A DNA stretch of 61,485 nucleotides from Salegentibacter lacus (GTDB lineage Bacteria; Bacteroidota; Bacteroidia; Flavobacteriales; Flavobacteriaceae), in NCBI RefSeq assembly GCF_020164555.1, contig NZ_JAIQZB010000022.1, positions 1 through 61,485 on the forward strand, given 5' to 3'. The notes beneath the pieces were generated by a model. That model saw only the letters and a program-made list of their open reading frames with translations, had not been told where the DNA came from and did no database searches. Below are positions 1-61,485 of the stretch, piece by piece (the stretch's first letter is position 1; every line of letters starts with the position of its first letter). Both the position numbers and the translations under genes were made by a program.

Positions 1-127
1 TTCTGTTTTAGGATCAACCGATCTCAGAGCAAGGCTACAATATTCAATAACCTGATCACAAAAATGGTTCAGGGCAATGTCACCTATCAATCGCAAATTA
101 TAAGTAACTAACTACTGACCTCTAAAA
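1..127. repeat. Left copy of a 127-nt terminal inverted repeat
   Basis: These 127 nt are an exact reverse complement of 61359-61485; the match stops at position 128. The length equals a k-mer size commonly used by short-read assemblers, so the simplest reading is a contig-end overlap, with both ends running into the same repeat in opposite orientation. In the reverse direction the repeat carries an open frame running off the edge (ends ALRSVDPKTE), which I do not recognise. Confidence 0.85.
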
Positions 128-264
128 AATAATATAACAATATATCGGTAGATGATAGATAGTTTATTTAAAATTTGAGTGCCTTATATAAAACCTTTTA
201 CTCTAATTATTTTATAAATGTAATCCTCATTCTACGGAATAAGGCCGGAATTCAATAAATTTTT
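128..264. other. Gene-less stretch between terminal repeat and first attC-like site
   Basis: No open frame longer than a few codons. In minus orientation it would be the start of a further cassette (it begins GTTGGCAAAAATT at the attC-like site), cut off by the terminal repeat. Confidence 0.4.
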
Positions 265-395
265 GCCAACGTCCCGTATAAAAACTGTGCGAACGGGCTA
301 GCGTGATTGTCCGTAGGACAATCGGTCGTTGCAAGCGAGCACCAACTTTCGAATAAGCAATAAATATAGCATTGGTTTTATACACTGTTGTAAAC
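265..395 (-). repeat. attC-like recombination site L1
   Basis: 131-bp imperfect palindrome read on the minus strand. It has the same internal blocks as the sites at 50-56 kb: a TATAAAA block, a GATTGTCC-GGACAATC hairpin (here tgattgtccgtaggacaatc) and the end block TTTTTATACGGGAC followed by GTTGGC. The outer arm GTTTACAAC (387-395, minus) is complementary to GTTGTAAAC at 737-745, the other end of the cassette that carries the 416-688 gene. Confidence 0.7.
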
Positions 396-415
396 TTTGG
401 CGACACGTGTAATTG

Positions 416-688
416 CTAAGGAATAATACGTGAAAGCAAAAATAATATTAGCTTTATTGGTTTATCTTGGAAATGATTTTCACTATTCAATATTCCGCAC
501 ATTGGATTCTGATTCTTTTTCCTTTTTCCTATAGTTTTACGGGCTAATATTCCCATAACAGATCCAAAAGTTATGAAATGAAATAAAAATCTCCATAACT
601 GGAAACTTCCACCATCAACTAAATAGTAAAACCCAGCCATTCCTAACGCGAAAGTTAATCCCGAAATAAGAAAAGTCTTTAATAACAT
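416..688 (-). CDS. Small membrane protein in a cassette
   Basis: I do not recognise this 90-residue protein. The first 50 residues form two hydrophobic segments (about 5-23 and 31-48), followed by a lysine-rich stretch (RKTIGKRKKNQN) that would be cytoplasmic, so it is probably a two-pass inner-membrane protein. The C-terminal 30 residues run towards the attC-like site at 265-395, and the true end may be read-out into cassette-flanking DNA. It is the only gene in a cassette bounded by complementary 9-nt ends (387-395 and 737-745). Function unknown. Confidence 0.5.
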   Translation of the reverse strand: MLLKTFLISGLTFALGMAGFYYLVDGGSFQLWRFLFHFITFGSVMGILARKTIGKRKKNQNPMCGILNSENHFQDKPIKLILFLLSRIIP

Positions 689-744
689 TTTGTTTTCACT
701 TTCATTTCTAATTCTTTGTTTTTGTCTGAAGCCCTTGTTTACAA

Positions 745-865
745 CTTCTCAATAAATGCAATGGTACATTTATTCCTTTTATAAAAATCCAAATTTAATA
801 TTTTCAAGGAATGCCTAATCTATGTAAACCATACTTTATGTACGGTTTAAGTTATTAATTTTAAA
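745..865. repeat. About 115-bp intergenic repeat, copy 1
   Basis: Aligns along its length with 3335-3465, in the same orientation. Shared blocks include AATGCA-TGG, CCAAATTTA and a palindrome TAAACC-N-TACGGTTT (here 824-848). In both places it lies just upstream, on the minus strand, of a TTGTA-type cassette start. It could be an older attC type, an attI-like site or a shared leader; the sequence does not decide. No gene is seen from 689 to 1009. Confidence 0.55.
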
Positions 866-1009
866 ATAATTTGATCTGTAAAATTACGGTTCAACCATAC
901 ATAGAGTAAGGTTGTTCCATTGGATTTAAAAAAGAGAAAATATATTTTTGTCTCTCCCACGGGTCTGTAAATTATAGCAGGGTTTATACTATAAAATTCA
1001 AAAGTATTT

Positions 1010-1438
1010 ATGAAGCATTTAAATGTTCTGTACACTAAATTGGTATTGGTTTATCATCACAAACAGAATAAAGATAGAAAAGAAGCGGAAAAACTAGCAT
1101 TTGTTGCCATTCGGAATATGTTCGGCGTAATTCTATTTTTCTCAATCATATTTCTAATCTGTATCTTGGAACTTTCCTTTAATTCCGTTGCGGTTTCAAG
1201 TTCTATAAAAAATTTCCCCAGATTGTATTCATACGGCATATTCGCAGGTTTGATTTTTTTGTATCTGCATATTATGAAATTAATCCTCCAACCAAGATTA
1301 ATTATAATTGATCGCATTGAGACTAATAAGAACTTGAAAAAATATAATAGGGTTTATTTAAAGCTAATTATCGGAATGGCATTATTTGGCGGATTGTGTT
1401 TTGTTATAATTCGTTTATTGTATTTAAAGTTTTTATAA
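1010..1438 (+). CDS. Unknown multi-pass membrane protein
   Basis: I do not recognise this 142-residue protein. It has a basic N-terminal region (HHKQNKDRKEAEK), then three or four hydrophobic segments at about 37-56, 73-90, 91-99 and 117-140, so it is probably an inner-membrane protein. It is on the plus strand, while the neighbouring cassette genes are on the minus strand. The start at 1010 has no clear ribosome-binding site, and ATG is the first start in the frame. An antisense frame (1057-1317) looks like a shadow because its translation lacks recognisable features. Confidence 0.5.
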   Translation: MKHLNVLYTKLVLVYHHKQNKDRKEAEKLAFVAIRNMFGVILFFSIIFLICILELSFNSVAVSSSIKNFPRLYSYGIFAGLIFLYLHIMKLILQPRLIIIDRIETNKNLKKYNRVYLKLIIGMALFGGLCFVIIRLLYLKFL

Positions 1439-1472
1439 AGATGAAGCCTTTAATTCGTCGTCGATAATAAAT

Positions 1473-1591
1473 GGTGGCCAAAATTATAGTTATTTGGACT
1501 AACCGCAAGACAATCTGGCTTTGGAAGTTACCAGGAAATTTGGATTTGAGATTGATTTAAGCCCTGTTTTAAAGATATAATGTCACCCAAC
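1473..1591 (-). repeat. attC-like site L2, degenerate
   Basis: On the minus strand the first half keeps the family blocks (GTTGGGTGAC, then GCTTAAATCAATCTCAAATC and GATTGTCTTGCGG). The second half has decayed: the usual TTTTTATACGGGAC is replaced by AACTATAATTTTGGCCACC. The arm GTTGGGTGAC matches, at 9 of 10 positions, the reverse complement of the start of the cassette carrying 1606-2163. Confidence 0.55.
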
Positions 1592-1605
1592 AATTGTTAA
1601 GATGT

Positions 1606-2163
1606 TTAATTAATTTTATAAAACGATCCGTTTGAAAATTCTAAATATTCAATTCCCTTTTCTGAAGAATAAAGTATTTTACTAATTTTTGAATCAGCAC
1701 TACAATTTTCGAAAACTAACACATTTGTAAAATCATCTCCTGCTAAGGAAATATTAGTAATTCTTTCTTCTATAGGTTGATCTAAAAAAATTCTACATCC
1801 TTGGCTAAAAATATATGACTCACCTCGACCGATCTCAATTGTAAATTCGCCATCATATGATTTGTTTATTTCCAGCTTAAGAGTAAAATCTTCTGAACTA
1901 AAAAATAAATGGCTGTAGGATCTTTCATATTCAGTAAATGAACAACTTTCAGGTCCAGGCTTCCATCTGTCGCTTTCTATTTTAGTCGGTGTACTCTGGG
2001 CAAGAATGATTTGGCCATCTTCATTTAAATATTCGATCTCATCGTAGCCGTTATATGGTATAAGCTCCTTTTCATAATCTGAGAGAGGATCTTCTCCAAG
2101 AACTTCTTCTTTACAACAACCTGTAAGGAGGGTGACTAAAATTATTAAATAATATTTTCTCAT
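1606..2163 (-). CDS. Putative lipoprotein in a cassette
   Basis: 185 residues. The N-terminus is a lipoprotein signal: basic start, hydrophobic core YLIILVTLLT, and a cysteine in LLTGCC at about residue 16, so the mature protein should be lipid-anchored and exported. The rest is acidic and beta-rich with scattered cysteines (CCK, CSF, QGCR, ENCS) that could form disulfides. I do not recognise a family. It is the single gene of a cassette bounded by L2 on its 3' side and L3 on its 5' side; the ATG lies about 14 nt inside the cassette boundary, typical for a cassette gene. Confidence 0.65.
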   Translation of the reverse strand: MRKYYLIILVTLLTGCCKEEVLGEDPLSDYEKELIPYNGYDEIEYLNEDGQIILAQSTPTKIESDRWKPGPESCSFTEYERSYSHLFFSSEDFTLKLEINKSYDGEFTIEIGRGESYIFSQGCRIFLDQPIEERITNISLAGDDFTNVLVFENCSADSKISKILYSSEKGIEYLEFSNGSFYKIN

Positions 2164-2179
2164 AGTTTTATTTCATGTT

Positions 2180-2288
2180 GGGTAACGCTCCGTTTAAAAA
2201 CAATGCGAGCTAGCGTGAATGGTTCTCCACAGGACAAACCACTAAGCAAACAAGCACTAATTTTTGATTTTAGACAAGTTTGTAGCAA
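2180..2288 (-). repeat. attC-like site L3
   Basis: Minus-strand site with the blocks TTTGTCCTGTGGAGAACC, GCTAGCTCGCATTGTTTTT and AACGGAGC, then core GTTACCCAAC. It is about 109 bp, slightly shorter than the right-hand sites. Its outer arm (TTGCTACAAAC, minus) directly abuts the stop codon of the 2290-2739 gene, so that gene belongs to the cassette ended by this site. Confidence 0.65.
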
Positions 2289-2289
2289 G

Positions 2290-2739
2290 TTATTGTTCTT
2301 CTAATTCTACCGAAATTATTTGTTGATTTTCAAGCTTAGGAATTAATACGTGATAGGTTACAGTCAGGGCTACAGCTGCCTCATTTTGAGTAAAAATTAC
2401 TTTTAGAATTAAATTTTGTGTAACACAACTTTTTGAAAGTTCATAATTAATGGACTGATTGCCCTGGCTGAGTGATTTCTTTCCAATTATTAAATCATAC
2501 TTAGAAAAATTTATTTCAGGAGTACAGCTAACCATATTCAATTCTTCAAAACTTTCCTGGTTTGAAATAATTAAATAATTTTCTTCAATATCAACATCGG
2601 AATATCTTATATCAGGACAGCCATATTCATTTTCTAAGCTGGTAATATTTATTTTGTTACTTGTACAATTGTCTTTTTTGCTACAGGAAAAAACCACAAT
2701 TATTAGTGTAAATAGTAGAAATCTTATCTTAAAAATCAT
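2290..2739 (-). CDS. Putative lipoprotein in a cassette
   Basis: 149 residues with a clear lipoprotein signal: hydrophobic core FLLFTLIIVVFS and the lipobox cysteine in FSCSKKDN near residue 19. Several further cysteines (NCTS, YGCP, VSCT, KSCV) suggest an oxidising extracytoplasmic location. I do not recognise the domain. It is followed directly by attC-like site L3. The gap to the upstream gene (2773-3249) is only 33 nt, so the two may share one cassette and one transcript. Confidence 0.6.
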   Translation of the reverse strand: MIFKIRFLLFTLIIVVFSCSKKDNCTSNKINITSLENEYGCPDIRYSDVDIEENYLIISNQESFEELNMVSCTPEINFSKYDLIIGKKSLSQGNQSINYELSKSCVTQNLILKVIFTQNEAAVALTVTYHVLIPKLENQQIISVELEEQ

Positions 2740-2772
2740 AAAATTAAATTTATATCAATATTTACTTTTGGA

Positions 2773-3249
2773 TTAGAGAATTATATCCTTTATTTCCTTA
2801 AATTCTTTTTTTGAAACATTAATTCTTATAATTCCATTATTAGCTCTAGAACCGTACAATGCTTGGTCTATGATTTCATTACTAAAATTAATTGACTGAA
2901 TTTTTCTTTCGTTTAGAAGTGGAGTAAGGCTATTAATAGTTTCTTCAGATGGATTGGCTGACATTATAACTGGCTTCATATTTTCTGAAGTAAACATATA
3001 AATAGGTCTATAAATTGTAGTAGCATTATAACCTTCTTGCTCTTTAACACCATGTGGATTTCCAGATGTTTTATAAACATTCTGATCATTTAATATTCTA
3101 TTTTTAAATAATTTAATTCTACCCTTTAGATTTTCATTTTGAAAATTTAAAATCCATTCGGAATTTTGTTCTTTAGTTACTATAATATCTTGACTATAAA
3201 CTAAATGAGTGAAAAAAAGTGCGAAAATTAGTAGTGTGAAATTCTTCAT
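2773..3249 (-). CDS. Secreted protein with a TonB-plug-like end
   Basis: 158 residues with a signal peptide (MKNFTLLIFALFFTHLVYSQ), cut after the Ser-Gln typical of flavobacterial exported proteins. The C-terminal third reads ALYGSRANNGIIRINVSKKE, which resembles the plug strand of TonB-dependent receptors (YG-x-R-x-x-x-G-I-I-x-I). Such isolated plug-like strands occur in small exported flavobacterial proteins of unclear role. A second protein of this sort is at 32888-33238. It is co-oriented with the lipoprotein gene downstream. Confidence 0.6.
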   Translation of the reverse strand: MKNFTLLIFALFFTHLVYSQDIIVTKEQNSEWILNFQNENLKGRIKLFKNRILNDQNVYKTSGNPHGVKEQEGYNATTIYRPIYMFTSENMKPVIMSANPSEETINSLTPLLNERKIQSINFSNEIIDQALYGSRANNGIIRINVSKKEFKEIKDIIL

Positions 3250-3334
3250 TTTTTTGATTTTAAATTTATTATAAAATGGGTTATACTCCTTTTAAGATGA
3301 ATAATATGTAAGAAAGTTGCTTATAAAATTTACT

Positions 3335-3465
3335 ACAATTGTAAATATGAATGCATTGGAGCATTTGTATCTTTAAAAAACCAAATTTAGGTTTTATTAG
3401 GAACTTCTTAACGATGGTAAACCTTACTATTTATACGGTTTGTATGAATAACTTAATTTTTTATA
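3335..3465. repeat. About 115-bp intergenic repeat, copy 2
   Basis: Homologous to 745-865: AATGCATTGG, then CCAAATTTAG, then the palindrome GTAAACCTTACTATTTATAC-GGTTT at 3417-3441. It stands upstream on the minus strand of the 2290-3249 gene pair and ends with TTGTAGT, comparable to the TTGTAAAC cassette start at 745. It may be the point where this cassette array begins. Confidence 0.5.
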
Positions 3466-3964
3466 CTATTCAAATTTACCATATGCGTTCAGCAATAAAT
3501 CCTTAAAGCTTTAAAGGATTAGAATAAATTGAAATATCAATACCCCACTCAGCACATTAGCCCTTCGTCCCTCCAGGCTAAAGAGCTTCATTTAACAGCA
3601 CCGGACACAAGTGAAAAACCGCCACCTCCATTTCACTTTTTCCGCACAAATGGCGGAAACGCTTCACTCCTTGTTCTGGTTTTCCACTTAAGTCCTCTAA
3701 ATGATTTCATAATTAATTTAATTCCGCTTCCTGCTCCTTTCCTACTCTTCCATTTCCAAATTAGCATTTCCCCGACCTTCACTGCCACTACCTTTTTTCT
3801 GTAATGCAAAATACCAAAATTTAGAAGTTAGTCCAGACTGCATAAAGCCGGTCCCTTCACTCCCTTTTTATAAGTCCTTCCTAATTCTAAATCTTGAAAG
3901 TGTATCAGCATCAAAAAAAGGTAACAGTGACGGCTCTACGGGAAGTAAATCTAATAGCGGAAAA
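3466..3964. other. Non-coding region with hairpins
   Basis: No convincing gene; a proline-rich plus frame (3529-3804) looks spurious. It contains a near-perfect palindrome at 3501-3523 (CCTTAAAGCTTTAAAGG core). There is also a long imperfect inverted repeat at about 3610-3680 in which ACAAGTGAA-AAACCGCCA pairs with TGGCGGAAACGCTTCACTCC. This could be a replication or transfer-related structure, or the remains of an older gene. Confidence 0.35.
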
Positions 3965-4066
3965 ATGAAATCATACAAAATCCACAAAAAGGAAGCGGAA
4001 TTAAAAAAATCAAAAAAGGAAAACGCTCAGGATACAATAAGTAAATCAGTTAAAAATCAATTATAA
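3965..4066 (+). CDS. Possible small lysine-rich protein
   Basis: A 33-residue frame ending 19 nt before ssb, very rich in lysine and glutamate (KIHKKEAELKKSKKEN), in the same direction as ssb. The frame stays open upstream of this ATG without another good start. It could be a leader peptide or the tail of a decayed gene. Composition alone is weak evidence. Confidence 0.25.
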   Translation: MKSYKIHKKEAELKKSKKENAQDTISKSVKNQL

Positions 4067-4085
4067 ACCTTTAAAACTTTTAGTT

Positions 4086-4433
4086 ATGAAAACGCTTAGA
4101 AACACAGTACAGTTAATTGGAAACGTAGGAGAAGATCCAAAATCCCACAAGTTTGAAAATGGAATGTTAGTGACCCGATTTTCTCTGGCCACCAATGAAC
4201 AATTTTTTAAAGACGGAGAGAAAATTCAGGAAACCCAATGGCATCAGCTGGTCGCCTGGAGTAAGCAGGCGGAGCTTGCTAATAAGTATATCGCTAAGGG
4301 AAAGGAAATTGCTATTAAAGGCAAATTAACTTATCGCTCCTATAACAATGAAGCTGGAGAAAAACAGTACATCACAGAAATTCTGGTAAATGAGATCCTT
4401 TTATTGAACAGCTCAAAACAGGATAATAATTAA
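4086..4433 (+). CDS. ssb: Single-stranded DNA-binding protein
   Basis: 115-residue SSB with one OB fold covering the whole protein: RNTVQLIGNVGEDP at the start, FSLATNE, WHQLVAWSKQAE, and KGKLTYRSY near residue 80. It lacks the usual acidic C-terminal tail that recruits host replication proteins, ending in SSKQDNN. That is common for plasmid and conjugative-element SSBs, which coat the transferred single strand in donor or recipient. It is first in a module with the RadC-like protein and mobilization genes and is followed by a strong hairpin. Confidence 0.93.
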   Translation: MKTLRNTVQLIGNVGEDPKSHKFENGMLVTRFSLATNEQFFKDGEKIQETQWHQLVAWSKQAELANKYIAKGKEIAIKGKLTYRSYNNEAGEKQYITEILVNEILLLNSSKQDNN

Positions 4434-4441
4434 TTAAAAGC

Positions 4442-4477
4442 AAAGAGGGCGTCATCGTCGAAAATTGCGCCCTCTTT
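4442..4477 (+). terminator. Hairpin after ssb
   Basis: A 10-bp perfect stem, AAAGAGGGCG (4442-4451) with CGCCCTCTTT (4468-4477), directly downstream of the ssb stop. The U-run is short, so it is either a terminator or an mRNA-stabilising hairpin ahead of the next gene. Confidence 0.7.
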
Positions 4478-4504
4478 CATTATCTAACTTTAAACAAATC
4501 AATA

Positions 4505-4954
4505 ATGGAAACCAAAGTTAATGAAATCGCAATAAGTTATAGCGGAAGTATTAAAACAAAATTACTTCCCAAAATATCTTCTTCCCGTGATGCTGCTACC
4601 CTTCTTTTTGAGCATTGGGATAAACAAAATATTGAACTCTTTGAAAGTTTTAAAATGCTGCTCCTTAATAATTCAAATAAGGTAAAAGGTATTTACACGC
4701 TCTCTACAGGAGGCATCACCGGAACTTTAGTAGATATAAGAATCGTATTTGCTGTAGTTCTAAAGTCCGTTACGACCTCTATAATTTTAGCACATAACCA
4801 TCCCTCGGGAACCCTTAAACCCAGTCAACCCGATAAATCACTAACGGAAAAGATCAAAAAAGCAGGGGAACTTTTTGATATTAAGGTATTGGATCATTTG
4901 ATACTTACTCCCGATGGGGATTACTTCAGTTTTGCAGATGAAGGGATGTTATAA
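4505..4954 (+). CDS. RadC-like JAB domain protein
   Basis: 149 residues, only the C-terminal JAB/MPN half of chromosomal RadC. The metal-binding signature is intact: HNHPSG at residues 97-102 and the aspartate D110 in SQPD, giving H-x-H-x8-11-D. JAB domains are metalloprotease folds; the role of RadC proteins is still unsettled. Short RadC-like proteins are frequent cargo of Bacteroidota mobile elements beside ssb and mobilization genes, as here. It is separated from ssb by a hairpin and followed by a terminator. Confidence 0.88.
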   Translation: METKVNEIAISYSGSIKTKLLPKISSSRDAATLLFEHWDKQNIELFESFKMLLLNNSNKVKGIYTLSTGGITGTLVDIRIVFAVVLKSVTTSIILAHNHPSGTLKPSQPDKSLTEKIKKAGELFDIKVLDHLILTPDGDYFSFADEGML

Positions 4955-4976
4955 TACACTAAAGTAAGATTTTTAT

Positions 4977-5008
4977 AAACGGGTTATGAGCATCATGATC
5001 CGTTTTTT
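4977..5008 (+). terminator. Rho-independent terminator
   Basis: Stem AAACGG (4977-4982) with CCGTTT (5000-5005), extended inside by TGA-TCA pairing, followed by a T-run. It ends the ssb/radC-like transcript. Confidence 0.65.
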
Positions 5009-5116
5009 CTGTTTACAGAATTCTCAATTATTCTTCCAATTCTCTACAGTTTATTTCAAAGATTTTCTTTCCCAATCATAAAAAATGAGATTCCGTTTTT
5101 TACTAATTAAAGCGCT

Positions 5117-5242
5117 ATTAAATTCAATTTAATAGTTGAAATTTTTGTCCCTGCGGGACGAAAAGGTAAAGCAAGAGGGTAACGGGCAGAACCCCGTTAA
5201 GAATCACCTTTTTGAATATAAATAACTGTTTACCAGTTATTT
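5117..5242 (+). promoter_or_regulatory. Candidate origin of transfer
   Basis: Four inverted repeats are packed into 125 nt just ahead of the mobilization genes: ATTAAATT-C-AATTTAAT (5117-5133), GTCCC-TGC-GGGAC (5147-5159), TAACGGG-N6-CCCGTTA (5180-5199) and AAATAACTG-N5-CAGTTATTT (5220-5242). Bacteroidota oriT sites usually sit upstream of their mob genes and consist of such hairpins next to the nick site. The stretch 4955-5338 has no gene. The nick site is not identified. Confidence 0.45.
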
Positions 5243-5338
5243 AAATAATTTTATTCAAGGGTCAAAATTAAAATGAAGTTGCTTTATTACTAAAAACCTT
5301 TGAAACCCATTGAGAAATGGCAGAAAATTTACTAAAAA

Positions 5339-5713
5339 ATGGATGAAGAATATAAAAAAGAGAAGTTCGAGACTCTTAAGATCAAGACTTCCGTAGCTAA
5401 AAAATTTAGACGGTTCAGCCGGTCTTTATCTAAATCTCAATCAATGACACTATTATCGATGGTTGATTTTTTTGAAATGAATAGTATTTCTCCAAATGAA
5501 ATGATGGGTCCAAAAATGGAGACTCTGGAAAACCTTATCAAAAAAAGAATAAATGCAGTAATCGCAATTTTGAAGGATATGGAGAAGAATAAAGTAAACC
5601 CCACTTTAGGCATTTTGGAAGCACTAATGGAAGCTGCTGATCCCAAAAATAACTACGAAAATCGAAAAAGAGATTATGAGCAAGACGATACTCACCCCGA
5701 CTTTTATAAATAA
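5339..5713 (+). CDS. BfmA/BtgA-family mobilization protein
   Basis: 124-residue basic, helical protein. Residues 1-60 (KIKTSVAKKFRRFSRSLSKS, then MTLLSMVDFF) resemble the ribbon-helix-helix-like region of BfmA/BtgA proteins, which bind the origin of transfer and help load the relaxase. It lies 6 nt upstream of the relaxase gene and just downstream of a hairpin cluster, the usual arrangement for a relaxosome accessory factor. The assignment rests on family resemblance, size and context. Confidence 0.75.
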   Translation: MDEEYKKEKFETLKIKTSVAKKFRRFSRSLSKSQSMTLLSMVDFFEMNSISPNEMMGPKMETLENLIKKRINAVIAILKDMEKNKVNPTLGILEALMEAADPKNNYENRKRDYEQDDTHPDFYK

Positions 5714-5719
5714 CTCGCT

Positions 5720-6754
5720 ATGTATATCACTATTACACCACAGAAACTGGGATCAAATTATTCTCAAAGTGCCGCAGGCTTTGTTGATTACCTGGAGAAA
5801 GAAAACCAGCTTCCCGGTATGGAAAAAGATCATGAGTTTTTCTTTTATCAGAAAGAGGATGGTATTTCTCCAGAGGTGGTCATCAAGGAAATAGATGCCA
5901 ACACCGCCAAGCTCAAAAAAATTGAACCGAAATTTTACTCAATAACCGTAAATCCCTCAGCATACGAACTAAAAAAACTACAAAACAACTCAGAAGCTTT
6001 AAAGCAATATACCAGGGAACTAATGAAAGATTATGCCTCCTGTTTTAACCGGGAAATTAATGGTCGTCCTGTTACCGTAAACGATATTAAATATTTCGCA
6101 AAAATCGAACACCAGAGAGCATTTAAAGGAACTGACTTTCAGGTAAAAGAAAACCAACCTTATGCTTCTAAAATATTGCAGCTTAAAAATGAGGTTCGAA
6201 AGATCGAACGTGGCGAATTGGTGGGGGATATTAAAGCCAAAGAAGTGCAGATTCTTAAACTGGAAAGGGAAGCTCCTTACCAGCAAAACCGACAACGCAT
6301 TGTACAGGGAATGCTTAAGGAAGGTAACCAAAGCCATATCCATATTATTGTAAGCCGAAAAGATGCTTCCAATTCCTTTAGTTTATCCCCTGGAAGCAAA
6401 TACAAAAGTTCTGAGGTGGAAATGAATGGTAAATTGATAAAAAGAGGATTTGACAGGGATCTTTTTTTTCAAAAGGCTGAAAAGACATTTGATAAGACCT
6501 TTCAGTACCAACGCAATTTCGTAGAAACTTACCAGGCCCGGAAAGACTTTATTAAAAGTCCGAAATTATATTTTTCTGCAATTGTGGGACTTCCCGCTTC
6601 AGAAAAAGCATTGGCTATGAAAATGCTTAGGGAAACCGGAATTCCGATGCTTCCTGCGGTACCACTTTCTAAAGCCCAACTAACTGTGAAATTCATTAAA
6701 TCTATTCAACGAGGAATTCATTTAGCCTCAAAATCTGCATCAATAGGAATTTAA
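5720..6754 (+). CDS. mobB: MobB-type relaxase
   Basis: 344 residues. The family signature is the histidine pair HIHIIV at 206-211, with a further histidine in KIEHQR (H131); these should coordinate the metal that positions DNA for nicking at oriT. Candidate nucleophile tyrosines lie near the N-terminus (Y2, Y14). The middle (about 150-190) is a charged, probably coiled segment. It acts in the cytoplasm with the BfmA/BtgA protein upstream and passes the strand to the coupling ATPase encoded 11 nt downstream. A full-length, intact gene. Confidence 0.85.
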   Translation: MYITITPQKLGSNYSQSAAGFVDYLEKENQLPGMEKDHEFFFYQKEDGISPEVVIKEIDANTAKLKKIEPKFYSITVNPSAYELKKLQNNSEALKQYTRELMKDYASCFNREINGRPVTVNDIKYFAKIEHQRAFKGTDFQVKENQPYASKILQLKNEVRKIERGELVGDIKAKEVQILKLEREAPYQQNRQRIVQGMLKEGNQSHIHIIVSRKDASNSFSLSPGSKYKSSEVEMNGKLIKRGFDRDLFFQKAEKTFDKTFQYQRNFVETYQARKDFIKSPKLYFSAIVGLPASEKALAMKMLRETGIPMLPAVPLSKAQLTVKFIKSIQRGIHLASKSASIGI

Positions 6755-6765
6755 ATTCATCTGCT

Positions 6766-8379
6766 ATGGAAACAAACTTCATTAATATAATATTCTGTAT
6801 TGCTATCGGAAGTGGCATTTTTTTCCGAATGTATAAATTAACGTCATTCGCTTTTCCTTTAAATTTACTGCTTTCCAGTTTATTTATTTGGGGGATTTTA
6901 CCTGATGACCCGTCCTTCAAAGAAATAGCAACTATAGGTCTTTACTTAGGTTGCCCCCTTTTGTTAATTAATACCGTCCTTTATGTGTTTATACCTAAAA
7001 AAGAACCGTCAAATATTGAGATTAAATACCAGGTGCAGTTTAAAACCCAAAATGGTAGATTTCAAATCAATAATGTTAAGCGAGGGGTTTCTGTAATAGG
7101 CGCTGCAGGTAGTGGCAAAACAGAAAGTGTGGTCTATAACCTGTTGGATCATTTCAGCCGAAATTCTTTCTGTGGACTTATACACGACTATAAAGATTTC
7201 GAAATCACCGAAATGGCTTACCCTCTCTTCAGGAATCGGAATACACCGTCTTATATCCTCTCTTTTGATAAAATAATTCATCGGGTAAACCCTATTGCAC
7301 CGAGATATATGGTAAATGAAGAGGATATTAATGAGGTGTCTCGAGTTTTAATTGAAAACCTCCTGGAGCAAAAAGAAACAGGTGCCACAGGAATAAATAA
7401 ATTTTTTAATGATGCCGCGCAGGGATTAATTTCCGGACTTATATGGAAACTAAAAGTTTCTTTTCCTGAGTATTGTACCCTCCCTCATCTCATTGCTATT
7501 TACCAAAACCTGGACACCGATGAGCTTATTGATTTTTTGAAATCTAACCAGACTTCCCGGGCTTTTGCAGATGCTTTTATTAGTGGTAAGGATTCTGAAA
7601 GACAAACTGCCGGAGTAAAAAGCACGCTTTCTACTGCCCTGATGAAGATTAGTAGTAAACGTATTTTCATGGCACTGGCAGCAGATGATATTCCTCTCAA
7701 TATTAATAATCCTCAGAATCCAGCGGTGATTTCTTTGATAAATAACCCAAAATATGACTCCTCATATTCCCCGATCATCGCCACTATAATGCATACCATT
7801 GTAAAGCAAATGAGCGTGAGGCATTCCAGGTCATCTTTCCTCCTTATTGAAGAAGCTCCAACTATAAGGCTATTAAATATGCACCGCATCCCGGCTACCT
7901 TGAGAAGTTATGATATAGCCACCGTATATGTGATGCAGGATAAAATTCAGAACGATATGATGTATGGGGACAAAGCCAGTAAGGCAATTTTAAGTAACCT
8001 GTCCTATCAGTTCTTTGGAAAAGTGAATGATCCTGACACCGCACGCTTTTACGAGCGTTTTTTCGAAATTATAAAAGATGAAACAAAAACAGTAATGCGG
8101 GGAACCGGTCTGGATTTCGATACAAAAATTTCTACCGGAGAAAAAGAGATTTATAAGGTTAGGGCTAATGTGTTTTTTAGTCTGAAACAGGGAGAATTTA
8201 TTACTTATGCTGATGGAATTGATAAAAAAGTTCAATTTAAACAGCAGAATATTAAACGGGAACTACCCGATGTGACAAAGTTCTTTTCCGAGGAAGACAT
8301 CAATGAAAATTATATAAAGATTTATAGAGAGGTTCGCTCAATCTGTAAGGATAAAAAAGTAAAGAAAGATCTAAAATAA
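6766..8379 (+). CDS. mobC: MobC/TraG-type coupling ATPase
   Basis: 537-residue VirD4-like type IV coupling protein. Two N-terminal membrane segments (about 5-20 and 53-77) anchor it. Walker A is GAAGSGKT (112-119) and Walker B is in FLLIEEAPT (358-366). It connects the relaxase-DNA complex to the mating channel and powers DNA export. It completes the mobilization operon. In Bacteroidota elements this protein is distinct from the VirB4-like TraG of the mating apparatus, which is encoded at 28-31 kb. Confidence 0.9.
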   Translation: METNFINIIFCIAIGSGIFFRMYKLTSFAFPLNLLLSSLFIWGILPDDPSFKEIATIGLYLGCPLLLINTVLYVFIPKKEPSNIEIKYQVQFKTQNGRFQINNVKRGVSVIGAAGSGKTESVVYNLLDHFSRNSFCGLIHDYKDFEITEMAYPLFRNRNTPSYILSFDKIIHRVNPIAPRYMVNEEDINEVSRVLIENLLEQKETGATGINKFFNDAAQGLISGLIWKLKVSFPEYCTLPHLIAIYQNLDTDELIDFLKSNQTSRAFADAFISGKDSERQTAGVKSTLSTALMKISSKRIFMALAADDIPLNINNPQNPAVISLINNPKYDSSYSPIIATIMHTIVKQMSVRHSRSSFLLIEEAPTIRLLNMHRIPATLRSYDIATVYVMQDKIQNDMMYGDKASKAILSNLSYQFFGKVNDPDTARFYERFFEIIKDETKTVMRGTGLDFDTKISTGEKEIYKVRANVFFSLKQGEFITYADGIDKKVQFKQQNIKRELPDVTKFFSEEDINENYIKIYREVRSICKDKKVKKDLK

Positions 8380-8417
8380 TCTAAATAAAGTTTCAAGTAT
8401 CACAAACCAAAAAAAAT

Positions 8418-8449
8418 TATATCTTTGTATTATACAAGATGTATAATAC
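8418..8449 (+). promoter_or_regulatory. Promoter box and operator of the PadR gene
   Basis: TATCTTTG (8420-8427) fits the TAnnTTTG -7 box of Bacteroidota promoters. Immediately after it lies a perfect inverted repeat, GTATTATAC-AAGAT-GTATAATAC (8427-8449), ending 3 nt before the PadR start codon. This suggests autoregulation by PadR binding over the transcription start. Confidence 0.65.
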
Positions 8450-8452
8450 TAT

Positions 8453-8821
8453 ATGTTTATGAGCAAAGATTTATTACCCGATCTACTCTCCTCCTGGGAA
8501 GAAACCTATAAAAAAGGGCAATTAACTTTATGGATATTCCTGGCATTGAAAGATGGACATAAATATGTTGATGAAATCAAGAAATTTATTGAAGAAAAAT
8601 CCAAAAACACTATCCAGTGTGAGGAACAGAGCCTTTATAGGAATTTACGCAAATATGAACATATTGATGTAGTAAGTTATGAAAATAGAAAGGGAAATAA
8701 AGGTCCTGATAGAAAATATTACTTCTTAACCCAAATAGGAATGGAATTACTTGAAAAATTTATTGACAGAAATATCAATTTATTTTTCAACCCTGAAATA
8801 AATAACCTTTTAAAAAAATAG
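8453..8821 (+). CDS. PadR-family transcriptional regulator
   Basis: 122 residues forming one winged helix-turn-helix domain: LTLWIFLALKDGHKYVDEIK, then EEQSLYRNLRKYEHIDVV (recognition helix and wing), then a dimerisation helix LLEKFIDRNINLFF. PadR proteins are usually repressors of an adjacent membrane or efflux gene, and here one follows after 2 nt. A perfect palindrome overlapping the presumed promoter would be its operator. An alternative start is the ATG at 8459, two codons in. Confidence 0.85.
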   Translation: MFMSKDLLPDLLSSWEETYKKGQLTLWIFLALKDGHKYVDEIKKFIEEKSKNTIQCEEQSLYRNLRKYEHIDVVSYENRKGNKGPDRKYYFLTQIGMELLEKFIDRNINLFFNPEINNLLKK

Positions 8822-8823
8822 AT

Positions 8824-9249
8824 ATGAAAACTCTAATAACTTCTAACCTATTAAAATTCACTTTAACTGCAACAATACTTACAATTATCTTCCGGTTTGG
8901 TTTAAGTATGTCCCTAACAAATCAAATGTTTATAGCAGTCTTTATCTGTGCAGTGTTTTATGCTGTATTAATGTTTCTTAGTGGAATGTACTTTGGGAAA
9001 AAAGAGTATTATGAGGATCTGCCAATTTATGATATCGGTTTTAGATTTCATCTTTGCACATTTTTGGCATATAACTTAATCTCATTTTTCTGGTTTATAT
9101 TGGGTTTTCAATCTAGCTATGAAAATATTAGTAATATTTACATCACAGCAATAATCTGGGCAGTATTTCTAATTATTCATTTTATTTATTATTTATCACT
9201 TAGAAAATCCAGTATCAAAAACTTGGATAAAAACGACATCTTCGAATAA
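8824..9249 (+). CDS. Membrane protein paired with PadR regulator
   Basis: 141 residues with four predicted transmembrane helices (about 8-27, 34-53, 78-97 and 108-126) and a short charged tail. I do not recognise a specific family. PadR plus a small multi-pass membrane protein is a common two-gene unit in Bacteroidota, presumed to respond to envelope stress or hydrophobic compounds. The genes are 2 nt apart, so they are co-transcribed. Confidence 0.7.
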   Translation: MKTLITSNLLKFTLTATILTIIFRFGLSMSLTNQMFIAVFICAVFYAVLMFLSGMYFGKKEYYEDLPIYDIGFRFHLCTFLAYNLISFFWFILGFQSSYENISNIYITAIIWAVFLIIHFIYYLSLRKSSIKNLDKNDIFE

Positions 9250-9639
9250 AGATTTTAGTTTTTAGTACTCTTGAGCTTGCCCACGATGTTAAGGAAAACC
9301 GGTTCGAACTAAAATTGCTATAATCAACAGCCCACACAGGCTTTAAGTATGGATAGAAAAGAAATACTTACACTAGTAATAATATTGAAATCCAAGGGGC
9401 CAGAAGAGTTGTTTTTGATGTTACCTTCGATTAAATTAAATTTGTGATTAGTATTGGCTCGGAAAAACATCCAGAAAATTAAAATAAGATTTGTGGGAAT
9501 TGCAACCAGATTTATTTACTAAATTTATCTTTTTCCATCTAAAGCTATTCTGTCAAGTTTAATTCTATTAAAATTTGGTGTTAGATTTGAGAAGATTTAA
9601 ATTTAAAAATTACCTCTTTATTAATTGAATAATTATACG
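9250..9639. other. Gap without recognisable gene
   Basis: About 390 nt of AT-rich sequence. The only frame is a 32-codon one starting near 9350, with no recognisable features. I see no strong hairpin or repeat. Confidence 0.4.
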
Positions 9640-10107
9640 ATGAAAATTACCAAACCATTAATATTAATATTTTGCCTTTTTTCAAGTTTATCATTTTATG
9701 CACAAACAAAAGATTCCATAAAAAGCATATCATCTAAATTTTATACTCATGTTGGCTCTTCTGCTATAGATCAACCTTTATCTCTCAAAAAATTAAACTT
9801 CCAAAGAAGCACACCAAGCCTTGTACTATATAACAGTACAACCAACTTGTACGATATTTATTTAGATGGGAATGGCAGTTATAGCTACAGTGGCTCTAAT
9901 ATTAGGTTCAGACATAAATCAAATTTTTTAACTACTCTATTTCTTGGAAATGATTCTTTTACTGAAAGTAATACTCTTTTACCAAACAGTACTTTATTAT
10001 TAGACGAGGACGATACTTACAGAGTACGGGATTCTTTTAATCCCCATGGGGCTTCTAATATTTCTGAAGCTCTGATAGGTGGAGTTTTAGGATTATTATT
10101 TAATTAA
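9640..10107 (+). CDS. Secreted protein of unknown function
   Basis: 155 residues from the ATG at 9640; an upstream ATG at 9625 adds five residues without improving the signal peptide. The N-terminus is a signal peptide ending FYAQ. The mature part is rich in Ser, Asn and Tyr (DGNGSYSYSGSNIRFRHKS), suggesting beta strands on the cell surface or periplasm. The end contains a glycine-rich hydrophobic stretch (ALIGGVLGLLF). No family recognised. Confidence 0.6.
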   Translation: MKITKPLILIFCLFSSLSFYAQTKDSIKSISSKFYTHVGSSAIDQPLSLKKLNFQRSTPSLVLYNSTTNLYDIYLDGNGSYSYSGSNIRFRHKSNFLTTLFLGNDSFTESNTLLPNSTLLLDEDDTYRVRDSFNPHGASNISEALIGGVLGLLFN

Positions 10108-10190
10108 TGCGCTATTGCGATTAATGATAAGTGAGTAAACAGAGTATTTTCAAAATAGAATTAAAATGCCAGTCAAAATTAATTGGCACA

Positions 10191-10227
10191 AAAAACCACC
10201 AGAACATGAACTAATCGGTGGGTTTTT
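10191..10227. terminator. Shared terminator between convergent genes
   Basis: AAAAACCACC (10191-10200) pairs with GGTGGGTTTTT (10217-10227) with one bulge. A T-run on each strand lets it serve both the 9640-10107 gene and the SRAP gene from the other side. Confidence 0.65.
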
Positions 10228-10244
10228 GAAAATATAATGAATAT

Positions 10245-10970
10245 CTAAAAAAACTTCCCTTGTTCCCCCTCTGTATCTTCCACAGGTTCTAAAATTTCGG
10301 GGGTATTGGTATTAATATTGCGTTTATAGATATTGGCTACCGAATGTGCTTTAAATGGTTCTCTCATAAAGCTGGTTGCCAACACTTCTTTAATTCCACT
10401 ATCATTGAGATCTGGATCCAACCATTCCTTTACAAAATCAGGATCCAGAACCAGGGGCATCCTTTTTTTCTTATTATGAATTTTTTCAAAAAAATCATTA
10501 GCTTCAGTGGTTACCATGCTTACAGTCCAATAATCATCATCAATTTCGGTGTAAATTCCTGCAAAGGAAAATAGCTTCCTGCCTTCCAGGTAGCAATATT
10601 TTGGAACGGCCTTAGCTTTGAAATTGTCATTTGGATAATGGGGTTCAAAGAATCCATCGGCAAGGATTAAACAGCGTCTTTCCCTGGTTGCTTCCCTATA
10701 CAATTTACTTGTCAGTAGTGATTCTCCTCTTGCATTAAGTGTGTTATAGTTTTTTCGGAATCCCTCAATATCTATCTCTTCCTTCGGAACTAAGCCCCAC
10801 TCCATAGCTAAAATAGCATCCGGTTCGTTCATTGGAATACAGAACATATAAGGATGCAAATGTCCCGACAAATGATACCAGGGCTCGTAAACTTCCGGAT
10901 ATCGCATAATTGCGTCGGTTTGCTTTTCAATAGCCCTTAATTTTTTGGTAAGACTGGTTTCGTAACACAT
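10245..10970 (-). CDS. SRAP (SOS response-associated peptidase) protein
   Basis: 241 residues of the YedK/HMCES family. Cys2, exposed after Met removal, is the residue that crosslinks abasic sites in single-stranded DNA. Other family residues are present: NAR-x-E at 79-83 (LNARGES), GFFE at 107-109 with E109, and H-x4-RMP near 165-172. It protects abasic sites in single-stranded DNA during replication or transfer. It is divergent from umuDC, and the pairing fits a small DNA-damage module that would help newly transferred single-stranded DNA. Confidence 0.92.
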   Translation of the reverse strand: MCYETSLTKKLRAIEKQTDAIMRYPEVYEPWYHLSGHLHPYMFCIPMNEPDAILAMEWGLVPKEEIDIEGFRKNYNTLNARGESLLTSKLYREATRERRCLILADGFFEPHYPNDNFKAKAVPKYCYLEGRKLFSFAGIYTEIDDDYWTVSMVTTEANDFFEKIHNKKKRMPLVLDPDFVKEWLDPDLNDSGIKEVLATSFMREPFKAHSVANIYKRNINTNTPEILEPVEDTEGEQGKFF

Positions 10971-11012
10971 AATTTTAATTTTGGATTTATTCCTATTATA
11001 TGGATTTTTACC

Positions 11013-11020
11013 TAATTTTG
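11013..11020 (+). promoter_or_regulatory. Putative umuD promoter -7 box
   Basis: TAATTTTG matches TAnnTTTG and lies 18 nt before the umuD start. I see no well-spaced -33 element, and no LexA-type palindrome that I can name. Confidence 0.4.
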
Positions 11021-11038
11021 CTTTTCAATCTGTGACTA

Positions 11039-11455
11039 ATGAAAATTTACGAAAAATATTCTTTACATAATTTAGTATTTCCCATTTCTTCTAACGGAAT
11101 TTCTGCCGGTTTTCCCTCTCCGGCAGATGACCACCTGGAAGATCTTATTGACCTTAACCAACAGCTAATCAAGAATAAAGAAGCAACATTCTTTGGCCGG
11201 GCAGAAGGTGATAGTATGATTGGTGCCGGGATTGGTAATGGTGATTTATTGGTAATTGATAAAAGTCTAAGACCAAAAAATCAAAATATTGCAGTATGCT
11301 TTTTAGATGGTGAATTTACCGTGAAACGTATTAAAATTGAAAAGGATATTATCTGGCTGGTAGCCGAAAATGAAAAATATAAGCCAATTAAAGTGACTAG
11401 TGAAAATGATTTTGTGATCTGGGGAATTGTTACTCATTGCATTAAAGACCTATAA
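11039..11455 (+). CDS. umuD: UmuD-like S24 peptidase
   Basis: 138 residues. It has the autocleavage site Ala-Gly ([11 protein letters not shown], residues 21-31), catalytic Ser59 in GDSM and Lys96 in FTVKRI. Cleavage on the RecA filament would activate it as the partner of UmuC in translesion synthesis. No DNA-binding N-terminal domain is present, so it is UmuD rather than LexA. The stop codon lies 1 nt before the umuC start, so the genes are translationally coupled. Confidence 0.93.
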
Positions 11456-11456
11456 T

Positions 11457-12716
11457 ATGTTTGCCCTGGTAGATTGCAATAATTTCTATGCGAGTTGTGA
11501 ACGCGTTTTTGATCCTTCCCTCCGGAATAAACCCGTTGTTGTGCTAAGCAATAACGATGGCTGCGTAATAGCGCGAAGTAACGAAGCTAAAGCAATGGGT
11601 ATTCCTATGGGTGCACCGGCTTTTCAATTTGAGAAAGATTTTGAAGCTAAAGGAATTTCGGTTTTCTCCAGTAATTATTCCCTTTATGGAGATATGAGCG
11701 GACGGGTAATGAATATCCTATCCCAGTTCACCCCGGATATTGAAATTTACTCCATAGATGAATCTTTTCTTAAGTTTAATGGTTTTGAATTATACGATCT
11801 GGAGCGAATTGGCAAAGAGATGGTGGAAAGTGTGCTCAGGCAAACCGGTATACCTATAAGTGTTGGTCTGGCTCCTACCAAAGCTCTGGCAAAAATTGCT
11901 AATAAGATCGCCAAGAAATTTGCCGAACGCACCGGTAGTGTTTATGCAATTGATTCTGAAGAAAAGAAAGAAAAAGCACTACGCTGGACTAAAATTGGTG
12001 ATGTATGGGGAATTGGCCGCCAACACGAAAAACGATTACTGGATATTAACGTAAAAAATGCCTGGGATTTTATTCAGTTACCCAATGAATATGCTCTGAA
12101 AAAAATGAGCGTAGTAGGCTTAAGACTAAAACGGGATTTATCAGGTGAAAGCACCCTGGATTTTGAAGAAGTAAAAAATAAAAAGAACATTGCAGTAACC
12201 CGAAGCTTTGAAAAAATGTACAGTGAGTTTGAGGATCTTAGGGAACGGGTAGCTACCTATGCGGCAAAGGCTGCGACAAAACTACGCAAACAGGATTCCA
12301 ACTGCACCATACTCTATGTATTTCTACTTACCAATCCTTTTAGAAGCGACTTAAAGCAGTATCGCGCCAATATAGTGGTAAAACTATCCAACCCTAGCAA
12401 TTCTACTATGGTATTGACCAAAGCTGCATTATATGGCCTTGAAAAGATTTTCAAGCCCGGTTACCAATACAAAAAAGCAGGAGTAATTATTATGGGAATT
12501 ACACCGGCCTCTGAACGTCAGCTTTCATTGTTTTCTGCGGAAGATCCCCGACACCATATACTTATGAAAACTATAGACCGGCTAAACACTACGGAAAATG
12601 GAAAAGTAAAATTTGCTGCAATGGATCTTGGCCGAACCTGGAAAATGAAACAGGAACGGTTGTCAAACAGATACACTAGCAGGATTGATGAGATTATTCG
12701 GGTTAAGTGTAATTAA
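11457..12716 (+). CDS. umuC: UmuC-like Y-family DNA polymerase
   Basis: 419 residues from the ATG at 11457, chosen because the family begins [15 protein letters not shown]; the open frame extends ten codons upstream inside umuD. Catalytic acidic residues are D6, D101 and E102 (SIDESF). Helix-hairpin-helix and little-finger regions follow, and the C-terminus ends with [12 protein letters not shown], typical of Pol V catalytic subunits. With UmuD it would perform error-prone bypass of lesions. Element-borne umuDC may raise mutation rate or help replicate transferred DNA. Confidence 0.95.
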
Positions 12717-15376
12717 ATTTTATTGTGAACAAAACTTTTCTCGAAATCGTCTTTATTAGCATTCTGCTCTCTATTTAAATAATTACTTTCCGTAATAGTA
12801 TAATTGCAATAGCCAAAATTGTCGCACGAATAGAAATTCCCATAAGGACCCTTTTTAAACATCAATTTTCCTGTTGTACACCATTCACAATTGGGCCTTT
12901 CATCCTCTTGAACTTCCTTGTCAATTTCCTCTACAAATTTAGAAGGGTTTGTCAAGTCCTTTAGTAAATAAACACGTTTTTTAGCACGGGTTATGGCAAC
13001 ATAAAATAATCTACGTTCTTCACCATTTGGAAATTGATCTGCTGAAGAAAGTAAAATGCTCAATAATGGATCATCGGCAACTTCTGATGGGAATCCATAG
13101 GTTCCTCCTTTTCCATTAATAATTATTACGTGATCAGCTTCCAGACCTTTTGCTGAATGTACTGTCATGAAATCTAATTTTATTTGAGGACTGCTTTTTA
13201 AGTAAAATCTAAATCTGTTCAATTTAGAATCAAATCGTTGAATTATCAATTCAGAATTTTTAAATATTTTTACGTCATGATTATACCTACCCAACATCAT
13301 TATTGAAGTATCTAACTTCTCGGTTTTGTTAATTATTTCTTTCAAAATTTCATCAACTACAGAGACTGCTTCTTTATTCTCATAAAATGGAAAAATACTT
13401 AAAACCTCCTCTTGGTTATCATTTCCGCTTATAAGATTTTTATTTAACTGATTCGGGTTTTTTAAAATAAATTCACTGGATAGATCAATAAGCTCTTGAT
13501 TAAATCTATAGGTTTTTTCTATAAATTGCTTTTCTGTTTTTCTATTAAAACCACTTATTTCTGAACTTCCAAATCGTTTCTCAAATTCTGTAAAAAACCC
13601 AATATCACTGCCTGTAAATCGAAAAATACTTTGCCAGTCATCACCGACACAGAATAATTTAGTTTCCGGTTGAGTATCCAATAAGGACTTTACTAATCCG
13701 TAACGAGCCTGAGAAATATCTTGAAACTCATCTATGATAATATATTTATAAGGAGATTCAAATTTTCCATTACCAATAGCTTCGGTAGCCAGATTTATCA
13801 TATCGCTGAAATCAATCTCCCCTCTACTATTAAGGAAATTCTCGTAAAGTTTATAGACCGGTTCAAAGATTTCCAGAAATTTTAATACTCTTTGATTATT
13901 ATTGTTTTTAGCAGTTCTTTTTAAAGTCTGTATATCCTGATTATTCGACTTCAATAAAACAAGAAAAGTATAAAGTAATTGAGTTAAATCACTTATTTCC
14001 CTAGGGTGATTAGCTTTTATAAAATCCCAAAATTCCTTATCCGTCATAGGATTGAAAGTAACTCCTTTCTGAATAAGCTTTTTTTCTAATTCATCCAGCA
14101 AAACCCCATTTCCTTGTTGGTAGGAATATGTTTCGACAAGAGTTGTTCCGTTTTTCCTGTGCTCATTCTGTTTCCAATGAATCCCTTCCGTATAAATCTC
14201 CTGAGCAGATCTTTCCTGACCATCTTGAAACCAGGAAGGAACATTTCCGTCTTCGCCAATTGCAAAATGTTCAATATAAATATCACTATCTGTTAGATGG
14301 AAATCAGGTTTATACTGTCCGAATTTTTTACTCGCAGTTTTAAATTTATAGGGCTCTTCATATTTATATTTTATTCGGTTTCTAAATAAAAAATTTGCAA
14401 TGTTAACTTCTTCCTGACTTTTATACTTTTCCCTAAATTTTCCCTTCCCATTTAAAAAGCTTATTTCCTTATATCCATACAACTTCTGCTCGCGAATATA
14501 ATTGTAATAATCACTTTCGCTCTCAAAACTGTCCGGGTCCTTGTATGGTTTTAGATAAAAGCTTAGAAATTCGTTTAGCTTATTAAAGTATTCGTTATCT
14601 TTTTTAGCTATGGAAAGTAATTCTTCAATAAGTTCAAGGTTTTGCTTCTGGCCGAAACCAAGAATAGTAGGTTTTTCATTCCCCGCTTCTGCAATAATTT
14701 CCAAACCTAGCTTGTGAAATGTTTTCACGGGAATATTTAATTCCATTTTATCCCGAATTCTTTCATTCATTTCATCTGCCGACTTTTTTGTAAAACTGAT
14801 AAGTAATATTTCATCTTTCTTATAGTCGCACTTTTCTAAAAGGTATTTTACTTTCCCGGCTATTGTGGTAGTTTTCCCGCTTCCAGCACCAGCAACTACA
14901 ATATTGTTATCTTCATTTTTAATAATTGCGCTACGCTGCTGGTGATCTAAAGATTTTCCTTCAATATCATTGAAGTACTGTTGGGTTTCTTTCAATTCTT
15001 TTTTTAAAAATTCTTCATTATGAGCTATCACATTTTCAGATAGACCAGAAAAATAATTGAGAAATTTATTGAAGACTTTAGTTTCACTTTGAAAATCTGG
15101 TAAAATTTGATAATCAGAATTATTAAGGATTCCGGCCAGATTTTCTAATGGCCTTCTGTGCTGATAAATTTGATAATTAGACAAGTACTCATCTCGTCTT
15201 AAAAAATCCTCCGTAGACTTTACAAACTGAACCGCTATTGGGATGAATTTTATCAATCTTTTCTTTAACACTTCATGGGCAGCCCTTAATTCCGCCTGTT
15301 TTCTTTTATTTTTTCTAATAGTTTGAAAAATGAAATAGAAAATTAAAATGAGAAAAATAGTAAAGAAATAGTACAT
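12713..15376 (-). CDS. UvrD-like helicase with nuclease-like insert
   Basis: 887 residues. The N-terminus is a single membrane segment (2-20). Helicase motifs: AGAGSGKT (162-169), [34 protein letters not shown] and [13 protein letters not shown]. Between the first motifs lies an insert with YKPDFHL and IYIEHFAI, like the PD-(D/E)XK-type insert of helicase IV relatives. The C-terminus has a four-cysteine zinc finger (CEWC, then C-x5-C) of the topoisomerase type. It overlaps the umuC end by 4 nt in convergent orientation. A defence or repair role is plausible. A nine-C run sits 2 nt before the start codon. Confidence 0.88.
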
Positions 15377-15378
15377 AC

Positions 15379-15387
15379 GGGGGGGGG
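15379..15387. repeat. Homopolymer tract (nine G/C) at a start codon
   Basis: Nine consecutive G on the plus strand, i.e. nine C on the coding strand, ending 2 nt before the helicase ATG, where the ribosome-binding region would be. It is very unusual in this AT-rich sequence and a possible slippage site. Confidence 0.8.
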
Positions 15388-15619
15388 AATTAGATTGATA
15401 CTGTCAAAAGTATAAATAACTCACTTATTTTTTTAAAATCAGAAAATTAATCCTATTGAAATTATTTTTTCTCATTCGCACGTAATTCTCACATCTCTTT
15501 AACTTTTAATCATTTTTGTCTAAATTGTACCCCATTAACAAGCCCTACCTTGGAACATATTGAATTTACTCAAACTATAGGGAAATTGATATGTCATTTT
15601 TGAATCGACCCCAATCAAT

Positions 15620-17938
15620 ATGAACAAGAAAGATCTTTCTGAATCTGATACCAGAGCAAATTTTATTGACCCAAAATTGGCTGAAAGCCTATGGGAATCT
15701 ATTCATATTGTGCGAGAATATTATTTTACCGACGGAAGAAAGTTGTTAGGAAATAAAAGGGGAAAACGGCTTTTTCTGGATTATCTTTTAAAGTTCAACA
15801 ACAAAAACCTGGCAATAGTAGAAGCAAAAAAGTTAGATGATCATCCTACTAAAGGCTTACAACAAGCGCTAGAATATGCCCAAAAGTTGAAAATTAATTT
15901 TGTATACGCCACCAATGGGAAGCGTATATACGAGTTTGACAGACAATTGGGGAAAGGCGACTATATTGAAGAATTCCCCACGCCACAAGAACTTTACGAA
16001 CGTCTTTTTGGAGAGAAAAATAAACTTAAAGAAAGACTTCATAACATTCCATTTTTATTAACTGGAAATTTTGCACCTCGCTATTATCAGGAAATTGCGG
16101 TTAATAAAGTAATGGAGCATATTTCCGATGGGCACATGCGTATGTTATTAACGCTGGCAACAGGAACAGGCAAAACCTTTATTTCCTTTCAAATTGTACA
16201 TAAATTGTTACAAGCAAAATGGAACTTGGAAGGTGATGATCGAAGACCTCGTATTTTATTTTTGGCTGATCGAAATGTTCTTGCCGATCAAGCAATCAAT
16301 ACATTCAACCCTTATGAAAAAGATGTTGTAAAAATTGATGGAGAAGAAATTCGAAAAAGAAATGGCGTAATCCCTACAAATGCTTTTATATTTTTTGCGA
16401 TCTATCAGGCTATAGCAGAACGTGAAGATATCGGTGGTTACTACAAAGAATACCCGAAAGACTTTTTTGATTTAATTGTTATTGATGAGTGCCATAGAGG
16501 AAGCGCAAACGAAGAAGGTTCCTGGCGGGCGATACTAGATCATTTTAGCCCTGCAGTACATTTGGGGTTAACCGCTACCCCAAAACGCGATGATAATATA
16601 GATACCTATAAATATTTTGGAAAGCCCATTTATGAATATTCCCTAAAAGAAGGGATTCAAGATGGATTTTTAACTCCGTATAAGGTAAAACGGGTCACGA
16701 CCAATATAGATGAATATATCCATACCAACGATAGCAAAATTATTCAAGGAGAGGTGACCAAAGACCGTTATGAGATCAGCGATTATAACAAAAGTATCAC
16801 TATCAATCAGCGTACAGATTTAGAGGCTAAAATAATTTTACAACAAATTGGGGAAATGGAGAAAACTATCGTTTTTTGCTCCAATCAGGATCACGCCTTA
16901 GATTTAAGAGACTATATAAACAAGCATAAAAAAGTTTCAGATCCGGATTATTGCGTTCGCGTTACCAGTGATGAAGGTAAAAATGGTCGCGATTTTCTGG
17001 AAGCATTCCAAGATAACGACAAAGATATACCGGTAATTTTAACTTCCTCTAAAATGCTAACTACGGGTGTTGATGCTCGTAACGTGCGCAATGTAGTCTT
17101 AACGGCTCCCATAAGTTCTATGGTAGAGTTTAAACAAATTATTGGAAGGGGAACACGTATTTTTGAAGGAAAAGATTTCTTTACCATTATTGATTTTGTT
17201 GGAGCTTCCAATTTGTTTTATGACGCTAATTGGGACGGCGAACCAGATGTTCCTTCTGATGAAGCCGAAGGGCTCGGAGAAGAAAAGAAAGTCCGAAAAA
17301 AACGTACTCAATTAGAAGCTAAAGAAGATGGTGAAGAATACCAGCGTAAGGAAAAGCTAATTGTAGATTTGTCTAACGGCAGACAATTAAAAGTTACCGA
17401 TATAGATATTCGCTATATCGATGAAAACGGAAGACCACTTACGGTAAGAGAATTTTTAGAAAAATTAATTGGAGAATTACCGGCGATTTATAAAGATGAA
17501 GCTCATTTGCGCAAAATATGGTCAAATCCAGATACCCGTGCCGATTTACTGGCTAAACTGGGGGATTTAGGTTTCGATAACGCCCAGCTAAATGATTTGC
17601 GGGATATGATTGCTTCTCCAGATTGTGATATTTTTGATGTCTTATCACATATTTCTTTTTCTTCAGAATTAATGACCCGGAAGCAACGTGTTAAATTTGT
17701 AAAAGATGATGTGCAATTTTTTGAAGTCTATAAAAACCTGGAAGCCAAAGATTTTTTGGAGTTCATTCTAAAACATTATGAAGAATATGGAATTGAAGAA
17801 TTGCAACGCGATAAACTGGGAGATTTGGTAAAGCTAAAACTAGGCACATCAAAAGATGCCAAAACAGCCTTTGGGGATATGAAAACACTTCTAGGGGCCT
17901 ATTACAAACTACAAGAAAATATTTATAGAGCGGGATAG
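15620..17938 (+). CDS. hsdR: Type I restriction enzyme, R subunit
   Basis: 772 residues. N-terminal PD-(D/E)XK nuclease: D54 and E68-x-K70 (LAIVEAKK). DEAD-type translocase: ATGTGKT (180-186), VIDECHRGS (about 290), LTATPKR, and QIIGRGTRIFEGKDF near 500. The C-terminal third matches the region that binds the methylase. Together with HsdM and HsdS it cleaves unmethylated DNA after translocation. It is first in a compact hsdR-hsdM-hsdS operon; its length is at the short end of the family, like the EcoEI-type enzymes. Confidence 0.95.
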   Translation: MNKKDLSESDTRANFIDPKLAESLWESIHIVREYYFTDGRKLLGNKRGKRLFLDYLLKFNNKNLAIVEAKKLDDHPTKGLQQALEYAQKLKINFVYATNGKRIYEFDRQLGKGDYIEEFPTPQELYERLFGEKNKLKERLHNIPFLLTGNFAPRYYQEIAVNKVMEHISDGHMRMLLTLATGTGKTFISFQIVHKLLQAKWNLEGDDRRPRILFLADRNVLADQAINTFNPYEKDVVKIDGEEIRKRNGVIPTNAFIFFAIYQAIAEREDIGGYYKEYPKDFFDLIVIDECHRGSANEEGSWRAILDHFSPAVHLGLTATPKRDDNIDTYKYFGKPIYEYSLKEGIQDGFLTPYKVKRVTTNIDEYIHTNDSKIIQGEVTKDRYEISDYNKSITINQRTDLEAKIILQQIGEMEKTIVFCSNQDHALDLRDYINKHKKVSDPDYCVRVTSDEGKNGRDFLEAFQDNDKDIPVILTSSKMLTTGVDARNVRNVVLTAPISSMVEFKQIIGRGTRIFEGKDFFTIIDFVGASNLFYDANWDGEPDVPSDEAEGLGEEKKVRKKRTQLEAKEDGEEYQRKEKLIVDLSNGRQLKVTDIDIRYIDENGRPLTVREFLEKLIGELPAIYKDEAHLRKIWSNPDTRADLLAKLGDLGFDNAQLNDLRDMIASPDCDIFDVLSHISFSSELMTRKQRVKFVKDDVQFFEVYKNLEAKDFLEFILKHYEEYGIEELQRDKLGDLVKLKLGTSKDAKTAFGDMKTLLGAYYKLQENIYRAG

Positions 17939-17965
17939 ACTTCCGCAGAAAAGATTAACATATCA

Positions 17966-19486
17966 ATGAGCATACAAAACAGTATCGATAGAATTACCGA
18001 TATATTACGTCGTGACGACGGTATATCTGGTGCAATGCACTATACCGAGCAAATTTCCTGGGTTCTATTTCTAAAATTCTTAAATGATTACGAAGACAAT
18101 AGAGCAGATGAAGCTTTTTTAGAAGGAAAAGATTATAATTATGTACTTCGGAAAGATTTACGCTGGAATGAATGGGCGTCACCAAAAGATGAAAATGGAA
18201 AGTTAGATGTGAAACGAGCACTAACCGGAGACGATCTCATAGAATTTGTGAACAATACTTTCTTTCCGTATTTAAAAGCTTTTAAAAGCTCTACTAACGA
18301 TCCTAAAACCTTAACCTATAAAATAGGTGCCATCTTTGAATATCTCGATAACCGTATAGCCAGCGGACATACCTTGCGTGAGGTTTTGGATATTATTGAT
18401 GGATTAGATTTTCAAAGTAGTGATGAATTGTTTGAACTTTCACAGGTCTACGAAACTCTGTTAAAAAGTATGGGGAGTGACGGCGGTAACTCTGGTGAGT
18501 TCTATACCCCACGGGCAATTATTAAAGCTATGGTAGAAACCACGCATATTGAAGTTGGCGATACCATTTATGATGGTGCTGCAGGTAGTGGTGGTTTTCT
18601 CGTAGAAGCTTTCGATTTCCTGACTGCAGGAAAAAAGAAAGAAAAACTCTCGGCTCAAGAATGGAAAACCATACAGAATGATACATTCTTTGGGCAAGAA
18701 AAAACCAGTCTGGGTTATGTGATGGGGATGATGAATATGATTCTGCACGGTATTGAAAGTCCCAATGTTTATAAAGGGAACACCTTAACACAGAATATTC
18801 GTGATTACCAGGAGAAAGACCGGCACGATGTAATTTTGGCAAATCCACCCTTTGGAGGAAAGGAAAAGAAACAAATACAGCAAAATTTTCCGGTAGAAAG
18901 CAATGCTACTGAAATTTTATTCTTACAGCATTTTATGAAGATGCTGAAATTAGAAGGTCGTGCGGCCATAGTTATTCCGGAAGGAGTTCTGTTTCAAACC
19001 AACAATGCTTTTACTAGGGTAAAACAAACCTTATTGGAAAATTATAATGTACACACTATTTTGAGTTTACCCAGTGGTGTGTTTTTACCCTACAGTGGTG
19101 TAAAAACCAATGTTCTTTATTTTGATAGGAAAGGCGCCACCAGTGATATTTGGTATTACGATGTAACACCACCCTATAAGCTCACCAAAAATAAACCCAT
19201 CGCATACGAGCATCTTAAAGAGTTTGTCCACCTTTTCCATCACCCGGAGGAACGCAATAAAACTAACGCTAAACTTCCAGTTTCTTCGAACGGAGTTGAG
19301 AAGGAATGTAACAACTGGACAGTGAACGTAGCTGAAATAAAAGACTATGATCTTAGCGCCAAAAACCCGCATAAAGTAGTAGAAGTGGTACATAAAACGC
19401 CAAAGGAACTACTGACTTCCTTTAAACAGAATGACAAGGAAATAAACTCATTAATGAACCAAATAAAAAGTTTGATTGATGGGTAA
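17966..19486 (+). CDS. hsdM: Type I modification methylase, M subunit
   Basis: 506 residues. It has the N-terminal helical HsdM domain and the N6-adenine methylase core: FYTPRAIIKAMVE (179-191), SAM-binding DGAAGSGGF (203-211) and catalytic NPPF (293-296). It methylates the recognition site defined by HsdS and forms the core of the restriction complex. It starts 27 nt after hsdR and its last 8 nt overlap hsdS. Confidence 0.96.
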   Translation: MSIQNSIDRITDILRRDDGISGAMHYTEQISWVLFLKFLNDYEDNRADEAFLEGKDYNYVLRKDLRWNEWASPKDENGKLDVKRALTGDDLIEFVNNTFFPYLKAFKSSTNDPKTLTYKIGAIFEYLDNRIASGHTLREVLDIIDGLDFQSSDELFELSQVYETLLKSMGSDGGNSGEFYTPRAIIKAMVETTHIEVGDTIYDGAAGSGGFLVEAFDFLTAGKKKEKLSAQEWKTIQNDTFFGQEKTSLGYVMGMMNMILHGIESPNVYKGNTLTQNIRDYQEKDRHDVILANPPFGGKEKKQIQQNFPVESNATEILFLQHFMKMLKLEGRAAIVIPEGVLFQTNNAFTRVKQTLLENYNVHTILSLPSGVFLPYSGVKTNVLYFDRKGATSDIWYYDVTPPYKLTKNKPIAYEHLKEFVHLFHHPEERNKTNAKLPVSSNGVEKECNNWTVNVAEIKDYDLSAKNPHKVVEVVHKTPKELLTSFKQNDKEINSLMNQIKSLIDG

Positions 19487-20648
19487 ATGGCAAAAAAAAG
19501 CAATAAGTGAGGTTTATGATGTAAGAGATGGAACTCACGATAGCCCAAAATATTTAAAGGAAGGATACCCCTTAGTAACTTCAAAGAATTTAAAGAATAA
19601 TGAAATTGAATTATCGAACGTAAAATATATTTCCCAAGATGATTATGATTCTATTAATAAGAGAAGTAATGTTGAAATAGGAGATGTCCTATTCGCAATG
19701 ATCGGAACTATCGGCAATCCTGTTTTAATTAAAGAAGAACCAAACTATGCCATTAAAAATGTTGCTTTATTTAAAAAGAAGGATGTAAATCAAGACTCGA
19801 AGTTTTTGACTTATTACTTGGGTTTTGAGAAGACTATAGAAAAAATGACTTCTGAAGCAAGAGGTGCAACACAAAAATTTGTGGGATTGACATATCTACG
19901 AGATTTCAAAATACCCCTCCCATCGTTACCAGAACAAATAAGCATAGTCGCCAAATTAGATGGATTATTTGAGAAGATAGATCGAGCAATTGGTTTGTTA
20001 AAAGAAAACATAGCACACACAGACGATTTAATGGGTAGTATGTTGGATGGTTTATTTGATAAAATTTACGCAAACTATAAAACTGTTCCACTACTAAAGC
20101 ACGTTGATTTTGTTGGTGGATCTCAGCCGCCTAAAAGTTCATTTTCATATGAAAAGAAAGAAGGTTACGTAAGATTAATTCAAATTAGGGATTACAAAAG
20201 CGATAAACATTTAGTTTATATAAAAGAGGATAGTACAAAGAAATTTTGCGAAGAAGATGATGTGATGATTGGAAGATATGGGCCACCTGTTTTTCAAATC
20301 CTGAGAGGAATAAAAGGAGCATATAATGTTGCATTAATGAAAGCAATTCCAGATGAAGAGGTTATCATAAAAGACTACTTGTATTATTTCTTGATGAATG
20401 GAAAAATCCAGAATTATATTATTTCTATATCTCAGCGTTCAGCAGGACAATCAGGAGTTAACAAAAAAGCACTCGAAGCTTATGAAATAGCAATTCCTCC
20501 AATGGAAGTTCAGAAAAAAATTGTTGCTATTATTAAGGCAGCTATTCCAAAGATTAATAAAACTCAAAACTTAACAAGACAAAATTTAGAAAATTTAAAA
20601 GCTTTAAAGAACAGTTTGTTGGATCAGGCATTTAAAGGGGAGTTGTAA
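19479..20648 (+). CDS. hsdS: Type I specificity subunit
   Basis: 389 residues from the ATG at 19479; a TTG one codon earlier is less likely. Two target-recognition domains (about 5-155 and 195-340) are each followed by a conserved helical spacer: LPEQISIVAKLDGLFEKIDR near 150, and MEVQKKIVAIIKAAIPKI near 350, then the closing LLDQAFKGEL. It determines the bipartite recognition sequence. The two halves are not obviously duplicated, so the target should be asymmetric. No inverted second hsdS copy is present, so I see no sign of shuffling. Confidence 0.93.
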   Translation: MGKWQKKAISEVYDVRDGTHDSPKYLKEGYPLVTSKNLKNNEIELSNVKYISQDDYDSINKRSNVEIGDVLFAMIGTIGNPVLIKEEPNYAIKNVALFKKKDVNQDSKFLTYYLGFEKTIEKMTSEARGATQKFVGLTYLRDFKIPLPSLPEQISIVAKLDGLFEKIDRAIGLLKENIAHTDDLMGSMLDGLFDKIYANYKTVPLLKHVDFVGGSQPPKSSFSYEKKEGYVRLIQIRDYKSDKHLVYIKEDSTKKFCEEDDVMIGRYGPPVFQILRGIKGAYNVALMKAIPDEEVIIKDYLYYFLMNGKIQNYIISISQRSAGQSGVNKKALEAYEIAIPPMEVQKKIVAIIKAAIPKINKTQNLTRQNLENLKALKNSLLDQAFKGEL

Positions 20649-20650
20649 TT

Positions 20651-21823
20651 ATGGATATCACAAAACTAGAAACCTTACTCGCAGACTCCCGTGAAATTGT
20701 AAATGAGCACCAGAAAAATATTATAGAAAAAGGAGAGGACTTTAATGTTTTTTCAATTCTGGATTTGGAGACAAGTGAAACTAAAACACATTCTAAATTT
20801 TTAGTGGCTCTATTAGATCCAAAAGGAAATCATTACTACAAAGAGAAATTCTTAGCCTTATTCCTTGAAGAAATCGGGTATTACAAAGAAAGAAATTTAA
20901 GCTCCGCTAGAGTAGAAACAGAATATTATTTAGGTAAAATCTCAAAAGGTTATAAAAGCGGGGGTTCCATAGATATTTTAATCACATTTCCTTCGGGAAA
21001 GGCTATAGCTATTGAAAATAAAATTAATGCAAAAGATCAAAAAAATCAATTATATAGATATAGCCAATTTAAAGGTGGTGACTGTTCATTATACTATTTA
21101 AATCTTTTTGGAAAGTCTCCCTCAAAAAAGAGTCTTCACACTTTGACAAATTCAGATTTTGAAATTATTTCCTACAATAATCAAATTTTAAAGTGGTTAG
21201 AAAAGTGTCTTTATATAACTAAAGATGGTTCTATATTGCAAAATGCCATTAAGCAATATCAGATTTTAATAAAAAACCTTACAAATACTATGGAAAAACC
21301 ATTAGAGGATAATTTAAATAACCTTATAGCAAACAATCTCGAAGAGGCAAAGTACATCAATGCTCATTATCAAAAAACAGTAGATGGTATAAGAGAAAAA
21401 TTCAGATTTGCGGTTATGGATAAATTAAATAGTATGCCACTGGTGGTTAAAGCTAATCTTGGCAATAAAATTCATTACAATCATTCTCAAATATGGCTAA
21501 GTTCAGATACACTAGATAGAAAAGGAGTGAAATTTGGTATAGAATCTTTTTCCGGAAAAGGTCATAAGAATGGCCGTATTTTTATAGGAATCTTCGATGT
21601 AAAAAACAATTATAGCCCTAAAAGGGATGGAGATTATAGATTAAGTGCATATTGGCCTATAGTTAGTGATATTAATACTCCAGATAATAATCCTCTAAAT
21701 TTATCAAGCACTAAAATTTTGGAAGGTTTAAGTACTGATAAGATTTATTTTGAAAAAATGCTAAATGAACTTACAAAGCAAACTAAAGCATTTATAGAAG
21801 CCTATTATTCTGAAATAACTTAA
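20651..21823 (+). CDS. PD-(D/E)XK nuclease-family protein
   Basis: 390 residues. The nuclease core is visible: E90, D108 in GSIDILITF, and E122-N-K124 in IAIENKI, followed by a glutamine/tyrosine helix (QLYRYSQF), the pattern of the PDDEXK_4 group. It starts 2 nt after hsdS, so it is in the same operon. Such nucleases often accompany Bacteroidota type I systems and may be an extra effector or an independent defence gene. The C-terminal half (from about 200) is unassigned. Confidence 0.8.
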   Translation: MDITKLETLLADSREIVNEHQKNIIEKGEDFNVFSILDLETSETKTHSKFLVALLDPKGNHYYKEKFLALFLEEIGYYKERNLSSARVETEYYLGKISKGYKSGGSIDILITFPSGKAIAIENKINAKDQKNQLYRYSQFKGGDCSLYYLNLFGKSPSKKSLHTLTNSDFEIISYNNQILKWLEKCLYITKDGSILQNAIKQYQILIKNLTNTMEKPLEDNLNNLIANNLEEAKYINAHYQKTVDGIREKFRFAVMDKLNSMPLVVKANLGNKIHYNHSQIWLSSDTLDRKGVKFGIESFSGKGHKNGRIFIGIFDVKNNYSPKRDGDYRLSAYWPIVSDINTPDNNPLNLSSTKILEGLSTDKIYFEKMLNELTKQTKAFIEAYYSEIT

Positions 21824-21868
21824 ACAAAAGCATACCACCATAACAACCATTTTAAAAAACAGTTTTTA

Positions 21869-22129
21869 ATGAATAAAGAAGAATATAGCTATATTATCGT
21901 TGAGAGTTACAAACCAGAAATAAATAGAGGCTACCACGGTGAAATTCATATTAAACCAATAGCAGGGCAAGAACCTTTTACAGAAGATATGCACGTAGAA
22001 TGTAATAAGGTTTTAAGTAACGAATATGACCTGGGAACTAGATTCAAAATTAAAGCAAAAATTACAAGTAGAGAAGGTAGCAAACCTTTTGCCTATAGTC
22101 ATTATAAATGGCCATTTGAGGTTTTGTAA
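21869..22129 (+). CDS. Small unknown protein in the defence operon
   Basis: 86 residues, beta-rich (YSYIIVESYKPEI, GEIHIKPIAGQEP, FKIKAKITSRE), no signal peptide or membrane segment. It has the feel of a small single-domain beta protein. It follows the nuclease gene by 45 nt, so it is probably the last gene of the restriction operon. No family recognised. Confidence 0.55.
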   Translation: MNKEEYSYIIVESYKPEINRGYHGEIHIKPIAGQEPFTEDMHVECNKVLSNEYDLGTRFKIKAKITSREGSKPFAYSHYKWPFEVL

Positions 22130-22156
22130 CTAAAACCGTAAGTTTACAGATTATAT

Positions 22157-22476
22157 GGGCCAGAAGGTCGGAATGTTACGTTTTATTCAGTAATACCAAT
22201 TAAGATATACGTTAGTTGGGAAGGATGATACCATTCTCCAAATAATTTCCCAGAAATGTGAGAACATTGGAGGAGGTTGATAACAGTGTAATAACTGTTA
22301 GCTTCCTGAAGTTGTATTTGCTGTAAAGTGATTTGAGCATTGTTAAGATGTTTAAGAACCTAAATACAAAGATAACAATTTCTATACCTGAAAAGAGTAG
22401 CGTCGCAATAGCTCAAAAGAGTGAAAGCTTCGAGAGGCATGTACATTCTAAACCTGCTACTATTAGTATCTGGCCC
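22157..22476 (+). ncRNA. Structured RNA upstream of the reverse transcriptase
   Basis: The 358-nt gap before the RT gene has no open frame but strong structure. GGGCCAGA (22157-22164) pairs perfectly with TCTGGCCC (22469-22476), closing a 320-nt domain followed by a U-run. Inside are hairpins TGGGAA-TTCCCA (22217-22252), AATGT-GAGA-ACATT (22255-22268), TAACAGT-ACTGTTA (22281-22300, extended by AGGAGG-CTTCCT) and AGTAGC-GCTACT (22396-22461). This matches the arrangement of defence RTs that copy a partner RNA. Exact ends are inferred. Confidence 0.75.
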
Positions 22477-22487
22477 TATTTTTAACT

Positions 22488-24017
22488 ATGGAAACAGCAG
22501 ACTGGTTTAAATTAAAACGATACCCACATATCGAGGAGCAATTGACCCTAAAAGATTATCAGTGGGTCAAAAAGTATGTTGAAACTCCAGAGAAAATTAG
22601 AAAACATAGTTTCCTTCCTCTAATCCATAAATGTATTGTTTCCAGAAAATATCGTGCTGATTTCTCCAGCCCTTTTAAAACTAAAAAAGGTGAACGTAAG
22701 CGAATCATAGGAAACCCCAAAATAAGACATATATATTATGCCTCACATTTAGACTCTATCGTCTTCTCTTACTATAATCACCTAATCAATAATAGCTATG
22801 AAGATTTAATTCGCACTAAAAACTTTAATAAAAGTATTGTAGCATATCGCAAATTACCTGTAGCACCTGGTTCGGATAATAACAAATGTAATATTGATTT
22901 TGCCAAAAGCACCTTTGAATTTATCAAAGCGAACAGGCAAAAAAAGCTATCTGCAATTGTTGCAGATGTAACCTCATTCTTTGACAATTTAGATCATAAA
23001 ATCTTAAAAAAACAATGGTCAACGGTGCTTGGCGAAAAAACACTCCCTAAACATCATTATAATGTATTTAAAGCCTTAACTAGATTAAAATATGTGGAAG
23101 GAGATCAATTATTTGATGCATATGGCCAAACTATGCTTGTGGAAAGAGGTGTCCCAAACTCTTCTACTAAGAAACAATTAAAGCGTGTTCAAATTAAATC
23201 CAGCTCTTATTTCAAAGAGAAAAATGCGGTAGCTTTCTGCACCAAAGATGAATTTTTATCTAATAATTTGAATTTAGTTATATCTGCAAATAACAAAAAA
23301 GGAATTCCGCAAGGAAGTCCTATAAGTGCTACATTAGCCAATGTATACATGTTAGATTTTGACCAGGAAGTTTACAACAAGGTTGAATCTGTTAATGGAT
23401 ATTACCAAAGATATAGTGATGATTTAATTATCATTTGTGAGCAGCAGTTTGAAGATGATATTTTAAATTTTATAAGGAATCAGATCAAAAATTTAGCTAA
23501 GCTCCAAATACAGCCTAAAAAGACTGCGTTATATAGGTTTGAAGGGATTAACGGTTCTTTTAAAGGGTTTAAAATAGATGAAGACACCAAGGCTCCTAAT
23601 TACGGTAAAACCCTTGAATATTTAGGCTTTTCATTTGACGGTCAGCGAGTATTAATTAAGGATGCTGGTTTTTCTAAGTATTATAGATCGATGAAAAGAT
23701 CATTTAAAAAATCAACTTCCTTAGCTATTAATAGTAAAAATCCGGATAACAGAATTTTTAAATCTAGATTATATAAGCGCTTTACCCATAAAGGTGCCAA
23801 AAGGAGAAAATTATATCATCCATCCAAAAATGATCCAACTAAGTATATAGAAACTAGAAAGTATGATTGGGGAAATTATTTAAGTTATGTTTATAAGGCA
23901 AATGAAGCGATGAAACCAATTAATGAGTCCGATGTTATAAAAAGACAAAGTAGAAAATTTTGGAGAAGATTTCATCAACTAATGATGTTTCATGAAAGTA
24001 GATTGAATAGAAATTAA
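22488..24017 (+). CDS. Defence-type reverse transcriptase
   Basis: 509 residues. RT motifs: D160 in ADVTSFFDNLDH, GIPQGSPIS (272-280), and catalytic YSDD (309-312). It lacks the maturase and HNH regions of group II intron proteins, and the long N-terminal part (WFKLKRYPHI, HSFLPLIHKCI) is typical of the UG/DRT antiviral group. The C-terminal 110 residues are basic and unassigned. A closed structured RNA sits 11 nt upstream, which in DRT2 and DRT9 systems is the template. I cannot choose the class from sequence alone. It lies beside type I restriction genes. Confidence 0.88.
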   Translation: METADWFKLKRYPHIEEQLTLKDYQWVKKYVETPEKIRKHSFLPLIHKCIVSRKYRADFSSPFKTKKGERKRIIGNPKIRHIYYASHLDSIVFSYYNHLINNSYEDLIRTKNFNKSIVAYRKLPVAPGSDNNKCNIDFAKSTFEFIKANRQKKLSAIVADVTSFFDNLDHKILKKQWSTVLGEKTLPKHHYNVFKALTRLKYVEGDQLFDAYGQTMLVERGVPNSSTKKQLKRVQIKSSSYFKEKNAVAFCTKDEFLSNNLNLVISANNKKGIPQGSPISATLANVYMLDFDQEVYNKVESVNGYYQRYSDDLIIICEQQFEDDILNFIRNQIKNLAKLQIQPKKTALYRFEGINGSFKGFKIDEDTKAPNYGKTLEYLGFSFDGQRVLIKDAGFSKYYRSMKRSFKKSTSLAINSKNPDNRIFKSRLYKRFTHKGAKRRKLYHPSKNDPTKYIETRKYDWGNYLSYVYKANEAMKPINESDVIKRQSRKFWRRFHQLMMFHESRLNRN

Positions 24018-24173
24018 AAATATTGTTTACTTCAAATTTTCAATTTGCAAAAGCTTCAACTATTGAATTATATAAAAACGGAGAAACCAAGGCTGTTAAA
24101 AACAAAAAAGCCTTGAAAATCATACGATTAACAAGACTTTAAGTACTCGGGATAGGGCAGCTTCCTCATTGAT
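24018..24173. other. Spacer after the reverse transcriptase
   Basis: Contains the stem CAAGGCT (24088-24094) with AGCCTTG (24109-24115). The RT frame stays open after its TAA for another 40 codons (ELYKNGETKAVKNKKALK), which looks like part of a lost gene or of a 3' RNA structure. Confidence 0.35.
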
Positions 24174-24536
24174 TTAGAAAGGCGCCTTCTCCCCCATTCC
24201 AATTTCTGTTACTTTCCAACTTCCATTTTCCTTGATCAGTTTAAAGGTTTCCGGATTTTCCTCGTAATTCGTTTGAAACTGAACCCAGGAAATATCTCCG
24301 TTTTCGGTTTCCTGAAGAACATTAAAATTAGAATTTTCATCCTCAGCCGCCGGGAACATATCCTGGATATTCATAAAGGCCTGATAGCTTTCTTCTGTTG
24401 TATATTCTTTCAAGGTTGGAAGATCCTTTTCATAAAAACTTTCCACCACTATTTTGGCGGTTTCGGCAGGGGATTTCTCCGCTTCGGAACACGCAATAAA
24501 GATGACTAAAACTGCCATTAACAAGATTCTTTTCAT
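24174..24536 (-). CDS. DUF4878-like lipoprotein at the end of the tra operon
   Basis: 120 residues. Lipoprotein signal with cysteine in IFIACSEAE. The mature part has an NTF2-like pattern: AETAKIVVESFYEKDLPTLK, then WVQFQTNYEENPETFKLIKE, then GSWKVTEIG at the end, as in DUF4878 proteins. It starts 8 nt downstream of traN in the same direction, so it is probably transcribed with the mating genes. It might act in surface or entry exclusion, but that is only context. Confidence 0.7.
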   Translation of the reverse strand: MKRILLMAVLVIFIACSEAEKSPAETAKIVVESFYEKDLPTLKEYTTEESYQAFMNIQDMFPAAEDENSNFNVLQETENGDISWVQFQTNYEENPETFKLIKENGSWKVTEIGMGEKAPF

Positions 24537-24543
24537 AGTTATT

Positions 24544-25404
24544 TCAATTAGGGTTATTTATAAATCTCTTTTTTATTTTAAGTTTTATATCGCGTTCGCC
24601 TTGCTGCTCTTTTAGGTCTATTACCACAATCTTATCTTCAGCAATAGAGAATTTGGGCAGCACATAAACAAATCGACTTGTCTTTTTCTGAGGAATTATT
24701 TCCGGCACCAGATATTTATATACTGGAGAAACAGGCAGTTTCTGGATTGATTTCTTCCTTCCCTGTTTTCTTGTTTCCACAGAAATATTTAAAAATGCCG
24801 GTTCGTAATCTATGGGAGAATTATTATTAATTTCCAGCACAAAATACAATTCCGAATTGTGGAACACTATATTTTGAACCTTCAGCTCCACTCCATCTTT
24901 GCGCTTTCTTAGCTTGCCAATTCTTTGTTTGCTTCTTAATAAATGTGAACTAAAATCCTGGTAATAGGTATCTTTATCTGCTAATTCTTTTTCAGCTTTA
25001 GGGTCTGAAAAAAATGCCTGGTCATCAATGAGTTTTTCAGGAAGACCTGGAATCTCATTTCCGATTTTACCGGTTTCTGCTATAAAATAGTTTAGCTTTT
25101 CCAGCTCTTCGGAGTACTTTACAATATACGAAAAAATTGAACCGGTTGCACTGATAACCAGCAAATTACTCGCCTCTCCCGGAATAGCCTGAAGCAATCC
25201 CAGGTGTTGTTCTTTTTCTCTGTTGTAGGTGAATACAAAATTCTCTGAACCTGTTATCCCCTGCCGAATTGGTTCCGGGAAAATAAGGGCTACATTCATT
25301 CTATCGTTGGCATAGATGGTATCTAAATCTATGTTGTTCTCCTGGGCCATTCCCTTTACAAAAGCGGCCATTACGAATACGAAAATCCAAATCTGCTTTC
25401 TCAT
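24544..25404 (-). CDS. traN: Conjugative transfer protein TraN
   Basis: 286 residues with a signal peptide (ending KGMAQ) and the TraN/DUF4138 layout: an N-terminal strand with VALIFPEPIRQGITGSENF and NLLVISATGSIFSYIVKY, and a C-terminal domain with LKVQNIVFHNSELYFVLEI. It is a periplasmic/outer-membrane component of the CTnDOT-type mating channel, the counterpart of VirB9. It is preceded by traM with a 14-nt gap. Confidence 0.9.
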   Translation of the reverse strand: MRKQIWIFVFVMAAFVKGMAQENNIDLDTIYANDRMNVALIFPEPIRQGITGSENFVFTYNREKEQHLGLLQAIPGEASNLLVISATGSIFSYIVKYSEELEKLNYFIAETGKIGNEIPGLPEKLIDDQAFFSDPKAEKELADKDTYYQDFSSHLLRSKQRIGKLRKRKDGVELKVQNIVFHNSELYFVLEINNNSPIDYEPAFLNISVETRKQGRKKSIQKLPVSPVYKYLVPEIIPQKKTSRFVYVLPKFSIAEDKIVVIDLKEQQGERDIKLKIKKRFINNPN

Positions 25405-25418
25405 AATTTCTATTGCTT

Positions 25419-26348
25419 TTAGTTTCTTTTTAAAATGAGTTTATAATTATTGGTGACCTGCACCTTAACATTCCTGTTGTTTCGCTGAAATAATTGCTTA
25501 AGCCCTCCTACCTGTGGCACCCCTGCAACATTTATATCCTGGATAATATCACCTATCACTTCCTTACTGGCATCTGCACGAATATTATTCTCAATATAAA
25601 TCCCTTCACTACCATCCTGAAGATCATAGGCTTTTAACTTAACGGTATAATGCGCTATGTGCTTAATTTCAATCAAAGCCCTGTTCGGTTGAAAACTGAT
25701 GAATCCATAAACAGGGGTGTTTGCAGGGAACTGGATATTATTGATCATAGCGCTATCTTTCAATCTCATCTTTAACCGGTAACCGGCCTGAACAACCTGG
25801 TCTCCATCTACTTCTACCAAAATATCAGTAGCTGAATAAGTTTTCGGATTCTGAATTTCCACTTCTGGGACAGTTGCATAAAATAATTGATGCGCTAGCC
25901 TCATTTCCTGTGGTTTTGGAGAAGTTTGCGACGCATCTGGTATCTCCTGAATATCCGCTTCAAATTGTGTTTCCCATTCTTCCTCATCGTATTCATTTTC
26001 AAAGCCATAATCTTCATAGTTATTAGTGTTGACTTCATAAATGCTATCTAAGATCCTTCCCTTTTCCCGCTGTGGAAAATCAGGATCGTAATAACCCATA
26101 GAATCCAGGTATTTTTCATCATAAATGCTTGGAGTTGTAGTCTCCCTTACCTCCTTTAAAGCATTTACCGCATCAAGCTTAGACTTAAAGTCTTCCTGCT
26201 CTTGCTGGAGCTCTGGCACCAGGGTGTTTTTTAGTTCAGAAGGTTCTTCACTGTTACCGCCAAAGATCAGCACGCTGTAGGCTACTATAAATAATACAAT
26301 GGTGGCCAGCACAGCGCCAAAGACAATTTTTTTCTTATCAATTTTCAT
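25419..26348 (-). CDS. traM: Conjugative transfer protein TraM
   Basis: 309 residues. A single N-terminal membrane helix (7-29, IVFGAVLATIVLFIVAYSVLI), a long acidic, probably disordered spacer (60-140), and a C-terminal beta domain (ATVPEVEIQNPKTYSATDI to the end) as in VirB10-like proteins. It would bridge the inner and outer membrane parts of the channel. It overlaps the end of traK by 11 nt. traL is missing between traK and traM. Confidence 0.9.
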   Translation of the reverse strand: MKIDKKKIVFGAVLATIVLFIVAYSVLIFGGNSEEPSELKNTLVPELQQEQEDFKSKLDAVNALKEVRETTTPSIYDEKYLDSMGYYDPDFPQREKGRILDSIYEVNTNNYEDYGFENEYDEEEWETQFEADIQEIPDASQTSPKPQEMRLAHQLFYATVPEVEIQNPKTYSATDILVEVDGDQVVQAGYRLKMRLKDSAMINNIQFPANTPVYGFISFQPNRALIEIKHIAHYTVKLKAYDLQDGSEGIYIENNIRADASKEVIGDIIQDINVAGVPQVGGLKQLFQRNNRNVKVQVTNNYKLILKRN

Positions 26349-26952
26349 CGTTCAATTTTTTTAAGGTGTTTTCAAAGTAATTGGTGATCAATAACCCGTG
26401 GGTATTGTTTGGAAAGTTTCGGTCTACGTTTATTAAGTTCCCCGATGAAATAAGTTCATACCGGTCCACTATTTTTCCACGGTTAATTTCAAAGACCGTC
26501 CTGGTCTTAAAAGTGTATGGTTCCATTTCAATATTTACTTCTGACTCAATACTTATGACTTTCTGCACGAGAGAATACTGTAGCAACCTGTTATAAACTC
26601 CATCGGACTTCTTTTGCCGGTAAACATTGTCTACAGAACTGTTTCCTAGCCAGAGTGCTTTTTCAAGGTTACGCTCATAGTTAGTAGCATCGATATTGTA
26701 GAAATAGGTATGAAAGAGATCCAGATGGGAAAGAGCTTCAACCTCCAGGTTTTCTTTCTGAGTAACCCACTTTAGCGGAATTACACTCCCGTCTGTATTT
26801 ATCGCAAAAGCATTATTTAAAGCAGAGCGGTGAATGTCAAAAACCATCCATCCAAAATATAGGCTGGAAATTATTGCCCCACATACGGCAGTGAGGACTA
26901 TAAATCGGTTTATTTTTAAAACCGAGTAAATACTTCTATATGGTGTTTTCAT
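26338..26952 (-). CDS. traK: Conjugative transfer protein TraK
   Basis: 204 residues. VirB8-like topology: N-terminal membrane helix (about 14-35, FIVLTAVCGAIISSLYFGWM) and a periplasmic domain with LEVEALSHLDLFHTYFYNID, typical of Bacteroidota TraK. It is an assembly factor of the inner-membrane complex. The stop overlaps the traM start. Confidence 0.9.
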   Translation of the reverse strand: MKTPYRSIYSVLKINRFIVLTAVCGAIISSLYFGWMVFDIHRSALNNAFAINTDGSVIPLKWVTQKENLEVEALSHLDLFHTYFYNIDATNYERNLEKALWLGNSSVDNVYRQKKSDGVYNRLLQYSLVQKVISIESEVNIEMEPYTFKTRTVFEINRGKIVDRYELISSGNLINVDRNFPNNTHGLLITNYFENTLKKLNDEN

Positions 26953-27016
26953 TTTCTTAATTTTTGGTGTGACTAATTGATATTAATTATAGGCTTAGCG
27001 GTTGAGTGATTCTTAC

Positions 27017-27859
27017 CTATCCAGTAAAAAGTCTTATTGTAAATGAGGTAGCTCGGGTGTAGAGCTTAAACTTTAGAAATACGATAAATGCGATAGACCC
27101 TGCTTCGACTATAATTCGAATAATATTATTGTCTGTAGATGTACCCAATAGGTTAGACCAAAAGTTGGTATTGATTTCTGCATATAAATTGTTGACGAAT
27201 ACATTCACCAGAAAGAAAGCCGGCACCAGCATATATACTGCGGCATATAACCTAAAGAAGTTATAGGCCATCCCCCTGAACTTTTCAAAAACAGCAAGGC
27301 TAATCACCAGTGGAAAGAAAGCCTGCATAATCCCTAAAAGGAAAAAGCGTTCTGCCAGAAATAATGGGTAGATAAATAAATCTATCACCCATAAGAACAG
27401 GCCTACCACAAATGAAATCACCTTAACCGGATAGAGCGGTGTCACCAGGGCCTCATATAGTAAAGCCATTGCTTTTTTAGCTACTTCAAGCGCGCCAACT
27501 TCCTGTTCAATATCTATGTCCTGTAGTTGAAGTGGAATAAGCCCCGGCGCGGTATCTGCATACTCAGTTTCAATGCTTACCAGGATTCCATCGAAAACAC
27601 TTAAGATTTGTGTGGAGAAAATAACGAGAAGTACTATAGCAAAATTCTTTGCCAGCTCTCCGGGGCTCAAGCCCCAGGTATATCCGTCATTATCCGCAAT
27701 CCCTTCATTGTATTTCTTCAGAATATTTACCAGAAAGAACATCACTGCTAGTGACTTCATTCCCGCGATTGTATATTGGGAAAAGTCACTGCTTTTGATC
27801 GTTTGGAAAACCGCGTCTACATACTCCAAACCAATTCCTAAAAATATGCCCCCTATCAT
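27017..27859 (-). CDS. traJ: Conjugative transfer protein TraJ
   Basis: 280 residues with six or more hydrophobic segments (for example MKSLAVMFFLVNIL, FAIVLLVIFSTQILSVF, VISFVVGLFLWVIDLFIYPL). This is the polytopic VirB6-like component TraJ of CTnDOT-type elements. It is an inner-membrane channel platform. Two nt separate it from traI. The GTG/ATG choice is clear: ATG at 27859. Confidence 0.9.
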   Translation of the reverse strand: MIGGIFLGIGLEYVDAVFQTIKSSDFSQYTIAGMKSLAVMFFLVNILKKYNEGIADNDGYTWGLSPGELAKNFAIVLLVIFSTQILSVFDGILVSIETEYADTAPGLIPLQLQDIDIEQEVGALEVAKKAMALLYEALVTPLYPVKVISFVVGLFLWVIDLFIYPLFLAERFFLLGIMQAFFPLVISLAVFEKFRGMAYNFFRLYAAVYMLVPAFFLVNVFVNNLYAEINTNFWSNLLGTSTDNNIIRIIVEAGSIAFIVFLKFKLYTRATSFTIRLFTG

Positions 27860-27861
27860 TT

Positions 27862-28443
27862 TTAGTAATTTATAGTTCTGTTATTGATCTTATTCTGCAT
27901 CTCCCTAAAGGAAATGATGTCGTTATAGCGTTTCGTTTTTAGCGTGATCTCTGCAACCATTTCTTTAGACTGCAGTTCTCTTTCCCTAAGCACCTGTGCC
28001 CTCTCTGCATCACTCATTTTGAAATAGTCACTGGTCAAAATCTTCTCAATAAAGTCAAGATCATCCAGAGAGTTTTCCATAATGGCATTAAAAGAATCAG
28101 AGATTCGAGCGATTTCCTCAGGCTTTATATAGGGTGAGTTCAGAATGTTACGAAGGTCATCCCGCACTGTTTCAAAAAGAATCTGATTATTCCGAGTCAG
28201 TTCCCTTACCGCTTTCAGCTGCCTTACCACATTATTTACCTTTTCGATATTCTCTTTTTGTGTTTTGAGAAATTCTACTGTTTTTAGTAGCTGTGTAGTC
28301 TGCTTTGCCGATTCAATTAAGGATTTGGCGAGGCTAATAAAATTGGTGTTGTCATACACCGGCATCCCCTGGCCCCTAACTGGAGTTTGCACAGTTAAAA
28401 CTAAAAAGCCCATCAGCATTAGTGTTGTAATCTGCTTTTTCAT
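27862..28443 (-). CDS. traI: Conjugative transfer protein TraI (DUF4141)
   Basis: 193 residues from the ATG at 28443, chosen because it begins a signal peptide (MKKQITTLMLMGFLVL). The open frame extends 48 codons upstream, but that part overlaps traG and lacks family features. The mature protein is almost all helical and rich in coiled-coil heptads (LLKTVEFLKTQKENIEKVNN), like VirB5-type proteins. It is exported and probably sits at the periplasmic face of the channel. Confidence 0.88.
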   Translation of the reverse strand: MKKQITTLMLMGFLVLTVQTPVRGQGMPVYDNTNFISLAKSLIESAKQTTQLLKTVEFLKTQKENIEKVNNVVRQLKAVRELTRNNQILFETVRDDLRNILNSPYIKPEEIARISDSFNAIMENSLDDLDFIEKILTSDYFKMSDAERAQVLRERELQSKEMVAEITLKTKRYNDIISFREMQNKINNRTINY

Positions 28444-28447
28444 GATT

Positions 28448-29986
28448 TTATGTTTTAGAGGTGAATTCCTGGATTGCTTTTTCCATATTTCCATGCTTTT
28501 CATAGAGCTGCATAATGAGGTCGTTTTCTGTACCGTCAGTGAGATATGCCGCGTATACTTCTTTGGGGACTTCGAGACGAAAGACATTGCTCTCTTTCCC
28601 GATCTTGATAAAGATCTCGGTGTACTTTCTTTCTCCTATGAAGTTGTTTTTTATTGATTTTAGCTGGTTTAAATCGTGACTGGAAAGGTTTAATCTCTTT
28701 TGAAGCTCTTCATAACCCTTTTCATTTCGAAGGCTGTAGATCACCTGTGTGTTTTCCAGAATACTGGCAGAAGTCGAGTTATTAGGAAGCTGATTTATAG
28801 ATTGAAGAATAATTCCAATGGCACCATTCTGTTTCCTAATGGCCTGGTAATAAAATTCCACACTCTCCAGTACATTTTCAAACTTTAGTTGCTTGGCAAA
28901 CTCATCAAATAAAATGATCCCCTTCTCTGCCCGGTTCTTCCAGATGGTTCTTTGGATGGCAGATTTGATAAGCTTCAGCATTACCGAAAGGATCTCTTTA
29001 TTATCTTTCACTTCATCTAATTCAAATACTATTAAGCACTTGTCTTCAATTTTATAGGTTTGGTCTTCACCTACTTCAAATAGAAAACTGTAGATTCCGT
29101 CTTCCACATATTCCGACATTATGTGCAGGAAATTATTGATGTTGAAGTAATCGGGATGGATCTTAAGCACATGAAGAAGATCATCACTATGCCTTTCTAC
29201 ATAGCGGTAAAAGCTTTTCAAAGAATAGTCTCCATTATAATTTATATAATAATCAAGTAAAATCTTTTTAATGGAAACAGACTGGGCTTTGGTAACCTCC
29301 ATATCTGAAGCAAATAATTCAAAAAGAAACTCAGACAGGTCCTCAAGCCGATCGGCCGTGAGATCATCAGGGCTGCTTATATAGAAAGGATTAATTCCGA
29401 GGCTCTTCCCGTTCTCATAGCGCAGAATGCTGTAATCATTAGGATAAAGCTTTGCGAATTTCGTATAAGATCCGCCAAGGTCTATAATCACTAAACGAAC
29501 CCCGCTTTCAAAATATTGACGAAGTATATTGTTGGCCAGAAAAGATTTACCTTCTCCTGTAGGGGCGAAAATGGCAAAATTCCTGGCCTTTATTCTTTTC
29601 TTGCTTTCATCCCACACATCTTTTAAAACCGGGATGTTATATTCCCTGTCATTAAAAATCACTCCTTTAGCATCTGATTTATAATTACTGTTATTAATAA
29701 ACAGGCACAAAGCGTGTTTTAGATCGGTCACATAAAGATCCTCATTAGAGAAATTTGAAGAAAAACAGAAGTAGCTATTCAGAAAATAATTCTTGCGCTC
29801 CTCCCCTTTTGGGTAATAGGGAACAATGTCCAGGAGTTTAAACTCAGTTTTTATCCTGGCATTAATCGAAGAAAGATTAGTACGGTCATTATCCCAATAA
29901 ATCACATTTAAGTGCCCACGGATAATTCTGGAGGTATCATCGTTATTTATTTGGTCCAGAATATGCTGGATTTTCTTAAGGACCAC
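28448..29986 (-). CDS. traG: TraG conjugation ATPase, C-terminal part (frameshifted)
   Basis: 512 residues from a GTG at 29986. VirB4-like motor domain: Walker A APTGEGKS near residue 140, Walker B GIILFDEFAKQ, and LQSINQLPNNSTSASI near 400. It lacks the N-terminal domain, which is encoded in the preceding frame at 30019-30849. The frame is open up to about 30030, so one missing base would rejoin the two parts (…VED then LNKSSNFGSQNK). Full-length family members have about 800 residues; the two parts sum to this. As it stands the ATPase would be split. Confidence 0.85.
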   Translation of the reverse strand: MVLKKIQHILDQINNDDTSRIIRGHLNVIYWDNDRTNLSSINARIKTEFKLLDIVPYYPKGEERKNYFLNSYFCFSSNFSNEDLYVTDLKHALCLFINNSNYKSDAKGVIFNDREYNIPVLKDVWDESKKRIKARNFAIFAPTGEGKSFLANNILRQYFESGVRLVIIDLGGSYTKFAKLYPNDYSILRYENGKSLGINPFYISSPDDLTADRLEDLSEFLFELFASDMEVTKAQSVSIKKILLDYYINYNGDYSLKSFYRYVERHSDDLLHVLKIHPDYFNINNFLHIMSEYVEDGIYSFLFEVGEDQTYKIEDKCLIVFELDEVKDNKEILSVMLKLIKSAIQRTIWKNRAEKGIILFDEFAKQLKFENVLESVEFYYQAIRKQNGAIGIILQSINQLPNNSTSASILENTQVIYSLRNEKGYEELQKRLNLSSHDLNQLKSIKNNFIGERKYTEIFIKIGKESNVFRLEVPKEVYAAYLTDGTENDLIMQLYEKHGNMEKAIQEFTSKT

Positions 29987-30018
29987 TTTATTCTGTGAAC
30001 CAAAATTTGAACTCTTAT

Positions 30019-30849
30019 TTAGTCTTCAACCTTCGCATCAAGTAGTTTTCTCCATTTTTGGCGATCATCGAGATAGATGACTTGGTTTACAATATGGTTT
30101 TCCTTTAAATTCAGACCCAGTCCGTCAATAAACCCCTGGTGAAAAACGAAATCATCTGAAGTAAACTTATCATTGGTTTTACTACTTTGAACATTCTCTC
30201 CAAAGCACAATTCACTATTTACCGCCAGCACGTCAAAATGTTTGTCGCCAATACTGATGTTATTTTTATCCAGTAAAATATTGGTATCAAATCCATCCTG
30301 GAAACCATTAAAATATTTAGTGGAGAACCTATTAATTTCGTTCTCAGTAAGAGGAATAAGCTCCAGCTTTCGGCTATTGTTTAAAAAAGAAACCGTATCA
30401 TTTACTGAATTCTGAAATCTTTTTAAGTTATCATCCAGGTCTCCCGGAATATTCCTGCTCACTTTTTTGAAGGGATTTACATATTTGGGATGGTTGAAAG
30501 ATTTGTTCTTTGTATGAATGAAGAAGAGATAACTACGATGTTCTAAATGTTCCCTGCCTTTAAAATAGGAATGGGTAGCTTTTTCCAAAAATGTATGGTT
30601 TGGTAATTTCTCTGCCGAATAGTTTCTTTTTAAATACACATCCTGTTTATGAACCACTGTTCCTGTAGGTAGTGATTTTAAAGCCTGAAACCAGGCACTA
30701 TAAATTTCTTCAAAATCATTCTCTGATAAACTATAGATCTCCGGAAGTATCGCTTCAAAAGCCAATACAACATTCCCATTGGCAGCAAAAACCATATTTC
30801 CACGTATATCGGCGATGGGTGGTATAGAAGAAAGATTAATCTTGCTCAT
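30019..30849 (-). CDS. traG: TraG conjugation ATPase, N-terminal part (frameshifted)
   Basis: 276 residues beginning MSKINLSSIPPIADI, the normal start of Bacteroidota TraG proteins, with FEAILPEIYSLSENDFEEI. It ends at a TAA (30019-30021) just where the motor domain should follow, because the reading frame changes. It overlaps the traF stop by 14 nt. Either the gene is inactivated by a one-base deletion, or the sequence has a base-call error, or there is frameshifting in translation. No typical slippery heptamer is obvious. Confidence 0.85.
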   Translation of the reverse strand: MSKINLSSIPPIADIRGNMVFAANGNVVLAFEAILPEIYSLSENDFEEIYSAWFQALKSLPTGTVVHKQDVYLKRNYSAEKLPNHTFLEKATHSYFKGREHLEHRSYLFFIHTKNKSFNHPKYVNPFKKVSRNIPGDLDDNLKRFQNSVNDTVSFLNNSRKLELIPLTENEINRFSTKYFNGFQDGFDTNILLDKNNISIGDKHFDVLAVNSELCFGENVQSSKTNDKFTSDDFVFHQGFIDGLGLNLKENHIVNQVIYLDDRQKWRKLLDAKVED

Positions 30850-31120
30850 AATGAAAGTTGCTTAATCGTTTAGAAGAAATAGTTTCTGGAAAGACTCTTG
30901 AAACCTGGAAGACCTGCGGATTACTGGTTAACCTGGTTAAGCAGATATACAGAGTACAGTTGAAAATAAACACGCAAATTACCGCTCCGAGACTGAAGGA
31001 AAATATAATTACCAACAGTGATCCTACCACGGCTATCATCATAAGGGCAAAGAGCGAAACCGGCAATCCCCAGATCATCGCTCTTTTCCTGATGTTTCGG
31101 TATACTTCGAAACTTTTCAT
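30836..31120 (-). CDS. traF: Conjugative transfer protein TraF (DUF4133)
   Basis: 94 residues, two close membrane helices (about 18-37 and 40-60: LFALMMIAVVGSLLVII, GAVICVFIFNCTLYICL) and a short cytoplasmic tail, as in VirB3-like DUF4133 proteins. The start overlaps the traE stop by 1 nt, and the end overlaps traG by 14 nt, so the genes are translationally coupled. Confidence 0.87.
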   Translation of the reverse strand: MKSFEVYRNIRKRAMIWGLPVSLFALMMIAVVGSLLVIIFSFSLGAVICVFIFNCTLYICLTRLTSNPQVFQVSRVFPETISSKRLSNFHYEQD

Positions 31121-31407
31121 TACACTACTATTCCAATGAGGTATGTAAATATTCCTACAACCGCTCCTGCAATAAGCGTAAAGACCAGCACCCGGGTAAT
31201 TCCTTTCTTTAAATCTGCATTCTCACCAAAGAAGTGACCTGCATTAAAGAGGAATCCGACCAGGAAAATAACCCCGAGAATGATGGGGAAAATAGCTCGA
31301 ATAGTATCGGCTATGTCTGCAACTGAATTTTCAATGCCGCCAATTTGTGCAAAGAGCGGATAAGAAACCAGCGTCAAAAGGACTGATGAGTAAATTGTTT
31401 TTTTCAT
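31120..31407 (-). CDS. traE: Conjugative transfer protein TraE (DUF4134)
   Basis: 95 residues from the ATG at 31407, which starts a signal peptide (MKKTIYSSVLLTLVSYPLFA). The frame is open for 37 codons upstream, but that part resembles nothing. After cleavage it is a short two-helix protein like VirB2 pilins (AIFPIILGVIFLVGFLF, VLVFTLIAGAVVGIFTYL). It is the first gene of the minus-strand tra operon, so a promoter should lie in 31408-31600. Confidence 0.88.
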   Translation of the reverse strand: MKKTIYSSVLLTLVSYPLFAQIGGIENSVADIADTIRAIFPIILGVIFLVGFLFNAGHFFGENADLKKGITRVLVFTLIAGAVVGIFTYLIGIVV

Positions 31408-31798
31408 AATGTTCGTTTTTTTTAATCTGCCAAAGCAGAATTGATTGATGATGACCACTTGATGATTAATTTTTGAGAAATTTATTATGAAAGGGAAAGC
31501 CTGGAACAAACCGCCCAAACTTTAACGCGAGTTGAAGTTGTGAGCAATAAGATTCTTATAAAATGGAAGGATTAATTGAATTTTATTTAAAGGGAAGAAG
31601 AATTTAAGAGCCTAAAAAGAGGTAAGAATTTCTTAAGCCAAAGAATATATGGATCTATATTTAGTTTGGAATTATCGCAGCACTTTGTTTATCCGGGATA
31701 TTATTATTTTAAAAATGTATATTGTTTGCGATTTCACGAGTTGTGCTTAATGCTCAAATTGAGAAAATCTTATCTTAAAAAAAAAATAACTGATTTTT
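31408..31798. other. Divergent intergenic region traE / nuclease gene
   Basis: About 390 nt without a gene, expected to hold the tra operon promoter on the minus strand and the nuclease promoter on the plus strand. I see no long inverted repeat. Confidence 0.4.
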
Positions 31799-32707
31799 AT
31801 GATCGATCAGAGTAAAAAAATTTCTCCACAAGCAATTACTTCTTTAAAAGAAGCTTTATCAGTTATTTATTGGACAAAAAAGAATCTCAGAACATTTTTA
31901 AAAATAACCCTTACCAATTCAGCAATTCTAACCACTATTGATTGGGATAGCTATAAAAGATCCATTGTAAATGAATTGATTGATCGGATGATAAATAATT
32001 CTAAATTGTATCAAGAAGATTTAATGAATCTTTTAATTGCTGTAACTGACTTTACAGATTTTGAACATTTAAATTATTGGGATGAAGATGGTTCAAAAAA
32101 GAAAAAAGCCAAACAAGCAGTTGAACATTTAAGAAAACAAACAAAAGGATATATAGAAATCACTAAAGAGAAAGAACTAGCAAGAAATAGAAAAATTGAA
32201 GTAGAAAAAAGAATAGCAAAAAGTCAATCTTTAGAGAAAGAACTAAATGATTTAAAACTTGAGTTTTTTAAAATTTCTTCAAATAAAAATCTTCAAGAAA
32301 GAGGTTATCAGTTAGAAACATTTCTAAACAAGCTATTTCATTTATTTGATCTTGACCCAAAAGGTTCCTTTAAAAATTTTGGAGAACAAATTGACGGAGC
32401 TTTTACTTTTGACAACAACGACTACTTACTCGAAGCTAAATGGAAAAAACAAGTTGATCGAACCGACTTATCATCATTTTCAACAAAAGTTGAGTCGAAA
32501 TTAAAAGTGGCTTTAGGTTTATTTGTTACAATTGGAGGCCTAACTAAAGAAGCAATTGCACCGCAGTTTAATTCCATAATTGTAATGGATGGTTCTGATT
32601 TAATGGCTGTTTTAGAAAGTAGAGTAACTTTACCCGACTTGCTTTACAAAAAAAGAAGAAAAGCCGCAGAAACAGGAGAGATATTTGTTAGTTTTTTCAA
32701 TTTGTAA
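31799..32707 (+). CDS. Restriction-endonuclease-like protein
   Basis: 302 residues in two parts. The N-terminal half (1-125) is a helical domain of unknown type. A coiled linker (120-160) follows. The C-terminal half is a Mrr-type PD-(D/E)XK domain: E173, D199 in EQIDGAF, and E212-A-K214 in LLEAKWKK. It could be a solitary defence nuclease with the N-terminal domain as sensor. It stands between the tra operon and a small cassette-like cluster with no partner gene. Confidence 0.75.
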   Translation: MIDQSKKISPQAITSLKEALSVIYWTKKNLRTFLKITLTNSAILTTIDWDSYKRSIVNELIDRMINNSKLYQEDLMNLLIAVTDFTDFEHLNYWDEDGSKKKKAKQAVEHLRKQTKGYIEITKEKELARNRKIEVEKRIAKSQSLEKELNDLKLEFFKISSNKNLQERGYQLETFLNKLFHLFDLDPKGSFKNFGEQIDGAFTFDNNDYLLEAKWKKQVDRTDLSSFSTKVESKLKVALGLFVTIGGLTKEAIAPQFNSIIVMDGSDLMAVLESRVTLPDLLYKKRRKAAETGEIFVSFFNL

Positions 32708-32732
32708 TTCTGCATTCACACTAAGCACTAAA

Positions 32733-32847
32733 TCGTTATAGCAAATAGTGGGTTTTGCCGAAAAAGTGTAATTTAGAAAACCAGGAAAGAAAAGGTTAAA
32801 CCGACAAATTAGCTTCCCTACTCCCGCTACTTGTCCATAACCGTGAC
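32733..32847 (+). repeat. Second repeat family, copy A (divergent)
   Basis: Roughly 115 nt. It shares with copies B and C the segments AACCAGGAAAGAAAA, GTTAAACCGACAAATTAGC, TCCCTACTCCCGC and ends CCATAACCG. The outer ends CGTTAT (32734) and ATAACCG are partly complementary. Confidence 0.5.
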
Positions 32848-32887
32848 CATATTGGCAGAAATTTATCATAAATTAAACTTTACAGGT

Positions 32888-33238
32888 ATGAAAAACTTTT
32901 TCTTCTTATCAACCGCACTATTAATTTGTCTTTCAGTTAACGGACAAGTTTCAGATTCAACTAATAATGAAACTAGAAACATTAGGATATACTGTAAAGC
33001 ACAGGACTTAGAAAATGTACCTTATTTTGTTCTCGTTTTAGACAAAAATGAGATTGAATTCGATAACGAAAAATTAGGTTTAATTGATTTAGGTTGGGTT
33101 GAAAATATAAATGTTTTGAAAGATGAAATAGCTGTAAAAAAATTTGGATCAAAAGCTGAACACGGTGCCATATTAATAAAGATAAAAGATAAAAATCTTA
33201 AGGACCTTAAAGAAAAACTAAGGACTAATAGGTGGTGA
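32888..33238 (+). CDS. Small secreted protein with plug-like end
   Basis: 116 residues from the ATG at 32888, chosen because it begins a signal peptide (MKNFFFLSTALLICLSVNGQ); the frame extends 19 codons upstream through repeat copy A. The C-terminal half (AVKKFGSKAEHGAILIKIKD) resembles a TonB-receptor plug strand, comparable to the protein at 2773-3249. It is one gene between repeat copies A and B. Function unknown. Confidence 0.6.
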   Translation: MKNFFFLSTALLICLSVNGQVSDSTNNETRNIRIYCKAQDLENVPYFVLVLDKNEIEFDNEKLGLIDLGWVENINVLKDEIAVKKFGSKAEHGAILIKIKDKNLKDLKEKLRTNRW

Positions 33239-33250
33239 GGGACAGTAGCC

Positions 33251-33370
33251 AGACGGCTAATCGCCAATAGTCGGCAGTGTTAGAAAGAAAATAATTAACT
33301 TGACCAAGAAACCAATACTAATCCGACAAATCCGCATACCTTACCCCGTAAACCGGCGATAAGCGGGACC
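33251..33370 (+). repeat. Second repeat family, copy B
   Basis: 120 nt, most similar to copy C: TTAGAAAGAAAATAATTAAC, TTGACCAA, AAACCAATACTAATCCGAC and a CCG-rich end with GCGATAAGCG. It separates the genes at 32888-33238 and 33390-34028. Confidence 0.75.
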
Positions 33371-33389
33371 ATTACCTGCAATTATTACA

Positions 33390-34028
33390 ATGAGAAATAC
33401 TAAAGAAATTGATAAAGAACTTTCAAATTCCTTAAAAGAAACAATTTCAAGTTCTGAACTTAAGAATATTGCGTCTGATATTGGTGAGATTACTATTGAT
33501 TCCATATTAAAAGATGGAATTTTAAAGGATTTTCCAATTATCGGATCACTAACTGGTATTTGGAAAACAGGAGTAGCCGTAAATGATTATTTATTCTTAA
33601 GAAAATTAATAGCTTTTCTTAATGAATCTTCGAAATTGTCAGAAAAAAAACGATTGAAATTAATTGAGAATTTAGAGCAGGAAGACTATCAAAAAGAGGC
33701 TGGTGAGAAACTGATTGCTATTATTGATAATTTAGAAACTAAATCAAAAGCTATTTTACTAGGAAAAGCTCTAAACTTATTTGGACAAGATATAATAACT
33801 AAAGAAGCGTTTTGGAGTATAGCATTTATAATTGAAAAAATTCCAATGGAAGACATTCGAGCACTTAAAAGTTGGAAACAAACTGACTTGAATAAAGTAA
33901 CAGATATTAGAAGACAATTATATCTATCCGTTGGAATTGGTTGGTTTGTTCTTAATGCTTCTTCAACTGGATTCTGTTGGCAGGAAAGGATATGTGGAAT
34001 ATTCTCTGATTACCTATTAGAAGATTAG
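33390..34028 (+). CDS. Unknown protein with central hydrophobic region
   Basis: 212 residues, not recognised. Residues 1-45 are helical and polar. A hydrophobic amphipathic region follows (LKDFPIIGSLTGIWKTGVAVNDYLFLRKLIAFL; residues about 45-77 taken in two halves), then a charged helical domain. Proteins of this shape in defence or toxin clusters may attack membranes, but this is only a shape comparison. It is a single gene between repeat copies B and C. Confidence 0.6.
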   Translation: MRNTKEIDKELSNSLKETISSSELKNIASDIGEITIDSILKDGILKDFPIIGSLTGIWKTGVAVNDYLFLRKLIAFLNESSKLSEKKRLKLIENLEQEDYQKEAGEKLIAIIDNLETKSKAILLGKALNLFGQDIITKEAFWSIAFIIEKIPMEDIRALKSWKQTDLNKVTDIRRQLYLSVGIGWFVLNASSTGFCWQERICGIFSDYLLED

Positions 34029-34040
34029 AAAAAAGCTGAC

Positions 34041-34163
34041 AAATAACGGTTCATCGAAAATAGGCGGCAACATTAGAAAGAAAATAAATAACTTGACCAA
34101 CAAACCAGTACTAAGCCGACAAATTCGAGTCCCTATTCCCGAAACTTGCGAACCATAAACGAT
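34041..34163 (+). repeat. Second repeat family, copy C
   Basis: About 120 nt. It begins AATAACGGTT, contains TTAGAAAGAAAATAAATAAC, TTGACCAA and CCAGTACTAAGCCGACAAAT, and ends GCGAACCATAAACG. High similarity to copy B in the middle. It separates the genes at 33390-34028 and 34218-34757. Confidence 0.75.
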
Positions 34164-34217
34164 AGCTCCAAGACTTACAATTGGTTCAAGGACCGAATTT
34201 TAAATTTCGATTTCAAT

Positions 34218-34757
34218 ATGAATAACAAATTTCAATACAGACTATCAAATGAACTAAAGAAAGAAATCGCCAAAAATCTAATCGATATTCTTTGTGGAGA
34301 TGTAAAAATAAGCGAACCAACAAGAATATTCATTTCTAATTGGATTCTTACTGGTCCTGATGAAAAGAGGAAAGCCTTTTATGACGTTTGGGAAATTGTG
34401 CTAAAAAACTATTTACCAACGAAAAGACCAATTTTATTTAGATCCTGTGAAAGAATCAGTAAAAATTCTAAAATAAAAAGTTTTACAGGGCGTATAGAAT
34501 GTGCAAAGAGATTTTGCAAAGGAAAAGGTTCCTTAATTATATGTGACACCAAAGAAAGTCTGAGGTTTGAAGAAGAACTTTACAAGATTGGTAGTTACAA
34601 GAACACATTTTATCCACTCGTTGATGTTTTGCTTAAAGCTAAAAGATCTGGGAAAAGCGGATTCTCTCAAAGAATTTTGAATGATTACATAAAAGAAGAT
34701 GAATATATTATGAGATTTGAATATGATAATATCTATACCTTAAAATGGACCAGGTAA
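34218..34757 (+). CDS. Possible ADP-ribosyltransferase-fold protein
   Basis: 179 residues from the ATG at 34218; a TTG at 34146 lies inside repeat copy C and is less likely. The order of features fits an R-S-E mono-ADP-ribosyltransferase: R75 in PILFRSCE, S88 in KSFTGRIECAKRF (residues 87-99, the usual S-T-S strand followed by an A-x-x-F helix), and E160/E162 in IKEDEYIMR. This is inference from motif order; no homologue is identified. If so it would be a toxin or defence effector. No antitoxin gene is apparent next to it. Confidence 0.55.
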   Translation: MNNKFQYRLSNELKKEIAKNLIDILCGDVKISEPTRIFISNWILTGPDEKRKAFYDVWEIVLKNYLPTKRPILFRSCERISKNSKIKSFTGRIECAKRFCKGKGSLIICDTKESLRFEEELYKIGSYKNTFYPLVDVLLKAKRSGKSGFSQRILNDYIKEDEYIMRFEYDNIYTLKWTR

Positions 34758-34772
34758 AAAAAAATTGCCCTT

Positions 34773-34854
34773 AATCAAGTAGACGGCTCCGCCGTTGATT
34801 GACGGAGTGCGACTCTCACACCACTTTACGTACGGGTCTTGGATACGGCGGTTC
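34773..34854 (-). mobile_element. Group II intron 3'-end remnant (domains V and VI)
   Basis: On the minus strand GAACCGCCGTATCC-AAGA-CCCGTACG followed by AGTGGTGTGAGAG (34813-34854) matches domain V of bacterial group II introns (GAACCGCCGTA…GTACG…GGTGGTGTGAGAG). GGAGCCGTCTACTTGATT (34773-34790) matches the domain VI end. Two bases in the stem (CG to AA) are changed, and no intron RT lies upstream, so it is a dead fragment. Confidence 0.7.
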
Positions 34855-34915
34855 GATTATTAAACTTAAACCCAGTTTTTTTAAACAGGAATACTAAATT
34901 AAAATTGAATAAAGA

Positions 34916-36043
34916 TTATAAATTAAAATCTACCCAAATGGCAGGATGCTCACTGGCTGCATGGTTTTTATGATTCATATTTTTATATACCGCCCACATA
35001 AGTCGTTTCTCGGGCCAGATGCCTTTTCGGTTTAATCCGCTGCTTTTAACTTTATCAAAAAGACAGGGGGATAAAAGCAGGTAATCTTTTTGCTTGATAT
35101 TTACTCCCATCCTGTAAGCTCCAAGACTATAATATCCCGCATCCTCTCCTTTATCGAAATCCACATTGAATGTTGGATGTTTGGTGACTTGTTTTAAATT
35201 GGTTTTTTGAAGTAAAGGAGCAAGGGAATTACAATAAGAAACTGTATTAAGCGTACCCATCACCGCGATATGCTTTTTACCTTCAGAATATAATTTATTA
35301 TAAACTTCAGCAATTTTTTCGGCCTGTACTTTTCTAATAGAATCTGAAAGATACTTTTTTTCTGTTTGTTCTTGTAGATGTGTAGCGAGGATCCAAAGAG
35401 AATTTCCTCTGGCAGTAAGTATTTCATATTCCATCAGGTCCTTATCAAAAACAATATCTCCAAGGAAATTTAAATAATAAATATGACTTCGCACAGACTG
35501 AATCTCGTAACCTTTGCGGGTAAGAATACCTATTTCCTGACCGCGTTTGCTATTTCCCTGCATTACACAAGTTTTTTGGAATGGTTTGCAACCAAACCGG
35601 GAAAGAAACTCATCATTAAATTCTTCAAGTGATGCGCGGTCTTCAATCTCCTGGAGAACTAAAATATCCGGATTCACATCTGCGATTACCCTAGCTTTAT
35701 TTTCTACTGCTATAGGATCTAGAGGATAATTCTGAAGTGCTATCCAGCCGTTCCAATCAGTCAATTCCGAAGCTTTTAATTCTTTTGAATAATTCTTGCC
35801 TTTCAAAAAAAGCAACCCGGCTTTTCTCCTTAAAACGGCATAAGGTAGCTGATTGCTATTATCCATTCCCACTAAAGGCGACAATTCCCTGATACGTTCA
35901 TTATCCGCTAAAGTTTTTTTGTTTTTAACAAGTAGATAATCTATTTCAGTCTGCCAGTCAGAACTACATTCATTGAAAGGCTTTTCCTTAAAACTTCTGT
36001 CCCGATGGAATAAATTCTGAATATTAAAAGTGGCTATTTTCAT
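34916..36043 (-). CDS. Endonuclease/exonuclease/phosphatase-fold protein
   Basis: 375 residues from the ATG at 36043 (MKIATFNIQN); eight codons upstream are also open. EEP-fold markers: N in TFNIQNLF, catalytic E in VLQEIEDR, and H in SEHPAIWVDF near the end. The usual G-D-x-N motif is replaced by GTLN (VMGTLNTVSY), which loses the aspartate that serves as acid-base, so catalysis may be impaired. The protein is common in Bacteroidota mobile elements, with unknown role. It is downstream of the replication-like cluster but with a 300-nt gap. Confidence 0.78.
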   Translation of the reverse strand: MKIATFNIQNLFHRDRSFKEKPFNECSSDWQTEIDYLLVKNKKTLADNERIRELSPLVGMDNSNQLPYAVLRRKAGLLFLKGKNYSKELKASELTDWNGWIALQNYPLDPIAVENKARVIADVNPDILVLQEIEDRASLEEFNDEFLSRFGCKPFQKTCVMQGNSKRGQEIGILTRKGYEIQSVRSHIYYLNFLGDIVFDKDLMEYEILTARGNSLWILATHLQEQTEKKYLSDSIRKVQAEKIAEVYNKLYSEGKKHIAVMGTLNTVSYCNSLAPLLQKTNLKQVTKHPTFNVDFDKGEDAGYYSLGAYRMGVNIKQKDYLLLSPCLFDKVKSSGLNRKGIWPEKRLMWAVYKNMNHKNHAASEHPAIWVDFNL

Positions 36044-36183
36044 TTTATTTTTCAGGTTTAAACCCAAGACCTAACGACCATTTGGGATTTTGTTCATCAT
36101 CAAATTATTCCAAAATCATTTGCATTTTACAAAAGGAAAGCAATTTGTTAGTAAAATAAAATTTGATCTACTTTGATTTAATT

Positions 36184-36201
36184 TGATCTCAAATGAGATC
36201 A
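36184..36201. promoter_or_regulatory. Palindrome in the gap upstream of the EEP gene
   Basis: Perfect inverted repeat TGATCTC-AAAT-GAGATCA, next to a related direct repeat ATTTGATCT (36160-36168 and 36181-36189). It may be an operator or part of a replication origin. The gap 36044-36343 has no gene. Confidence 0.5.
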
Positions 36202-36343
36202 GAATTCAGGAGATTTAAGAAACAGCTTGTTAATAACTATAAAGGCAGGTGAAAAGTTGGAGGTAAAAACGTCAGTTTTGTGATTTTGAAGATGCAAAAA
36301 TGAGTGTTTGAATACTTGGGCAAAATTAATTTTAAGATTTCTT

Positions 36344-37000
36344 CTATTTCCTCTTATCAGTAGTTTTTTCATCAAAAGAGATCAGGTTAAAAAGTTCGCG
36401 CATTCTACTCCTAACCCTGGAGCCATAGCGCTCTTCAAGTTCACCGGCATTTAAATTTGTTGTAGCGTGGGTTCTTACTTTATGATTCAAAAATAATTCA
36501 TAACGGGAAAGGAGAATTTCCCCCATCACATTACAATCTTTTCCGTAAAATCTTCCAACCGGCTCCACACCAAGATCATCAAAACACAGATAGCTGCTGT
36601 TTCCATAATCCTCAATGGTTTTATAGCCAAGATGATGAAAAGCAAAAGCGATATTTCGGCAGGGAATTACCTGATATTCTTTTTGGTGCGGCACCAGGTA
36701 GCGTAATAATTTTAAAAAACTCGTTTTTCCACAACCTACCGGCCCGGTTAATAAAATTCCTTTAGCGGGATCAATATCAAATTTTTTGCATTTTTCTTTA
36801 TCCGCAATTATATAATTACAGAGCTTGAAAAGAAGCGGTTCATCTTTTTTGAATAAGCGGAACTCCTTACCAAAAAGCAGTTTCCCTTTAATTTGCAGGT
36901 ATTCGAGCATTAGGGGGAAATCATACAACACTTCTTTTCCCTTAAATCTCCCAATCTTGTACACAACTCCGCCTTCAATTATTTCACAGGGGTTCTCCAT
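36344..37000 (-). CDS. DnaC/IstB-like ATPase
   Basis: 218 residues from the ATG at 37000; a start 6 codons upstream is possible. AAA+ ATPase motifs: GPVGCGKTSF (Walker A, near 86), YLCFDDLGVEPVG (Walker B, near 135), and ATTNLNAGELEERYGSRV (sensor and arginine region). It resembles helicase loaders. It overlaps the upstream gene by 17 nt and together they may start replication of the excised element. A transposase-helper role is unlikely, as no transposase gene is nearby. Confidence 0.82.
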   Translation of the reverse strand: MENPCEIIEGGVVYKIGRFKGKEVLYDFPLMLEYLQIKGKLLFGKEFRLFKKDEPLLFKLCNYIIADKEKCKKFDIDPAKGILLTGPVGCGKTSFLKLLRYLVPHQKEYQVIPCRNIAFAFHHLGYKTIEDYGNSSYLCFDDLGVEPVGRFYGKDCNVMGEILLSRYELFLNHKVRTHATTNLNAGELEERYGSRVRSRMRELFNLISFDEKTTDKRK

Positions 37001-37691
37001 AGTTTTTATTTTTTTCAATTTTTAAATAGTCCTGGTTTTTTAATTTTAAACCTTGTTGAATTTCTTCGGCTTTTTTCATCCATCGATGAGCCAAAGCCTG
37101 CCAGTTTACCACTTTAGTATCCCGGTTAATTTTCCAGCCTACAGCTTCGTAATGATGATAAAATTTTGAAGCTTCTGTATCTGGCCAATTTTTCTTTTTA
37201 AAAAAATTTAAAACTTCAAATTCACTTTTTGGCCAATAAGTTTTATCATGTTTATCATGTTTAATATTGTTTGTTTCATATACCAGAGCTCTTACATCAC
37301 TCTTATCGAACTCTTCCACTACTTGACCAGGAGAAGTTTCGAACTTGTCTAGTTCCTGTTCACTGCTTGTCGCCTGCTTGTCCATTACTTGTTCATCACA
37401 TGTCCAAAAAATGGACATCTTTACCTGACTTCCTTTTAAAGGGTTTTTAGATGGCATATAAAGAATGTAATTCCAATTACTAAGCTCCCTGATACATTTA
37501 TGATAAGTAGTAAGCGAACCTACCTTGGAAGCCTGCATAATCTCTTCTCTTTGAACATAAAACTGTTTACAGAACCTAAATACATTCCAGTACTGAAATA
37601 AGGCATAATATATACTTACATGAGAGGGATTAAGCCGGTGGTCATTATTAAACTTCTCAAAAACCCCCGTAAGGTGTCTTATGTAATTCAT
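36984..37691 (-). CDS. Replication-associated protein
   Basis: 235 residues. The N-terminal 90 residues look like a winged helix (SHVSIYYALFQYWNVFRF, VGSLTTYHKCIRELSNW). A polar linker follows, and the C-terminus (SEFEVLNFFKKKNWPDTEAS, then KFYHHYEAVGWKI, NWQALAHRWMKK) matches the DnaD-like end of element replication proteins. It would work with the DnaC-like ATPase downstream. The start ATG at 37691 lies 2 nt before the HTH gene's stop. Confidence 0.72.
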   Translation of the reverse strand: MNYIRHLTGVFEKFNNDHRLNPSHVSIYYALFQYWNVFRFCKQFYVQREEIMQASKVGSLTTYHKCIRELSNWNYILYMPSKNPLKGSQVKMSIFWTCDEQVMDKQATSSEQELDKFETSPGQVVEEFDKSDVRALVYETNNIKHDKHDKTYWPKSEFEVLNFFKKKNWPDTEASKFYHHYEAVGWKINRDTKVVNWQALAHRWMKKAEEIQQGLKLKNQDYLKIEKNKNYGEPL

Positions 37692-37693
37692 AG

Positions 37694-37972
37694 CTAATAA
37701 TTATTATCTACCCTGTATTTCTGCATTACTCGTTGTAAATCTTCGGTGTCATAATAAATAGTACCGCCTATTTTGGTGTAGGGAAGTGTACCATTTATTC
37801 TCATATTCTGTAAGGTGCCAGCACTTATATGCAAAAATTTCATCACTTCTGTAGATCTCATATACCTCCTGAGATTTCCTTTTAAGTGATCTGAAAGGAG
37901 TTGCTTCAGTTCTTCAAACAGTTCTAATTTAAACTCCATAAGGTCTTCGGTGGTGAGTACTGTAACTGGCAT
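37694..37972 (-). CDS. HTH_17 (excisionase-like) protein
   Basis: 92 residues from the ATG at 37972; the GTG nine codons upstream lies in a hairpin and is less likely. The C-terminal half is a MerR/excisionase-type helix-turn-helix: YMRSTEVMKFLHISAGTLQN then GTLPYTKIGGTIYYDTEDL. Such proteins are encoded near replication or excision genes of Bacteroidota conjugative elements and may act as recombination directionality factor or regulator. It is first in the operon with the two replication-like genes. Confidence 0.82.
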   Translation of the reverse strand: MPVTVLTTEDLMEFKLELFEELKQLLSDHLKGNLRRYMRSTEVMKFLHISAGTLQNMRINGTLPYTKIGGTIYYDTEDLQRVMQKYRVDNNY

Positions 37973-37989
37973 ATTAAAATGTTTTAATA

Positions 37990-38031
37990 AAGATCCCACC
38001 GATGGTTATAGCTTTTACACGATGGGATCTT
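37990..38031 (-). terminator. Hairpin between rteC and the HTH gene
   Basis: AAGATCCCA (37990-37998) pairs perfectly with TGGGATCTT (38023-38031), with two more G-C pairs inside. On the minus strand it is followed by TATTAAAA. It could be the rteC terminator or an attenuator in the leader of the HTH gene. Confidence 0.6.
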
Positions 38032-38090
38032 GTTAGTTTGATTTAAAGCAAAATTGAGGAGCCTACGGAAATAAAATTCACTATGTTGAC

Positions 38091-38215
38091 GTAACTCCGA
38101 TAAAATTTAACAGTACTAGGATTTACAGGTAAATAGATTTAAAAACCACAAAAACTGGAGATATTTTCCGTTTGTAAAGGCAGGGAAAGGTTGAAAAATG
38201 CCATTTCGGAGTTAC
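38091..38215. repeat. Inverted repeat in the rteC-HTH gap
   Basis: GTAACTCCGA (38091-38100) and TCGGAGTTAC (38206-38215) are perfect 10-bp inverted copies 105 nt apart. A second, interleaved pair is CGGAAATA (38066) and TATTTTCCG (38162). The purpose is unknown; regulatory-protein or recombinase binding is possible. Confidence 0.5.
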
Positions 38216-38231
38216 GCTGAGCTACCGAAAA

Positions 38232-39053
38232 TTAAAGGGCGTCACCCTGATTTAATTTCTGCTCCAAATGCCAGGTGATTAGGTCCAGAAATTTTGTTCT
38301 CCTCCCCTTTCTTCCCTTGATCTCAGAAAACTTTTTATAGGAATTATCAAACTTCTGACTAAAAATCTCTTCAAATAATGAAACGATATCAATAATATTA
38401 CCAGCCCCGTTATTAATTGCTCCGGAAAAATGTAAGGCGTAAATAAGTTCAATTAGGTCTACTTTAGAAGCCGTCCAGTGTAGATCGTGTTTACTGATAA
38501 ATTCACTTTGTGGCTGATCTAATAATTCCATTTGTCTCTGTAGAAGCGGAAGCAGCCTTTTGTAGGCTCTTAAATAAGCTAAAAGAATATCGTGAGAAGT
38601 ATTGAATTCAGGATCCCAATATAGCGAAGTATCATAGTGTGCCACTTCATTTTGAAATTTCCGGGTAAAATAAAATTTATCCATATTGGTTTGTTCCAGA
38701 TCTATATATAGCTGAAATTCCCTGTTACGCTGAAAAAACTTATTAATCTTTTTAATCTTCCTGGATAAATATTTCATTCTGAATTTAATCGATGAAGTTG
38801 ATTCAAGTTCAAGAGCACGAAGGTTTGTATAGTAAATAAGCTGACTAAGAGGAATTTGCTTTTCCTCTTTAAAAAACTGAACCTCTTCGGAAATAGATTT
38901 AAATTTGAGAACCCTTATATTGTTTCGGTAGGTTTCAAGAACTTCGCGGCTGTATTTGATAATCCTATTAAATGCAATGAGCCTAGAGGGGGAAGATTCC
39001 TCTATTTTTGAAATTTCTTTCAAAAGTTGTTCCGATGTTATTAGAAAATTCAC
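38232..39053 (-). CDS. rteC: RteC-family regulator
   Basis: 273 residues of the RteC-like family: long helices (EISKIEESSPSRLIAFNRII, SIKFRMKYLSRKIKKINKFF), a central EFQLYIDLEQTNMDKFYFTRKF, and a C-terminal helix-turn-helix-like end (VDLIELIYALHFSGAINNG, then GRRTKFLDLITWHLEQKLN). In CTnDOT, RteC induces excision and transfer genes. It is upstream of the HTH/replication genes in the same direction. A TTTATAAA palindrome lies upstream (39207-39218). Confidence 0.85.
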   Translation of the reverse strand: MNFLITSEQLLKEISKIEESSPSRLIAFNRIIKYSREVLETYRNNIRVLKFKSISEEVQFFKEEKQIPLSQLIYYTNLRALELESTSSIKFRMKYLSRKIKKINKFFQRNREFQLYIDLEQTNMDKFYFTRKFQNEVAHYDTSLYWDPEFNTSHDILLAYLRAYKRLLPLLQRQMELLDQPQSEFISKHDLHWTASKVDLIELIYALHFSGAINNGAGNIIDIVSLFEEIFSQKFDNSYKKFSEIKGRKGRRTKFLDLITWHLEQKLNQGDAL

Positions 39054-39123
39054 CTCTTGAATTATAAACCATTCATTAAATTTCAGGTAAAAGAGGTTAG
39101 AATAAAAATTGGAAGGATTTCGG

Positions 39124-39218
39124 TTTATAAATCAAAATGCTACATTTATAAACAAATATTGTTAAGAAGTGCTTGCTGAATTATTCCTTTCATTAATAAA
39201 TAAGTTCATTTATAAATG
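39124..39218. promoter_or_regulatory. TTTATAAA palindromes upstream of rteC
   Basis: TTTATAAA occurs three times in 95 nt (39124-39131, 39145-39152, 39209-39216). The last is the core of a perfect CATTTATAAATG (39207-39218). The same 12-mer occurs at 41748-41759, and a related 14-mer at 47029-47042, so these may be shared operator sites. No gene lies in 39054-39323. Confidence 0.45.
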
Positions 39219-39323
39219 AGTAGAAATTATTAGGCTATCGAACATACAGAACAAAAATATTTGGAAGATGGGAAAGTGTGAAGCCAGATTTGAAGATGGC
39301 TATTAATAAGATTGGGGAGTTAC

Positions 39324-41480
39324 TTAGTGATCCTGTCTCATGTTACTCCTGGCAAAACTAAAAATTTTGCTATAAAGCTTCACAGTCTCATCGCTACCCT
39401 GGCCTTCGTGACCGTAGTGAAAATCAATATCCATTAAAATGGGAGTTTCTCCTTGTGATATACTCTGTAACTTAGCTATATACTTACCACTATCCCACAA
39501 AGGAATACGGTCATCTTGAGATGCTGGCAGTATTAAAGTCGGCGGATATTTATTCTCTGAATTCAAGTTAAAGTAGGGATCCATTTTTACCAAACCTTCA
39601 AATTCCAGGCTATCTTTTACTGTTCCATACTCCAGATAACTTGTACTACTAGCCGTAGCAGAGGATTCCAGACCTAAAGGATTTAATCTGGGTACTTCTG
39701 CTATGTATGAAGAAAAAAGATCCGGACGTTCATTTACGGCCATACCTGCAGTAATTCCACCTGCACTATATGTATATAAAGAAATTAATCCTTTTTTGGT
39801 AAAACCTTTTGTGATTAAGGCTTCTGTACAAGAAATAAGGTCTCTCCAGGAATTATGCTTAAGTGTTTTCTGACCCTGTAAATGCCATTCTTTGCCCTTT
39901 TCTCCACCTCCTCTTACGTGAGGAAAAGCGAGAATACCTCCCTGGGCTGCCCAGTCTAAAATAATAGGATAGAAAAAGGGACTTAGGCTTTCACCGTATG
40001 CGCCATACACATAAATAAATACCTCATTCTCTGAATTTAGCAAGTTGGGATCGTAAATTAGAGATAATGGCACCTCTACCCCATCGTGACTTTCAACCAT
40101 AATCTGCTCTGTAATAAGATTTTCAAATTCAGGATATAAAGTTTCTGTTTTCAATCCCTCCTTCTGTAAATCTTTATTTTCTGTAATAATGAACCTGGTA
40201 TAGTTCGAGATCCACCCATCTAATTCTACTCCAATAAGATTAGTTTTTACTGAACCCCCAAAAAATGTGGCGTACCCCGGTACAAATGGTGTTTTCAATT
40301 TGGCTATATTCTTTTCCTTATCAATTTCCCAGAGACTAACTTCAACACCTAACTTAGATTTTGAGTAATATATTTTATCCTTAGTGATATCAAATTGGGT
40401 GATTGGATTTTCTTTAGTTCCTTCTGCAAGTACCTCTGGATTATTAAAATTAGGGGAATGGAACTTGACACGGCTTACTTGATTTCCGGTGTTATTACCC
40501 TGCCGGAAAATAAATTCATCACCCCTTATATCTCCCTCAGTTGTATAAACTTTCTGCTCTACATTAAAAAAAGGAATCCAATTTTCATTTCCTGATACTA
40601 TATCTGAAACTCTAGCAATGTATGCGTCATAGTAATCATTGGAAGTAGCAGAATATCCAATGATATATTTATCCTGACTGGAACCAATTTTTACTTTCGG
40701 ATAAAAATCTGCAGAAATATTAACTGTGTTACTATTGCCAAAAACTTTCTTCTTTTCAGCCGGACTATTCCCTAATTTGTGAAGAACGGAATAAGAATTC
40801 TTTTTGTAGTCCGGTTTATTTTGATCTACTACTGGAAAATAGAGATAGATAAAACCCGAGCTATCAGGCAACCATTCAATCCCCCCAAATGAAGGATTTA
40901 TATTGATGATCTCTTCTTTATAAAATTTCTTATTTTTCACATCAAATATTCTAACCCTAGATGAAAAATTTTTATCGGGTTGATATCCAATGGCAATTTT
41001 CTCTCCATCGAATGAGGGTTTTAGATAGGTGATCTCTGTTATCTCATCATTATTTCCAGGATCAAATAGTTCCTCCTCCTCTGATGATAGATCTTTTCTA
41101 AAATATAGTTTATTCGTACCTGATGTATCATCATATTTTAAGTAAAAATAGTTTCCTTCTTCATTCACTTTAATCATACTGGTTGTTCCGTTCTCACGAT
41201 TTTGGTATTCTTCAAATTTTTCCAGATAATCTTGCAAAAGATCATTTTTAGAAAAATAATCTTCCGATAAAGAGTCCTGGGTTTTTAACCATTGGTCTAT
41301 TATTGGGTCTTCAAGATTATTCAAGTTGTCATAATCATCCTGAAGTGTGACACCAAATTCATTAATGGTCGCCACTTGCTTGGAAAGAGAAGGATATTGT
41401 GTAAGTTTTTGTTGACCAAAAGAAATGGTTATTGATACTAAGCTCAAGCATAGTATTAGGAGGTGATCTTTGTTTTTCAT
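39324..41480 (-). CDS. Exported prolyl oligopeptidase (S9A)
   Basis: 718 residues. Signal peptide (LLILCLSLVSITISFG), then the S9A propeller (about 70-440), and the alpha/beta-hydrolase domain with catalytic S572 (YSAGG), D656/657 (ASQDDRIP) and H691 (YGHEGQG). The family cleaves short peptides after proline. It lies 62 nt downstream of a gene for a Pro/Arg-rich double-glycine peptide, separated by a hairpin. I infer that this peptide may be its substrate, for maturation, signal removal or self-protection. Location: periplasm or outside. Confidence 0.9.
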   Translation of the reverse strand: MKNKDHLLILCLSLVSITISFGQQKLTQYPSLSKQVATINEFGVTLQDDYDNLNNLEDPIIDQWLKTQDSLSEDYFSKNDLLQDYLEKFEEYQNRENGTTSMIKVNEEGNYFYLKYDDTSGTNKLYFRKDLSSEEEELFDPGNNDEITEITYLKPSFDGEKIAIGYQPDKNFSSRVRIFDVKNKKFYKEEIININPSFGGIEWLPDSSGFIYLYFPVVDQNKPDYKKNSYSVLHKLGNSPAEKKKVFGNSNTVNISADFYPKVKIGSSQDKYIIGYSATSNDYYDAYIARVSDIVSGNENWIPFFNVEQKVYTTEGDIRGDEFIFRQGNNTGNQVSRVKFHSPNFNNPEVLAEGTKENPITQFDITKDKIYYSKSKLGVEVSLWEIDKEKNIAKLKTPFVPGYATFFGGSVKTNLIGVELDGWISNYTRFIITENKDLQKEGLKTETLYPEFENLITEQIMVESHDGVEVPLSLIYDPNLLNSENEVFIYVYGAYGESLSPFFYPIILDWAAQGGILAFPHVRGGGEKGKEWHLQGQKTLKHNSWRDLISCTEALITKGFTKKGLISLYTYSAGGITAGMAVNERPDLFSSYIAEVPRLNPLGLESSATASSTSYLEYGTVKDSLEFEGLVKMDPYFNLNSENKYPPTLILPASQDDRIPLWDSGKYIAKLQSISQGETPILMDIDFHYGHEGQGSDETVKLYSKIFSFARSNMRQDH

Positions 41481-41494
41481 TACCCTAAATTTTG

Positions 41495-41524
41495 AAAAGC
41501 CCAGAACATTCCGGGCTTTTTTTT
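41495..41524. terminator. Hairpin between the peptide gene and the peptidase gene
   Basis: AAAAGCCC (41495-41502) pairs with GGGCTTTT (41513-41520), followed on the plus strand by further T. On the minus strand, read from the peptide gene, it ends in TTTTC. It would give much peptide mRNA and less peptidase mRNA. Confidence 0.75.
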
Positions 41525-41542
41525 AGTTACAACCGTTAATCC

Positions 41543-41662
41543 CTACTTACCAGGTCTAGGTCGTCTCACCTTGTCACGATCAATTACAGGGTTTCCCCCT
41601 CCCTTAATCTTTTCCAAGTTTTTTAAAGCTCTTCCCTGGTAATCTTTCAATGATTTTTTCAT
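41543..41662 (-). CDS. Double-glycine-leader precursor peptide
   Basis: 39 codons. The leader ends NLEKIKGG: L16 at -7, I19 at -4 and G21-G22 at -2/-1, the recognition pattern of C39 peptidase exporters. The start is MKKSLKDYQGRAL. Predicted mature core: GNPVIDRDKVRRPRPGK, 17 residues with net positive charge and three prolines. It has no Cys, Ser or Thr, so lanthipeptide-type modification is unlikely. It is encoded between the exporter/sensor genes and the prolyl oligopeptidase gene. It may be a pheromone or an antimicrobial peptide. Confidence 0.8.
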   Translation of the reverse strand: MKKSLKDYQGRALKNLEKIKGGGNPVIDRDKVRRPRPGK

Positions 41663-41747
41663 GATTAAAAAATTTAATTGTTAATAAATATTTGTTTGCT
41701 ACTAAATAACTACATCGGACATCAAATAGCAATATTTACATACCTGC

Positions 41748-41759
41748 CATTTATAAATG
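41748..41759. promoter_or_regulatory. Palindrome upstream of the peptide gene
   Basis: Perfect CATTTATAAATG, 86 nt before the peptide start codon and overlapping the stop codon of the TPR/AraC gene. Same motif as at 39207-39218; related to 47029-47042. Confidence 0.5.
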
Positions 41760-43472
41760 ACCGTCCACTTTTCTTGAGTTCAGCTCCTTTATAAATTTTG
41801 AAGGGTACACACCTGTGATTTTATAGAAGGCTTTAGAAAAAGATTCACTTGTTTTAAATCCAAACACTTCAGCTAATCCCTGGTTACTAAATTTTAAAAG
41901 TCCAGGATCATTATTTAACATCCTGATGGCTTTAGCTACCCGGAGATCTTTAAGATAATTAGGAAATGTTTTCCCTTTATATGTATTAATAATTACAGAA
42001 AGGTATGAGGTGTTAGTTTCCAGCTCTTGCGCCAGGGAAGACATATCTAATTCTTTATCTAAAAATCTTTCCGAGTTTTCGAACTTTTCCAGCTTATTTA
42101 AAATATCATTTCTTATATCTTCCGGCACAGAAGTAGGGTGATTAGTAACTGGCTTCTCATTTACTATTTTTTCTTTTACTATACCTTCTTCCATTAAAAC
42201 TTTCAATTTTCTTTGCATACGGACCGATCTCATAAAGAAAAAAATTCCCGTAAAGCTTCCTAAACCTGCCAGTAATCCAACTCCGGTTATGATTGTTTTT
42301 TTATTTTCCAGCTGCGCTTCGGCCTCCCTTTTTTGATGCTTTAAATAAGGAATATCATAGGAGGCCATAGCTGCATTTGTCACATTTTCCTGCTTTATTG
42401 AATGTAAACTATCGTAGGTAATTAGCTTCCCGATGTATTCTATCTGACTCTCCTTGTCATTCTGGCTCATAGAATGGAGAATTAGCTGATGATAAACTTC
42501 TTTAACCTCCAAAAATGGATCTTCAGTTGCAGTAACTATAGAATCAATTTCTTTGAAATATTTAATTGAAAGATCTTTATTATTTAATCTCTCCTCTATT
42601 TTACCCAGATAATATAATTTAATGGCTTTACCGGTACCACCTAAAGAACCGCTGTATTTGAGGAGTGTATCCCTGGCCTTATCATAAGCTCCCTCATAAA
42701 AATTGATTTGTGCGTCTAGTAGAATGAAATCCTGAAAATTGACATTGTCCTTCAATTCTAAGGTTAAATCAATGCCCTGATTAGCATAGTACCTCGCCGA
42801 GTCTAAAGATTGTAATCTTAAATGTGTAAGAGATAGATTAAAAAGCAAAAGGGTATAATCTTCATAATATCGTGTCCCAAGATTTTTCTCGTTTTTCAGT
42901 AATTTTAAATATTTATTGTAAAGTTCAACCGCGGCATAATGCTGTCCGTAAAGATTTCTAATGGCGGCAATGGCTAACGAAAATTCTTTTTGCTGTTCAA
43001 CATTATTTTTATTCAAAGCAAGATTATAGGCCTCTAGGTAATTGGAAAGTGCTTCCTGGAAATTTCCCGACTCATAATGGAGATGCCCCTTAAGAGCATA
43101 ACCCATCGCAGGATAATTTGGATGAATACTCTCTTTAGTAATCACAATTATAGAATCTGCATATGCCAATGCAGAAAGAGTGTTCTCTAAATTTGTATAA
43201 TAATAAAAAGCTCTGGCTTTTTCAATATTATTCTTCTCTGCAGTAGCTTTTCTCAGGTGTATTTTGATAAGCAACTCTAAAGCCTCGCTATCTTCACTTT
43301 GAAATGCTTCGTATTCCAGTTCTTGAATTTCTTCATAGGATAATTTTGTCCATACTTCTTCATTACTCCTATTATGACTATTCTGGGAATACCCATTAAA
43401 AGATATCATACCACTTAATACAAACATTAAATAGAGAAAGATTGATTTATATGTTGTCGGGATTGTTGCCAT
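41751..43472 (-). CDS. Membrane TPR/AraC one-component regulator
   Basis: 573 residues. Signal or membrane segment at 10-29, then a TPR-rich extracytoplasmic domain (about 40-380; AMGYALKGHLHYESGNFQEA is one repeat). A transmembrane helix follows near 395-415 (IITGVGLLAGLGSFTGIFFF), and then a cytoplasmic AraC-type helix-turn-helix (ELDMSSLAQELETNTSYL near 470, FKTSESFSKAFYKITG near 545). Periplasmic TPR domains can bind peptides, so it could sense the exported peptide and act directly on DNA. It starts 12 nt after the HlyD gene, in the same operon. Confidence 0.85.
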   Translation of the reverse strand: MATIPTTYKSIFLYLMFVLSGMISFNGYSQNSHNRSNEEVWTKLSYEEIQELEYEAFQSEDSEALELLIKIHLRKATAEKNNIEKARAFYYYTNLENTLSALAYADSIIVITKESIHPNYPAMGYALKGHLHYESGNFQEALSNYLEAYNLALNKNNVEQQKEFSLAIAAIRNLYGQHYAAVELYNKYLKLLKNEKNLGTRYYEDYTLLLFNLSLTHLRLQSLDSARYYANQGIDLTLELKDNVNFQDFILLDAQINFYEGAYDKARDTLLKYSGSLGGTGKAIKLYYLGKIEERLNNKDLSIKYFKEIDSIVTATEDPFLEVKEVYHQLILHSMSQNDKESQIEYIGKLITYDSLHSIKQENVTNAAMASYDIPYLKHQKREAEAQLENKKTIITGVGLLAGLGSFTGIFFFMRSVRMQRKLKVLMEEGIVKEKIVNEKPVTNHPTSVPEDIRNDILNKLEKFENSERFLDKELDMSSLAQELETNTSYLSVIINTYKGKTFPNYLKDLRVAKAIRMLNNDPGLLKFSNQGLAEVFGFKTSESFSKAFYKITGVYPSKFIKELNSRKVDGHL

Positions 43473-43484
43473 ACTTAAATCATA

Positions 43485-44771
43485 TTAGGTTGTCCAAAGC
43501 TGTCGAAACTGATAAAAAACACGCTCAAGCAAGGTGACTTCTTCAAGCACTATTTCTGCGGTTCCTATTAATTCTTGATGGAGAATTAGCTCCTTTCCAT
43601 AGGAAGTCACTAAACTATCTACATCTAAATAAACAATATATGCTGGCACTGCATCCCTGCTAGGAACCTCTGAGATCGAATTAACACTGGCTTTAATCAT
43701 TCCCCATTCCCGGTATGGATAATTGTCTAGCTTTAAATAAACCTTTTGCCCCCTATTAATCTGACCTGAATTTTGAACAGGAACAATACATTTACCCAAC
43801 AAATCCTTTCTCATATAAGGAACAATGGTAAACACTATTTCGCCTTCTTCAACATTCTGATGTTCTCCCCAAACCTGATTATAAGAAAGCCTACCTGCAA
43901 CGGGACTTTTTATAATATTTTTATCCTCCCACTCTGAAATCTCATTAAGAAGATTTTGCTGTGCAAAAACCAATTCCGCCTCCTGAAGACTTAATTTTCG
44001 TTCTTCAGAAGTCCTTAAAATTTCAAGATCGTTTTTCGCCCTGCTCTTATCAGCCTGGAGTTGGATCATCTGTTGTTTCAGTAAAGAGTATTGTCGATTC
44101 TTCTCGGTAAATTCCAACTCAACCTTTTCCAAATCAAATTTTGAGATCACTCCTTTTTCAAATAATTGCCGATGGCGATTTATATTTTCAGTTGAAATAG
44201 AAAGACTGTTTTCCATCAATTGAAACTCCTCCTCTTTAGAATTTAATATTGAGCCCTGGTTATCAATATTTTGGAGCAAGCCTTGCTCCATTATTTGGTT
44301 CTGGCCAAGTGTATTTTCTAAGATAAGCTTGTGATATTCTTCTAAAAACCTATTGTATGCTGCCTGTAAGGAAGTTCCCAGACTTAAGTTTACCGGAAAT
44401 TCGGTTAGTAATGCTTCCAGTGATAATACTTTTAGAAAATCTTTCCCTAATCTTTCTTTTAGGAAAGTTATATCTTTTTGTTTTGCAGGATTATCAAGTA
44501 CTGCAACAATATCTCCTGCTACTATGGAGTCTCCGGGTTTATAATAAATAGCAGAAAGCTTTCCATCTCTTTTCACTTTAATTTCAACAGGAGGATTCTT
44601 TGAAGTAAGAGTTACCGATCCTTTTACCACCTGATTAAAAGAAATAATACCGGCCAGAATTAACACTAGAAAGAAGAATACAAACATATAGGCTGTACCG
44701 CGGCGCAGTATATAACCAGGCTCAATATTCAGGGAATTGCTTCCGTTCCTATTAAATTTTCTATTTTCCAC
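43485..44771 (-). CDS. HlyD-family secretion adaptor
   Basis: 428 residues. A membrane helix at 28-46, biotinyl-lipoyl-like halves flanking a long coiled coil (about 110-270, ISTENINRHRQLFEKGVISK), and a C-terminal beta barrel (RGQKVYLKLDNYPYREWGMI). It is the periplasmic adaptor of the C39 ABC exporter, encoded 4 nt upstream, and would join the exporter to an outer-membrane channel. No outer-membrane factor gene is in the cluster, so a host protein such as TolC would be needed. Confidence 0.9.
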   Translation of the reverse strand: MENRKFNRNGSNSLNIEPGYILRRGTAYMFVFFFLVLILAGIISFNQVVKGSVTLTSKNPPVEIKVKRDGKLSAIYYKPGDSIVAGDIVAVLDNPAKQKDITFLKERLGKDFLKVLSLEALLTEFPVNLSLGTSLQAAYNRFLEEYHKLILENTLGQNQIMEQGLLQNIDNQGSILNSKEEEFQLMENSLSISTENINRHRQLFEKGVISKFDLEKVELEFTEKNRQYSLLKQQMIQLQADKSRAKNDLEILRTSEERKLSLQEAELVFAQQNLLNEISEWEDKNIIKSPVAGRLSYNQVWGEHQNVEEGEIVFTIVPYMRKDLLGKCIVPVQNSGQINRGQKVYLKLDNYPYREWGMIKASVNSISEVPSRDAVPAYIVYLDVDSLVTSYGKELILHQELIGTAEIVLEEVTLLERVFYQFRQLWTT

Positions 44772-44775
44772 AATC

Positions 44776-46962
44776 TCAAATCTTTAATTGGTTTTTGATC
44801 AGGTTATGGTAAACTCCTTTATTTTGAATTAAATACTGGTGACTCCCCCTTTCAACAATCTCACCCTTGTTCATAACCAGAATCTGATCAGCAGTCATTA
44901 CTGTGGATAGCCTATGGGCAATTATTAATACCGTTCTGTTTTTATAAAAAGGATTCAATTTATCAGTAATAAATTTTTCGTTTTCTGAATCCAGGGAGCT
45001 GGTGGCCTCATCAAGAAATAAATAATCTGGATTTTTATAAATTGCCCTTGCCAGTAAAATTCTTTGTCTCTCTCCGCCACTAAGGAGCTGTCCGTTTTCA
45101 CCAATCTTTGTCTGGTACCCCAGAGGTAGTTTCTCAATAAAATCATTTAGATTAACCATTTCCACAGCTTTTCGCAATGAGATTCGATCCACCGGAATAT
45201 CTGGTTGTGATTCTGTAATATTCCTTTCAATGGTATCGTTAAAAAGACAACCATCCTGCATTACCACTCCACATCTACTTCTCCAAAAAGATGTATTAAT
45301 ATCACGAAGATCTTCATCCCCAACTTTCAAAGTACCTTTCCAGGGTTTATAAAATTTCAGAAGCATTTTTAATAAAGTTGTCTTTCCAGAACCGCTTGAC
45401 CCAACAATTGCAGTGATCTTTCCTTTGGGAATAGTAATATTCAGATCATTTAGCAAGGGAGGTAAGGAAGGGTTTCCATATCCAAAACTTAGATTCCTTA
45501 GCTGAAGATCTCCTTCGGGTATGGTATTGTCATAGCCTCTTCTGTTATCTTCAGGTGTTTGATTATGGACTTCAGACAACCTGTTAAAAGAGAGTCTGGC
45601 GCTCTGATAATCGGTAAGAAAATTGATGATATTCGATATAGGTAAGGACAGAGAGCCAATAATAAATTGGATAGCCAGCATAGCCCCTAAAGTAATTTGC
45701 CCGGTGATCACGGCTTTTGCAGACCCGAAAATTATCAAAATATTGGTTAATTCATTTAAGAATAAACCGCCTTTAATCTGAGCTTGCCCTAAGCTTAAAA
45801 TCTTTGACTTTATCCTGAAAAGACCATTTTGGTTAAGTTCCCACTCCCCTTTCCTCCTGTTCTCAGAATTGTTTAATTTAATTTCGGAAACAGCAAGAAT
45901 GATCTGCAGAAATAGGGATTGGTCTTTCCTGTTAAGGTCGAAAAGCTGGTTATCCAAAAGTTCCTTTCTTTTCATAAATAATAATGACCAACCGAAAAAC
46001 AAAGAAGTGCCGGTAAAGAAGATAAGTGCAATATGGGGATGGAAGTAAAACAGCACTAATCCGAATACTACTATAGAAAAGATATCAAAAGGGATATTTA
46101 AACCACGGCCGGTTAGAAACTCGTCTATCCTTTGATGATCATAGATTCTTTGCATAAAATCGCCGGTGTTTTTTGATTCAAAATATTCTAAAGGAAGGCT
46201 CAATAGTTTCCCTAAAAAATCTGATAGCATTTGAATATTTACTCGGGTACTTATATACAAGAGAATCCAGTCTCTGATCACTTCTGATGCAGAACGCGTA
46301 AGAAACAAAAAGAACTGTGCTAATAATATAAGGTTGATAAAACCAAAATCTTCATAATTTATTCCATAGTCAACCAGGCTTTGTGTAAGGAAAGGAAGCA
46401 TTAACTGAATGGTAGCGGCAATTATTAAACCCAGAAATAACTGGTTTATATATTTCTTATATGGTTTGAGATAATCAATTAGAAATCTCAAACCATTTTT
46501 ATTTTCCACTTCCGGAGGTTCCTCGCCCAGGAAATGATCAGTGGGTTCTACAAGAAGAAGAACACCCTGTTCTTTCTCTGTCTCAGCCCATTTACTGATG
46601 AATTCACTATGGAGGTATTTCAACTTGCCATAGGCCGGGTCTGATACATAAATGAACTTGTGATTAACCTTATATATAATTATAAAATGATTCCCCTCCC
46701 AATGTGCAATAGCGGGAAGGGGTATTTCTGAAATTAATTCCTGAAAATTCACTTTGATCCCGACAGATTCTATCCCCAGTTTGCTTAATGCTTCGGAAAG
46801 TCCTCCCAAAGAAGCGCCATCTCTTTGCAGAAAAGAGATTTGTCTTAAATATTCCAGATCATATTTTTTTCCGAAGAATTCAGTGAGCATCTTTAAACAA
46901 GACGGCCCGCAATCCATCTGATCCAGTTGACGATACAAGGGAAAATCGATAGTCCTAAACAT
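44776..46962 (-). CDS. C39-peptidase ABC exporter
   Basis: 728 residues in three parts. Peptidase C39 (1-130): C18 in QMDCGPSC, H92 in NHFIII, D108 in SDPAYG, so all catalytic residues are present. Six-helix membrane domain (about 165-440). ATPase: GSSGSGKTTLL (Walker A), LLSGGERQRILLARA (signature), YLFLDEATSSLD (Walker B), and AHRLST. It cuts leader peptides after Gly-Gly and exports the core. The likely substrate is the peptide at 41543-41662. First gene of the operon with HlyD and TPR/AraC. Confidence 0.95.
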   Translation of the reverse strand: MFRTIDFPLYRQLDQMDCGPSCLKMLTEFFGKKYDLEYLRQISFLQRDGASLGGLSEALSKLGIESVGIKVNFQELISEIPLPAIAHWEGNHFIIIYKVNHKFIYVSDPAYGKLKYLHSEFISKWAETEKEQGVLLLVEPTDHFLGEEPPEVENKNGLRFLIDYLKPYKKYINQLFLGLIIAATIQLMLPFLTQSLVDYGINYEDFGFINLILLAQFFLFLTRSASEVIRDWILLYISTRVNIQMLSDFLGKLLSLPLEYFESKNTGDFMQRIYDHQRIDEFLTGRGLNIPFDIFSIVVFGLVLFYFHPHIALIFFTGTSLFFGWSLLFMKRKELLDNQLFDLNRKDQSLFLQIILAVSEIKLNNSENRRKGEWELNQNGLFRIKSKILSLGQAQIKGGLFLNELTNILIIFGSAKAVITGQITLGAMLAIQFIIGSLSLPISNIINFLTDYQSARLSFNRLSEVHNQTPEDNRRGYDNTIPEGDLQLRNLSFGYGNPSLPPLLNDLNITIPKGKITAIVGSSGSGKTTLLKMLLKFYKPWKGTLKVGDEDLRDINTSFWRSRCGVVMQDGCLFNDTIERNITESQPDIPVDRISLRKAVEMVNLNDFIEKLPLGYQTKIGENGQLLSGGERQRILLARAIYKNPDYLFLDEATSSLDSENEKFITDKLNPFYKNRTVLIIAHRLSTVMTADQILVMNKGEIVERGSHQYLIQNKGVYHNLIKNQLKI

Positions 46963-47028
46963 AACAAATGAAACTAATTACAGTTAAATTTAATTTGGAA
47001 TTGATTAGGTTCCATCTCAAATAATCGC

Positions 47029-47042
47029 TGATTTATAAATCA
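47029..47042. promoter_or_regulatory. Palindrome upstream of the exporter gene
   Basis: Perfect 14-bp palindrome TGATTTATAAATCA, 66 nt before the exporter start codon. It shares the ATTTATAAAT core with the sites at 39207 and 41748. It may be an operator for the sensor genes of this cluster. Confidence 0.55.
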
Positions 47043-47240
47043 CGTTCTTTTGGAATAGAAATAGGGGAATATCTTTTCCTATAATGTCGCTTATTATAAG
47101 ATTTGTTTAATCGAGGGTATGTTTAAGCCTTCCAATCGATTGGGCAGCAGAAAATTAAGAAATAAAATAATATGTTTTGAATAAATTTTATTATCAAAAA
47201 GAGAAATTTTAAAGTGTGAAAAGTTTAAATTGATTTGTAA

Positions 47241-47369
47241 GCTATTTGGAACAATGTTTTGAATACCGATGAGTTTGTTCGGGTTTCCAACACCGATTTC
47301 GCCTATGTGCAAAGTACTTACAAGCTGAGACCTTCACAGGTTTTGGTGAGTCTGAAGTTTAGTTTTTAG
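47241..47369 (+). pseudogene. C-terminal remnant of an outer-membrane barrel protein
   Basis: 42 codons in plus orientation, ending STYKLRPSQVLVSLKFSF then stop: the closing strand with terminal Phe of TonB-receptor-like barrels. An in-frame stop precedes it and no more of the gene is seen in 46963-47240. It is a leftover of DNA present before the signalling cluster. The rest of 46963-47375 has only the palindrome above. Confidence 0.55.
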
Positions 47370-47375
47370 TTTATT

Positions 47376-48047
47376 TCAAATATATCCACTCTCCCTGGCT
47401 TTTTCCAATAATGCCTTATTACCTTCTCCCCTAACTCCAAAGACATCTTTAAGTTTTTTCTTTCTGTCCTCCACCGCTCTTAAAGAGAGGTTCACATATT
47501 TAGGAATATCCTTAGTCTTGGTACCTAAAGAAAGCTGGTAAAGCATCACTCTATCTATTTCATCGATTGAGGATTTCTGGGCTACTCCCGAACGAAGAAG
47601 ATTTGAAATTTTAGAACCATAATAAGGAGGTGAGTATAAGACTTTCTCTAAACAATGAATTAATTCCTTGGAAGTCGTTTCGCCCTTTATTAAAAAACCA
47701 TCTGGTTGAATATTTGAAAGAATGTTGAAAATTCTGAAATGATCTTCTAAAACAGTAAGAATTATAATTTTAATTTCGGGAAACTCAGTTTTTATTCTAA
47801 CCCCCAGGTCTTCCCCCGAATGGATTTTACTATCTTCTAAAACAGGAAAATTAATGTCCAAAAAAACCACGGAATAATTGCCTGTTTTAATTTTTTCCCA
47901 GGCATATTCGCAGTTATCTGCCATTTCAATATTAAAATTGAGAGCACTGAAAATTTTAGCTTTAGATATTACGTTTTTATAACCTTCCATAATCATATGG
48001 TGGTCATCTATTAATAGAATATCTAAATCTTCTTTTGACTCTTGCAT
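47376..48047 (-). CDS. LuxR/NarL-type response regulator
   Basis: 223 residues. Receiver domain with D14-D15, phosphorylated D64 (VVFLDINFP) and K in FLIKGET. The C-terminal helix-turn-helix (VMLYQLSLGTKTKDIPKYVN, LSLRAVEDRKKKLKDVFGV) is degenerate LuxR type. It is encoded 21 nt after the histidine kinase in the same direction and is the partner of that kinase. It lies upstream of the exporter operon, separated by 413 nt with a palindrome, which it may bind. Confidence 0.9.
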   Translation of the reverse strand: MQESKEDLDILLIDDHHMIMEGYKNVISKAKIFSALNFNIEMADNCEYAWEKIKTGNYSVVFLDINFPVLEDSKIHSGEDLGVRIKTEFPEIKIIILTVLEDHFRIFNILSNIQPDGFLIKGETTSKELIHCLEKVLYSPPYYGSKISNLLRSGVAQKSSIDEIDRVMLYQLSLGTKTKDIPKYVNLSLRAVEDRKKKLKDVFGVRGEGNKALLEKARESGYI

Positions 48048-48068
48048 TTATATTTTCCTTTTCAACGA

Positions 48069-50165
48069 TTAATTAAATGGAACCGTCAATTTTATTGTGG
48101 TTCCTTTCCTATTTTCACCTAATGAACTTATAGTAATTTTTCCCTTTATTTTTTTCACCCGGGCAAACATATTACCAAGCCCTATACCATTTTTTGTCTT
48201 TTCTGGAGAAAACCCGATACCATTATCTGTTATCCCTATAATCAATTGATCATTTAGATTTTCAAATTCAATCCTGGCTTCAGTAGCTTTAGAGTGTTTA
48301 TGGATATTGCTAATAGCCTCCTGAAGTACGCGATATATATTAATTTTAATATTATTATCTATTGTATCCCAATTAATTGACTCCTTAAATTCGATATGAA
48401 ATTTTATCGTTCCGGCATTTTGACTTTTTATAAGTTCTTCAAGTACCGTTTCAAAATTTACATTGCTTAAAGAAGTTTTATTTAATCTATGGGAAAGCAG
48501 GCGAATTTGATCTGATATTTTTTGAATTTCTCTAATATATTTAAATCTTTCTTTTTTGCTTTGGCTATCATCTTCTTCGTTCAGAGAGTCCAGATTCAGC
48601 CTTATCCCAAAGAGTTTCCCTAAAATCCCATCGTGTAATTCCCTGGAAATGTATTGCTTCTCTATATCACGTCCTTCTTCAAATTTTTTCTGTTGGTCTA
48701 TTACTAAATTATAAATCTCCTGGTTTGCCGTTTGTTTTTGTTTGATAAGCTTATTTTTTGCTCTTTGATTGCTAATAATGTATAATAGAATTATTACAAG
48801 GATTATTCCTGCAGAAATGAAGCTAGTTTGTGAAATTTGTTGATTTAGCCTATTTGCTTTAGAAATATATTCGTCTGTTTCAAACTGGATTCGGGCGAAT
48901 TTATTTCTAATTGCTCTTTCTTCTTTTTGTAGGCTATCATTGATTTTTATATATTCATTTGTATAGGTTAAAGCATTATCCTTATCTGCAGTTGACAATA
49001 TAAGCAGGGAGGATAGCAAATCCTTAAAATTGTTGGATTGCCTCGACAATTCTTGAACTTCGCGTGCATATTCTATTCCCTTGATAGTATCATTCTTATT
49101 CAGAAAATACTCAGCCAAGTGAAGTTTACTTGTTGTTACGCCATAATGATTTTGTAAACTATCTCTTATGCTAAGAGCCTTATAAAATATTGATGGTAAT
49201 TCTGCGGTTGTATCTTTAGATTTAAATCTTGCATAAGCAAGATTATCCAGGAGCATAGCATAAAGTTCTGTATCACTAACGAATAGGCTGTCTTGCTCTA
49301 AACCCTGTTCAAAATTTTGAATAGCATTGCTATATTTTTTTTGATTAACATATACAACGCCTATATTGTTTAGTGAACCAGGAACTCGATTTGTCAATCC
49401 TGATTTTTCAATATATTCTAAAGCTTTTCGGTGGTAGTAGATTGCCCTATCATACTCCCCCAGTTCGTTAAAAACTATTCCCAAATTATTATAGCTACTA
49501 TATAACTCCCCATACCCTTTTAAAGGTTTTAACATAGCTATAGCCTTTGTTGTAGTTATTTCACTTCCAGTATAATCCTTAATATTCTTCTGGATTATTG
49601 CCATATTGATCAATAACCTCGCTGCATCGAATTTGTTTCCAATTAACCAGTATATTTCCTGACCTTTATTATAATAATAAAATGCGCTATCATTCTTGTT
49701 TTGAATGTCACTATAAAAATTTCCCAATCTCCAATAGCATTTTGCTATAACAACAGAATCATTTGTCGTTTTAGCTAATTCCAAAACCTGATTATTTAAC
49801 TCTAAAAACCGAGAGGTATCAGGTAATTGATAATATGCATAAACAAGATCTAAATAATGAGGTTTTTTTAGGGAGTCCTTTTTTATTTTATTAATTAAGT
49901 TATAAGCCTCTTGTAAATTTTCCTTTCTTTCTAAAAAATCTATTTTCTTGTTTTTAGAACTGTCTATATGAGCGGTTATAGAATCGGTTGCCTTGGTTAA
50001 CATTTCAGCATCTCCTGTATCTTTTTTACAAGATAAAAAGGACAGCAATATTACTAGAAGAAAATAAAATTTGAGTTTCAAAAATTCAAGGATATGGGTT
50101 GCAAAGTTAGATTCTTTATTGAATAAAAAAAGTACATATTTAATCATCAGCTGTTTCCTTACCAT
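48069..50165 (-). CDS. TPR-containing sensor histidine kinase
   Basis: 698 residues as shown; the start could be later, because the export signal KFYFLLVILLSFLSCKKD begins near residue 30 and looks like a lipoprotein signal. TPR repeats (about 60-420; GELYSSYNNLGIVFNELGEY is one), a membrane helix near 445-465 (FISAGIILVIILLYIIS), HisKA_3 with phospho-accepting H in ISRELHDGILG near 515, and an HATPase (ITDNGIGF, KNGIGLGNM). Same periplasmic TPR design as the AraC protein, so two sensors could see the same peptide. It is the partner of the regulator downstream. Confidence 0.88.
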   Translation of the reverse strand: MVRKQLMIKYVLFLFNKESNFATHILEFLKLKFYFLLVILLSFLSCKKDTGDAEMLTKATDSITAHIDSSKNKKIDFLERKENLQEAYNLINKIKKDSLKKPHYLDLVYAYYQLPDTSRFLELNNQVLELAKTTNDSVVIAKCYWRLGNFYSDIQNKNDSAFYYYNKGQEIYWLIGNKFDAARLLINMAIIQKNIKDYTGSEITTTKAIAMLKPLKGYGELYSSYNNLGIVFNELGEYDRAIYYHRKALEYIEKSGLTNRVPGSLNNIGVVYVNQKKYSNAIQNFEQGLEQDSLFVSDTELYAMLLDNLAYARFKSKDTTAELPSIFYKALSIRDSLQNHYGVTTSKLHLAEYFLNKNDTIKGIEYAREVQELSRQSNNFKDLLSSLLILSTADKDNALTYTNEYIKINDSLQKEERAIRNKFARIQFETDEYISKANRLNQQISQTSFISAGIILVIILLYIISNQRAKNKLIKQKQTANQEIYNLVIDQQKKFEEGRDIEKQYISRELHDGILGKLFGIRLNLDSLNEEDDSQSKKERFKYIREIQKISDQIRLLSHRLNKTSLSNVNFETVLEELIKSQNAGTIKFHIEFKESINWDTIDNNIKINIYRVLQEAISNIHKHSKATEARIEFENLNDQLIIGITDNGIGFSPEKTKNGIGLGNMFARVKKIKGKITISSLGENRKGTTIKLTVPFN

Positions 50166-50442
50166 CTAATTAATATCTGTTGTAACCATTTAAAACCCGT
50201 CAACTGCTAAAGCATTAACCAGTCCCCTACCTAAAATCAATAACCCAATTATTTTCCTATTGAAATTAAATTGTGGTTTTACCACGTAAATAATGTGGGA
50301 AAATTTTATTGCTAATAGATTTTTAAAATTAATTTCGTTAAAAATTTAACACAGCTCTAAAAAACTATTCAGACTTTACTTTAAGTGATTAGTTTAAAAG
50401 TTTATTGGAAAATAGAAGGACTGGTGCATTTATTACTAAGTT
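50166..50442. other. Region before the right cassette array
   Basis: No gene. It contains GTGG-TTTTA-CCAC (50273-50285). It ends with TGCATTTATTACTAA directly before the cassette core GTTGGC, which recalls TGCATTTATTGAGAA before GTTGTA in the left array (minus strand, about 746-760). It may be an entry site of the array. Confidence 0.4.
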
Positions 50443-50468
50443 GGCAAAAAGCGAACAAAATAACAAAT

Positions 50469-50897
50469 ATGAAAATCAGATTTAAGAAAAAAAGAATTTA
50501 TCCAAATTTAATACTCGGACTATTCTGGATGGTTCTTGGCATTTATAAATTAATAGAAGATAATGATTTAAGGTGGCCGGATTATTTATATCTGATTGCT
50601 GGCATTCTGTTTATCAGTTACTTTTTTTACGATTTAATTGATCAATATCTGACAATTGAAACTGGTACTATTCGAAAGAATATACTTTACGGATATCCAA
50701 GGAGAATAAATTTAGACGAAGTAAATTTGATTAAAAAGACTGCTGGAGGTTATACACTACAAACCGAATCTCAAAAAATGAAAATTAAGACAGATTTAAT
50801 AGAGGGTAATTCCCTTACTGAATTAAAAAATGTTCTGGAATCATTGAATTTACGATCCGATAAAACGCCATTTGCCAACAATAAAAACAATGCTTAA
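50469..50897 (+). CDS. Membrane protein in cassette 1
   Basis: 142 residues from the ATG at 50469, chosen because the cassette begins at GTTGGCAAAAAGCG (about 50443); the frame is open for 28 codons further upstream but that lies outside the cassette. Two membrane helices (about 13-30 and 40-58; LILGLFWMVLGIYKL, YLIAGILFISYFFYDL) and a small C-terminal domain (TIRKNILYGYPRRINLDEVN) like membrane-linked PH-type domains. The reading frame ends inside the attC-like site, adding PFANNKNNA. Function unknown. Confidence 0.6.
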   Translation: MKIRFKKKRIYPNLILGLFWMVLGIYKLIEDNDLRWPDYLYLIAGILFISYFFYDLIDQYLTIETGTIRKNILYGYPRRINLDEVNLIKKTAGGYTLQTESQKMKIKTDLIEGNSLTELKNVLESLNLRSDKTPFANNKNNA

Positions 50898-50998
50898 ATC
50901 AGTCTGGAATCGAAAGTCTTTGCTCGCTTGCTTAGGGGATTGTCCTGCGGACAAATCACGCGTGCCAGCTCGCACAGTTTTTATACGAGACGTTTTGC
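50872..50998 (+). repeat. attC-like site R1
   Basis: About 127 bp: TTGCCAAC, then AATAAAAACAATGCTTAAAT, CTCGCTTGCTTAGGG, GATTGTCCTGCGGACAAATC, GCTCGCACAGTTTTTATACG, and core GTTTTGCCC at 50992. The outer arm CGCCATTTGCCAAC is complementary to the start of its own cassette, GTTGGCAAAAAGCG. Confidence 0.8.
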
Positions 50999-51039
50999 CC
51001 ACAATTCCCCACATGAAGAAACTCCATTAATTTCTTCGG

Positions 51040-51145
51040 CTAACGTCAGATTTTTGGATTTTTTTTACAAAAAATAGATCTTAAAAATTGGTAAGAGCCT
51101 ACCAATAAAAGGATTAGAACAAATAATAACTAAATTTGACGTTAG
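51040..51145 (+). repeat. Hairpin element in the leader of cassette 2
   Basis: CTAACGTCAGATTT (51040-51053) and AAATTTGACGTTAG (51132-51145) match at 13 of 14 positions. A central hairpin is TTGGTA-AGAGCC-TACCAA (51088-51105). It looks like a small attC of another type, or an mRNA leader structure; it ends 7 nt before the start codon. Confidence 0.55.
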
Positions 51146-51152
51146 TCAGAAT

Positions 51153-52301
51153 ATGAAAAAAATTATACTTACATTAATAATTCTGGTTTTTGGAAAAGCT
51201 TACTCGCAAAATAAATTAGAGGGAGTAATCCTTGATGAGAGCACTGGAAAACCGATTGAATATGTCGATATTTTTAATAATATGGACTTTACTTCTACAA
51301 ATGCGGAAGGTAAATTCCTATTTAAATCAATGGAGGACTCAATAAATATTCAACTTTTAGGATATGAGCCAATTCATTCGACATTCGAGCAATTTTCTGC
51401 CGACACAATTTATTTACAAAGCAAATTTGAGCTACTGGATGAAGTTATTTTATCCCAACCAAATTCAATTAAAACAGTATTTAAAAATATTCATCAGAAC
51501 TATCCTTTTGAGCCATATACAGAATCCTTCTTTTTAAGATCTGTTTTAAAAAAAGATGGCCATATTGTAAAATTACAGGACTTAAATGGTCTTCTTAGTA
51601 GAAAAACTCTTTTAGCAACATCTAAAAATCCTATGCCAAGAAATAATTATACGGTGGAAGTGCAGAATATGCGTAAAGCAGAAATAAAGGATAATGAGGT
51701 ATACTTTGAAATGTTCAGCTTTGACCAATTTTTAACGGCAATTACCTCAATCGCAATTAGTCCAAGTGTATTTGATTTTACTGCGATTGAATCAGATGAT
51801 AATTTATTAAAATATAAATTTTCACCGAAAAAAGAAACGGAATTTACAACTACAGGTTATTATTTGGTTGATACTAATGATAATAGCTTCAACGAATTTT
51901 ATTTATTGGATTTCGATAATGAAAAAGATTTTCAAAAAAGACGGGACCTAAAATATCGCACAGTTTACTATGAACTTTTTGTGTCCTTTAGCAAAAATAA
52001 TCCAGGAAATAAATATTACCTGGACAAGGCTAAACTAATAGCTAAAGTTGAGGTGATAGGTAAGGATGAAAAAACTATCCAATATGAAACCGAATATGTA
52101 TGGATAGCTTCACATAGAACAAATAAAAAAATCAATAAAAAAGCTTCACTTTCAAAGGATATATTCAAATTGGATATACCATATGACGAACATTTTTGGA
52201 ATCATCAGAATTACCTCCAGTTAACAGATGAGTTGAAATTATTCATCGGGGATTTAGATAGCTCAAATAATGATTTTGAAATACAAACAAATATTGAATA
52301 A
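51153..52301 (+). CDS. Exported CarboxypepD-reg-like protein in cassette 2
   Basis: 382 residues. Signal peptide ending KAYSQ, then a CarboxypepD_reg-like beta domain (KLEGVILDESTGKPIEYVDI, GKFLFKSMEDSINIQLLGYE; 20-90), followed by a large unassigned beta-rich domain (EYVWIASHRTNKK near the end). Such proteins are usually surface or periplasmic in Bacteroidota; they lack the TonB-receptor barrel. Cassette ends are GTTTTGCCCACA and TGTGGGCAAC. Confidence 0.7.
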   Translation: MKKIILTLIILVFGKAYSQNKLEGVILDESTGKPIEYVDIFNNMDFTSTNAEGKFLFKSMEDSINIQLLGYEPIHSTFEQFSADTIYLQSKFELLDEVILSQPNSIKTVFKNIHQNYPFEPYTESFFLRSVLKKDGHIVKLQDLNGLLSRKTLLATSKNPMPRNNYTVEVQNMRKAEIKDNEVYFEMFSFDQFLTAITSIAISPSVFDFTAIESDDNLLKYKFSPKKETEFTTTGYYLVDTNDNSFNEFYLLDFDNEKDFQKRRDLKYRTVYYELFVSFSKNNPGNKYYLDKAKLIAKVEVIGKDEKTIQYETEYVWIASHRTNKKINKKASLSKDIFKLDIPYDEHFWNHQNYLQLTDELKLFIGDLDSSNNDFEIQTNIE

Positions 52302-52315
52302 TACTATAATACTGT

Positions 52316-52446
52316 GGGCAACAGTATATAAAAACAATGCTTAAACCTGTCTCAAATCGAAACTCACTGTTCGCTTGCTACGCTGATTGTCCTGCGGACA
52401 ATCACGCTCGCCAGCTCGCACAGTTTTTATACGGGACGTTAGCCAC
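52316..52446 (+). repeat. attC-like site R2
   Basis: About 131 bp with all family blocks: GGGCAACAGTATATAAAAAC, AATGCTTAAACC, TGTCTCAAATCGAAACTC, GATTGTCCTGCGGACAATC, GCTCGCCAGCTCGCACAG and TTTTTATACGGGAC before core GTTAGCC (52438). Confidence 0.85.
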
Positions 52447-52468
52447 CATTAAAGCCAAATAAACTAAA

Positions 52469-53851
52469 ATGAAAAAAATCCAACTATTTACTGTATTAAT
52501 TCTATTTTTCAATCTTGTCCAATCCCAAGAAATTAAAGGCGACTGGTATGGCAATTTAAAAGTTTCTGGAACTGAAATTCCACTAATTTTTCACATTGAC
52601 AGAAGTGACGCTGGTTTTTCTTCCACATTGGATAGTCCTAAACAAGGAGCATTCGGTCTTAACGCTGAAGAAACCTTTTTTGAAGATGCCGTTTTGAAAA
52701 TTACCCTACCAGGTAGGGGAATAACTTACGATGGAATTTACGATTTCGAGAACGACATGTTCAAAGGAACCTTTAAACAAGGTGGTTTAGAGCTGCCCTT
52801 AGTTTTAACCAAAAATAAAGAGATAGAGGGAAATGGTTCAGAAAAACCTTTACGACCCCAAGAACCCAAAGCGCCATTTTCTTACCGTTCAGAAAATATA
52901 ACTTTTACAAATCCAAAAGATAATATTACACTATCAGGCACCTTGACTCTTCCTAAAAGTTTGGGAAAATACCCTGCTGTAGTGCTGATTAGCGGTAGCG
53001 GACCTCAAGACCGAAATTCTGAAATTTTAGGGCACAAGCCTTTTTTAGTAATAGCAGATTACCTTACTCAAAATGGGATCGCTGTTCTACGTTTTGATGA
53101 AAGAGGTGTAAAAGAGTCGCAGGGGGATTTTTCGAAAGCCACATCCAAAAATCTTGCAACGGATGTTCAAGCTGCTCTGCATTTTTTACAATCTATGGAA
53201 GAAATAGATCAAGATAAAATCGGATTGATAGGCCATAGTGAAGGAGGAATAATTGCTCCAATGGTCGCAGAGAATTCTAAAGAAGTAGACTTTATTGTTT
53301 TACTTGCCGGTCAAGGACTGCGAGGAGATCAAAACTTGTTACTGCAAAAGAAACTGATGGAACAAAGAAGTGGAATAGATGAACTAACAGTTAATCAAGG
53401 TCAGAAGATCTTCAGCGGGGCATATAATATCATTAATGAATTAGAAAGTGAAGAATTACAATCAAAATTGAAAGAATATTTTCAGCAACAGTTTTCAGGT
53501 GGTTTAAATGAAAATCAAATGCAAGCACTGATTCAACAACTGACATCACCTTGGATGCGATTTTATTTAAGTTATGATCCTGCACTTGTTTTGGAAAAAA
53601 CCACCATTCCTGTGTTAGCCTTATTTGGAGAAAATGATTTTCAGGTACCGCCTAAGGAAAATTCGGGGATTATTACGGAGTCATTAGAAAAAGCTGGAAA
53701 TAACCAAGTTAAGGTTATTGTTTTTGAGCAATTAAACCACCTGTTTCAAGAGAGTTCCACTGGTTTTCCAAATGAATATGCCGAGATAGAACAAACCATT
53801 TCTCCCAAAGTATTAGAAACTATTTCAACCTGGATTCTCAGTCGAGAATAA
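52469..53851 (+). CDS. Exported alpha/beta hydrolase in cassette 3
   Basis: 460 residues. Signal peptide (ending NLVQSQ), an N-terminal beta domain (EIKGDWYGNLKVSGTEIPLI; 20-125) and an alpha/beta hydrolase with LISGSGPQDRNSE, nucleophile S in GLIGHSEGG (near 262), Asp in FGENDFQVP and His in QLNHLFQ. Esterase or peptidase substrate unknown. Cassette ends match perfectly: GTTAGCCACC at the start and GGTGGCTAAC after the stop. Confidence 0.85.
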   Translation: MKKIQLFTVLILFFNLVQSQEIKGDWYGNLKVSGTEIPLIFHIDRSDAGFSSTLDSPKQGAFGLNAEETFFEDAVLKITLPGRGITYDGIYDFENDMFKGTFKQGGLELPLVLTKNKEIEGNGSEKPLRPQEPKAPFSYRSENITFTNPKDNITLSGTLTLPKSLGKYPAVVLISGSGPQDRNSEILGHKPFLVIADYLTQNGIAVLRFDERGVKESQGDFSKATSKNLATDVQAALHFLQSMEEIDQDKIGLIGHSEGGIIAPMVAENSKEVDFIVLLAGQGLRGDQNLLLQKKLMEQRSGIDELTVNQGQKIFSGAYNIINELESEELQSKLKEYFQQQFSGGLNENQMQALIQQLTSPWMRFYLSYDPALVLEKTTIPVLALFGENDFQVPPKENSGIITESLEKAGNNQVKVIVFEQLNHLFQESSTGFPNEYAEIEQTISPKVLETISTWILSRE

Positions 53852-53856
53852 AAAAC

Positions 53857-53996
53857 GGTGGCTAACAAAATATAAAAACAATGCTTTAATTTAGTCTCAA
53901 ATCCAAACTATGTGCGTTTTTGCTACACCTGGTTTTTCCTACAGAAAAATCATTGCCTGTAAGCAGCACAGTTTTTATATGGGACGTTGTGCGGCA
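53857..53996 (+). repeat. attC-like site R3
   Basis: About 140 bp. The outer blocks are conserved (GGTGGCTAACAAAATATAAA, AATGCTTTAATTTAGTCTC, GCACAGTTTTTATATGGGAC, core GTTGTGCGG at 53986). The inner hairpin sequence is diverged (TTTTTCCTACAGAAAAATC) but still palindromic, so the shape is kept. Confidence 0.85.
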
Positions 53997-54046
53997 TGCG
54001 GAAAATTAAAAACCGAAAAACAAAAACCAAATAACCAAGAATCACA

Positions 54047-54532
54047 ATGAAAAGAATCTCTATTTTATTCACATTGCTAACAATTACTTTATTGACTTCT
54101 TGTAGCAGCAGTAAAATCACAACTGTAGAATTTCAGAGGATCGACCACAAGATTGTTGCTGAAGGTAATTCCTCCAAAGCAAACCAAAAACTTCTGTTAG
54201 TCACATACAACAAATACTTCAACAAAGACAACTTCGGACCTGAATTTATCGACAAGCATAAACTCGATACCATAAATTTCAGAAAGAATATGCTTGTTGA
54301 AATTTTTCTGGGAGAGAAATCCCAGACTGGCTATGAAATCATAGTTGACAAGATTGAAGAGAACAAAGATTTAGTTAAAATTTACTACTCAGTGACTGAG
54401 CCCGACAATCCAACCGATAAACCTTCTCAGCCATACGTAATTGTCCAAACTCACAAATCCCGAAAACCAGCGCAATTCTATGAGAACGGTGAAAAGGTAC
54501 AGATGAAACCACAGAATATCTACATGAACTAA
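54047..54532 (+). CDS. Putative lipoprotein in cassette 4
   Basis: 161 residues. Lipoprotein signal with cysteine in LLTSCSSSK (near 19). The mature part (TVEFQRIDHKIVAEGNSSK, MLVEIFLGEKSQTGYEIIVD) resembles small exported PrcB-like/protease-complex domains (LGEKSQTGY-xI-x-V), but I am not sure. Its codon use is visibly more C-rich than its neighbours. Cassette ends: GTTGTGCG and CGCACAAC. Confidence 0.65.
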   Translation: MKRISILFTLLTITLLTSCSSSKITTVEFQRIDHKIVAEGNSSKANQKLLLVTYNKYFNKDNFGPEFIDKHKLDTINFRKNMLVEIFLGEKSQTGYEIIVDKIEENKDLVKIYYSVTEPDNPTDKPSQPYVIVQTHKSRKPAQFYENGEKVQMKPQNIYMN

Positions 54533-54544
54533 AAAAAGCACGAT

Positions 54545-54677
54545 CGCACAACACAAAATAAACGCAAGTCGGCTTTAATCCTTTTCAGGATAGGCGCTTT
54601 CGGTGGACAGAGAAACATCTCGTATCTTTTATCTACCGTTGACGAAGCCGCCCTACGTTTATTAAAACCGTTGCCAT
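54545..54677 (+). repeat. attC-like site R4, different sequence type
   Basis: About 130 bp between CGCACAAC and GTTGCC, with a different body: AAATAAACGCAAGTCGGCT pairs imperfectly with AGCCGCCCTACGTTTATT near the other end. Same architecture, unrelated sequence, consistent with a cassette from another array. Confidence 0.7.
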
Positions 54678-54705
54678 TCATTGTAAAAAATCAAAAGAAC
54701 AAATT

Positions 54706-54888
54706 ATGAAATATAAAATTGGTTTCAGATTAGATTGGCTGGAGATGATATTTTTATTATTTACAGTTTTTACAGCAGGATTTATTACAGCCAGTGATTT
54801 AAATAATAAATTTCTTTATACTGGTTTGATAATCCTTTCATCAGCTGGTTTGTTGTTGAAAAAAAGGGTTAAGTTACCCCTTAAGTAA
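54706..54888 (+). CDS. Small two-helix membrane protein in cassette 5
   Basis: 60 residues, two membrane helices (11-27, MIFLLFTVFTAGFITA; 36-52, YTGLIILSSAGLLL), ending KKRVKLPLK. Unknown. Cassette ends: GTTGCCATT and AATGGCAAC, complementary over 9 nt. A 145-nt stretch without a gene follows before the next site. Confidence 0.5.
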   Translation: MKYKIGFRLDWLEMIFLLFTVFTAGFITASDLNNKFLYTGLIILSSAGLLLKKRVKLPLK

Positions 54889-55032
54889 ATCGAAAAAACA
54901 CAGATAAAATCTAGCGGACTTTGAAGCAGTTGAGAAAATATGTGCCAAGGGAATAAATTTATTGACAAGTTTCTGATGACTGTTTTCAAGTAAAGCCTCT
55001 ACGGATTTTTAATCTAACCCTCAAAAACAACG

Positions 55033-55167
55033 AAATGGCAACAATGTATAAAAACAATGCTTAAATCAGTCTCAAATCGCAACATCGTGCTCGCTTGCTT
55101 AGCGCATTGTCCTGCGGACAATCCAGCTCGCCAGCTCGCACTATTTTTATACGGGACGCTGCCACAC
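55033..55167 (+). repeat. attC-like site R5
   Basis: About 135 bp, typical body (AATGTATAAAAACAATGC, CTCGCTTGCTTAGCG, CATTGTCCTGCGGACAATCC, TTTTTATACGGGAC). The core has changed from GTTGCC to GCTGCC (55158), which may block recombination here. Confidence 0.8.
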
Positions 55168-55181
55168 ATTATAAGAACCTG

Positions 55182-55844
55182 ATGATTGAAAATTTAATTA
55201 ATCGAACTAATACAAACGAGTTTTATCAAAATGGCTATTTACGTCTGGTGGATTTAAAAGGTCGAACTGGGAATAGTCGAACTCTAGAGTTAAATTTTAT
55301 TATTGAGGGACAGGATGATTTTGGAGAAATACAAAACATTGAGCATTGGACTATAATTGCTAAAGAAGCCATAGATTTTAAGGGAATTTTTGCGGACTCT
55401 TACCTTCCCTATATTAAATTGAATATTTTAACCGACCATCCCTTACTTTGGGTTTTTAACCATCCGGAGTTAGAATGTGAATTAAATAAATATCCAGAAA
55501 ATCCGAGTGAATTTATAGGGGATTTGTTCTTTGAATATGAAAGTGTCGGAGGTAATTGGATTCCACTTCACAAGAATTTTTGGGCTTTAAATAAATTTTA
55601 CAAAGAAACTAAAAATAGATATTTATCTATCCCAAGCCCTTTAAGAGGATCGATTGAAAAAGTATGTGAAAAACACGGAATTGAATTTAGAGTGAAAAAA
55701 GAAATTAACGGATATAACAAAGGTTATGCAAATCGACCAAATGCTAAACTTTTGATATTTGGAAATGATGAGGTCTGCCCTAATAGTTATAGTTTAGGAC
55801 AGCCATATATAATTGCTGACGAGTTTATTGCAAAAAAGAAGTAA
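55182..55844 (+). CDS. Unknown cytoplasmic protein in cassette 6
   Basis: 220 residues from the ATG at 55182 (MIENLINRTNTNEF); an earlier ATG at 55095 lies inside attC-like site R5 and would add 29 unrelated residues. No signal peptide. Mixed alpha/beta (LRLVDLKGRTGNSRTLELNF, IIEGQDDFGEIQNIEHWTII); C-terminal segment ends PYIIADEFIAKKK. Not recognised. Cassette ends: GCTGCCACAC and GTGTGGCAC. Confidence 0.6.
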   Translation: MIENLINRTNTNEFYQNGYLRLVDLKGRTGNSRTLELNFIIEGQDDFGEIQNIEHWTIIAKEAIDFKGIFADSYLPYIKLNILTDHPLLWVFNHPELECELNKYPENPSEFIGDLFFEYESVGGNWIPLHKNFWALNKFYKETKNRYLSIPSPLRGSIEKVCEKHGIEFRVKKEINGYNKGYANRPNAKLLIFGNDEVCPNSYSLGQPYIIADEFIAKKK

Positions 55845-55849
55845 AAAAC

Positions 55850-55946
55850 GTGTGGCACAAAATACAAAAACAATGATCAATCCTGAATCAATTCGAAACT
55901 CTGTGCTTGCTTGTTGTGCTTGATTTTTATACTAGACAATAGCTTT
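55850..55946 (+). repeat. attC-like site R6, truncated
   Basis: About 97 bp: keeps CACAAAATACAAAAACAATG, ATTCGAAACTCTGTGCTTGC and ATTTTTATACTAGAC but lacks the GATTGTCC hairpin. The core is CAATAGC instead of GTTAGC. Probably no longer active. Confidence 0.7.
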
Positions 55947-55957
55947 AATTATTATTT

Positions 55958-56665
55958 ATGACACAACTTCAAAACGCAAAAATTTTATCTTCATTTATTA
56001 TAGTTTATTTTTTAAGTATAAATATTCTAAATGCTCAAAATGATGAAATTAATAAAACAACAGAAAAATATAATAATAGTTCATATCTGACAATGAATGT
56101 ACTATCTCCATTAAACACTAAAAGTCCGAGATGGCGATTTGGTTATATCAAAAATATTAATGACAGATGGAAAATTGGATTAGATGTTGGTTATGGAAAT
56201 CATAGTTTAACCTTTTATGATTTAGGAGACAACTATGAGTTATGGGAGGTTAGACCAGAGTTTTATTATTTTTTAAAAACTAAACGAAGAACAAAGAAAT
56301 ATTTATCTGTAGAACCATTTTACATTCACCACAAAGATTTATTTTTTGATGGAACCTACTTTCCGGAAAACGGAGAATCACTCAGTTATGATAAAGCAGA
56401 TTATAAGAGACAGAAATACGGAATAAACTTTAAATATGGTTTCTTATTCAATTCAAAAAAAAGAATTGGGTTTAATTTATACACAGGATTAGGAATAAGA
56501 ATAAGAAAAAACACATTCACAAATACTGTAAACCCAGAGATAGTAGATTTGGGACCTGAAGGTGGTGATATGTTCGGATTTGATGATTATCGAAGGATAG
56601 AAGGAAACAATTTCGGAGGAAATTTTGTCTTAGGTTTAAAAATATATTATCGATCAAATAACTAA
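55958..56665 (+). CDS. Exported outer-membrane-type protein in cassette 7
   Basis: 235 residues. Signal peptide (hydrophobic core IIVYFLSINILNA), then repeated amphipathic strands with aromatic ends (RWRFGYIKNINDRWKIGLDV, YGINFKYGFLFNSKKRIGFN, LYTGLGIRI), ending VLGLKIYYRSNN. It looks like a small outer-membrane beta barrel. The ATG follows the altered core of site R6 by about 20 nt. Confidence 0.65.
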   Translation: MTQLQNAKILSSFIIVYFLSINILNAQNDEINKTTEKYNNSSYLTMNVLSPLNTKSPRWRFGYIKNINDRWKIGLDVGYGNHSLTFYDLGDNYELWEVRPEFYYFLKTKRRTKKYLSVEPFYIHHKDLFFDGTYFPENGESLSYDKADYKRQKYGINFKYGFLFNSKKRIGFNLYTGLGIRIRKNTFTNTVNPEIVDLGPEGGDMFGFDDYRRIEGNNFGGNFVLGLKIYYRSNN

Positions 56666-56760
56666 AGCTAAATAACTATATAAAAGCAAAGCTTAAACCT
56701 GTTTCTCTCCTATAAAATACTATTTCGAGATTGGGATACGTGGAAAAAAGTTTTATAGTC
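56658..56760 (+). repeat. attC-like site R7, decayed; end of array
   Basis: It keeps CTAAAGCTAAATAACTATA, TAAAAGCAAAGCTTAAACC and TGTTTCTC, the first half of the family. CTAAAGCTA is complementary to ATAGCTTTA at the start of cassette 7. The second half is replaced by unrelated sequence with AAGTTTTATAGTC. Confidence 0.55.
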
Positions 56761-56822
56761 TTGTAGAAACAGAGAGTCTTTCCCTTTCCCCGATACTTAA
56801 GTTCAGTTTTTAATTTACCAAC

Positions 56823-57377
56823 GTGATATTAAACTACTATACAAAAAAATTATTAGTGCTAATAGTATTCTTATTGGCCTCTTCACTGTATTGTCAAAAA
56901 CAGGAAAAGATATATACGTCTACGAACATTTTAGAAGTTTATAAAAATACAGAGGAGAGTCTTATTCACTATGAAAATCAGCTAAATACTGGTTGGGGTT
57001 TAGAATTAAATTCTCTGCATGGTTTTTATATCCTCAGGAAATTTGTTTTATCGGCTGGGTTAGGAATAAATTTAAACATAAATGAGAATTATAGAGCCAT
57101 ACCAGCTATAGTAGAGTTGAAGTTTCATTTTAGTGACTATGGCATTAACAGTCCTTATGTTTTATTGAACACCGGGAAAAATTTAAAGATAGGAAGTTTC
57201 CAACCGGGTCAGACTGCCAAATTAGGATTCGGTTATAATTTTGAAAGCGATTATATTTTCCAGTATACTATTGAATTTTTTAAAAAATCTAAAACTTATT
57301 ACACCAGCGAAAGCCTGGATGTTAATTATAATTACCGAGCCAACGGCTATGGAATTTCTGTTGGGATCACATTTTAA
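56823..57377 (+). CDS. Exported beta-barrel-like protein
   Basis: 184 residues from a GTG start (GTGATATTA). Signal segment (LLVLIVFLLASSLYC), then strands typical of small barrels (LNTGWGLELNSLHGFYILRK, FVLSAGLGINLNINEN, AKLGFGYNFES) and a closing strand GYGISVGITF ending in Phe. It is 11 nt upstream of another such gene, so they form a pair. No family recognised. Confidence 0.65.
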   Translation: MILNYYTKKLLVLIVFLLASSLYCQKQEKIYTSTNILEVYKNTEESLIHYENQLNTGWGLELNSLHGFYILRKFVLSAGLGINLNINENYRAIPAIVELKFHFSDYGINSPYVLLNTGKNLKIGSFQPGQTAKLGFGYNFESDYIFQYTIEFFKKSKTYYTSESLDVNYNYRANGYGISVGITF

Positions 57378-57388
57378 ATAATTTACCT

Positions 57389-57967
57389 ATGATAAAAAAA
57401 ATACTTCTTTTAATTGCAATTTCACTTATTACTCAACATTCCTGGACCCAACAAAATACCGCTGTAGAAAAATCTGTTTATGGATTTCAAGCAGGGGTAT
57501 TAGGATTTTGGGCACATAATGAATCCAGGTTGGATAGAAATATATCCATTCGCACCGAATTAGGTTTTGATGCAGGAATCTTTTCCTCAAATGCAGATTT
57601 TAGCGGGTCTAAAGTGGGCGTAATTTTTATTCCTTCAATTACCCTGGAACCACGTCTATATTATAATCTTCATAAAAGAATGGATAAAGGAAAAAATATT
57701 AGCGAGAACAGTGGGAATTTCGTTGCTCTTAAACTAAACTACAGGCCGGACTGGTTTACCCTCTCCAATGTTAAAAACACTTCGGTAGCCGACAATATTG
57801 CTATTATCCCGAAGTGGGGAATTAGAAGAACTTTTTGGAATCATCTCACTTATGAATTGGGAGCGGGTGTTGGTTACAGAAAATATTTTCTAAAACAGTA
57901 TGGCTACGCTGAAAATCCTGGAGAGGTGGGCATAGACTTGCACATTAGGTTAGGGTATACATTTTAA
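57389..57967 (+). CDS. Exported beta-barrel-like protein
   Basis: 192 residues. Signal peptide (MIKKILLLIAISLITQHSWT-Q), then barrel-like strands (YGFQAGVLGFWAHNESRLDR, GVIFIPSITLEPRLYYNLHK) ending LHIRLGYTF, with the terminal Phe used for outer-membrane insertion. It pairs with the preceding gene. Confidence 0.7.
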   Translation: MIKKILLLIAISLITQHSWTQQNTAVEKSVYGFQAGVLGFWAHNESRLDRNISIRTELGFDAGIFSSNADFSGSKVGVIFIPSITLEPRLYYNLHKRMDKGKNISENSGNFVALKLNYRPDWFTLSNVKNTSVADNIAIIPKWGIRRTFWNHLTYELGAGVGYRKYFLKQYGYAENPGEVGIDLHIRLGYTF

Positions 57968-58128
57968 CTTTTTGAAAAAAGACAATAATTGATTTGAAAG
58001 GACTGCAGATTAGCAATAAGCTAACACTTTCAAAGCATAGGTGGATTTTGATTAATGTTAGAAAAGAGCTTAATAGATTTTGCCTTTGCTGGTTTATACC
58101 GAATTACTAATTGAATAATAGAAATAAT

Positions 58129-58611
58129 ATGAAAATATCTTTTATTGTTAAACTAACTTTCCTTTTAAGTGCCATACTTTTTAATGGTTGTGATAGAAAT
58201 AATGAGGAGAGAACCTACCGCTTTATTATTAATAATGAGTCAGGTTTTGATATAAGATTAGAAATTTTTGAAAGTGGAACTAATAATTTTGTAAAAGAGA
58301 TAATTATTTCGGATTCAGATCATACTATAAAAAATTTTCAATCTACGGACATGGGCCAAGTTTATGGAATTCAAGATTTTTTTGAGGGAGATTCCGTTAA
58401 TATCATCTATGGGAATAATCAAAAAATACAATCTTACAAATGTGAATTTTTAAAGCCTGAAAATAATGGTTGCAGCGAAACAGGTAACATAGCAAATGAC
58501 GGAGATACACAATGGAAGCGCGAACGGCAAGGACAACTTTATATAAGGACATATACCTTTAATCCAGAGAACTTTGAAGAAGCAACACCTTGTGATGGAG
58601 ATTGTGAATAA
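58129..58611 (+). CDS. Putative lipoprotein
   Basis: 160 residues from the ATG at 58129; a TTG at 58111 would add six polar residues before the signal. Lipoprotein signal with cysteine in LFNGCDRNN. The mature part begins YRFIINNESGFDIRLEIFES, which looks like a beta sandwich. Further cysteines in KCEF, GCSE and the C-terminal PCDGDCE. Not recognised. Confidence 0.6.
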   Translation: MKISFIVKLTFLLSAILFNGCDRNNEERTYRFIINNESGFDIRLEIFESGTNNFVKEIIISDSDHTIKNFQSTDMGQVYGIQDFFEGDSVNIIYGNNQKIQSYKCEFLKPENNGCSETGNIANDGDTQWKRERQGQLYIRTYTFNPENFEEATPCDGDCE

Positions 58612-58924
58612 ATTAATACAAAATTAAAAAGAGAGGCTTGATGGCTTTTGCCTTCGAACCCCTCTAAAATTAAGTCCTTAATAGGACATAACTTAATTGC
58701 AGACTAATATCAGATAACGCTGTTTTTATCAGCCGAAAGCCGCCCCCATCATCTGCTAGGTGTTGGCCGCTCCTTAACCGCTATCTTTAACTTATTACAA
58801 AAATAGGAATTTTAGAATAGCCAAATCAATAGTGTTATTACCCGCCTTTTAAATCCTATAAAAAGTATTTCTTTGTCTTAGAAATCAAACAGACAAATTT
58901 GATTTGGGAAAAATCTGTTTTTCC
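58612..58924. other. Gap before the integrase remnant
   Basis: No gene. It has a small hairpin GTCCT-TAAT-AGGAC (58672-58685) and a C-rich patch (58716-58780, AACGCTGTTTTTATCAGCC … GTGTTGGCC) that loosely resembles a short attC body but without convincing arm pairing. Confidence 0.35.
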
Positions 58925-59056
58925 TTATTCTTGTTTAAAATCAATCAGGGCATTCATATCCTGGCTAATCTTGTTTTCCGAAACCCTGGCATAAATTTGA
59001 GTTGTAGAAATTTTGGTATGTCTTAAAAGCTTAGAAACAGTTTCGCGAAAAAAATC
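58925..59056 (-). pseudogene. C-terminal remnant of a second tyrosine integrase
   Basis: About 40 codons before a TAA (58925-58927): VSKLLRHTKISTTQIYARVS then ENKISQDMNALIDFKQE. This is the last catalytic block of Bacteroidota integrases (L-x-H-T-x-I-x-T-T-x-x-Y). The upstream frame hits a stop, and the rest of the gene is gone. It marks an earlier integration or a replaced integrase. Confidence 0.75.
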
Positions 59057-59226
59057 ATTCCATTGTCATTCAATGATGTTCCATATTTTTTCATTAGCCG
59101 CCGAAAAAATTGATGAAATGTCCCCCAACTATACCTCTAATTAACTACACTTACAATAGATTTGGATTTCATTGTTACTCTAATCATATTTTAAGAAGTT
59201 CAGGAAAACTAAGATTTCGATTTCTA

Positions 59227-60483
59227 TTAAAAAACTATCAAGTCGTTGGCATCATCTAGAACCTGGTTATCAAAATCTTTCAAATATATTTCTGTAGTAC
59301 GAAGAGAGTGGTGCCCAAGTCCCTCGCTGATAATTTCAGTAGATATTCCGAGATTTTTGGCAATTGTTGCCCAGGAATGGCGAATGTAATAGGTGGTTAT
59401 TCTCTCTTCAATTCCCGCATCTTTTGCTATTATTTTTAAGGATTTATTTATTAATCTACTATCCGATCTGTATTTGGTGTAATTTTCCACAGAACCATCG
59501 TAACCTATTGGAAAAATAAAATCATCATCCCCTTTGTCTTTCAAATAAAAACTAAGTATTTCAGAAAATTCCTGTGTTATTTTCACCGAAAAAGGATCAC
59601 CAGTTTTACTACGACCATAGAACATTCGGTCACCAACAATATCCCTAATTCTCAATTTTGCAAGATCTATTAAGTTCATGCCTCTGCAATTAAACATACT
59701 TAATAAATAATTCTTTGTATTCCATAATGTAGAACCTTCTTTATAACTCAAATTGCGAATTGCGATAAATTTGTCCTTTGAAAGCGCCTTTTTTTTGGTG
59801 CGTCTTGAAGTTGGAATTTTATAGTGATGAAATGGATTTTTTTGGGGAATAAATCTATCTTCTTTAACTGCACTATTATAAATGGCTCTTATAGCCCTAA
59901 GGTAAGCGCTTATTGCATTATCACAGTTACCTTTTGCCTTGCGATCCATTTCATACTCTTTAAGAAATGTGACTGTGATCTGATAAAGTTTGACCTCTTT
60001 ATTGTTGTTGAATTTTGTAAAAGAAGAAATTGCACCTTTATACCACGATGCAGTTGCCGGTTTACTGATTTTCAATTTGCGGTCTATCAAAATTTGACCA
60101 CATTCATTTAATGTAATTCCATTCGAAAGATTCTTTTTAATTTTGGAATCTAACTTCTTATCCCAGGAATTTTTAATATTTTCAACTAAAACATCAACAT
60201 CTATTTTGTTTAAAGTATCCCCAAGCTCATCTATCATACTTTTAGCCGAATGCAATTTTTGATAGTTAGCTTTATTGATCGCATCACAATCTTTGTTTTT
60301 GTTTGCCAGGGCTGATTTTTTTAATAACAAATTCTTTTCATCCCATCCAGCTATCGAAGTGCTGCAGGATAGACGAATCATTCTTGGTTTCTTGTGAAAT
60401 ATTTTTATTACCACAGGAAATGAACCGTCAATAGCATTTTTTGAACCTTTTCTTGTATCTAAAATTAATCTTGCTCGTGCCAT
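59227..60483 (-). CDS. int: Tyrosine-recombinase integrase
   Basis: 418 residues. N-terminal arm-binding region, SAM-like core-binding domain (about 115-225) and catalytic domain with R267 (NCRGMNLIDL), K293 (RSKTGDP), R368 (YYIRHSWAT), H391 (LGHHS) and nucleophile Y400 (TTEIYLKD). The first histidine of the H-x-x-R box is a tyrosine, as often in Bacteroidota integrases. It lies 160 nt from a tRNA-Arg 3' fragment, its probable attachment site. Too unlike IntI to serve the cassette arrays, because the IntI-specific insert is lacking. Confidence 0.92.
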   Translation of the reverse strand: MARARLILDTRKGSKNAIDGSFPVVIKIFHKKPRMIRLSCSTSIAGWDEKNLLLKKSALANKNKDCDAINKANYQKLHSAKSMIDELGDTLNKIDVDVLVENIKNSWDKKLDSKIKKNLSNGITLNECGQILIDRKLKISKPATASWYKGAISSFTKFNNNKEVKLYQITVTFLKEYEMDRKAKGNCDNAISAYLRAIRAIYNSAVKEDRFIPQKNPFHHYKIPTSRRTKKKALSKDKFIAIRNLSYKEGSTLWNTKNYLLSMFNCRGMNLIDLAKLRIRDIVGDRMFYGRSKTGDPFSVKITQEFSEILSFYLKDKGDDDFIFPIGYDGSVENYTKYRSDSRLINKSLKIIAKDAGIEERITTYYIRHSWATIAKNLGISTEIISEGLGHHSLRTTEIYLKDFDNQVLDDANDLIVF

Positions 60484-60519
60484 TTTTTTGAAATCTTCAT
60501 CATAAATTTAATGAAAATT

Positions 60520-60541
60520 ACGCACACTTTACGCACACTTT
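60520..60541. repeat. Tandem 11-bp direct repeat upstream of int
   Basis: ACGCACACTTT occurs twice without a gap, 37 nt upstream of the int start and about 100 nt from the attachment site. It may be arm-type integrase binding sites or a regulatory repeat. Confidence 0.5.
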
Positions 60542-60644
60542 TTTTTGATTCGAAATAATTTAAGTTGACATTAATATTGATTAAAATACTTATAGTCAAT
60601 TATTTATGATGTTATTTGATTCAGATTGTTAGTTAAAAAAACGA

Positions 60645-60687
60645 CTTCTAAGCAGGCGGTCCCAGGTTCGAATCCTGGCGCGATCAC
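60645..60687 (+). tRNA. 3' half of tRNA-Arg(TCT): attachment site
   Basis: It holds the anticodon loop CTTCTAA (anticodon TCT), the 3' anticodon arm GCAGG, a variable loop, the T arm CCAGG-TTCGAAT-CCTGG and the 3' acceptor strand CGCGATC plus A. The 5' half is absent: the preceding bases cannot pair with either arm. So integration split the gene here, and the crossover is at or near the anticodon loop. The rest should be rebuilt at the other, unseen, end of the element. Confidence 0.85.
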
Positions 60688-60692
60688 TTTGT

Positions 60693-60733
60693 AAAACCGT
60701 AAAACTTAATTTATAAGTCTTTACGGTTTTTTT
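60693..60733 (+). terminator. Terminator behind the tRNA fragment
   Basis: AAAACCGTAAA (60693-60703) pairs with TTTACGGTTTT (60720-60730), followed by more T. It is the original terminator of the tRNA gene, confirming that chromosomal DNA begins here. Confidence 0.85.
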
Positions 60734-60785
60734 ATTTCCCATTCTGTAGATTTGAATTAATAAAAATGCGATAAAATTAATCTCA

Positions 60786-61364
60786 ATGAATTTTCAAGAA
60801 TATAGCATTTACTTTAAAAATATCCTCCTCAAACCGGTGACAGAACATCAACCGCCTTATGATAATCCCGATTACCTGAATTATACAAAGTTAAACTGGT
60901 CACGTATGAACCGTTGGTTCAAAACAGGAAAATTATCAAATGACATTGTGGAAGTTGTTAAAAAAATAGATCAACCGCAACATTGGATCATTATTACAGA
61001 ACCCTGGTGTGGCGATGCAGCTCACAATATTCCCTTTATAGAAATGATAGCAAGTGAAAATACCCTGATAACGGTATCTTATGAGTTAAGGGATGCAGCA
61101 CCCTACAGGATTGAGCAGTATCTTATCAATGGCACTCAATCAATTCCTAAGTTAATTATTAAGGATGAAAAAGGCGAGGATTTAGCAACCTGGGGACCAC
61201 GTCCTGAAAATTGTCAAAAAATATATGCTGAACTACTAAAAGAGCAAGCTTCTTTTGAGATAATAAAAACCGAGATACAAAATTGGTATAATTTAGATAA
61301 AGGAAAAGGACTTCAAAAGGAATTAGAAGATGTATTATCCAGTACACGTAATTATAGATTTTAG
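60786..61364 (+). CDS. Thioredoxin-family protein
   Basis: 192 residues. Thioredoxin-like fold with HWIIITEPWCGDAAHN near residues 60-77: the active site has only one cysteine (WCGDA). Then TVSYELRDAAPYRIEQYLIN, and the cis-proline loop SIPKLIIKDEKG. This family is common in Flavobacteriia chromosomes. Its stop codon lies at the edge of the terminal repeat. It is the only likely chromosomal gene in the window. Confidence 0.85.
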   Translation: MNFQEYSIYFKNILLKPVTEHQPPYDNPDYLNYTKLNWSRMNRWFKTGKLSNDIVEVVKKIDQPQHWIIITEPWCGDAAHNIPFIEMIASENTLITVSYELRDAAPYRIEQYLINGTQSIPKLIIKDEKGEDLATWGPRPENCQKIYAELLKEQASFEIIKTEIQNWYNLDKGKGLQKELEDVLSSTRNYRF

Positions 61365-61485
61365 AGGTCAGTAGTTAGTTACTTATAATTTGCGATTGAT
61401 AGGTGACATTGCCCTGAACCATTTTTGTGATCAGGTTATTGAATATTGTAGCCTTGCTCTGAGATCGGTTGATCCTAAAACAGAA
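61359..61485. repeat. Right copy of the 127-nt terminal inverted repeat
   Basis: Exact reverse complement of 1-127. In plus orientation it carries an open frame after a TAG at about 61372, with GDIALNHFCDQVIEYCSLAL and onward, running off the end. I do not recognise it. The same sequence must occur next to both window ends in the genome, so it belongs to a repeated element. Confidence 0.85.

Follow-up and report, generated by a model that had tools for sequence, protein, structure and literature searches.

Gene organization of the locus

The window analysed in this study is the whole contig NZ_JAIQZB010000022.1 of Salegentibacter lacus (61,485 nt). A domain scan (Pfam and NCBIfam) of the ten genes within 38232-52301 located every gene named in the original prediction, each in its place and with the domains assigned to it (Table 1). 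The observation is real, with two corrections concerning the kinase/regulator pair and the specificity of the peptidase, and its interpretation is partly supported overall.

The short peptide gene encodes a 22-residue leader, MKKSLKDYQGRALKNLEKIKGG, followed by a 17-residue core, GNPVIDRDKVRRPRPGK. As had been claimed, the leader carries Leu at -7, Ile at -4 and Gly-Gly at -2/-1, and the exporter encoded near the peptide gene includes Peptidase_C39, ABC membrane and ATPase domains, so that leader motif and exporter domains both place the locus in the class of GG-leader peptides with C39 (PCAT) exporters. A tyrosine recombinase, a coupling protein, a tra ATPase and RteC are encoded on the same stretch, in agreement with a conjugative element (ICE) of the CTnDOT/RteC kind, and the conjugation genes of the window have homologues near the trio described below in other ICEs. 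No tRNA was found in the window. A 95-bp match at 58950-59044 was rejected as an att site because it matches the 3' end of a tyrosine-recombinase gene of the relatives.

Table 1. Features of the S. lacus window
Feature	Position	Strand	Basis or remark
ICE mobilization genes (DUF5712 protein and TraG/TraD-type coupling protein)	5720..8379	+	
ICE conjugation genes (TraG P-loop ATPase and neighbours)	24174..31518	-	
HTH_17 excisionase-like protein, adjoining rteC	37694..37999	-	
RteC	38232..39053	-	domain scan
Two TTTATAAA copies, 21 bp apart, before rteC	39124..39152		
Palindrome ATTTATAAAT before rteC	39208..39217		
S9A-family peptidase	39324..41480	-	domain scan and alignment
Terminator-like hairpin between peptide gene and peptidase	41495..41520	-	folding
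GG-leader peptide gene, 39 codons	41543..41662	-	conserved frame and purifying selection
Palindrome ATTTATAAAT before peptide gene	41749..41758		candidate regulator site
TPR/AraC regulator	41751..43472	-	domain scan
HlyD-type adaptor of the exporter	43485..44771	-	domain scan
C39 peptidase-containing ABC exporter	44776..46962	-	domain scan
Palindrome ATTTATAAAT before exporter	47031..47040		
Response regulator	47376-48047		domain scan
TPR histidine kinase	48069-50165		domain scan

A conserved trio of regulator, peptide and peptidase

Comparison across Flavobacteriaceae indicates that a predicted membrane TPR/AraC regulator, a GG-leader peptide and a predicted exported S9A peptidase are a conserved trio, the GG-leader gene being located between the other two in 16 of 17 TPR/AraC-peptidase pairs. 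We inspected 38 peptidase loci, including six picked first because an exporter search had already shown the trio there. A GG-leader frame was present in the gap at 15 of the 16 loci with a TPR/AraC gene directly upstream, the exception being L188, where three tandem TPR/AraC relatives precede the peptidase and no such frame exists. Three of the frames (L169, L173 and L174) were picked up not by the filter script but by inspection of all three reading frames. None of the 22 loci lacking the regulator directly upstream had a credible GG-leader frame; two of these (L168 and L177) offered little upstream DNA, and at L184 a hydrophobic frame whose G-[GAS] match is attributed to chance was not counted as a leader. 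The result is mostly in favour of the original prediction, which had staked itself on conservation of the small frame and its association with the peptidase, and the idea of a dedicated GG-leader peptide with its own regulator and peptidase is borne out by the recurring trio. In these counts each genome was taken once (G149 is L043, G151 is L044 and G155 is L045), and G464 (L212) is known from a 3-kb locus only.

Ten loci in eight genera encode a core similar to "PIDRDK", with varying gene order around the trio. An exporter homologue is present at nine of the ten; for the tenth, in G230, no exporter lies near the trio and one is coded elsewhere in the genome. Eight of the ten are in ICEs, amid conjugation genes including homologues of the tra genes of the window, and rteC adjoins the trio or the exporter in nine of the ten. 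As rteC itself is widespread (122 of 349 genomes), most rteC-bearing genomes manage without the peptide module. The association also extends beyond the trio: all four further TPR/AraC relatives located near C39 exporters without a peptidase are followed by a GG-leader frame. Peptide HMM searches at the level of the order (296 genomes) and of the phylum (296 genomes) gave, outside the family, matches to the leader part only; these were in family f5, genus g241, and no trio gene was present at the loci inspected. No title or abstract opening describing the trio was found in the literature covered, which left aside most subscription journals and all preprints.

The GG-leader peptide

The GG is invariant in all ten PIDRDK-type precursors. 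Between the window and G149 the peptide gene differs by 10 synonymous and 2 non-synonymous codons (dN 0.022, dS 0.67), and between the window and G153 by 19 and 5, respectively. On this mostly synonymous divergence, together with the recurrence of the frame between regulator and peptidase, we judge the 39-codon gene to be genuine and under purifying selection, beyond a chance frame. No Pfam or NCBIfam model matched the small frame at the thresholds used; the ComC model matched one homologue at E 0.026 only, under the cut-off of the model.

The conserved portion of the core is the PIDRDK-like stretch in its middle. The RRPRP tail, which had suggested a proline-rich antimicrobial peptide, is not what the homologues conserve, and six divergent cores show no Arg/Pro bias, so that suggestion is poorly supported. 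A proline recurs in the cores: it precedes the conserved I-D/I-R pair by one or two residues in nine of the ten PIDRDK-type cores (L074 being the one without) and follows the GG by 2-13 residues in all six divergent cores.

The TPR/AraC regulator and the palindromic sites

The regulator consists of a TPR-like region, a single hydrophobic segment (residues 393-414) and an HTH_18 domain (residues 480-562), a layout that probably corresponds to a periplasmic sensor joined to a cytoplasmic DNA-binding domain. A structure model built from two sequences was all-helical and of low confidence (mean pLDDT 48.6).

The palindrome ATTTATAAAT was detected in 12 of 16 trio gaps (L188 left out). The same count averaged 0.20 and never exceeded 3 when the gaps were resampled 2000 times with a first-order Markov model. 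All 12 start 78-98 bp before the peptide ATG, the spacing having been computed for 16 precursors; in the window the distance is 96 bp, with the site overlapping the end of the regulator gene. A copy 69 bp before the exporter was found in five genomes of Salegentibacter, and the exporter-side palindrome was observed in this one genus only. The palindrome is also located before six of nine trio-linked rteC genes but before none of 30 others, taken from the best-scoring genomes of a longer match list (Fisher p 2.6e-5). In two of the six (G110 and G334) rteC and the TPR/AraC gene are divergently oriented with the site between them; the other four alone, taken as 4/9, give p 0.0015. The exact 10-mer is missing before rteC in G153 and G230, while G080 has a variant palindrome before the peptide gene and none before rteC or the exporter. 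At one PIDRDK-type locus, in G144, rteC, tra genes and the palindrome are all missing from the neighbourhood.

The 10-mer core alone is not specific, since the genome of the window contains at least 50 matches and the reversed control pattern also gives at least 50. Of the 450-bp upstream regions of 23 comparison peptidases, one contains the palindrome, and the four regulator-peptide pairs without peptidase lack it within 500 bp on either side. The palindrome is present in trios whose scanned DNA gave no match to rteC or tra, namely G332 (59 kb), G192 (39 kb), G123 (19 kb) and G138 (18 kb). Because such trios carry the palindrome too, this candidate site probably belongs to the TPR/AraC regulator and not to RteC. 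The motif TTTATAAA occurs in 16 close pairs, eight of them spaced 21-22 bp, the half-site spacing of AraC; three of these eight are a single pair inherited within Salegentibacter, and the one resampling performed gave no pairs.

A proposed peptide circuit and the alternatives

With odds slightly better than even, in our estimate, the locus is an ICE-borne autoinducing peptide circuit that acts on its own genes and on the transfer regulator of the ICE. The C39 exporter would cut the 39-residue precursor after the GG and, with the HlyD adaptor, carry the 17-residue core outside the cell, where the exported S9A peptidase may trim (or remove) it. The peptide level would be sensed by the periplasm-facing TPR domain of the membrane regulator, and its cytoplasmic AraC domain would act on the ATTTATAAAT-core palindromes before the peptide gene, the exporter operon and rteC. 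As these palindromes front those genes, accumulating peptide would feed back, with whichever sign, on its own production and alter RteC, the protein that governs excision and transfer genes in CTnDOT. That the peptide might be a cell-density signal for transfer had been mentioned in passing; with the ICE context, the nearby rteC and the common palindrome, this is now the best-supported part of the original prediction.

The trio, often on mobile DNA of marine bacteria, probably lets an element sense its surroundings before moving. A wider proposal, to which we give a little under even chances, is a Bacteroidota-specific class of peptide quorum sensing, in which transmembrane TPR/AraC one-component regulators detect exported GG-leader peptides in the periplasm and an exported S9A peptidase acts as tuner, and which conjugative elements have adopted to time excision and transfer through rteC. 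To our knowledge, tetracycline-induced CTnDOT and its relatives are nearly the only conjugative elements of Bacteroidota whose transfer trigger is known. An element-coded peptide with candidate operators before rteC offers a direct, testable answer and, if true, would carry peptide quorum sensing, found mainly in Gram-positive bacteria, into a large Gram-negative phylum, and with a sensor of another layout. The trio is easily recognised, and therefore peptide, sensor and peptidase can be matched across genomes by sequence.

The role of the peptidase is a separate question, compatible with the peptide circuit. It had been described as a proline-specific prolyl oligopeptidase. The catalytic Ser-Asp-His residues are kept in all 15 aligned trio peptidases (for L174, the second of two tandem copies), but the Trp that stacks on the P1 proline, W595 of the porcine enzyme, is absent from the aligned segment in these 15 and in 23 comparison peptidases. 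The window enzyme likewise retains the catalytic residues with a non-canonical S1 pocket, and without the Trp strict proline specificity is unsupported. Possibly, though we lean against it, the peptidase is a signal-destroying arm, clearing periplasmic peptide so that only a dense population passes the threshold. The trio peptidase N-termini resemble signal or lipoprotein signal sequences, and the peptidase gene lies behind a hairpin after the peptide gene (-15.8 kcal/mol, z -4.7), so that separate dosage of peptide and peptidase would be possible; the consensus terminator scan did not list this hairpin, and the part of the L121 stretch that was folded gave no hairpin signal. The recurrent core proline, however, suggests trimming over indiscriminate destruction.

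A bacteriocin travelling as ICE cargo, with the TPR/AraC protein autoregulating its production and the exported peptidase protecting the producer or maturing the toxin, is an unlikely reading of the peptide. Export of GG-leader peptides by C39/HlyD proteins is a typical trait of bacteriocins, and two divergent trios adjoin split lanthipeptide dehydratases (LanB), so that possible antibiotic clusters also use related regulators. Class II lanthipeptide clusters, moreover, tend to neighbour gene-exchange genes (PMC12715929). Yet the 17-residue core of the window is charged and conserved in its middle, no immunity-like gene was noticed, incidentally, to be kept with the trio, and the palindrome also fronts rteC, which a mere cargo toxin would not need.

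More improbable still is that the palindrome is bound by RteC or another ICE regulator, with the trio as a passenger beside rteC; the proximity of the two at most PIDRDK-type loci would be explained, but the site is absent from the 30 trio-less rteC loci of the best-scoring genomes and present in trios without rteC in the scanned stretch. Finally, the original prediction had counted the TPR histidine kinase and response regulator as a second sensor of one system, and we regard this as very improbable: although the pair lies directly upstream of the exporter and related pairs are found ahead of other GG-peptide/C39 clusters (L112 and L115), collinearity with relatives ends before it (at 47213 for G149, G151 and G155 and at 47078 for G153), these four have a tyrosine-recombinase gene at that spot, and, at the thresholds applied, the remaining nine PIDRDK-type loci showed no match to the pair near the trio.

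Comparison with known systems

RapI-PhrI of ICEBs1 and PrgX-cCF10 of pCF10 are RRNPP systems, in which the secreted peptide re-enters the cell and binds, in the cytoplasm, to a protein with HTH and TPR regions. They resemble the window, by layout alone, in combining an element-coded short exported peptide with a TPR-type regulator, and there they control excision or transfer. In contrast, the window peptide carries a GG leader and is paired with a C39 exporter, and the TPR region belongs to a protein in which a hydrophobic segment separates it from an AraC-type HTH, unlike the cytoplasmic RRNPP regulators. Peptide control of element transfer is already known, and the arrangement of sensor and exporter described here would be a new form of it. 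The ComC/BlpC pheromones of competence and bacteriocin production share the GG leader and the peptidase-containing (ComA-type) exporter but are detected by histidine kinases, whereas the conserved partner here is a TPR/AraC protein. Strains carrying rapI/phrI are described in PMC3715440.

In CTnDOT, RteC controls the excision and transfer genes; its own gene is activated by RteB, part of a two-component pair that is produced only in the presence of tetracycline (PMC1976400). The window resembles this RteABC system in that rteC, on a conjugative element of Bacteroidota, has an excisionase-like gene as its neighbour; the candidate switch differs in being a one-component TPR/AraC protein with its own peptide instead of a tetracycline-dependent pair.

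Class I lanthipeptide clusters of Bacteroidetes have LxLxK-type leaders ending in GG and C39 proteases (PMC7268733), a likeness that includes the split LanB at the two divergent trios. At the window locus a lanthipeptide was rejected: no LanB or LanC domain, and hence no dehydratase or cyclase beside the trio, was detected in the ten genes scanned, and the core contains no Ser, Thr or Cys. Two-step maturation by a C39 exporter and then a second protease is known for CylA and LicP (PMC10885120), a prolyl oligopeptidase in class III lanthipeptides is named in a title cited there, and a prolyl oligopeptidase LanPB is mentioned in PMC7268733. The trio resembles these systems in coding a second protease next to the precursor gene, and differs in that the protease is a predicted exported S9A enzyme beside an apparently unmodified GG-leader peptide, its putative substrate.

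Conservation of the regulator-peptide-peptidase trio

The minus strand of the window carries, in this order, genes for a C39 exporter, a HlyD adaptor, a TPR/AraC regulator, a 39-codon GG-leader peptide, an S9A peptidase, RteC and an HTH_17 excisionase-like protein; the nearest matching relatives of this genome, of which the window is a whole contig, are Salegentibacter. The 39-codon GG-leader gene is real. Between the window and G149, 10 of its codons differ synonymously and 2 non-synonymously (dN 0.022, dS 0.67); for G153 the numbers are 19 and 5. Folding indicated a stable hairpin 3' of the gene (-15.8 kcal/mol, z -4.7), which makes it plausible that the peptide is made from a short, abundant transcript, part of which continues into the peptidase gene.

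Conservation of the small frame in related clusters, set beforehand as the test of the original prediction, was borne out by searches with three of the genes. With the exporter, 37 of 149 genomes of the family (E <= 1e-100) and 5 of 15 genomes of the genus were matched, and a GG-leader frame was present in all six gaps where a TPR/AraC gene adjoins a peptidase gene near such an exporter (the window, L074, L121, L116, L089 and L106). With the peptidase, 35 of 349 genomes were matched at E <= 1e-85. Among the 38 peptidase loci inspected, including the six found through the exporter, a TPR/AraC gene was located directly upstream in 16, and a GG-leader frame lay between regulator and peptidase in 15 of them (12 detected by script, three by reading the frames), L188 being the sole exception. 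No credible upstream GG-leader frame was detected at the 22 peptidase loci without a TPR/AraC gene directly upstream (L168 and L177 with little upstream DNA; L184 with a chance G-[GAS] match, uncounted). On this count, too, the test mostly favoured the original prediction. An extra pair, L212, came from the peptide search, giving frames in 16 of 17 regulator-peptidase pairs; the first peptide HMM matched 12 of 349 genomes, 10 of these with a trio at the match.

Four more TPR/AraC relatives near C39 exporters had no peptidase match, yet a GG-leader frame follows in all four. The regulator-peptide link therefore looks general, with the peptidase as a frequent third member. In L172 and L174, one GG-leader gene is followed by two tandem S9A peptidase genes.

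All 15 trio regulators examined contain one hydrophobic segment within residues 347-420 that separates the TPR region from the HTH, and seven also exceed the same hydrophobicity threshold N-terminally, some starts having been shortened by the script. The simplest topology would place the TPR domain in the periplasm and the HTH in the cytoplasm. A second regulator homologue was not found in the S. lacus genome at E <= 1e-10.

Peptide cores and the peptidase

A core around P-I-D-R-D-K is common to ten loci from eight genera. In the alignment of these PIDRDK-type precursors, M1, G21, G22 and I27 are invariant and K2, N15, D28 and K31 nearly so. The six remaining trios (G190, G138, G123, G192, G332 and G464) have dissimilar cores, for instance NSPFNYNNDDDD... 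and DPIDIKTITTHVNI, and in two of these, G332 and G123, a split lanthipeptide dehydratase (PF04738, PF14028) is encoded immediately before the regulator gene. At loci L174 and L176, where split dehydratase genes directly precede the TPR/AraC regulator, TTTATAAA pairs at 21-22 bp spacing lie before the dehydratase gene in both.

Strict proline specificity of the peptidase found no support: the catalytic Ser, Asp and His are retained in all 15 trio peptidases aligned, but the segment holding the proline-stacking Trp of known enzymes contains Trp in none of these 15 and in none of 23 comparison peptidases. By eye, many of the trio peptidases have lipoprotein-signal-like N-termini, and that of the window is ordinary signal-peptide-like. 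A Pro stands 1-2 residues ahead of the conserved I-D/I-R pair in nine of the ten PIDRDK-type cores (exception, L074), and 2-13 residues past the GG in all six divergent cores. Cutting at this recurrent Pro would be an attractive maturation step, for which the pocket gives no independent support; a second-protease step of similar logic is described for several lanthipeptides (PMC10885120).

Other GG-leader clusters were also observed. The precursor genes of L115 (two tandem near-copies) and L112 (one containing 17 consecutive Gln) lie behind genes for a kinase, a response regulator and a large protein (about 800 aa) and ahead of a C39 exporter gene, an arrangement that makes up a second kind of GG-peptide cluster. 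GG-leader frames with the common leader FSSLENKxLxxLxxIxGG occur in L202, L205, L206, L208 and L214 (f5, a different family of the order; g241), and the trio genes are absent from these loci.

A palindrome shared by trio gaps

The palindrome ATTTATAAAT is present in 12 of the 16 gaps between regulator and peptidase genes; first-order Markov resamplings of those gaps averaged 0.20, with a maximum of 3 in 2000 rounds. Its start lies 78-98 bp upstream of the peptide ATG in all 12, though at no fixed distance from the 3' end of the regulator gene. Of eight flanking-arm positions, all are complementary in G332 and G192, seven in G110 and G138, six in G334 and G123, five in G230, four in G333 and only three in the window, G153 and G238. 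Three of the remaining gaps carry a variant or other palindrome (G149, ATTCATAAAT; G080, TTTTATAAAA; G190, with a different core), and G144 has neither ATTTATAAAT nor a variant. No such palindrome was found within 500 bp of the four peptidase-less regulator-peptide pairs.

Five of the genomes from the genus have the same 10-mer 69 bp upstream of the exporter match. It also precedes rteC at six of nine trio-linked loci versus none of 30 other rteC loci, these being from the best-scoring genomes of a longer match list (p 2.6e-5). G110 and G334 each have one site common to the divergent rteC and TPR/AraC genes; without these two sites the count is four of nine (p 0.0015). Upstream of its rteC, G153 has three TTTATAAA copies but no full 10-mer. 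Of 16 close TTTATAAA pairs, eight have a spacing of 21-22 bp, six of these 21 bp exactly; three of them represent a single pair inherited within Salegentibacter. For AraC, the half-site spacing is about 21 bp. Because the palindrome occurs in trios without rteC in the scanned stretch and is absent before trio-less rteC, the TPR/AraC protein is its likely owner. At least 50 copies of the 10-mer are among the matches listed for the S. lacus genome, as are at least 50 of the reversed control pattern, so that a regulon cannot be defined by the core alone.

Linkage to conjugative elements and a possible role

The DNA adjoining the trios was searched with 56 window frames and the L121 recombinase. 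In eight of the ten PIDRDK-type loci (the window, G149, G153, G080, G110, G334, G333 and G230) the trio has homologues of the window's tra genes nearby; the G238 contig ends just past rteC, and none were found in the stretch adjoining the G144 trio. The rteC gene adjoins the trio or its exporter in nine of the ten. The elements differ in how trio, exporter and rteC are ordered and oriented, while regulator, peptide and peptidase remain together. Since rteC is frequent (122 of 349 genomes), the module marks only a subset of rteC-bearing elements. No rteC or tra match was found near five of the divergent trios (G332, 59 kb scanned; G192, 39 kb; G123, 19 kb; G138, 18 kb; G190, 7 kb); G332 gave a single weak match to one window frame, 15 kb from the trio. 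A frame near the G138 trio looks like a recombinase.

In the proposed circuit, the core GNPVIDRDKVRRPRPGK would be exported from the cell and trimmed by the S9A peptidase to VIDRDKVRRPRPGK, which the TPR domain of the regulator would sense; the AraC domain would then alter transcription of the peptide, exporter and rteC genes. In CTnDOT, excision and transfer genes are under RteC control (PMC1976400). That the peptide circuit controls transfer of the integrative conjugative element appears somewhat probable; we favour it over the reading of the peptide as a bacteriocin, which we consider unlikely. Under control of transfer the peptide could act with either sign, by activation, a crowd of carriers triggering transfer, or by repression when neighbours already carry the element, as PhrI does.

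Coordinates of features in the window and in compared loci
Locus	Position	Strand	Feature
Window	4086-4433		Frame weakly matched in G332
Window	11427-12716		UmuC-like gene, adjoining the type I restriction-modification set
Window	12713-15376		UvrD-like gene, adjoining the same set
Window	15620-21823	+	Type I restriction-modification set (REase, MTase, specificity), then PDC-S26 candidate defence protein
Window	22488-24017	+	Reverse transcriptase close to Drt2 defence family (PADLOC E 3e-144)
Window	47259-47369	+	Short frame ending LRPSQVLVSLKFSF
Window	58950-59044		Match to tyrosine-recombinase gene
L112	6046-6219		GG-leader precursor
L115	5225-5601		GG-leader precursors
L174	2612-5714		Split lanthipeptide dehydratase genes
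L176	3797-6873		Split lanthipeptide dehydratase genes

The kinase and response regulator pair

The TPR histidine kinase and its response regulator, previously proposed as a second sensor of the system, are unlikely to belong to it: they are located in a stretch that G149, G151, G155 and G153 lack at this place. Collinearity ends at window position 47213 for the first three and at 47078 for G153, and all four have a tyrosine-recombinase gene at that place, to which the window has a 95-bp match farther along. The intervening DNA, which encodes the kinase and response regulator, is thus best interpreted as having been inserted later in the S. lacus genome. Related pairs are found ahead of the GG-peptide clusters of L112 and L115, so this pair may have come from such a cluster. 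The short frame bordering the stretch that relatives lack resembles the C-terminal remnant of a TonB-dependent receptor.
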